Below, piece after piece: positions 1 through 28,060 of a stretch of 28,060 nucleotides of DNA. The notes beneath the pieces were generated by a model. The model had not been told where the DNA came from and searched no databases. It saw nothing but the letters and a program-made list of their open reading frames with translations. The DNA is from a virus. The DNA lies in the IMG/VR virus record IMGVR_UViG_3300027907_000040, positions 1 to 28,060 of that record; one strand, given 5' to 3'. The first letter of the stretch is position 1. Every line of letters begins with the position of its first letter. Both the position numbers and the translations under genes were made by a program.

Positions 1-1456
1 GAAGCAAGTTCCCCACGAAGGCATCCGTCCTGTCGCTCGCATCCTTGATACGCCCGGCGAAGTTGACGGCTGGCTTGGAAGCCTGGTCGATCTCCTTCCC
101 TAGCTTGCGTAGAAAGTCGAAAGACGAGTTGATCCCCTCAGCCAGCGCGCGGAAGAGATCTACGACCCCTCCCAGTGGGATGAGAAGGAACTCGAGGTTC
201 GTGCCCACCGTCTCCAACTCGGAGCCGAGCCCTTCCAACTTCCCGGAGAATCCCTCCGTGCGCGCTCCTGCGATCTCCGCTGCTGCTCCCTGCCGCTGAA
301 GAGCCAGAGTCATCTCCTGGAGAGCGGGAAGTCCCTCGCGGGCGAGGATGGCAGCGGCGCGCTGCGCGTCCTGGCCGAAGATCTCGAACAGCACCCGTGC
401 CTGCTCCTGCTTGCCGAGGTCTGCCATCGCCTCACCGATCTGCACGAACACGTCGGGGCGGAGGTTCCCCTGCGCATCCCGGAGAGAGACGTTCAGCTTG
501 TCTAGTTCTTCCGCCGCATCTCCTGTGGGGGCTATCAGACGAGTGAGGGCAACGCGGAGAGACGTTCCCGCATCCGATCCGGCGAGTCCTGCGCGCGCAA
601 GGATCGTGAGCATCGTGACCGTCTCATCGAGGGACAGTCCGAGTTGCCTGCCGACCGCGGCCGACTGACGGAGCGCAATCCCCATATCCAGGATCGAGCC
701 CTGGGACTCGTTGGCCGCGTTCGCGAGCAAATCAGCGACGTGGATCGTCTGGTCGCCGGAGAGGTTGAAGGCATTGAGGGCGTTCGCCGCCAGTTCGGTT
801 GCTTCGGCGTTGGAGATCTGCGCTGCCGTTGCAAGCTGCAACACGCCCCTAGCTCCCGCGAGCGACTGCTCCACGTCCAGACCCGCCTTGGCGAGCTCCG
901 TCATCGACTGTGCTGCATCCGCCGCAGAGACACCCGGAAGTGAGATGTCCCTACCGAGCGCGCGTGACTCCTCCCGCACCCGTTCCATCTCGTCCGCGGT
1001 CGCGCGAGCGGTGACCTGGAAGACGTTGAGCTCGCGCTCAAAGGACGCTGCCTGCTGGATTCCGCGGGCGAAGGCGGTAACCGCCACCGTTGCCAAAAGG
1101 AAGGGAGCGCTGGCTGCAAGAACGGCCCCACGAAGTCCAGTAAACGAGAGCGAAGCAGCGAGAGCGCCCTTCTCCAACTGCCCGAGTTGCTTCGCATGAA
1201 CAGCCGCGGCCCTACTCGCATCCCTGGAAGCCGCGATTCCTGCAAGCTCTGCGTTTCGCACGCTATCCAGCGCAGCAGTGGTCTTGCGCGCCTCGGCCTG
1301 CACCGCCCCCAGTCCTGCCCCTGTGGTCGTGGGGATGACTGAAACCGGAACGGTCAGACCGCGAGTGGCAGCCAGTAGCTCCGCTTCCAGCGCGGGACGG
1401 AACCCGGCCGTATTCGGACGGATCAGGACTTCGGCTTCAGCGAAGAAGTCGCTCAA
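1..1456 (-). CDS. Tape measure protein, N-terminal part (runs off the window)
   Basis: About 485 residues are visible and the frame is open to the window edge, so the C-terminus lies outside. The protein sets tail length, and in siphoviruses it fills the tail tube before DNA ejection. Residues about 138-365 resemble the phage minor tail/TP901 tape-measure domain: helical, Ala-rich, with the typical stretch around SMTELAKAGLDVEQSLAGA and later GTSLRVALTRLIAP. Hydrophobic segments lie near residues 104-130 and again around NLEFLLIPLGGVVDLF. The start is a TTG that overlaps the TGA of the upstream chaperone frame (TTGA); no ATG or GTG fits better, and the reading MSDFFAEAEVLIRPNTAGF is a usual tape-measure N-terminus. 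It is the last gene of the head-tail run and follows the chaperones, as in most siphoviruses. The call is firm from both sequence and position. Confidence 0.9.
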   Translation of the reverse strand, partial: MSDFFAEAEVLIRPNTAGFRPALEAELLAATRGLTVPVSVIPTTTGAGLGAVQAEARKTTAALDSVRNAELAGIAASRDASRAAAVHAKQLGQLEKGALAASLSFTGLRGAVLAASAPFLLATVAVTAFARGIQQAASFERELNVFQVTARATADEMERVREESRALGRDISLPGVSAADAAQSMTELAKAGLDVEQSLAGARGVLQLATAAQISNAEATELAANALNAFNLSGDQTIHVADLLANAANESQGSILDMGIALRQSAAVGRQLGLSLDETVTMLTILARAGLAGSDAGTSLRVALTRLIAPTGDAAEELDKLNVSLRDAQGNLRPDVFVQIGEAMADLGKQEQARVLFEIFGQDAQRAAAILAREGLPALQEMTLALQRQGAAAEIAGARTEGFSGKLEGLGSELETVGTNLEFLLIPLGGVVDLFRALAEGINSSFDFLRKLGKEIDQASKPAVNFAGRIKDASDRTDAFVGNLL

Positions 1457-1668
1457 ACGGGGGCTCCCTTCACGCCGGCGAGCATCGCGCGCATCTGCAT
1501 CTCAGCGTTGGGAGTCGTGACCACCTCGGGAGCCTTCCGCCCTTCCTTCGGCCAGTGCTCTTCCACCTTGTCCACCGCTTCGATCAGGGTCATCCGGCCC
1601 GCCTGGACAGTCGTCCACGTCTCCACGAGGAGCGCGTAGGAGGCGTTCAGGAAGTCTCGGAGGGTCAT
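1453..1668 (-). CDS. Tail assembly chaperone, downstream frame (gpT-like)
   Basis: This 71-residue frame begins MTLRDFLNASYALLVETW and sits between the upstream chaperone and the tape measure, where siphoviruses carry the second chaperone frame. Such proteins bind the tape measure during tail assembly. The frame is open upstream to 1791 and lies in the -1 frame relative to the upstream chaperone, overlapping its last 100 bases. It could therefore be made as a frameshift fusion. I see no canonical slippery heptamer in the overlap. It could also start by itself at the ATG at 1668, with AGGAGG about 13 bases upstream, which is rather far. Its stop overlaps the TTG start of the tape measure by four bases. 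Role is well supported by position; mode of expression is unresolved. Confidence 0.7.
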   Translation of the reverse strand: MTLRDFLNASYALLVETWTTVQAGRMTLIEAVDKVEEHWPKEGRKAPEVVTTPNAEMQMRAMLAGVKGAPV

Positions 1669-1688
1669 CCTGTCTGGATCGCCTCCTG

Positions 1689-2081
1689 CTAGGACGAGCC
1701 TTCCGCAGATGAGGTGTCGGTTGCTCCACCCAACGGCTCCGAGGCCGAGGGCGGCTCCGTAGGGAGGTCGCTGGTCACCCTCACGAGCCACTGATAGAGA
1801 GCCACGATCTGATGCCGGGGGACGGGGTTGGTCTTGCGCGCGAGGAGCGCCTTGAAGCGCTTGTGCGAGTCAGCGTCGGGGTCGAGGAAGATGGGGATGC
1901 GCTTGATCGCCATCTCCGTGTCAGCTTTCCAGGAGAAGTTGCCGTTGGAGTCGGCTGCGGTCAGGTCTTCGTCGAAGAGCGCCGCGCCCTCCTCCCAGTG
2001 CGGGTAGCGGAACTTGAAGACCTCGCCTCCGAACTCGAAGTCGCGGTCCTCTGCCAGTTCCTTGCTGAACTCTCTGAGCAT
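1689..2081 (-). CDS. Tail assembly chaperone, upstream frame (gpG-like)
   Basis: This 130-residue protein starts MLREFSKELAEDRDFEFGG after a good ribosome binding site (CAGGAGG, six bases before ATG). The body reads like the actinophage tail assembly chaperone family: a short acidic N-terminus, GEVFKFRYPHWEEGAALF, then a helical part ending LYQWLVRVTSDL. The last 27 residues are low-complexity (Pro, Ser, Ala, Glu). This is common where a second frame is read through the same DNA. It lies immediately before the downstream chaperone frame and the tape measure. The family assignment rests on composition, length and synteny rather than a catalytic motif. Confidence 0.75.
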   Translation of the reverse strand: MLREFSKELAEDRDFEFGGEVFKFRYPHWEEGAALFDEDLTAADSNGNFSWKADTEMAIKRIPIFLDPDADSHKRFKALLARKTNPVPRHQIVALYQWLVRVTSDLPTEPPSASEPLGGATDTSSAEGSS

Positions 2082-2097
2082 TACTGCCTCCTGCGGG

Positions 2098-2628
2098 TTA
2101 GGGGGCCTCGTATCCTTCGATCCAGACTTGATAGGTCAGCGTCCACCCCGAGCAGCCCCCGGAGGGCGCGAGGGGGCGAAGCACCGGCTTCGAGTCTGCG
2201 CAGAGTGTAAAGAGGTCACCGGAACGCACAAGGTTCCAAAGCTCGTTCCAGAGTGCCCATCCATCCGCGCTGTGCTGTTCCCCGTCCGCCTCCAGCGTCG
2301 CTACCGGGGGAGGTGTCGGGAGCGCGCTCAGGTCCATGCACCGCCCGAGCGTCACGATCAGATTCACCTGGTTCTTGCGAGCGTCGAAGCGAGCGCGCTG
2401 GCCCGAGTTGGCGCTCGAGGGGGAAAGGGGATCCTCCGCGATAGGGCCGACGTGAACCGTGAGCTGGTCACAGCAGTCGAGCACCGGAGTCCCGGCCGAG
2501 ACGAACACCCGCTCCGGGGCACCCGCAAGCCCCGGAGCGGATCCTGGGATCGTGTTCAGCGCCTCCTCTGCTGCTGCGAGGAGCGCCAGGCACACGTCAT
2601 GCAGATCGGTTGCGTCCGTACCGGCCAT
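2098..2628 (-). CDS. Tail terminator / neck protein candidate
   Basis: This 176-residue protein fits the slot of the tail terminator, which caps the tail tube and joins it to the head completion proteins. Visible features are a helical N-terminus (DLHDVCLALLAAAEEALNTI), a beta-rich middle with the Cys pair in VLDCCDQLTVHVG, and a C-terminus with GCSGWTLTYQVWIEGYE. Actinophage terminators commonly carry such Cys-containing strands and a final Trp-rich strand. The ATG overlaps the stop of the gp10-like gene by one base (TGATG), so the two are coupled. It is followed after 16 bases by the chaperone gene. A tail-completion protein of another type cannot be excluded. Confidence 0.65.
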   Translation of the reverse strand: MAGTDATDLHDVCLALLAAAEEALNTIPGSAPGLAGAPERVFVSAGTPVLDCCDQLTVHVGPIAEDPLSPSSANSGQRARFDARKNQVNLIVTLGRCMDLSALPTPPPVATLEADGEQHSADGWALWNELWNLVRSGDLFTLCADSKPVLRPLAPSGGCSGWTLTYQVWIEGYEAP

Positions 2629-2939
2629 CAGCTACCAAGCCCGTCGCGTAACGCGGGGACGAGCCACACGCGCTCGCGCTCCTCCTTCTCGGACAGGTAG
2701 CTCGCGATCTTGCCCTGATCCTGGATTCCCACGACCGCCTGAATGCCGTCTGCGCCCTGCTCCATGCGGTAGCCGATCAGGGAACCCGCATCTCCGGCGT
2801 AGGAGTGCATGATGACGCGGGCGTTTCGCTGCGCGAGGGCGGTGACGTTCTGCGCTCGAGTCTCGATGTTCCGGGCCATCGCTCCCTCGGGGTTCCTGAA
2901 GAACGCGGAGATCGCCGCTTCGTTCAGGCGAACGGTCAT
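2628..2939 (-). CDS. HK97 gp10-like head-tail connector / tail completion protein
   Basis: This 103-residue protein begins MTVRLNEAAISAFFRNPEG. It has the layout of the gp10-like connector family: an N-terminal helix, a long helix rich in Ala, Arg and Asn (NIETRAQNVTALAQRNARVI), then a short beta region (IQAVVGIQDQGKIASYLSEKEE). Such proteins join the neck to the tail. The chosen ATG overlaps the TGA of the upstream adaptor by four bases (ATGA). A longer frame reaching 3053 exists, but it would run over the adaptor gene and reads as non-coding there. Confidence comes from the family look and from its place between adaptor and terminator. Confidence 0.7.
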   Translation of the reverse strand: MTVRLNEAAISAFFRNPEGAMARNIETRAQNVTALAQRNARVIMHSYAGDAGSLIGYRMEQGADGIQAVVGIQDQGKIASYLSEKEERERVWLVPALRDGLGS

Positions 2940-4054
2940 CCAACGGGCCTCGCGTACCTTCTGCCCGGCCCCCAGAAGATCGGCCGCCGGCGCATCCCGT
3001 AGGGGTTGTGTGCGTTCAGGAAGGCGTCCACGAGGGAGAGCCCGGTCTGCCATCCCTTTAGCCGGTCGAAGGACCAGGCGGTGAACGAAGCCTTCTCGAT
3101 CACGATCCCCTGGCGGGAGATGCGCGTGACGCCCGTGGGGAGCGCGCAGGTGGAGTCACCATTGCACGCCTTGTACAGCTCGCAGGCCAGTTGCGCCGCC
3201 GCCGCCTGTCCCTCGGCGGGAGGATTGGCCCCGTATCCGTAGGAGACGGAGAAGGTTCCTTCCTCGGTGTCCTCGAGCGCGAGGTCCTGACAGGAGGGCC
3301 AGAAGGAGCCGTCCACGCGGGTCAGGTAGCGGTTCTCGTCCAACCGAAACTGATCGCCCATGAGCGCCACGCCGTCGATCTTGACCTCGGTGACGAGTTG
3401 CACCGGATACCCGGAGAGGAGCACGCGCGAGAGGCAGCCGCAGCCGCAGTTGCGCGAGTCCGCGCCCGCTCCCCAGAAGCTGCCTGTCCAGATCAGCCTC
3501 GAGCCGCCGGAGGCATAGGCCAGGCGCTGCGCGGGGAAGCAGGAGCAGTTGTCGCGGCAGGGACGCACGGTGATCGGCCCGCACAGCCCGGAGAACTTCT
3601 TGCCCGAAAGCTGGTAGAGCACATTCTGAGCCTGCACCGCCACGTCGTCGAAGATCGTCCCCGCGCTCGCCTCCACCCCACAGCACTCCATCACATCGTC
3701 CCCGGTGATCCAGTCCGTGCAGGGGCCGAGATTGGACGGCGGGGCGATGGGCTGGTCGGAGACGAAGATCTCCTCCGTAGCCGTCGTGTCGATGCCGGGA
3801 TCGGTGGCGCTCGCGCCCTCCCAGGTGATGACGTAGGGAGAGAGGGCAGAGAAGGAGGGAAAGACGCCCAGGTAGCGGTAGACGGCGAAACCATCGTCTC
3901 CGCACTCGATCTGGAGGATGCCGTTGGTGGTCTGGGGGACGACGTTGTTGCCGTCGCCGTCGTCGATGGTGATGGTGATGATCCCCACCTGACCGCAGGC
4001 AAAGCCTTCGGCAAACGCCTCCATCGGCTGTCCGGGATAGCCTGGTCCGATCAT
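2936..4054 (-). CDS. Head-to-tail adaptor
   Basis: This 372-residue protein has two parts. Residues 1 to about 110 look like an Ig/beta domain with ITITIDDGDGNN and YVITWEGAS. The rest matches the Cys-rich actinophage head-tail adaptor type: VLYQLSGKKFSGLCGPITVRP, a cluster of Cys (PCRDNCSCF, RNCGCGCLSR), then helices ending in LVDAFLNAHNPYGMRRRPIFWGPG. Adaptors sit under the portal and connect the head to the tail. The ATG at 4054 overlaps the TGA of the upstream glycosyltransferase (ATGA). An upstream ATG at 4117 would only add residues read from the other gene. Its place after the fibre genes, rather than next to the capsid, is unusual. The extra N-terminal beta domain may be decorative. 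Confidence 0.72.
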   Translation of the reverse strand: MIGPGYPGQPMEAFAEGFACGQVGIITITIDDGDGNNVVPQTTNGILQIECGDDGFAVYRYLGVFPSFSALSPYVITWEGASATDPGIDTTATEEIFVSDQPIAPPSNLGPCTDWITGDDVMECCGVEASAGTIFDDVAVQAQNVLYQLSGKKFSGLCGPITVRPCRDNCSCFPAQRLAYASGGSRLIWTGSFWGAGADSRNCGCGCLSRVLLSGYPVQLVTEVKIDGVALMGDQFRLDENRYLTRVDGSFWPSCQDLALEDTEEGTFSVSYGYGANPPAEGQAAAAQLACELYKACNGDSTCALPTGVTRISRQGIVIEKASFTAWSFDRLKGWQTGLSLVDAFLNAHNPYGMRRRPIFWGPGRRYARPVG

Positions 4055-4881
4055 CTTTCCTCCAGGAAGAGAACGTCCTCGTTTGGCAGTGTACGAGCGA
4101 TATCGGCCGCTGCCCAAAGCGGCTCCGCGCGCCAGGGTCTCCGCTCGTACGCCTTGAGCAGCGCCGTTACGTTACGAGAGAGCTTGGCCGCCTGATACTC
4201 CGCGTACCAGGCCTCCTCCTCAAAGGAGTTCATGGAGGAGCGCTGCTGGTACATCTCGATCGCCTTCGGGATGCAGCCGAGGAAGCGGTAGCACTCGGCG
4301 GAGTAGAACACCGCTCGAGGATCGCCTGCCTCCACGTCCGGCTTGAGCAGGGTGAGGTAGTGGTCGAACTTCGTGACCGGGTGCCGGGAGGAGCCGTGGT
4401 GGGTCACGTCCAGGCCGAGCAGGTGGCGGGTTCTGACCGCGGAGGTGTCCAGGTACTCGTGGACGCGGCCGATGTAGCGCCAGTCTCCGTCTCCGCGGAT
4501 GAGGAGCGGTCGCCGCCAGGTCGTGCCCGAGTCGTGGATCGCTACCATCCACGCGCCCACCCCTGGATCCGAATCTTCCGACAGGAAGGTGAGGAGCAGC
4601 GGGTGGGCTTCCACTGTCTCGTCGGCATCCAGGCACAGGAGCCAGGGAGCCTTGTCCTTCGCAGCCGCCAGCGCTTCGTTGCGGCTGGTCGCGAAGTCCT
4701 CGAACTCGCTCTCCACGAGCTCGCCGGGGATCCCCTTCAACTCTTTGCGGATGATCTCCTTCGTCTTGTCCGTCGAGCCGGTGTCCACGATCGTCCAGTG
4801 GGAGAGAAGGGGCTTGACCGAGCGCAGGCAGCGCCCGATGAAGTTCTGCTCGTTCCGGCAGATCAGAACGAGCCCGATCAC
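4051..4881 (-). CDS. Family 2 glycosyltransferase with helical C-terminus
   Basis: This 276-residue enzyme starts at a GTG that overlaps the previous stop (GTGA) and reads MIGLVLICRNEQNFIGRCLRSV. It has the GT-A fold signature: a first strand with the nucleotide-binding NE pair, the second strand TIVDTGSTDKTKEI, and LLCLDADETVEAH as the metal/sugar-nucleotide DxD motif. HGSSRH and KFDHYLTLLKPD follow. From about residue 185 it becomes a TPR-like helical tail (FYSAECYRFLGCIPKAIEMY). That architecture is seen in glycosyltransferases that act on proteins or peptides. It is coupled to a 104-residue beta protein upstream and to the head-tail adaptor downstream. The acceptor and the sugar are unknown; modification of virion proteins is my inference. 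Confidence 0.88.
   Translation of the reverse strand: MIGLVLICRNEQNFIGRCLRSVKPLLSHWTIVDTGSTDKTKEIIRKELKGIPGELVESEFEDFATSRNEALAAAKDKAPWLLCLDADETVEAHPLLLTFLSEDSDPGVGAWMVAIHDSGTTWRRPLLIRGDGDWRYIGRVHEYLDTSAVRTRHLLGLDVTHHGSSRHPVTKFDHYLTLLKPDVEAGDPRAVFYSAECYRFLGCIPKAIEMYQQRSSMNSFEEEAWYAEYQAAKLSRNVTALLKAYERRPWRAEPLWAAADIARTLPNEDVLFLEER
4164..4176. repeat. Site 1 of the dispersed motif (reverse orientation)
   Basis: The plus strand reads CCGTTACGTTACG inside the glycosyltransferase gene. With flanks it is a 17-base exact match (AGCGCCGTTACGTTACG) to the copy near 23124. In both genes it encodes RNVTAL. Confidence 0.4.
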
Positions 4882-5192
4882 GTCACGAGGTCCCCGTCGA
4901 TGGTGAGAGTGATGACGTTGTTCGTGCCCGCGAACGCCTGAATCGTCTCGTTGTTCGCGAGCGCGTGGTAGCACCAGAACGTCTTGGCGCTGTCGGCTGC
5001 GATGGAGAGGCCGTCATACAGCCTCGTCCCGGAGGCATCCGCGCCGATGGAGAGCGTGAAGTCCACCGCTGAGGCGGTCGGGTTGGACACGTGAATCGAG
5101 CGCACGAGGGTCGTGCCCGAGGACGTGAACTTCGTAGCTGCGGTGTTCGAGACGAGCGCCGGGCCTGCCAGTCTCGATGGAGTGCGGGGCAT
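4878..5192 (-). CDS. Small beta-rich virion protein (duplicated domain, copy A)
   Basis: This 104-residue protein, MPRTPSRLAGPALVSNTAAT at its start, is all strands and turns. It is clearly homologous to the C-terminal 97 residues of the LamG-like protein at 23825: LSIGADASGTRLYDG here against LSIGTDATATRVYDD there, both preceded by IH(V/A)SNP and followed by a final strand. A more distant copy is the 107-residue protein at 9851. The function is not known; a fibre tip, collar or decoration domain would fit. AGGAGG overlaps the stop of the previous gene and gives a strong start. Its stop overlaps the GTG start of the glycosyltransferase downstream, a partnership repeated at 23825/23828. Confidence 0.75.
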   Translation of the reverse strand: MPRTPSRLAGPALVSNTAATKFTSSGTTLVRSIHVSNPTASAVDFTLSIGADASGTRLYDGLSIAADSAKTFWCYHALANNETIQAFAGTNNVITLTIDGDLVT

Positions 5193-5202
5193 CTTCTACC
5201 TC

Positions 5203-6471
5203 CTAGTTGGGTGTGATTGCTCCGAAGTCATGTGCAGGATGACGGGGAACGTAGACGACAACATCCGGAACGGTCGTCCCGATGAGCGCGAAGCCGACGA
5301 CGGCCCAGGTATCAGCGGCATCGACATTGGTGGCCGTTCCACCGTCAATAACAGCACCGGAGAGGAGGTCGCCATCCGCCTGAAGCGCGAAAACCAAGTC
5401 GTTATTTGTTGCGTTCGTCCAGGTACCGCCGCCTTTGACTTCTACTCCCCCAGTGATTGTGTCGCCGCCAATCCAGGCTTGAAAGTAGTTGCTTGCGTCT
5501 CGTGCGCCACTGCGGCGAAGAACAAGGTGATACGTCGTGGTCGCTGCAAGACTCGCTGAGAGGGCGACTCTGTAGGCCTTGTACGTGGTGGTGCTGTCAA
5601 TGTTCGCAGCGGGGAGCGCCCCTGCTGAACCAACTACCGTGCCCGATGGAATGCCAGCGGAGTCGGTCTGGATTTCAATGACTAGATCGTCCGCAGGCGA
5701 GCCGTTCTTCTTGCACATCAGCATGACATTGGAAACGGTGAGTGCCCCGACTGTCGTGAACTCCTGGGCCGCCTGTTCGCTGCTGACGCCGCCATCGCCC
5801 TGTATGACGGCGGCAGAAGACTGCGGACTGATGGGTGCTGCAAACGAACTGGGCCAGGCTGCCTGCAACTGGATACTTGCATCCGTTCCGCCGGAGTCTG
5901 CATACTCGGCGACGGCCTCACCCCACGTCCCTCCGGTCATTCCGGTGAACGCTGCGACTGCGTTGTCGTCGTTGATTGCAACGAGGTTGAGGGCGAGACG
6001 GTCGCTCCCTAACACGGTGACGGACGCGTCCGCGATCGTGCCGGAGGCCGTCGCACCTGAAGTAGTCGTGCTCCCGGCCGTGCCGTTCTCAATAACCTCA
6101 GCGAGCGTGGTGCCGGTGGAGACGTTCGCGAACTCGTACATCCGCCCGTACACGTCATCGCCAGAGGTGTTGGCAGTGGTGGTGAATGTAGGAGCGGAGG
6201 ATGCGCTCGTCCTGCGCCCGATGAAAAGCCGCTGCTGGACAGCTGCGCCGGAAAAGAAAGCGCCGATCTCGGTCCAGGTGTTGTTCACCGCTGCGAGCGA
6301 CTGGATGTTCGTGCCCGAGATCGTCCCCCAGGAGATCGCGCCCGATCCGTCGATGCCAATGTGGACGATGACGACATTCCCGATGTCACCGGTGGCGACT
6401 CCCGTGAACGTGAACGCGCCCGTAGCATCGGTCGCGCCGGTCGAAGCCTGTATGAAACTCGGAGCGGCCAT
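5203..6471 (-). CDS. Two-domain beta-rich fibre/adhesin-like protein
   Basis: The start is the ATG at 6471, which overlaps the TGA of the preceding gene by one base; the product has 422 residues. The N-terminal half (MAAPSFIQASTGATDATGAF to about residue 220) is a Ser/Thr-rich beta domain with GNVVIVHIGIDGSG and RMYEFANVSTGTTL. It is typical of exported or phage structural beta sandwiches. The second half (about 225-365) resembles choice-of-anchor or carbohydrate-binding-like domains: QEFTTVGALTVSNVMLMCKK, IQTDSAGIPSGTVVGSAGAL and TTYHLVLRRSG. A small third piece ends VYVPRHPAHDFGAITPN. No signal peptide is seen, as expected for a virion protein. A host-surface binding role is inferred from neighbours. 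Codons are somewhat more A/T-rich than in the head genes, which may reflect recent acquisition. Confidence 0.7.
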   Translation of the reverse strand: MAAPSFIQASTGATDATGAFTFTGVATGDIGNVVIVHIGIDGSGAISWGTISGTNIQSLAAVNNTWTEIGAFFSGAAVQQRLFIGRRTSASSAPTFTTTANTSGDDVYGRMYEFANVSTGTTLAEVIENGTAGSTTTSGATASGTIADASVTVLGSDRLALNLVAINDDNAVAAFTGMTGGTWGEAVAEYADSGGTDASIQLQAAWPSSFAAPISPQSSAAVIQGDGGVSSEQAAQEFTTVGALTVSNVMLMCKKNGSPADDLVIEIQTDSAGIPSGTVVGSAGALPAANIDSTTTYKAYRVALSASLAATTTYHLVLRRSGARDASNYFQAWIGGDTITGGVEVKGGGTWTNATNNDLVFALQADGDLLSGAVIDGGTATNVDAADTWAVVGFALIGTTVPDVVVYVPRHPAHDFGAITPN

Positions 6472-6742
6472 CAGAGCGGTCCACTCACCCTGGAGTCCCA
6501 CACCCGGTCGCCGTCCGTGTAGTACGCCCCCGAGCAGGGGCCGTAGATGATGTAGACGCCGGGGTTGGCCGCGATGAAGTTGCGAGCGTTCTCCATCATC
6601 CCCGGCCGCACCGCCGCGTCGGTAGTGAAGTTGTTGGGGAGCGCCGTCGACTGGATGACGATGGTCTCCACGCCCGTCTCCTCGTCCAGACGGGTGGCGA
6701 CGAAGCGGCGCGTGGGGAAGGTGACGCCGGGCGGTACGGTCA

Positions 6743-6743
<1 letters not shown>
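6471..6743 (-). CDS. Small protein of unknown function after the long collagen fibre
   Basis: This 90-residue protein starts MTVPPGVTFPTRRFVATRLD and ends RVWDSRVSGPL. It is not a family I recognise. The pattern is a short beta strand region followed by one helix (ENARNFIAANPGVYIIYGPC) and a closing strand. Its ATG overlaps the TGA of the 674-residue fibre gene (TGATG), and its own stop overlaps the ATG of the 422-residue protein. Translation is therefore coupled on both sides. This placement suggests a fibre-associated structural or assembly role, but nothing in the sequence fixes it. Confidence 0.65.
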
Positions 6744-9287
<2,544 letters not shown>

Positions 9288-9291
<4 letters not shown>

Positions 9292-9854
9292 AGCGGAGCC
9301 TTCACTGTCAGGGCGATGATGGGCACGCGCGTATGCGTGATCGGATCGGTCATGTTCGTGAGCGGGTTGGGGAGGGGGAAGGAGTCGGTGGCTGTCTCCT
9401 TCATCCCGAGCATGGTCATAAATCCGAGCGTCGCCGCGTGTGACCAATAGCGCGCGCGGTTGGCCGTCGTTGAGTCGATGTTCTTCACGAGGTAATAGCG
9501 TCCGGCTGCAATCGGCGTATCCGTAACGTTGACGAAGTTCCACAGCGAGCTCGTACCGGCTGCGGAGGAACCCGCCGAGACGAGACGGTTCCATGCTTCG
9601 TCATAGATGCCGATGTCGTGGTTCGATCCAGCTCCTGACCCGTTCCGCCAGCCGAGGTGTGTGACCACCAGCGCCTCGGTGATGGTGAAAGGGACGGCGC
9701 AGGGATCATTGGCAGACGGCCACGACCCGGAAACCGTAGTCCCGCCCATTGACATCACAGAGGCACACCCGAACTCCTCGTCTGCTGTGGTGATGATGCG
9801 TCCCTGGCGCGCAAGCCGCGGGCGAGCCATGTCAACGGGAGCGATGGTTCTCAT
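9288..9854 (-). CDS. Beta-rich fibre-associated protein (tandem paralogue)
   Basis: This 188-residue protein begins MRTIAPVDMARPRLARQGRI. A beta domain follows with SGSWPSANDPCAVPF, THLGWRNGSGAGSNHDIGIY and IAAGRYYLVKNID. It shares its core with the 175-residue product of the next gene: WPSAN about 28 residues before a DIG(I/L)YD motif, then an AG(R/A)xYY strand. The C-terminal portion (PLPNPLTNMTDPITHTRVP) has no match in the paralogue. The ATG overlaps the TGA of the upstream 107-residue gene (ATGA). It is probably a tail or fibre structural protein, named only by context. Confidence 0.7.
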
Positions 9855-10174
9855 GTATTCGTCACTCCCATGAGCGAGAAGCTAAGGGTGGCGAGGGTCG
9901 CATACACCATGAGTCGGTCGTCATCGGTCATGGTGATTGCGTCGATGGAGATGACCTGTCCTCCCTCGATGGGAGTGTCGTAGGCGAGATACTGCTTGTC
10001 CCCGGTCGCCTCGTTGTTGACCTCGATGGAGACACGGAAGGAGGTAGCCGTCGCGCTTCGGTTGCAGATGTTGAGTCGCCCTACGAAACTCGCGCCATCG
10101 GGCACGTCGTAGATCTCGGTGAGCGTGGCTGCGCTTGGATTGAGCTGCTGGGGGGAGATGATGGTTTGCGTCAT
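9851..10174 (-). CDS. Small beta-rich virion protein (duplicated domain, copy B)
   Basis: This 107-residue protein starts MTQTIISPQQLNPSAATLTE. It shows the same order of strands as the 104-residue protein at 4878 and the C-terminus of the protein at 23825: an opening QL...AATL strand, a central NI(C/H)xxS block, SIEVNNEATGDKQYLAYD, then a last hydrophobic strand LATLSFSLMGV. It is the most divergent of the three. The gene begins one base after the stop of the 329-residue collagen-like gene, so it is almost certainly co-translated with it. Function unknown; a cap or collar domain for the fibres would fit. Confidence 0.7.
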   Translation of the reverse strand: MTQTIISPQQLNPSAATLTEIYDVPDGASFVGRLNICNRSATATSFRVSIEVNNEATGDKQYLAYDTPIEGGQVISIDAITMTDDDRLMVYATLATLSFSLMGVTNT

Positions 10175-10175
10175 G

Positions 10176-11165
<990 letters not shown>

Positions 11166-11185
11166 CAGGCGCTCTCCCTATGTCC

Positions 11186-11842
11186 TCAGCTCGTCGAGGT
11201 GACCGAGGTAGCCGCGCACGCTGCCTCGGGCAGCGCATCGCCGGTCGCCCAGAATCCACCCTCGCTGATGTCCTGTCCGTCCGGCGGGCCGTCCCCGTAG
11301 GGACCGTCGCCCCAGTTGCCGTTCGTCTTGGACTTGCCGTTCAGCGTCGGAGCGGCAGGGCCGGCCTCGAACGTGTTGTCTCCCATCACCCAGGACACAG
11401 CCGGGTACACATGATGGAAGTACGGGTAGGTCGCGTCGAGACCGGAGCCAACCGTGTGCTCCGTCCAGAACTCGAAGGCAACCAGCGGGCTCTGCTCGTC
11501 GCAGGCCAGAGCTGACGGCCAGGCAACGCCCACCACGTCCGCTCCGTCCTCGATGGTCTCCGCCCCGAGCATGAAGGCGATCATCTGCGGCTCGAGCGCC
11601 GCAGTGTTGACGGTGAGCTCCCACCAGTTGAAGGTGTCCGGGAACGCGCGCCTCGCGATGGAGCAGCCGCAGCCGTTGCGAACGCTGAAGCTGTCGCCCG
11701 TCTCGATGTTCGGGCTGACCTGAACCGAGATGAGCTTGTCGGAGACGTATGCGTTACTGCCCGCGATCACGTTGCCGTTCTCGTCGACCCGCGTGATCCT
11801 GACCAGGCAGGCCCCGAACGAAACTCCACAGTTGAAAGCCAT
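11186..11842 (-). CDS. Major tail (tube) protein candidate
   Basis: This 218-residue protein opens MAFNCGVSFGACLVRITRVD. It then runs through SDKLISVQVSPNIETGDSFS, NGCGCSIARRAFPDTFNWWE and LTVNTAALEPQMIAFMLGAE. That order (a strand on ligand-like D-x-N-G, a V-x-V-x-P strand, a Cys pair, then a long strand before MIAFMLG) is the look of actinophage tail-tube proteins. In siphoviruses this protein polymerises in hexameric rings around the tape measure. GGGAGG lies ten bases before the ATG. The C-terminal 45 residues are Gly/Asp/Asn-rich and could be surface exposed. It precedes the fibre block instead of the chaperones, which is unusual. A second capsid or decoration protein is the main alternative. 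Confidence 0.65.
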   Translation of the reverse strand: MAFNCGVSFGACLVRITRVDENGNVIAGSNAYVSDKLISVQVSPNIETGDSFSVRNGCGCSIARRAFPDTFNWWELTVNTAALEPQMIAFMLGAETIEDGADVVGVAWPSALACDEQSPLVAFEFWTEHTVGSGLDATYPYFHHVYPAVSWVMGDNTFEAGPAAPTLNGKSKTNGNWGDGPYGDGPPDGQDISEGGFWATGDALPEAACAATSVTSTS

Positions 11843-11862
11843 CTAACGAACCTCCCTTCGGA

Positions 11863-12702
11863 TCACGAAACCCAGTCGATGAGCACGCCCGCCTGAAGCA
11901 GCGTGTCCCAGAACACCAGGAGCGCTACCTCAGCCCGGTACGTGATCTCGTTGATCGTCCTGTCGATGGACTCGATGGCATCGAGCCGCATCTCGGCCAC
12001 CCGCACTTCCACGGGGCCGGTGGCAAAGGCCCACTCCTGACCGGCGGAGGGATCTGCTGCTGTCTCTCCCACCGGATCGGTGTCGATGTAGCCGCCGCCG
12101 ATGGCGACCGGTGTGCCCTGCGAGGTGTAGACGACGGAGTTCGTCTCCTGCTTGTTGAACCCCCACTGAGCGGCGATCCCCGGAGTCGCATGGATGACTC
12201 CGCCGATCCCTGTCGCCCCGATCGCGTTCTCCAGGTAGGAGAGCCCTTCGCTCGGATCCTGCGCCCCCGTCCCCAGCACCGTCAGGTCGGCGTCTCCGAG
12301 GAACTTGTTGGCCGAGTCCGCCTGGCCCTTCGCCAGAATCGCCTCGGCCGCGAAGGACTCACGAGCGTTGAGTGCCGCCCGCGCCCTCGCTGCGAACGCC
12401 TCGGGATCTCCGACCAGCGTGGAGCAGGTGACGGAGACGTAGGCCACGATGGAGTCGAAGCGGGCGGACACCTGATCTCCGCCCTCGTCCTTCGTCCTGA
12501 ACGTGCCCGAGGTGCAGGGCTCCCAGAAGGCGACGCCGGACGGGTTCTCCGAGTCCCCTCCTGGGTAGGCCCAGACGTTGACTCCGTTCAGCCACGGGCC
12601 TGCCCCCCGCTGCACGTTCGCAACGGAGAGCAGGCCGTATTCGGGTGCGACCGGAAGGGGGCCGTTGACAGCGAGCGCCGGGCCTACTCCAGTCGAACTC
12701 AT
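11863..12702 (-). CDS. Second capsid-like protein (possible penton or minor capsid)
   Basis: This 279-residue protein follows the main capsid gene. Landmarks are YGLLSVANVQRGAGPWLNGV near the N-terminus, a long Ala-rich helix (AFAARARAALNARESFAAEA), then GIGGVIHATPGIAAQWGF, GTPVAIGGGYIDTDP and EWAFATGPVEVRVAEM. The IHATP, GTPV-G-GY and ATGPVxVR blocks recall the axial and periphery strands of HK97-fold capsid proteins found beside the major capsid gene in some actinophages. It may therefore form the pentons while the larger protein forms the hexons. An alternative is an inner head or decoration protein. GAAGGGGG lies before the ATG. The HK97 fold is inferred from pattern only. Confidence 0.55.
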   Translation of the reverse strand: MSSTGVGPALAVNGPLPVAPEYGLLSVANVQRGAGPWLNGVNVWAYPGGDSENPSGVAFWEPCTSGTFRTKDEGGDQVSARFDSIVAYVSVTCSTLVGDPEAFAARARAALNARESFAAEAILAKGQADSANKFLGDADLTVLGTGAQDPSEGLSYLENAIGATGIGGVIHATPGIAAQWGFNKQETNSVVYTSQGTPVAIGGGYIDTDPVGETAADPSAGQEWAFATGPVEVRVAEMRLDAIESIDRTINEITYRAEVALLVFWDTLLQAGVLIDWVS

Positions 12703-12728
12703 CTCGAGCCCCCTTCCTCAGCCACTCG

Positions 12729-14519
12729 TTACTCGCAGGTCCTTGCCGTCCCCGCGGGCGGGAACTGACCGACCGGGCAGATGTCCGAAGTGACCCAGAG
12801 AGCCGACTGCGCCGGCGCGACTCGGGCCACGTTGCGGAACCGCTCCCCGAAGATCTCGAAGTCGTTGACGTGGTTGAGCGTGGAGTCACGGACGATTCCG
12901 AGCTCCAGCGTTCCCATGTCCAGACCGATGAACGCGCCCTGCGGATGCAGCGCCCACTGCACTTCGTTCGGCAGACCGTCGATGGCAGCCGCAGTCTGCG
13001 CCGAGTCCGGCAGCTGCGTGGTGCCCGTGGTCGGGCTGTCGAGGTAGAAGACCGGATCGATGCCCAGGTCACGCAGGTAGGCGATCAGCTCGCCCTGGCT
13101 GCGGAACCTGTTGCCGTCGATGGTCTGCACCGTGTCCAGCGAGAGCATGTCCGCGAACCAGTAGGGCAGGTAGGCGGCGAAGCGTGCGCCCCGCGGCATC
13201 CTGAAGCGCCCCATGATCCCGAACTTCGCCTTCACGATGGCATCCACCACGTAGACGTAGGCAGAGAGGGTCTCGGCCCCGTTGGTGACGTTGATCGAGA
13301 GCGCCTTCAGCCTGTCCAGCATGAACGTCTCGCTCGTGCGCGAGAGCGCGGCCATCGTGAGCTCGTTCTCGTGCCGGATCCTCTCGGGCCACGAGATCGC
13401 GTTCAGATTGCCGAATTCTCGACAGTGCGCCAGGATCTGCACCGCCGTGTCGGTGTAGTCCGCGCAGTCCATGTCCTGACAGGACTTGGTTGCGAAGGTT
13501 CCCCCGAGCGCGTCGTCGTCCGCCGAGATGTTCGAGATCGCGGTCGTGATGTCCGCGATGTACGTCGACTCGGGGATGGACACCGCACCGCGCACTGCCC
13601 GGAACTTGGGCAGGGCATCCCACACCGGCTCGGCCTCGGTCGCGAAGTTGACCATGCCGTAGAACGGGGTGGGCGGTGCGCACAGACCGCCGGAGGCGGC
13701 CAGTGAGTAGCGGCCGATCCCGCCGGGGACGGAGGCCACGATGACCTCTGCCAGCTTCTCGGCGTCCGATGCCCGGTCGTTCGTGAGCGTGCGGTCGTCC
13801 GAGTATGGGATCTCTGCGCGTGCGACCGGGACGGCGTGACCGCCCTGGCGGTAGCCGCCACCGTGCGGCGACTTGGGGATGTGCTGCACGGAGCGCATCG
13901 CGTCCTGCATGGCCGCGGCCAGCGAGGAGGGATCGAACGGCTCCGCGTTGGAGCGGGCCATCGGGCCGAAGGGGAGAAGGGCAGCGGTTGCGCCCTCATC
14001 TGCCATCTGCACCGGCAGTCTCTCCGGGGAGGGCATCGGTGCCGAGCGCCGCATCCTCACGGGCTCGGGCGGGGCGGCGTCCGCCAGGACGAGCTCGCGC
14101 TCCTCCACCACGGACTCCTCTTCGTCTCCTGAGCCTTCGTCGTCCCCGTCGTCCGGGGCGGGCTCTTCCTCGGCCACGACCTCGAGCGGCGTGTCCTGAT
14201 CGCCGGGATCCTCGTCGGTGATGACCTCCTCCGGCTCTGCGAACAACTCGGAGAACGCGGAGGTGCGCTTGCTCTTCTCTGCCGAGTACGTCTCGGCGGC
14301 TTCGACGCGCGAGTTCTGCTCGAGGACGAGCTTCTTCGCCTGGTCGATGCCGCGGTCGTACTCCGCCATGATCTGCTCGGCGGTCCGGCCGGCGGTGAAC
14401 TTCTCGTCCTCGTCGTCGATCAGGACAGCCGCATCGCGGTGCTCCTGGATGAGCGAGGTCAGTTCCTCGTCGGTCAGCCCCGAGAGATCGTCCTGAATCT
14501 CGGGAAACAGCGGATCCAT
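12729..14519 (-). CDS. Major capsid protein with N-terminal scaffold-like domain
   Basis: This 596-residue protein starts MDPLFPEIQDDLSGLTDEEL. Residues 1 to about 90 are a charged helical or coiled-coil segment. Residues about 95-150 are very acidic (DDGDDEGSGDEEESVVEERE). Basic and Pro-rich linkers run to about 240. The rest is a capsid-fold region: YSLAASGGLCAPPTPFYGMV, AVSIPESTYIADITTAI, then FMLDRLKALSINVTNGAETL, a helical stretch, and FRMPRGARFAAYLPYWFADM. The C-terminus is Cys-containing (SDICPVGQFPPAGTARTCE). The N-terminal part looks like a fused scaffold (delta) domain as in HK97-type capsids, probably removed by the protease encoded upstream. AAGGAG lies before the ATG and a leader of 115 bases precedes it, so it may have its own strong expression signal. 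Confidence 0.85.
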   Translation of the reverse strand: MDPLFPEIQDDLSGLTDEELTSLIQEHRDAAVLIDDEDEKFTAGRTAEQIMAEYDRGIDQAKKLVLEQNSRVEAAETYSAEKSKRTSAFSELFAEPEEVITDEDPGDQDTPLEVVAEEEPAPDDGDDEGSGDEEESVVEERELVLADAAPPEPVRMRRSAPMPSPERLPVQMADEGATAALLPFGPMARSNAEPFDPSSLAAAMQDAMRSVQHIPKSPHGGGYRQGGHAVPVARAEIPYSDDRTLTNDRASDAEKLAEVIVASVPGGIGRYSLAASGGLCAPPTPFYGMVNFATEAEPVWDALPKFRAVRGAVSIPESTYIADITTAISNISADDDALGGTFATKSCQDMDCADYTDTAVQILAHCREFGNLNAISWPERIRHENELTMAALSRTSETFMLDRLKALSINVTNGAETLSAYVYVVDAIVKAKFGIMGRFRMPRGARFAAYLPYWFADMLSLDTVQTIDGNRFRSQGELIAYLRDLGIDPVFYLDSPTTGTTQLPDSAQTAAAIDGLPNEVQWALHPQGAFIGLDMGTLELGIVRDSTLNHVNDFEIFGERFRNVARVAPAQSALWVTSDICPVGQFPPAGTARTCE

Positions 14520-14634
14520 CTCAACTCCTTTACGCAGGTCGTTACGTAACGGAGGAGGCTTATGGCTCCGCCTGGCACGTCGGGCATGTGGCCGTCAGTG
14601 CTGCGCCGATAATAGCGTCGGCCGTCGGACGGCG
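14520..14634 (-). promoter_or_regulatory. Capsid gene leader with palindromic CGTTACGTAACG
   Basis: This is the longest gap in the head operon. It holds a 12-base perfect palindrome CGTTACGTAACG at 14540-14551 and the ribosome binding site AAGGAGTTGAG for the capsid gene. A small hairpin GCCGT-CCG-ACGGC lies just after the preceding stop. The sequence right after the glycosyltransferase amber codon stays open for 24 codons and codes a CPTC motif (see findings). No clear -35/-10 pair was seen. A regulatory role is inferred from position. Confidence 0.35.
14540..14552. repeat. Site 2 of a dispersed CGTNACGTAACGG motif
   Basis: This copy, CGTTACGTAACGG, contains a perfect 12-base palindrome and lies about 20 bases upstream of the capsid start. 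Other copies are at 4164-4176, 18094-18106, 23128-23140 and 23673-23685. Confidence 0.4.
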
Positions 14635-15282
14635 CTACCAGGAAAATACTGAGGCGTCCTCAGCGAAGAGAAGCGCGGTGCGGCCCTTGTCCTTACCCCA
14701 GTGCGCCTTGCGCCCGATCAGGCTCTTCTCCTCGTCAGGGTGCTGCACGATCGAGGGCACCGTGAAGCGCACCGTCTGCTTGGTGAAGGTGGCCCACCGG
14801 CCCGCCACGTGATCGTCTGAGCGCGGCTGCTTGTGCCCGAGCCTGCGCGGGTTTGTCTCCGTCCAGCGTAGGAACTCGCGCGCCTTGTGCTTCGGCCACA
14901 GAACGCCCACGACCGGCATGAACTCCATCTGCCGAAACTCGGTCGTGATGTAGCGCTGTCCCTTCGTCTGCGCTGCGAGTGCCAGGCGAGAGAGGCGGCG
15001 AGGGAGCCAGGAGAGGTAGAGCACGGTCACGGTGTCGGGGTTCGTCTCCGCGATCTGCTCCACGGCAGCGGAGAAGTGAAGCGACACTTTCGCGTCGTCC
15101 TGAACGACGAGCAGGTGGCTCGCTTCTACTTTCGTATCGAGGCAACGGCGATACCCGGCCCACGGATTCGGCGGCTCGCTCGCGTGCAGGCAGACCTCAG
15201 TGGGGAGGCCGAGCGAGTCGGCCAGCGGCTGATGCAGGTGAGCGCGGCTGGGGTGGCCCTGGATGCGGGCTACGACTCGCAG
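14635..15282 (-). CDS. Glycosyltransferase-like protein in the head operon
   Basis: The conserved-looking part begins LRVVARIQGHPSRAHLHQPL and continues for about 215 residues. It includes HLLVVQDDAKVSLHF (a DD motif after a hydrophobic strand, as in GT-A enzymes), VTVLYLSWLP, SDDHVAGRWATFTKQTVRFT and PSIVQHPDEEKSLIG. The PSxVQH...SLIG ending is typical of short phage glycosyltransferases with a family-25-like look. No ATG, GTG or TTG lies near the logical start. The nearest fitting codon is the CTG at 15282, overlapping the end of the protease gene by 13 bases, with GGAG about 11 bases before it. The frame extends to 15486, but that part reads as the shadow of the protease gene. It sits between protease and capsid genes, an odd place for a sugar enzyme. 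Substrate unknown. Confidence 0.68.
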   Translation of the reverse strand: MRVVARIQGHPSRAHLHQPLADSLGLPTEVCLHASEPPNPWAGYRRCLDTKVEASHLLVVQDDAKVSLHFSAAVEQIAETNPDTVTVLYLSWLPRRLSRLALAAQTKGQRYITTEFRQMEFMPVVGVLWPKHKAREFLRWTETNPRRLGHKQPRSDDHVAGRWATFTKQTVRFTVPSIVQHPDEEKSLIGRKAHWGKDKGRTALLFAEDASVFSW

Positions 15283-15980
15283 ATCGCGGCCATCTCCGCG
15301 GACAGTTCCTTCCGCCGCCGCCGCTGAGTGGCGGAGAAGGATGCGACGATGGGCTCGGGCGAGAGGATCAGGGTTCGGATCTCTCCGGAAGCTGCGAGAG
15401 CCAGTTGCGCACGAGGAATGGGAAAGCCCGGTACGGGGACTGCAAGGGCAGCCACCAGTTCCAGATTCCCATTGAACGCTCTCCAATCACCAGATACGGA
15501 GTTAGCTCTGAGATCGCGAAGTTGCTCGGGAGAGAGATCGGAGCGTAGAACACCAGATGCCCAGATTCCGTGTCGTCCGTTGGTGGCCCGGACGAAGGCA
15601 CCTACCGCCCCCGTATCGTCGTAGTGCCGGGTGGCAGCGGTGAGATCCGCACTCGCCGCGGCGTGACCAGTGGCGAGGACGATCTTGCCAACGGCGATGC
15701 GGCCTCCGTCGTCGGTCTCGAGCTCTCCGAGGTGGAACTGTCGATAGTCCGTGACTGACCGGGGAGCCACAACGCACTCGTCGAAGGCTCCGGCGGAGAG
15801 TCCGACGTGGCAGCTTTCCCAGGGAGCCAGATGTCCATAGACGGCCCCTCCCTCCTCGTAGGTCATGGGCGTGACGCGATCCGGCTCCGGTCGCTCGAAG
15901 AGCGAGCGGGACGGCTTGAGCGGAGCGACGGCACTGACGAGACTCGCCATCTTCACGTACTCCTCCGGGGTAATCGTCAT
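15270..15980 (-). CDS. Capsid maturation (prohead) protease
   Basis: This 236-residue protein carries the hallmarks of actinophage prohead proteases: VYGHLAPWESCHVG (candidate catalytic His50 or His58), then GKIVLATGHA, a HYDDTG segment, and LRANSVSGDWRAFNGN with candidate Ser161 and Ser163. VAALAVPVPGFPIPRAQ follows. Such serine proteases cut the scaffold part from the capsid protein during head maturation. The neighbouring capsid has a long acidic N-terminus that fits as substrate. The gene begins nine bases after the portal stop, with GGAGGGTGAG before the ATG, and is followed by an overlapping glycosyltransferase. Catalytic residues are assigned by family pattern only. Confidence 0.82.
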   Translation of the reverse strand: MTITPEEYVKMASLVSAVAPLKPSRSLFERPEPDRVTPMTYEEGGAVYGHLAPWESCHVGLSAGAFDECVVAPRSVTDYRQFHLGELETDDGGRIAVGKIVLATGHAAASADLTAATRHYDDTGAVGAFVRATNGRHGIWASGVLRSDLSPEQLRDLRANSVSGDWRAFNGNLELVAALAVPVPGFPIPRAQLALAASGEIRTLILSPEPIVASFSATQRRRRKELSAEMAAICES

Positions 15981-15989
15981 CTCACCCTC

Positions 15990-17786
15990 CTACTGTGCCA
16001 CGGCGACGGAGACTTCCCGCGCCTTCTCCACCTGGGCCACGAATCCTGACGGTAGCTCCGGCTGTGCGTCGTCGTACAGCGTGCGCGCCGCGTACACCTC
16101 CAGCATCTGCTGAAGCGCGGTCGCGTGCGCGGGCTTCAGCCCCTCGTCCTCCAGGTAGCCGCGGAAGCCGACCGCGGTTCCGGCGGTGAGGTTGAAGGCG
16201 TCAACGCCCAGACCCTCCACCCGCTCCTGCCCGAGCAGGGAGGCGACGAGGGAGTTGGGAGCGCCGTCGGTCAGCGCCTCGCACTCGTCACAGGTCTGCT
16301 GGTAGCGGCGAAGGCGCGCGCCGGCGGTCTCGCGGCAGCGGCGCAGGGCCATCTTTGCGGCACCCTTGACCTCAGCGGAAGCAGTGCGCGATTCCTGACG
16401 GGATACGAGCCTCGCGCCGGGATCGGGAGGCCCGTCCGCAGCGTTGCCGTTCCCGTTGCCGTTCTGGGGGATAGGGCCGCGCTGCGGGATGACGAGCTCG
16501 CCGTCCTCCAGCTCGACCTCCTGCCGGATCTTGAGCGCCGCCAGAAACTCCTTCTCCTCGTCGGTGGGGGCCATGTCCTCGGGGATGCCCTTCATCTTCC
16601 GGTAGCCGGGGAAGCCGATGGCGATCCTGTCCAGCGCCTTGTCCGCGTCCTCGGTTCGATCGGGGGAGATGACCACCTGCGAGTCGTCCATCCCGATCAC
16701 GACCTCCGGCCACTCCGCGTAGCCATCCTCTTCCAGACCTGGACGCAGGTACACCTCGGCCAGCTCGTCCGCAAACTGCTGCGCCTTTACGATCCCGTAC
16801 GAGCGCCACATGTCGTGCATGACCTGCTTCGCCGTCCAGTGGTTCGCGTCGGTCATCCCGCGTAGCGCCTCCGGCGGCATGTCGAAGGCAAGAGCCAGCC
16901 GCTCGATGCACTCCTTGCGTAGCCCTTGCTCCAGGTAGTCGGTCGCGGGATCGTGCGTCTTGACCCAGGTGAAGCGGTCCGCATACTCGTACGGCGGGGT
17001 GTAGAGGTACGGCACCCGCGCCTCCGGTGACATGGGGTTCTCAGTCTGGTTGGTCGCGTGGTCGATGTAGCCGGAGAGGAAGACGTTGTTCTCGGGATCC
17101 TCGTCACCGCCCTCGGGCTGCTGCGGATCCTCGGGGATGCCTTCGAGTGGCATCACCACGACACCGTTGGTCATGCGAGAGAGGGCGGTGGACATGACCG
17201 ACTTCGTGAGCACCAGCAGCTCCTCCGCGATCAGCGTGATCGGCTTCATGGGCGAATCCGCGATCTCGGAGTGCTGCGGCGAGGGAGTCCACAGGCGGTA
17301 GGCCACGCCGCGGTCGGAAGTCTCCTTCTTGTTCGCGTCCAGGCGAACCGCGGTGCCATCCTCCAGCACCTTGATCTCCTCGTTCCAGAGGCAGCGCCAG
17401 CGCTCGTCAGGCTCGTCCAGGCGATAGCCGAAGAGCATCAGCTCGCCCGTGATCCACATGAGCCGGCCGTACTGGAACTGAAGCTGCGTGCGTCCTCCGC
17501 CCGGATCCTGGATTCGGTTCAGGCGCTCGACGGGCGGGCCGCTCTCGATCCGCTCCAACTTCCCGTCGGGGAGGCGGCGAGCGGGGAAGTAGGTGACGCG
17601 GCTCATCATGCGTGCGATGAACTGCGAGGCCGCGCGGCACTCGCCTATCTCGTCGCAATACAAGAAGGCGCGCGTCTGCCACGGCTCCTCGAGCCGCTTC
17701 ACGTACGAGGACTGCGTGCGGTTGCCGACTCGGACGGCGGATGCCGTCAGCGCACGTCTAGGGACGCGCCGAGTGGGTAGCGCCAC
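15990..17786 (-). CDS. Portal protein
   Basis: This 598-residue protein starts at GTG and reads MALPTRRVPRRALTASAVRV. It has the usual portal order: an N-terminal helix with ECRAASQFIARMMSRVTYFP, a wing region with MWITGELMLFGYRLDE, the segment YRLWTPSPQHSEIADSPMKP, the stem-like LERLALAFDMPPEALRGM analogue (KECIERLALAFDMPPEALRG), then NHWTAKQVMHDMWR. The C-terminal third is charged and linker-rich (QNGNGNGNAADGPPDPG), followed by a helical domain with a CDEC pair. The portal is the DNA channel at one head vertex and docks the terminase. It lies upstream of the protease and capsid as usual, but is separated from the terminase gene by about 8 kb of sugar and lysis genes. Confidence 0.88.
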   Translation of the reverse strand: MALPTRRVPRRALTASAVRVGNRTQSSYVKRLEEPWQTRAFLYCDEIGECRAASQFIARMMSRVTYFPARRLPDGKLERIESGPPVERLNRIQDPGGGRTQLQFQYGRLMWITGELMLFGYRLDEPDERWRCLWNEEIKVLEDGTAVRLDANKKETSDRGVAYRLWTPSPQHSEIADSPMKPITLIAEELLVLTKSVMSTALSRMTNGVVVMPLEGIPEDPQQPEGGDEDPENNVFLSGYIDHATNQTENPMSPEARVPYLYTPPYEYADRFTWVKTHDPATDYLEQGLRKECIERLALAFDMPPEALRGMTDANHWTAKQVMHDMWRSYGIVKAQQFADELAEVYLRPGLEEDGYAEWPEVVIGMDDSQVVISPDRTEDADKALDRIAIGFPGYRKMKGIPEDMAPTDEEKEFLAALKIRQEVELEDGELVIPQRGPIPQNGNGNGNAADGPPDPGARLVSRQESRTASAEVKGAAKMALRRCRETAGARLRRYQQTCDECEALTDGAPNSLVASLLGQERVEGLGVDAFNLTAGTAVGFRGYLEDEGLKPAHATALQQMLEVYAARTLYDDAQPELPSGFVAQVEKAREVSVAVAQ

Positions 17787-17792
17787 TCAGTC

Positions 17793-17861
17793 CTACTTGC
17801 CGGGTGGGGGTGTTCCGCCTGCGGGCAGCTTGGGCTTGCGACATCCGCACATGCCGCGCAT
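17793..17861 (-). CDS. Possible 22-residue Cys-containing peptide
   Basis: A short frame before the portal reads MRGMCGCRKPKLPAGGTPP and ends PGK. It fills most of the gap between the DUF1360-like gene and the portal. The CGC motif and Pro/Gly tail recall tiny conserved phage peptides near capsid genes. There is no good ribosome binding site, so the call is tentative. Confidence 0.3.
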   Translation of the reverse strand: MRGMCGCRKPKLPAGGTPPPGK

Positions 17862-17871
17862 AGTAACGCCG

Positions 17872-18204
17872 TTAGTCGGACGACAGAAGCTTGTGCCCCG
17901 CGACCATGCCCGCGTGCAGTGCGAAGAGCGCCGCCGCGACCAGCGTTCCGTGCGGCCACAACTGCCATGCGCCCCACCACGCGAGCGTGATCCAGAAGCC
18001 GAGACAGTAGGGGCAGGTGAGGAAGAGCGCCCACTTCTCGCGGTACTCCTTGGGGATCGCGTCTCCCTCCTTCTCCCACTGCTTGCCGAGTCTCGTCACG
18101 TAACGGCGAGGCTGGTCGAGAATCGAGTCGAAGGCGATGAGCTGGAAGATGCGCCAGGCGGCCAGCGCGAGCAGGGCTGCCTCGTACCAGTTGGGGATGC
18201 TCAT
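17872..18204 (-). CDS. DUF1360-like small membrane protein
   Basis: This 110-residue protein starts MSIPNWYEAALLALAAWRIF. It has a first hydrophobic helix, the segment FDSILDQPRRYVTRLG, the motif LTCPYCLGFWITLAWWGAWQ and a last hydrophobic helix (LVAAALFALHAGMVAG). The CPYCLGFW motif after an amphipathic loop is the signature of the DUF1360 family, small membrane proteins of unknown function found in bacteria and phages. The ATG overlaps the TGA of the DUF1508-like gene (ATGA), after GGAGG. Position next to the lysis genes makes a holin or membrane-accessory role possible, but this is inference. Confidence 0.78.
   Translation of the reverse strand: MSIPNWYEAALLALAAWRIFQLIAFDSILDQPRRYVTRLGKQWEKEGDAIPKEYREKWALFLTCPYCLGFWITLAWWGAWQLWPHGTLVAAALFALHAGMVAGHKLLSSD
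18094..18106. repeat. Site 3 of the dispersed motif
   Basis: CGTCACGTAACGG lies inside the DUF1360-like gene. It has one mismatch from the version at 23673. Confidence 0.3.
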
Positions 18205-18365
18205 ACCTCCACCAGCGGGACGTTGGGGAAGTTGCGACGGGCTGCGCGCTTCGCGTTCCACTTGGAGAAGTAGCCCTCGGAGACGGCGAGCACCTGCCCG
18301 TTCGAGGAGACGAGCCGCAGATACCAGGGCTGGATGCCGCTGCCCTTGAACAGTTGAACCTTCAT
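18201..18365 (-). CDS. DUF1508-like small protein
   Basis: This 54-residue protein reads MKVQLFKGSGIQPWYLRLVS and then SNGQVLAVSEGYFSKWNAKR. This is the pattern of the DUF1508 (YegP-like) fold: a strand with a W-Y-LR-L core, NGQ, SEGY and a following helix starting near KWNAKRA. Its function is not established. It overlaps both neighbours by four bases (ATGA at each end), so it belongs to the same translational unit as the 27-residue membrane peptide and the DUF1360-like protein. Confidence 0.75.
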   Translation of the reverse strand: MKVQLFKGSGIQPWYLRLVSSNGQVLAVSEGYFSKWNAKRAARRNFPNVPLVEV

Positions 18366-18445
18366 CGGATGAGCCACACGATCAGGACGATGATGAGAAC
18401 AAGCACGATGAAGCCTCCGCTGATATATACGCCGTCAGCCAGCAT
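18362..18445 (-). CDS. 27-residue single-span membrane peptide
   Basis: The frame reads MLADGVYISGGFIVLVLIIV followed by LIVWLIR, a single hydrophobic helix with a short polar N-terminus and one Arg at the end. AGGAGG lies five bases before the ATG, one of the best ribosome binding sites in the window. It follows the endolysin gene directly. A holin-like or lysis-helper role is suggested by size, topology and neighbour. Other tiny membrane proteins look the same. Confidence 0.7.
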   Translation of the reverse strand: MLADGVYISGGFIVLVLIIVLIVWLIR

Positions 18446-18454
18446 GGTTCCTCC

Positions 18455-19927
18455 TCATGGCAGAAGTGGCGGTCGCACAACCTTGATGAAGTCGCCGCGG
18501 TAGTGAAGGGGGAGAGGCTCGGGGCCGTCCTCGGCTCCGAAGGATGACCACACCGAGGAGGAGGCATCCCCGGCCTTGCGGCAGATGGTCACATGCCCAT
18601 CGTAGTGCGCCAGGTCCCCGACGTAGTAGTTGCCGCTCGTGACCCGCGTGTGCCCGTCCAGATCGTCCCAGGTGTTCCCGTACCCGGTGTAGCGGTACTT
18701 GGAGGGATCGGGGACGAGGATGCCGGTCTGCTCTCGCGCCCACCAGTAGGCGAGGATGACGTAGCTCGAGCAGTCGTTCTCGTGGTTCCGCTCCGGTAGC
18801 ACCCCGAGGCCCGTGTACGGGCGTTGCTGCGAGTAGTGCCAGAGATCCTCGGAGAGCTCGGAGCGGCGGCAGAAGTCCGCGATCTCCTCGCGCACCTTCT
18901 GCATCTTGGCGGCCGGCGAGAACTCCGCGATGGCCTCCTTGATCAGATTGATCGAGAGCCCGTCCAGGATGTGATCGCCTGCGCGTGGCCCGATGGGGAT
19001 GAGTGCGCGACGCATCCGCTGGTAGGTCGCGTCGTCCACGATCCCCGTCTGCGGTAGCCCCTCCTGGCGCTGGAACCCGCGCACGCCCGAGGTAGCCACC
19101 TTGCCTCCGCCTGCGCCCATCGCGAAGGACTCGCGGTAGCGATCGTCCCACTGAGAGGGCTCCCAGGGGAGCCAGCGCTGCGCATGGCTGACCGTGCGCT
19201 TGATGGCGGTCACGTCGGCTCCGGCCATGACCACTCCGCCCGCCGGCGGCTTCAGCACCCGCGGCAGCTTGCTCGGACCGATGGCCGCTCCCTTCTTGTA
19301 CGGCTTCAGATACCAGGGAGTCTCGGGCACGGGTGCCTCCTTGCAGGCGACGAATCCTGTCGACGTTGGCTTCCAGGGCGGATAGCTCGCCCCCATCGCA
19401 TCGGCGGTGAAGAGAGAGTAGGGGGCTTGCAGGTTGAAGTCCGAAGGCTCCTGACCGCCGTAGGTGCCGAAGGTGAAGTAGACGCACTCGCAGCCGCGCT
19501 CGTGCGCCCAGCGCTTGCAGCCCTCTGGGTCCTTCGCGGAGGGCGCTTCCACGGGGAAGATCTGGAGCAGCATCGGAAGGTGCGCTACCGGCTTCCAGTC
19601 CGTCCCCCAGAACAGGAACGGCTCCATCGAGATCGCGGCTTCGCGCTGACCGACCTTCTGAGCGATGAGGGTGGTCAGGGTCGCGCCCGTGTTGTCGATC
19701 TCCTTCTCCGAGTTCACGATCAGCGGCTGCTGCCAGCGGTCGGCCGTCGCGACGATGAGGTCGAGCACGGCCTCGTCGAAGGTGTGCGTGTTGGGGACGA
19801 CAGTACGCCCCCAGGGACCGCACACCATGCCGAGCGACTTCGCTCGAGGGAGCACCGTCTTCTCCCACTCCGCGGGCGCGTAGTCGCGCACGTTGCAGAA
19901 GACGCCCGTGAACCCGGCTGCCTTCAT
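18455..19927 (-). CDS. Modular endolysin: TIM-barrel-like, peptidoglycan-binding and Cys/His amidase-peptidase parts
   Basis: From the first ATG the product has 490 residues. Residues 1 to about 200 look like a glycosidase-type barrel (AAGFTGVFCNVRDYAPAEW, PLIVNSEKEIDNTGA, AISMEPFLFWGTDWKP). Residues about 235-310 form a peptidoglycan-binding motif (GVRGFQRQEGLPQTGIVDDA). The C-terminal domain has NDCSSYVILAYWW (candidate catalytic Cys386) and GDLAHYDGHVTICR (candidate His445), the layout of NlpC/P60 or CHAP cell-wall hydrolases. The frame is open for a further 30 codons upstream and encodes a likely first barrel strand (FLFLDNPRGG). The likely true start is a CTG at 20017 overlapping the previous TGA. 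It cuts host peptidoglycan at lysis, or could be virion-borne. A small membrane peptide gene follows nine bases after the stop. Confidence 0.8.
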   Translation of the reverse strand: MKAAGFTGVFCNVRDYAPAEWEKTVLPRAKSLGMVCGPWGRTVVPNTHTFDEAVLDLIVATADRWQQPLIVNSEKEIDNTGATLTTLIAQKVGQREAAISMEPFLFWGTDWKPVAHLPMLLQIFPVEAPSAKDPEGCKRWAHERGCECVYFTFGTYGGQEPSDFNLQAPYSLFTADAMGASYPPWKPTSTGFVACKEAPVPETPWYLKPYKKGAAIGPSKLPRVLKPPAGGVVMAGADVTAIKRTVSHAQRWLPWEPSQWDDRYRESFAMGAGGGKVATSGVRGFQRQEGLPQTGIVDDATYQRMRRALIPIGPRAGDHILDGLSINLIKEAIAEFSPAAKMQKVREEIADFCRRSELSEDLWHYSQQRPYTGLGVLPERNHENDCSSYVILAYWWAREQTGILVPDPSKYRYTGYGNTWDDLDGHTRVTSGNYYVGDLAHYDGHVTICRKAGDASSSVWSSFGAEDGPEPLPLHYRGDFIKVVRPPLLP

Positions 19928-20013
19928 GTCGGAGAGGTTCTCTACTCCTCCGCGCGGGTTGTCGAGGAAGAGGAAGTTGCGATGGAAGGTGGAGGCCAGA
20001 GCAGGAGCGTATA

Positions 20014-20169
20014 TCAGCGACCGGACGTGTATTCGGCCAGGTAGCGCTCGGCCACCCTCCGGTTACGCCCTACGTCCAGCTTCTTCTTCCCGTCCACGAT
20101 GTACCACTGCGTCCCCTCGTACACCAGGGACACGGGCTTCTTCGCGGGTGCCTTTCTCTTGCCAGCCAT
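20014..20169 (-). CDS. Small basic protein of unknown function
   Basis: This 51-residue frame reads MAGKRKAPAKKPVSLVYEGT then QWYIVDGKKKLDVGRNRRVA and ends in TSGR. The N-terminus is Lys-rich, followed by a likely beta hairpin (SLVYEGTQWYIVDG) and a helix (RRVAERYLAEY). TAGGAGGTGAGTC before the ATG gives an excellent ribosome binding site that overlaps the epimerase stop. The layout (hairpin plus helix with a basic face) could bind nucleic acid, but I do not recognise the family. Confidence 0.7.
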   Translation of the reverse strand: MAGKRKAPAKKPVSLVYEGTQWYIVDGKKKLDVGRNRRVAERYLAEYTSGR

Positions 20170-20179
20170 GACTCACCTC

Positions 20180-21079
20180 CTACGCGGCGACTGCACCTTT
20201 CTCGTCCAGGGTCAGTACCCATTCCATCGTCTTTGCCATCCCCTCGATCAGATCGACCTCCGGCTCCCAGCCAAGGTCGCGAATCCTCTTCGTGGACAGC
20301 CGCTTCACCACGGTCTGCATCTTGGGGGCGGGCACGACTTCGATCAGGAAGGGGCGGGCGTCCGCGAGCTCGCAGGCGATCTCGGCTACGTACTTCATGG
20401 ACTCCGGCGCATCGTCTCGCCCGATGTTGAAGGCACCGCCGTCGGTCTGCTCCAGCACCATGCGCGCTGCGCGCACGGTGTCCGTGACGTAGCACCAGGA
20501 GCGCTCCGCTCCGTCGTGGACGGGGATCTTCTTCTCGTGCAGCGCCTGGTGGAGCATGTTGATGATCGCCGCTCTGCCGCGGCCGGCGGGGAGTCCGGGG
20601 CCGTAGGGCATGGAGAAGCGGAAGATGGTCAGTCCCTCGGACGCGTAGTGACGGCACACATCCTCCCCGAAGAGCTTGGAGATCCCGTACAGGTTGTGAG
20701 GCAGCGACCAGGGGCCGTCGTACTCGTCGCACTCCTCCTCGCCGTTGTCCCCGTACACCTCCGAGGTGGAGGCGTAGGCGAGACGGATCTTCCTGAGTCC
20801 ACACGCCTGCGCGACGAGCGCGGTCATGCCCACGTTGTCGGTGATCGTCTCCATCGGCTCCTCCTCCCCGAAGAGCCGTCCCACCTTCGCGGCCAGATGA
20901 ACGCAGATATCGGAGTCGGAGTGCTCGTCGAACACCGAGTCCACGATCTCCGGGAAGCGGAGGTCGTGCCAGCGGGTGTGAGCCACGTCCACGACGACGA
21001 CTTCGTGCCCCGCCTGTTCCAGCTCGAAGCAGAGGTGCTGACCGAGGAACCCTGCTCCGCCCGTGACGAGGATCTTCAC
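20180..21079 (-). CDS. NAD-dependent nucleotide-sugar epimerase/dehydratase (extended SDR)
   Basis: This 299-residue enzyme starts at GTG and reads MKILVTGGAGFLGQHLCFEL, with the GxxGxxG NAD(P)-binding loop. CVHLAAKVGRLFGEE, the active-site Ser-Thr in YASTSEVYGD, and YGISK (the YxxxK catalytic pair, about residues 146-150) follow. Later come RFSMPYGPGLPAGRGRAAII and RSWCYVTDTVRAA. This is the full set for extended SDR sugar-nucleotide enzymes of the GalE/RmlB/GMD group. The exact reaction (4-epimerase, 4,6-dehydratase or reductase) cannot be fixed from these motifs. It lies directly after four glycosyltransferases and probably makes their donor sugar. The length is close to the usual 300-340. 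Confidence 0.9.
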   Translation of the reverse strand: MKILVTGGAGFLGQHLCFELEQAGHEVVVVDVAHTRWHDLRFPEIVDSVFDEHSDSDICVHLAAKVGRLFGEEEPMETITDNVGMTALVAQACGLRKIRLAYASTSEVYGDNGEEECDEYDGPWSLPHNLYGISKLFGEDVCRHYASEGLTIFRFSMPYGPGLPAGRGRAAIINMLHQALHEKKIPVHDGAERSWCYVTDTVRAARMVLEQTDGGAFNIGRDDAPESMKYVAEIACELADARPFLIEVVPAPKMQTVVKRLSTKRIRDLGWEPEVDLIEGMAKTMEWVLTLDEKGAVAA

Positions 21080-21091
21080 GCGCGGATTGTG

Positions 21092-21658
21092 TCAGAGCGT
21101 TCGGAGGGCGCGCTCGTACTCGTTCCAGTCCGACTTCAGAGTGTTCAGGCGGCCGGTCATCTCGTGGTGATGGATGAAGAGGTAGTCGCGGGCGATGACG
21201 GTGAGGATCCCGATCCTCCGACCGAGCGCGCCAAAGTAGTAGTCACCCATGTAGTGGGTCTCCAGCATCGGCCCCATTTCCCAGAACCACTCCTTCGGAG
21301 CGAAGGGAATCCTCGAGAACTCCTCCGGCGTACCATCCGGGCGCTCCTGATCGTCCCAGCCGCAGGACTCCAGCGTTCCGTCCGGCTTGAGGATGCGAGG
21401 AGCGGGCAGGAAGCCGTGATTGATCTTCGACCAGGCAGCTTCGTACCAGCCGGGCTGCGGCTCGAGGTCGTCCGCGCTCAGGTGGATGTAGTCGCCCGTC
21501 GCCTCCGCGATCCCCTCGTTCCAGGCGATCCCGCAGGTGGGCCGATCCTTGTAGATCAGCCACTCGATCTTCGCGTTGGTCGTGAAGTTGTAGGCGGCGA
21601 TCGTGCGCGCGAGCGAGTTCTCGCGGCCTGTGATCGTGGGGATGACGACCGAGATCAA
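21092..21658 (-). CDS. Family 2 glycosyltransferase
   Basis: This 188-residue enzyme starts at a TTG that overlaps the previous stop (TTGA) and reads MISVVIPTITGRENSLARTI. The GT-A features are a first strand SVVIPT, WLIYKDRPTCGIAWNEGIAE, then DYIHLSADDLEPQPGWYEAA with the ADD metal/nucleotide motif. GDYYFGALGRRIGIL follows. It is shorter than a typical 230-300 residue family-2 enzyme but has the whole nucleotide-binding half. The longer frame to 21889 reads as a shadow of the neighbour. Fourth in a row of coupled glycosyltransferases. Confidence 0.83.
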   Translation of the reverse strand: MISVVIPTITGRENSLARTIAAYNFTTNAKIEWLIYKDRPTCGIAWNEGIAEATGDYIHLSADDLEPQPGWYEAAWSKINHGFLPAPRILKPDGTLESCGWDDQERPDGTPEEFSRIPFAPKEWFWEMGPMLETHYMGDYYFGALGRRIGILTVIARDYLFIHHHEMTGRLNTLKSDWNEYERALRTL

Positions 21659-22299
21659 CGAGTAGCAGGAGCGGAGTCGGGCGGGCGCTTGATGTTGCGG
21701 TCGCCCCAGGAGCCCGCGTAGTAGGGGTCGTCCCATGACTCCTGCGAGAGCGAGCGGATGCAGGGCCGCTTCACGCGCGTCCAGGTGTAGCCCATCTCCA
21801 CGACCGCGGGAGAGAGGAAGGAGTCCTCGGAGTAGCCGGGCGGGTACTCGGGCCAGGGCCGCTCGTCGTAGCGCAGGCCCTGATCCCACAACTCGCGGCG
21901 GATGACGCAGTTGCCTCCCACGTTCCAGCGCGCGTACATCTCCTCCTCGTCCGTGCGCAGACCCACCTGCCCGACCTTCTCGGACTGAAAGATGCGCTCC
22001 ACCTCTTCACACCAGCCGGGGAGGAAGGCGAAGTCGTTGTCGGCTCGGTGGAGATGCGTCGTGTCGGCCTTCATCCAATGTGACCAGCCACGGTTGGCGG
22101 CGAATCCTGGGTAACGATTCTCGTGGTCCCCGATGAGCGGATAGCCCTTGGCTCTGATCCAATCGGCAGTCCCATCCTGCGATCCGTTGTCATAGACGAC
22201 GAACGCGAAGGGAAGCGTCACCGTCTCCAGGTAGGACTCAATGGCCTGCTTGGTCAACTCCAGGCGGTTGTAGGTGATGAAGACGGTGTGCAGCTTCAT
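21655..22299 (-). CDS. Family 2 glycosyltransferase
   Basis: This 214-residue enzyme starts MKLHTVFITYNRLELTKQAI, the classic family-2 N-terminus. VVYDNGSQDGTADWIRAKGY follows (second strand, uracil-binding Asp), then THLHRADNDFAFLPGWCEEV with a DND motif in the DxD place. GGNCVIRRELWDQGLRYDER and GYSEDSFLSPAVVEMGY supply the acceptor-side Glu-Asp motif (ED). The fold is therefore complete for a small GT-A enzyme. The ATG overlaps the previous stop (ATGA) and its own stop overlaps the next TTG. Donor and acceptor are unknown. Confidence 0.87.
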   Translation of the reverse strand: MKLHTVFITYNRLELTKQAIESYLETVTLPFAFVVYDNGSQDGTADWIRAKGYPLIGDHENRYPGFAANRGWSHWMKADTTHLHRADNDFAFLPGWCEEVERIFQSEKVGQVGLRTDEEEMYARWNVGGNCVIRRELWDQGLRYDERPWPEYPPGYSEDSFLSPAVVEMGYTWTRVKRPCIRSLSQESWDDPYYAGSWGDRNIKRPPDSAPATR

Positions 22300-22925
22300 G
22301 CGTACGTCTCCGGGAAGAGATCGCGCTGCACCTGCTGGTGCATCTGCACCTGCCAGCGACGGTTGCGCCACGCGATCCGGTGCTTGGAGTTGCGGTTCCA
22401 GTAGGCGAAATAGATGGCTCGGCGCACCTTCACGACCTCCGCTCCGGCCTTCCAGCACTTCGCCCACAACGACCAGTCCTCGAACCCGTGCGGGTAGTCG
22501 GAGAAGCCGCCGACCTGCATGAAGAGATCGCGCTCGACGAGCGTGCCCACAACGAGGTAGTTGTTCTTGGAGAGGTCGTTGCCGGATAGGAAGCGCGCCG
22601 GCTGCGGCCTGCCCTTGCGCACATAGGAGACCGCAGGCGTGAGCAGAGGCGGAGTGCCGTCGTCTCTACGCCTCCGCTCGTACGCCTGCTGCATGGCCGC
22701 GAGATAACCGCGGCCAAGTTCGTCGTCCGCGTCCAGAAAGCAGAGCCAGTCGCCCTTCGCCATCTCTGCCAGCGCGTTCCGGGCTTCCGAGATCGTTCCA
22801 TCCAGGGCGTGACCGTCCAGAACCTCGTAGGGCTCCTGCGCGCGGGCCGAAGGGAGGGCGCGCTCGTGGGCGAGCGTCCGCCAGGACTCCTCTCCGTAGG
22901 TGGCAACGAGGATGGAGACATTCAA
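22296..22925 (-). CDS. Family 2 glycosyltransferase
   Basis: This 209-residue enzyme begins at a TTG overlapping the upstream TGA (TTGA) and reads MNVSILVATYGEESWRTLAH. DGTISEARNALAEMAKGDWL and CFLDADDELGRGYLAAM carry the DAD motif of GT-A enzymes. GGFSDYPHGFEDWSLWAKCW contains the acceptor-side FEDW motif. The C-terminus is basic and aromatic (YWNRNSKHRIAWRNRRWQVQ), possibly for membrane or acceptor contact. It is one of the clearest family-2 members here and is translated in one unit with its neighbours. Confidence 0.88.
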   Translation of the reverse strand: MNVSILVATYGEESWRTLAHERALPSARAQEPYEVLDGHALDGTISEARNALAEMAKGDWLCFLDADDELGRGYLAAMQQAYERRRRDDGTPPLLTPAVSYVRKGRPQPARFLSGNDLSKNNYLVVGTLVERDLFMQVGGFSDYPHGFEDWSLWAKCWKAGAEVVKVRRAIYFAYWNRNSKHRIAWRNRRWQVQMHQQVQRDLFPETYA

Positions 22926-23161
22926 ACGTAGTGCTCCTCGAGCCGCGCCAACTCGTCCTGAAGTTCTCCGATCATGGTCTGGAGGTCGTCGCGGATGTCC
23001 ACCTCGGGCTGCTCCAGGGACACTCGCCAGGCGACCGCCAGATCGAGAGCGGTGCGGCGCAGGTGCATGTTGGTCTTCTGGAGTTCGCTGATCGCCTTGC
23101 GCTGACGGCGGGCCAGATCGAGGAGCGCCGTTACGTTACGGAGGTCGTGGATCAGTCTCAT
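22922..23161 (-). CDS. Small coiled-coil protein
   Basis: This 79-residue protein reads MRLIHDLRNVTALLDLARRQ then RKAISELQKTNMHLRRTALD. It continues as helix to LQTMIGELQDELARLEEHYV. Heptad-like spacing of Leu, Ile and Met suggests a coiled coil over most of the length. It lies between two glycosyltransferases; its stop overlaps the TTG of the next one. It might tether or oligomerise the sugar enzymes, or act separately. A longer frame up to 23383 overlaps the upstream gene and is not coding-like. Family not recognised. Confidence 0.65.
   Translation of the reverse strand: MRLIHDLRNVTALLDLARRQRKAISELQKTNMHLRRTALDLAVAWRVSLEQPEVDIRDDLQTMIGELQDELARLEEHYV
23124..23140. repeat. Site 4 of the dispersed motif (reverse orientation)
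   Basis: AGCGCCGTTACGTTACG lies near the start of the coiled-coil gene and is identical over 17 bases to 4160-4176. Confidence 0.4.
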
Positions 23162-23174
23162 GCTCGCGACTATA

Positions 23175-23828
23175 TCACCGCGAGTGGCGGATTGCACGCA
23201 GGCGGGAGGTGAACAGGGCCGCATCTTGATTCGTCTCGCGAAACGCCTTCTCGTAGGTCGGGTCCCACTCTCCCAGGCCCCACACCGGATGCAGGTGCTC
23301 CACCACCGAGCGCTCCGCGAACGCCCACGCGCGCCGACGCTTGGCGAGCTCCACCAGCTCCATGTCCACGTACTGATGGTCATACACCTCCGAGAAGACC
23401 GCGCCCGTCCCGTCCACCGTGCCGCCGCGCTCGCTGAGGTAGGCGCGGGAGATAAGCAGGTGGGTAGCGGTCGTCTTGGCCTTCACACCGGGGTTGTGCA
23501 GGTCGTTGGTGCCGACCACCTGCGCGTTCATCTTCAACGCCTCGCTGTCCCAGCCGGGAGAGAAGCGGATGTCATCGGCCCCGGTGAAGATCCAGGGAGC
23601 GGAGGTGCGCTCGAAGGCCCAGTTGATCTTCCTGGCGAAGTCGGCCCGGCCGGGCTCCCACTCCACCACCCACGTAACGTAACGGTCGTGGACGCGGCAC
23701 TCCTCGGCGGTGTCGTCTCCGGGGGAGCAGATGAAGTAGACCTGGAACTCCGTTTCCGTGGAGCGCTCGAGCGAGTCGATCATGTCGTGCGGAGGCCGGC
23801 GCAGGATCGGCACGAGCACGTCTATCAC
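23175..23828 (-). CDS. Family 2 glycosyltransferase
   Basis: This 217-residue enzyme starts at GTG overlapping the upstream TGA (GTGA) and reads MIDVLVPILRRPPHDMIDSL. VYFICSPGDDTAEECRVHDR is the second-strand region, FARKINWAFERTSAPWIFTG precedes GADDIRFSPGWDSEA (the ADD motif), and FSEVYDHQYVDMELVELAK gives the acceptor-side aspartates. The first glycosyltransferase after the terminase block, it is coupled to the LamG-like protein whose C-terminal domain is shared with the protein coupled to the glycosyltransferase at 4051. Substrate unknown. Confidence 0.85.
   Translation of the reverse strand: MIDVLVPILRRPPHDMIDSLERSTETEFQVYFICSPGDDTAEECRVHDRYVTWVVEWEPGRADFARKINWAFERTSAPWIFTGADDIRFSPGWDSEALKMNAQVVGTNDLHNPGVKAKTTATHLLISRAYLSERGGTVDGTGAVFSEVYDHQYVDMELVELAKRRRAWAFAERSVVEHLHPVWGLGEWDPTYEKAFRETNQDAALFTSRLRAIRHSR
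23673..23685. repeat. Site 5 of the dispersed motif
   Basis: CGTAACGTAACGG lies inside the 217-residue glycosyltransferase gene. It is the exact complement of the 13 bases at 4164. Confidence 0.4.
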
Positions 23829-24844
23829 TCGGGCACCTCGTAGCCGGTGATGGTCAGCACCACCGTCGCTGCCGTTCCCGCCCAGCCCTGAATCTCGTCC
23901 CCAGCCGCCAGGTCGTAGGGATCGTAGGTGGACTCCACAGAGTCACGCGCAAGTGGGAAGTCGTCGTACACCCGCGTCGCCGTAGCGTCGGTTCCGATGG
24001 AGAGGTTGAGATCGACTTCGGAGCCTGAGGGGTTGGAGGCATGGATGTTGAGCACGCGCGCCCGCTTCCCGGTGGGGCAGGTGTAGAGCGTGGCCGCTGT
24101 GCCGGTCAGTTGTGCCGGGCCGAAGAAGCGCTTGTAAGAGATCTCGTCCTCAGGCTCCACCCACCAGGCGGGAGCATCGCCAGGATCGAGCACCGCTCCC
24201 GTAACGGACTCCAGCGCCATCGTCCCGCCAGTGAAGGAGGTCAGCCCTGTGACCGCATCCAGGCGCACCCCCTCGGTGAAGCCCGCGTCCACCCAGGATT
24301 GGTAACCATTGGACAGCTCCTCGATCTCGGCGTCGTTCATCACGGCGTCCTTGATTCCGAAGATGAGCATGTTCACGTCGGCGGGAGAGCCGAAGATGGA
24401 GTCGAGGCCAAGCTGGATCTTGGCCGTGCTAGGTGGTGTCGTCCCGTTCGCGAGCGTGTTCGGAGAGTCCTGGTGGTCCCACCCGTTCGCGAGATCGAAG
24501 CGGTGGTAGCGCGGGGCCACGGCTCCATTGGCCTTCGTCACGGCGCAGATCACCCACTCCCCGATCAGGCCCAGCGTCTCCAGCGCGACCACCGCTGCGG
24601 AGGTGTCGTCCCCTGCCGTCGTGCCCAGAAGGAAGTGCGCGTCGGCGTCACCGGCCACGTACGCGCTCCACCAACGGGTCGTGCCGCCGTCCTCCGAGAC
24701 GAGCAGCGCGTCGTAATTACCGAGCGTGAAGGAGTTGTCCTTGAGCACGATGGCGATCGTGATCGGGCCGGCGGGGATGTCCGCGTTCCCGATCCCGAAT
24801 GTCATCGAGTCATCGCTGCCGTCGAAGAAGACCGAATCGGCCAC
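23825..24844 (-). CDS. LamG-like structural protein with C-terminal duplicated beta domain (copy C)
   Basis: The chosen start is the GTG at 24844 (read as Met), which overlaps the TAG of the upstream gene by one base and opens VADSVFFDGSDDSMTFGIGN. This gives 339 residues. Residues 1-185 are a concanavalin A/LamG-like sandwich: FFDGSDDSM, ITIAIVLKDNSFTLGNYDAL, IGEWVICAVTKANG, then DAVMNDAEIEELSNGYQSW, the usual closing helix of this fold. Residues about 243-339 form the beta domain shared with the proteins at 4878 and 9851. The longer frame to 25411 is a shadow of the upstream gene. Such proteins bind sugars or form fibre heads; here it could bind the host wall or carry phage glycans. Confidence 0.78.
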   Translation of the reverse strand: MADSVFFDGSDDSMTFGIGNADIPAGPITIAIVLKDNSFTLGNYDALLVSEDGGTTRWWSAYVAGDADAHFLLGTTAGDDTSAAVVALETLGLIGEWVICAVTKANGAVAPRYHRFDLANGWDHQDSPNTLANGTTPPSTAKIQLGLDSIFGSPADVNMLIFGIKDAVMNDAEIEELSNGYQSWVDAGFTEGVRLDAVTGLTSFTGGTMALESVTGAVLDPGDAPAWWVEPEDEISYKRFFGPAQLTGTAATLYTCPTGKRARVLNIHASNPSGSEVDLNLSIGTDATATRVYDDFPLARDSVESTYDPYDLAAGDEIQGWAGTAATVVLTITGYEVPE

Positions 24845-26049
24845 TAGCTGATCCCGCCAGTCTCCGCTTCGGCTTCCACCCACACGGTCCCATTCTGGAA
24901 GCGGCGCTCGAAGCGACTTCCATTCTGCGTCTTCGGCCCGAGCGGGGCACCGAGAGGGAGCCGGTCGTAGAGCGGGAGCCACTGGTTGCGGCTTCCGTTC
25001 CACCACGCCATCGCGCCGACGTGCTCTAGCAGCATGGAGCAGAAGAGGTAGTTCCCGATCGCCTCCGAGCCCTGCCAGTGGAAGTGGAAGTCCACGCCGT
25101 TCGTCTCGCAGAAGGCCGGCTCGCGCAGGTTCGGGAGCCACGCTTCGGAGAGAGAGCGCGGGTTCGTCTGCCCGATCGTGTTCCAGAACTCGTCCATGAG
25201 CCCGTCCGCGTGGTCGACGATCAGCGGCCAGAACTCGAGCGCGGAGCCTCCGGTGTCCGAAGGCGCGTAGCCTCCGATGTAGGGCTGCGCGTTCCAGCAC
25301 ACGTACTTTCCCCGCGCATGGAAGTGGCTGTAGACGGCATTGGCAAACGAGGCAAGCGCGGCCTCGTAGGAGGGAATGGGAGCGTTCGCCGGACCCCGGT
25401 AGCGGTCGCACTCACGCCCACCGGACACGGACTTGTATTGCCGCCCGAAGTCGTCGATGAAGATCCCGTCCACGCCCCACTGGTCGACGAGAGCGGAGAC
25501 GTTCGCGATCCACTTCTGCTGATAACCCGGAAGCCCCGGATCACCGAGCGGGACGTTGCCGTAGGCGACGTTTACGAGCTCGTTCCCGGCGGCGTCCTTC
25601 ATCTGCCAGCCGCCGGCGCGCAGCTCCTCGGCGGTGACGCCGTAGTGCCATCCGGTCCACGGCTTGCACGAGATCGCGCTCATGTAGACGAGCGCCTTCT
25701 TCGCCGCGCTCGAGCCTGCTGCTGGTGCGCCGCCCCAGGACGTGAACACGAAGTCGTAGTCCGCGACGTGCGAGATCGGTAGCTCGCCGTTGCCGTCCTT
25801 GAAGTAGGAGACACCCCGCCGGCTCGTGGGCGGCGGGGGAGTGACGGGTGGATAGGTGCCCTCGTCCTCCACCCCGAGCGCCTGGACCACGATCCCGGTT
25901 GCGTTGGCCGCGAAGGTCATGCGCGTGCCCTGGGTCTGCGTCCACTTGCTGACGCCGGCGGCCCGACCGCGATAGCCCGCCGCAGCGCCGGGCACGGGGT
26001 CCCATTCCAGGATCAGTTTAGGAGCGTACTGAACGACGCGGAGCTGCAT
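24844..26049 (-). CDS. Glycosidase-like TIM-barrel protein (GHL15-type)
   Basis: This 401-residue protein starts MQLRVVQYAPKLILEWDPVP after GAGGAGG placed four bases before the ATG. Residues 1-62 look like a fibronectin-type beta domain. A Pro linker (TYPPVTPPPP) follows, then a barrel: RGVSYFKDGNG, DFVFTSWGG, KWIANVSALVDQWGVDGIFI followed by DDFGRQY (Asp199/Asp200), YVCWNAQPYIGG, and GLMDEFWN (Glu287). The GVDGIFIDDFG and MDEFW blocks are those of putative glycosidase families such as GHL15. A cell-wall or capsular polysaccharide target would fit a tail-associated enzyme. The start overlaps the terminase C-terminus by 32 bases. Whether the enzyme is active is not shown by sequence. Confidence 0.75.
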   Translation of the reverse strand: MQLRVVQYAPKLILEWDPVPGAAAGYRGRAAGVSKWTQTQGTRMTFAANATGIVVQALGVEDEGTYPPVTPPPPTSRRGVSYFKDGNGELPISHVADYDFVFTSWGGAPAAGSSAAKKALVYMSAISCKPWTGWHYGVTAEELRAGGWQMKDAAGNELVNVAYGNVPLGDPGLPGYQQKWIANVSALVDQWGVDGIFIDDFGRQYKSVSGGRECDRYRGPANAPIPSYEAALASFANAVYSHFHARGKYVCWNAQPYIGGYAPSDTGGSALEFWPLIVDHADGLMDEFWNTIGQTNPRSLSEAWLPNLREPAFCETNGVDFHFHWQGSEAIGNYLFCSMLLEHVGAMAWWNGSRNQWLPLYDRLPLGAPLGPKTQNGSRFERRFQNGTVWVEAEAETGGIS

Positions 26050-27460
26050 CGGGCCTCCTCACCTTGAACGATGACCACGCCCGAGCGGAGCGGGTCTGTC
26101 GCTTGCGCAGCCAGTTCATGCACTGGCTCCAGGCGTCCACCTGATCGTCGTGGGACTCGTGGGAGCCGTCCATCTGGAAGAGCGCGGCCTCGTCCACGAG
26201 CGAGTGAGTCAGTGCGGGGCAGGAATCGTCCGGGCCGGTCAGATCGTCGTTCATGCGTCCCGGCAGGAAGACGTTGCCCGTCTCCAGGTCGTCGGAGGCG
26301 GCGAGCGCGCGCATCCCCTTGGAGCCCTCCGGTCCCACGATGATCTTCTCCACGCCCCCGAGCTCGCGCTTGAGGTCGGTAATCAGCTCGATCCCGTAGC
26401 CCTGGTTCTCGATCAGGAGCCGGTGCTGGCAGGGCCACAGCCGCCTTGCCCAGCGGCTCATCTCCAGAATCGCCCGTCGTGCCGCGTCGTAGCCCATCTT
26501 GTCCACGCGCGCATCGAGCAGGTAGCGGTTAGCCCGGTCCACGCCCCACGCCTGGATCGCCACGTTGTCCGAGGACTCCTTGTCCTTGAGAGGGGTGTCC
26601 ACGGACACGATCACCCACTGGAAGCGGGGCATCCGCTTCACGAACGCCTCGCTCGACTCGGTGCGCTCGCGCGGAGAGTAGTAGCGCCACCAGGCGCGCT
26701 TGAGGAGGTCTCCCTCCAGGGCCGCGATCCATTCCCCGTCCAACTCCTGCTTTCCGAGCCGGGTGCCGGCGTAGCGCTCGTACAGCTCCTTGACCGCGAT
26801 CTGGTCCAGGTTGTGAACGTTGTCCACGGTGCGGAAGCGCGACACCGGAACCTTCGGATCTTCGACGAGGAGCTTGACCAGGCCATGCCCCATCTTCGGC
26901 GTTCCCGTAACGACGATCTTGGCCGGGTCGTGGCGCACCGCGAAGGCCAGGGACTCGTTCCAGGTACGGTCCCACATCTTCCACAGACCAGCCTCGTCGC
27001 ACCAGGCCGCGCGCAGGTTCTTGCCCTGGATGCGCAGCGCCCCGTCGTCGGCTCCGTCCAGGAAGATCGTGGATCCCGACTTCAGGTGAATCTGCCCGTA
27101 GGTGCGGTTGTACTCGGCGATGCGCGGGCCGGGGAAGCCGCCGAGCACCTGGATGATCCCGCTCGAGGAGGACTCGGCGCAGGTGTCTCGCGCGTCCGCG
27201 AAGGTGGGGGCAACGATCGCGTACTCGCCGGGCTCGTGATCCCCCTCCCAGCCGGCCAGCGTCTCCGCCCCCGTGCGTGTCTTCCCCCCGCCGCGCCCCC
27301 CCTGGCAGAACCACACCCGCCAGTCCCCCTCCGGCGGCACCTGCTCCGGCCGGGCGAGCTCCAGCCAGCGCTCCTTCTGAAGCGCGACCAGGATCTCGCG
27401 CTTTCGCTCCTCGGGCCACTCGCGAACTCGGGCCGGTAGCTCGGAGAGGAGATCGCTCAC
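26018..27460 (-). CDS. terL: Terminase large subunit
   Basis: This 480-residue DNA packaging motor starts at GTG. Its ATPase half has the Walker A motif GGRGGGKT (residues 54-61), a Walker B-like LRAAWCDEAG (Asp155, Glu156) and the coupling motif VVTGTPK (183-189). The nuclease half has VSVDTP (Asp288), LLIENQGYG (Glu351) and HDDQVDAWSQ (about 437-446) with the aspartates that bind metal. It cuts and pumps the phage DNA into the prohead through the portal. No small terminase subunit is recognisable next to it. The only close small genes upstream are a ribbon-helix-helix protein and a 37-residue membrane protein. Confidence 0.95.
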   Translation of the reverse strand: MSDLLSELPARVREWPEERKREILVALQKERWLELARPEQVPPEGDWRVWFCQGGRGGGKTRTGAETLAGWEGDHEPGEYAIVAPTFADARDTCAESSSSGIIQVLGGFPGPRIAEYNRTYGQIHLKSGSTIFLDGADDGALRIQGKNLRAAWCDEAGLWKMWDRTWNESLAFAVRHDPAKIVVTGTPKMGHGLVKLLVEDPKVPVSRFRTVDNVHNLDQIAVKELYERYAGTRLGKQELDGEWIAALEGDLLKRAWWRYYSPRERTESSEAFVKRMPRFQWVIVSVDTPLKDKESSDNVAIQAWGVDRANRYLLDARVDKMGYDAARRAILEMSRWARRLWPCQHRLLIENQGYGIELITDLKRELGGVEKIIVGPEGSKGMRALAASDDLETGNVFLPGRMNDDLTGPDDSCPALTHSLVDEAALFQMDGSHESHDDQVDAWSQCMNWLRKRQTRSARAWSSFKVRRPDAAPRRSVRS

Positions 27461-27469
27461 ACAGGCAGG

Positions 27470-27583
27470 TTACTGCGCATCTCGGCGGGCCTGCCGATCC
27501 CACAGCCACAACTTCACCCAGGCGGCGAGGAGGGGGATGCCGATGCAGCAGGCCGTTCCGAAGATCTGGAAGTCGCGGGTCAC
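27470..27583 (-). CDS. 37-residue membrane protein
   Basis: The frame starts at a GTG that overlaps the TGA of the upstream gene by four bases and reads VTRDFQIFGTACCIGIPLLA (first residue Met), then AWVKLWLWDRQARRDAQ. A single hydrophobic helix (about residues 6-28) is followed by a charged tail. The stop lies nine bases before the terminase GTG. Coupling on both sides argues that it is real. Function unknown; possibilities are a small inner-membrane protein or an antiholin-like peptide. Confidence 0.6.
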   Translation of the reverse strand: MTRDFQIFGTACCIGIPLLAAWVKLWLWDRQARRDAQ

Positions 27584-27789
27584 TTGAGCTTCCCCCCGAA
27601 ATCGGGCTTGAAGTGGTCGTCGGCCTCAGGCGCCAGTGGAACCGAGGGATCCATCGCGCGCTCCACCGCCGGCCGACTCGTGAACAACCGCCAGATGATC
27701 TCCTTCTGCACGGAGCGCTTGGAGTCGGTCGCCCAGGCGCGCAACTGCGCTAGTTCATCGTCGGAAAGTCTGAGGGAGATCGCTGGCAT
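27580..27789 (-). CDS. Ribbon-helix-helix DNA-binding protein
   Basis: This 69-residue protein reads MPAISLRLSDDELAQLRAWA, with a short N-terminal strand (ISLRL), helix DDELAQLRAWATDS, then RSVQKEIIWRLFTS, the layout of Arc/MetJ/CopG-type ribbon-helix-helix repressors. These bind palindromic DNA as dimers. The C-terminal 30 residues are a Pro-rich tail. It is the first gene of the minus-strand operon, next to a palindrome-rich intergenic region, so it may regulate its own operon or the divergent genes. It is too small and of the wrong type for a typical terminase small subunit, though its place before terL makes that a weak alternative. Confidence 0.72.
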   Translation of the reverse strand: MPAISLRLSDDELAQLRAWATDSKRSVQKEIIWRLFTSRPAVERAMDPSVPLAPEADDHFKPDFGGKLK

Positions 27790-27931
27790 CAGTCTGGTAC
27801 CACCCTAGCACACTATGCAACCAGAATGATACCGAGTATGAAAAGTGGTGCGATTGTTCGGGAGGCGTCGGCGCTCACCTCCCAGCCACCCCCCTCCCCG
27901 GTAGCAGGGAAGTAACGGCTGAGCTCTCGCA

Positions 27932-27947
27932 GCTGCGCCGGCGCAGC
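27932..27947. repeat. 16-base perfect palindrome
   Basis: GCTGCGCCGGCGCAGC is its own complement. It could be an operator or a cruciform/hairpin element. No T run follows on either strand, so an intrinsic terminator is unlikely. Confidence 0.5.
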
Positions 27948-27976
27948 CCGGCTCGAGCCCTGAGAACTAGCCGAAA

Positions 27977-27995
27977 GTCTAGGTCTATCCTAGAC
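27977..27995. promoter_or_regulatory. Inverted repeat GTCTAGG-N5-CCTAGAC, candidate operator
   Basis: The two 7-base arms are exact complements separated by TCTAT. The right arm ends where a -35 box for the TATGCT at 28017 would begin, a usual place for a repressor or activator site. Confidence 0.5.
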
Positions 27996-28016
27996 CCTGT
28001 TCCCTGTAGCGTGCTG

Positions 28017-28022
28017 TATGCT
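28017..28022 (+). promoter_or_regulatory. Candidate -10 box for a leaderless transcript
   Basis: TATGCT ends six bases before the GTG at 28029, the spacing expected when transcription starts at the first base of the start codon. Leaderless starts of this kind are common in actinobacteria. No clear -35 consensus is present, so it may depend on an activator or an extended -10 region. Confidence 0.4.
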
Positions 28023-28028
28023 TTGTGT

Positions 28029-28060
28029 GTGAGTGAGACAGGGAAAGGCGAGCGAGGCGC
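28029..28060 (+). CDS. Possible start of a plus-strand gene (cut by the window edge)
   Basis: GTG AGT GAG ACA GGG AAA reads (M)SETGKGERG and stays open to the end. It is only ten codons, so it is supported mainly by the -10 box placed just before it and by the divergent layout. Confidence 0.3.
   Translation, partial: MSETGKGERG

Follow-up and report, generated by a model that had tools for sequence, protein, structure and literature searches.

A tightly packed run of minus-strand genes in the window, by which we mean the whole 28,060-nucleotide stretch of viral DNA analyzed here, encodes four GT-A-type glycosyltransferases (GT1–GT4), a 79-residue helical protein (P79) and a sugar-nucleotide epimerase. 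We consider it probable that this cassette directs phage-encoded glycosylation of virion proteins, as a larger system related to that of Che8, in which the core steps are conserved and the outer sugars can be exchanged. Virion glycosylation is a known trick of some phages, and the form found here is most likely an unusually elaborate one, in which a short sugar chain is built on the phage's own particle proteins. The gene content, conservation and order of the cassette, one protein fold and the family links to Che8 enzymes were established directly.

Organization of the cassette and its conservation in related phages

The window corresponds to bases 17182–45241 of its own 45 kb record (G001), to which it is 100% identical, and the two were counted once as the same contig. 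The cassette lies after the terminase gene and before the portal gene (Table 1), with its ORFs on the minus strand at the positions given in the original prediction. That prediction had also described one overlapping unit, and we found 4-base overlaps between a LamG-like gene and GT1, P79 and GT2, GT2 and GT3, and GT3 and GT4; the description fails only between GT1 and P79, which are separated by 13 bases. The spacing between GT4 and the epimerase, when recomputed, was again 12 bases.

Table 1. Glycosylation-related and bordering features of the window, by position.
Feature	Coordinates	Strand	Length (aa)	Start codon	Evidence
GT6, beta-1,4-glycosyltransferase-like, near larger collagen-like fibre gene	4051..4881	-	276		phrog_13126 E 7e-21 (longer ORF to 4974); PF00535
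Collagen-like fibre A, candidate acceptor	6743..8767	-	674		124/158 Gly-X-Y triplets with Thr at Y
Collagen-like fibre B, candidate acceptor	10176..11165	-	329		36/49 Gly-X-Y triplets with Thr at Y
Major capsid protein, candidate acceptor	12729..14519	-	596		phrog_777 E 2e-40; actinobacteriophage capsid protein matches
GT5, phrog_854 glycosyltransferase, 115 bases from major capsid gene	14635..15486	-			phrog_854 E 2.3e-13
Portal protein, downstream border of cassette region	15990..17786	-			phrog_776 E 5e-67
Nucleotide-sugar epimerase/dehydratase (SDR), GxxGxxG and YxxxK	20180..21079	-	299	GTG (21079)	PF01370 E 3e-43; phrog_540
GT4, GT family 2, ADD motif	21092..21658	-	188	TTG (21658)	PF00535 E 1.4e-6; relatives near capsid genes (G014, Mae-JY09)
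GT3, GT family 2, ADND motif	21655..22299	-	214	ATG (22299)	PF00535 E 1e-7; alignment with relatives
GT2, GT family 2, DADD motif	22296..22925	-	209	TTG (22925)	PF00535 E 4e-8; phrog_14775, phrog_8858
P79, helical, conserved C-terminal EEH tail	22922..23161	-	79	ATG (23161)	Alignments; HMM specificity; AF2 hairpin
GT1, GT-A fold glycosyltransferase, ADD motif at residue 84	23175..23828	-	217	GTG (23828)	phrog_14945 E 5e-5; AF2 model; fold matches; alignment with relatives
Terminase large subunit, upstream border of cassette region	26018..27460	-			phrog_38 E 1e-28

Most of the related phages were recruited through matches to GT2 or GT3, which means that these two genes were selected for; gene order, GT1 (bar three loci) and P79 were not. 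Near-duplicates (G007/G008 and L062/L063) were counted as records and aligned once, and G009 and G010 looked alike too, with the same percentages. The order GT1-GT2-GT3 was kept in 24 of the 25 distinct records having all three genes, usually directly after the terminase gene, and comparison with relatives upheld the block as one conserved unit. A degenerating insertion was ruled out, since gene order and reading frames are maintained in the relatives. GT4 and the epimerase vary in presence, the epimerase often traveling with the cassette, and the relatives' runs also include genes for sugar supply or decoration (PF00733, UDP-glucose dehydrogenase, methyltransferases and a second epimerase).

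Cassette genes also occur near the capsid gene in three phages of other types. In G014, a capsid-like gene recognized by eye is followed two genes on by a relative of the epimerase and three genes on by one of GT4; in Microcystis phage Mae-JY09, the annotated capsid gene is closely followed by a GT4 relative and a gene resembling an epimerase; and in L081, relatives of GT1, GT2 and GT3 follow a run resembling head genes, likewise recognized by eye.

The cassette enzymes are distinct glycosyltransferases

GT2, GT3, GT4 and also GT6 scored above the curated PF00535 cut-off of 23.3 bits, with GT1 and GT5 below it. GT1 had no credible match in Pfam; it matched the glycosyltransferase family phrog_14945, and its AlphaFold model (pLDDT 93.9) adopts a GT-A fold, with a best Z of 17.9 (rmsd 2.7 over 194 residues), to heparosan synthase, and 17.2 to SpsA; WrtF, TarS and GalNAc-T2 were also among the fold matches. 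At the place of its DXD-like motif, relatives in G009, G011 and G013 have ATD. Searched with tblastn, GT1 found no match in isolate phages, and a genome scan with GT3 found two contigs of one Saccharibacteria MAG (35%). The PDB relatives of the epimerase include dTDP-glucose dehydratase and UDP-glucose 4-epimerase, among others.

GT1–GT4 share only 21–29% pairwise global identity, and across the relatives each falls into a clan of its own in the tree, with support of 0.958–0.998. Near-identical paralogues are thereby ruled out, and the claim that these are distinct enzymes and no recent duplicates held; judged from their sequences, they are old, separate families. Because each was kept as a separate clan and in fixed order across related phages, the cassette is more than a chance assembly. 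It is plausible that GT1–GT4 carry out putative consecutive steps in the synthesis of one glycan.

P79 belongs to a small family tied to the cassette

P79 was carried by 16 of the 25 GT1-GT2-GT3 records (14 distinct sequences), always within the cassette, and ended in EEH in 13 of the 14 distinct sequences and in EEY in the other. Its AF2 model is a helical hairpin (residues 2–48 and 54–78; pLDDT 91.4, pTM 0.66). The ORF is conserved in frame among relatives, with the fewest differences at the second position of the codon (17) and the most at the third (36), against 27 at the first, over the 79 codons compared with G004. P79 represents a real family, apparently unnamed and specific to this cassette. 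It matched isolate phages just three times, with E between 4 and 9, and its relative from L066 gave no match; in the open-licence literature searched, no paper described a small helical protein as part of such a cassette in phages.

A role for P79 as a glycan acceptor is disfavored, as no Ser, Thr, Tyr or Asn is invariant among the 14 sequences. As a rule, P79 is also not supported as a transmembrane protein, because the Kyte-Doolittle maxima are low: the highest 19-residue means among the 14 sequences were 1.23, 1.19 and 1.19, and the window member reached 0.45.

Is P79 functionally connected with the glycosyltransferases at all? It could be unrelated to them and merely sit among conserved morphogenesis genes, a possibility that we take seriously while leaning against it. 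P79 is absent from nine of the 25 core-bearing records and is therefore not strictly needed, its place varies (before GT1 in L062/L063, and adjoining GT2, away from GT1, in L074), and neighbors of any function may share a gene order. However, wherever it was found, P79 lay within the terminase-to-GT2 stretch; its HMM separated the weakest member (67.6 bits) from the next best match (9.5 bits) in the loci and contigs searched, with no match elsewhere, and three parsimony changes on the GT1–GT3 tree suffice to explain its distribution. The original suggestion that P79 could be a scaffold receives mixed signals from these data: P79 forms a specific family bound to the cassette and has no invariant Ser/Thr/Tyr of the sort expected in an acceptor, but nine of the 25 core-bearing records do without it. 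A bolder proposal, which we regard as doubtful, is that the EEH-tail hairpins form a dedicated adaptor family that docks one glycosyltransferase by its C-terminal tail and organizes a multi-enzyme virion-glycosylation complex, and that here this complex and GT6 would also decorate the threonines of the Gly-X-Thr collagen-like fibres, giving a phage-made glycosylated collagen.

Candidate targets in the structural module

The structural module encodes two glycosyltransferases beyond the four originally predicted, GT5 and GT6. Homologues of GT5 align only over about 14647–15279, so its true start is probably near 15279. GT5 was present in all nine cassette-bearing records for which the portal-capsid region was available, the window included. 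Its similarity to phrog_854 is weak (51 bits) and tblastn found no match in isolate phages, which counts against glycosylation of the virion.

Among the fetched contigs, GT6 was confined to G004 and the record of the window itself. Both collagen-like fibres of the window contain Gly-X-Thr repeats (Table 1). Long Gly-X-Y fibres turned up in just three of the fetched contigs (that of the window itself, G004 and G011), and their absence from several long relatives also counts against a virion target; Thr-rich fibres of this kind, found in so few contigs, cannot be the common acceptor and were ruled out as a general one. Matches to phrog_6320 came from five of 16 records, with the window entered twice (G000 and G001) and one record represented by a single weak match (G012); the control matched three bacterial genomes, so phrog_6320 is not specific. 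Taken together, GT5, GT6, the Che8 link and the Thr-rich collagen-like fibres suggest where the putative target of the glycan lies.

Comparison with known glycosylation systems

The virion glycosylation genes of mycobacteriophage Che8 are gp108–gp110 (Freeman et al., 2023, as related in PMC12363180, PMC11256854 and PMC11652166), and gp110 is described in PMC12363180 as essential for glycosylating the capsid of this phage. GT5 and gp110 both have phrog_854 as their best match, and a GT5 profile scored gp110 at 41 bits, compared with 10.5 for the best of the scored shuffles; GT2 and gp108 both match phrog_8858 and phrog_14775. The two systems share a short overlapping run of glycosyltransferases and differ in location, the Che8 genes lying near the right genome end and those of the window close to the capsid gene and in the stretch from terminase to portal. 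They differ in content as well: the window encodes six glycosyltransferases, an epimerase and the EEH-tail hairpin protein, whereas the Che8 stretch examined encodes three glycosyltransferases, and gp108 has a methyltransferase-family part at its end.

In Clostridioides difficile spores, SgtA, encoded beside the collagen-like BclA3 with its Gly-Pro-Thr repeats, adds GlcNAc to Thr, according to PMC7157674. On that account, GT6 and the nearby Thr-rich fibre resemble SgtA/BclA3 in gene neighborhood and repeats, although the setting is a phage fibre and not a spore coat, and no more than two distinct records show the GT6-fibre pairing. Caudovirales GX15bay (MK557849) likewise has a glycosyltransferase run upstream of terminase and portal, in which one enzyme is 38% identical to GT2, but its gene set differs from the cassette, and neither GT1 nor P79 had a match at the thresholds used in the first 34.7 kb of its 52 kb.

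Weighing the possible substrates

Enzymes of this kind might instead build sugars on hypermodified phage bases and so confer resistance to host nucleases. DNA methyltransferase-like ORFs, recognized by eye from DPPW, SPPYW and SPPF motifs, lie between the glycosyltransferase genes of G002, G003 and G007 and could point to DNA, which also counts against a virion target, and a D12-class-like ORF, below the cut-off, occurs elsewhere in the window's 45 kb record. Yet the methyltransferase ORFs differ in position among relatives, and the cassette of the window has none; no base-hydroxylating enzyme was found with Pfam in 10 of the roughly 45 other ORFs of that record or was evident by eye in the rest; and Tet/JBP matched none of 16 records, in a search where the control was silent too. 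Position and the Che8 links favor virion proteins over DNA, and we judge DNA modification to be highly improbable. Also unlikely, in our view, is that the enzymes alter a host surface glycan and block superinfection, which PMC10202952 proposes as one function of freshwater actinophage glycosyltransferases. TarP and TarS, enzymes of wall teichoic acid glycosylation, are among the structural relatives of GT1, which speaks for this role, but the genes lie inside the structural module, from terminase to portal, and GT5 and GT2 fall in families shared with Che8 enzymes.

Glycosylation of virion proteins is supported by the membership of GT5 in phrog_854 with gp110 and of GT2 in the gp108 families, by the consistent occurrence of GT5 with the cassette, by the location of the cassette between terminase and portal and of cassette genes near the capsid gene in the three other phages, and by the sugar-supply and sugar-decorating genes in the relatives' runs. 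In the pathway that we infer, including its acceptors, step order, sugar identities and the role of the hairpin protein, a first sugar would be attached to Ser/Thr of structural proteins by the capsid-adjacent, gp110-like GT5, by one cassette enzyme, or by both; the putative acceptors are the capsid, the tail tube or, in the window phage, the Thr-rich collagen-like fibres. GT1, GT2 and GT3 would then add core sugars, and GT4 an outer sugar whose donor would be made by the adjacent epimerase. Relatives exchange this outer part through their amidotransferase-like, methyltransferase and UDP-sugar dehydrogenase genes, which would make the glycan end particular to each phage, and the EEH-tail hairpin protein probably holds two enzymes together or stabilizes one.

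Reports of glycosylated phage particles concern a few mycobacteriophages in culture. The cassette looks like an elaborate, conserved form of it that is spread through uncultivated phages, combining a stable core of steps with swappable outer sugar chemistry, and it is accompanied by a family of small proteins that apparently has not been described before. The cassette genes offer a concrete way into the question of how a phage assembles a coat of several sugars on its proteins, and of what a short helical protein contributes to a glycosylation pathway.

Organization and conservation of the glycosyltransferase cassette

The window, a 28,060-base IMG/VR phage record with a G+C content of ~65%, exactly matches bases 17182-45241 of the longer record G001 (45,241 bases). 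Between the terminase and portal genes, the minus strand encodes a GHL15-type glycosyl-hydrolase-like protein, a LamG-like protein (named by eye), the GT-A-type glycosyltransferase GT1, a 79-residue protein (P79), three further such glycosyltransferases (GT2, GT3 and GT4), an epimerase, a 51-residue protein, and a lysin-like protein carrying a peptidoglycan-binding domain. The original prediction had described the glycosyltransferases and a coiled-coil protein as an overlapping unit followed 12 bases later by the epimerase, and this is the layout we found: four cassette junctions are 4-base overlaps, with gaps of 13 bases between GT1 and P79 and 12 bases between GT4 and the epimerase.

Borders of the cassette region and virion-related genes in the window
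Feature	Position	Strand	Remark
Terminase large subunit	26018-27460	minus	One border of cassette region
Portal gene	15990-17786	minus	Other border of cassette region
Capsid protein	12729-14519		596 residues
Second collagen-like tail fibre	10176-11165		Thr at third triplet position in 36/49 triplets
Larger collagen-like tail fibre	6743-8767		Thr at third triplet position in 124/158 triplets
GT6 (glycosyltransferase)	4051-4881		~1.9 kb downstream of larger fibre gene

Related phage contigs were gathered by searches with GT1 to GT4 and a GT3 profile, and profile mapping gave 35 rows, or 34 distinct records, since the window and G001 are the same contig. Within the stretches covered, 25 of the 34 contain GT1, GT2 and GT3 (core-bearing records), and the other nine lack at least one of the three or are truncated. 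Gene order in relatives, which had been proposed as a check on the block, was kept as GT1-GT2-GT3 in 24 of the 25 core-bearing records and was GT2-GT1-GT3 in one, always on the same strand. By FastTree, 23 GT1, 23 GT2, 32 GT3 and 19 GT4 sequences each formed one clan (support 0.998, 0.997, 0.996 and 0.958, respectively); this phylogeny left out duplicates (L063, L011, L073) and hits of <100 bits or ≤140 residues, and counted the window's contig twice (window and L057). We conclude that the block is real and conserved, and that its core is old, with GT4, the epimerase and other genes variable. GT3 relatives (35%) also occurred on two contigs binned as a Saccharibacteria MAG, L055 and L056, the latter with epimerase and GT1 relatives as well; these are possibly phage contigs inside that bin.

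Cassette enzymes and variable genes

Pairwise identity among GT1 to GT4 is 21-29%, and profile comparison of three of the four indicated distant kinship only. GT2, GT3 and GT4 exceeded the PF00535 cut-off; GT1 did not, and matched phrog_14945. The nearest solved structures by sequence profile, with modest E-values, were GmaR and other glycosyltransferases for GT2, and chondroitin synthase and teichoic acid protein F for GT3. The same comparison found no convincing relative of GT1, whose predicted model (pLDDT 93.9) adopts a GT-A fold resembling those of heparosan synthase, SpsA, WrtF, TarS and GalNAc-T2. Both a GxxGxxG and a YxxxK motif are present in the epimerase, whose relatives span several specificities.

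Variable genes among the relatives include an asparagine-synthase-like amidotransferase (PF00733) in the cassette run of G002 and G006, a second epimerase in G002, methyltransferases in G002 and G009, and, in G009, a UDP-glucose dehydrogenase and a further glycosyltransferase-like protein slightly below cut-off, a repertoire compatible with sugar supply and decoration. DNA-methyltransferase-like ORFs, recognized by eye from DPPW, SPPYW and SPPF motifs, lie amid the cassette glycosyltransferases of G002, G003 and G007; together with a helicase-like ORF they make up a set of insertions at different places (L029 4827-5159 in G002, L043 988-2205 in G003, L053 5143-6102 and 6090-7460 in G007). Four relatives have a second small conserved protein (~68-81 residues) in the P79-GT2 or the GT2-GT3 interval (L032 4778-5017, L053 7638-7883, L070 4849-5088, L059 1983-2189), with shared motifs such as LTGGIVLAGGELPKL (by eye); it is absent from the window cassette. 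Immediately past GT3, G009 encodes a papain-family-like protein (L045 7466-8287; PF00112 barely over cut-off) with look-alikes in G011 and G013.

The small helical protein P79

The earlier label "coiled-coil" is a fair description of P79, which is predicted to form a helical hairpin with its two helices at residues 2-48 and 54-78 (pLDDT 91.4, pTM 0.66). A profile built from seven members chosen by position, all terminating in LEEH plus 1-4 residues, found six members that were not in the build (L064, L066, L067, L070, L071 and L074; E-values 2.7e-9 to 6e-17) and weakly matched L062/L063 (E = 0.0013). All of the newly found members end in EEH and a short tail except L062/L063 (EEY); across 14 distinct aligned sequences, two Glu are invariant and His is present in 13. 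With a 14-sequence profile, the weakest member, itself part of the build set, scored 67.6 bits versus 9.5 for the best other ORF. P79 is present in 16 of the 25 core-bearing records, and its presence requires three changes on the GT1-GT3 tree (22 records), a pattern that fits prolonged vertical descent with two losses. WbdD, a coiled-coil protein recruiting glycosyltransferases in O-antigen assembly, is described in PMC11231755 and offers a precedent for such a recruiter, although it is much larger than P79 and is an enzyme.

Proposed links to the virion and candidate acceptors

The capsid protein matched 637 isolate records, and the window phage likely has an actinobacterial host because these matches are mainly to Mycobacterium (399) and Gordonia (139) phages. 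Most of the isolate matches start at around residue 155-260, leaving a long N-terminal part without a match there.

A fifth glycosyltransferase, GT5, is separated from the major capsid gene by 115 bases. It shares phrog_854 (2.3e-13) with gp110 of mycobacteriophage Che8 (1.1e-99), and a four-sequence GT5 profile scored gp110 at 41 bits, against a top score of 10.5 from 2000 shuffles, 1646 of which gave a score. As reported in PMC12363180, Che8 gp110 and Corndog gp38 are required for glycosylation of the capsid. GT2 and Che8 gp108 both matched phrog_14775 and phrog_8858. GT5 was found in all nine full-length-fetched records with both the cassette and the portal-capsid region (window, G002, G004, G005 and G009 to G013), adjoining the capsid gene in most and lying ~2 kb off in G009. 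Elsewhere, G014 has relatives of the epimerase and of GT4 at two and three genes past a capsid-like gene (recognized by eye). In Microcystis phage Mae-JY09, the four genes after the annotated capsid gene include a relative of GT4 and an epimerase-like gene (49.8 bits), and in L081 head-gene-like ORFs (by eye) are followed by relatives of GT1, GT2 and GT3. These arrangements give independent support to the link. Most likely, the block is a cassette for glycosylating the virion, related to the Che8 type but larger, for which we infer the acceptor, sugar, order of steps and role of the hairpin protein.

Candidate acceptors in the window phage are the capsid and tail proteins and the two collagen-like fibres, in both of which Lys/Arg are nearly absent from the third triplet position. 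By eye, the C-terminal domains of three window proteins look similar (4878-5192, 9851-10174 and, at its C-terminus, 23825-24844); they may be a knob that fibre or decoration proteins have in common. In Clostridioides difficile, SgtA, encoded beside bclA3, is described as adding GlcNAc to Thr of such collagen-like repeats (PMC7157674). Among the fetched contigs, GT6 was found only in the window's contig and G004, both with a Thr-rich collagen-like fibre, two records being too few for a link; G011 has such fibres without GT6. The window fibres and the nearby GT6 could possibly represent phage-made glycosylated collagen.
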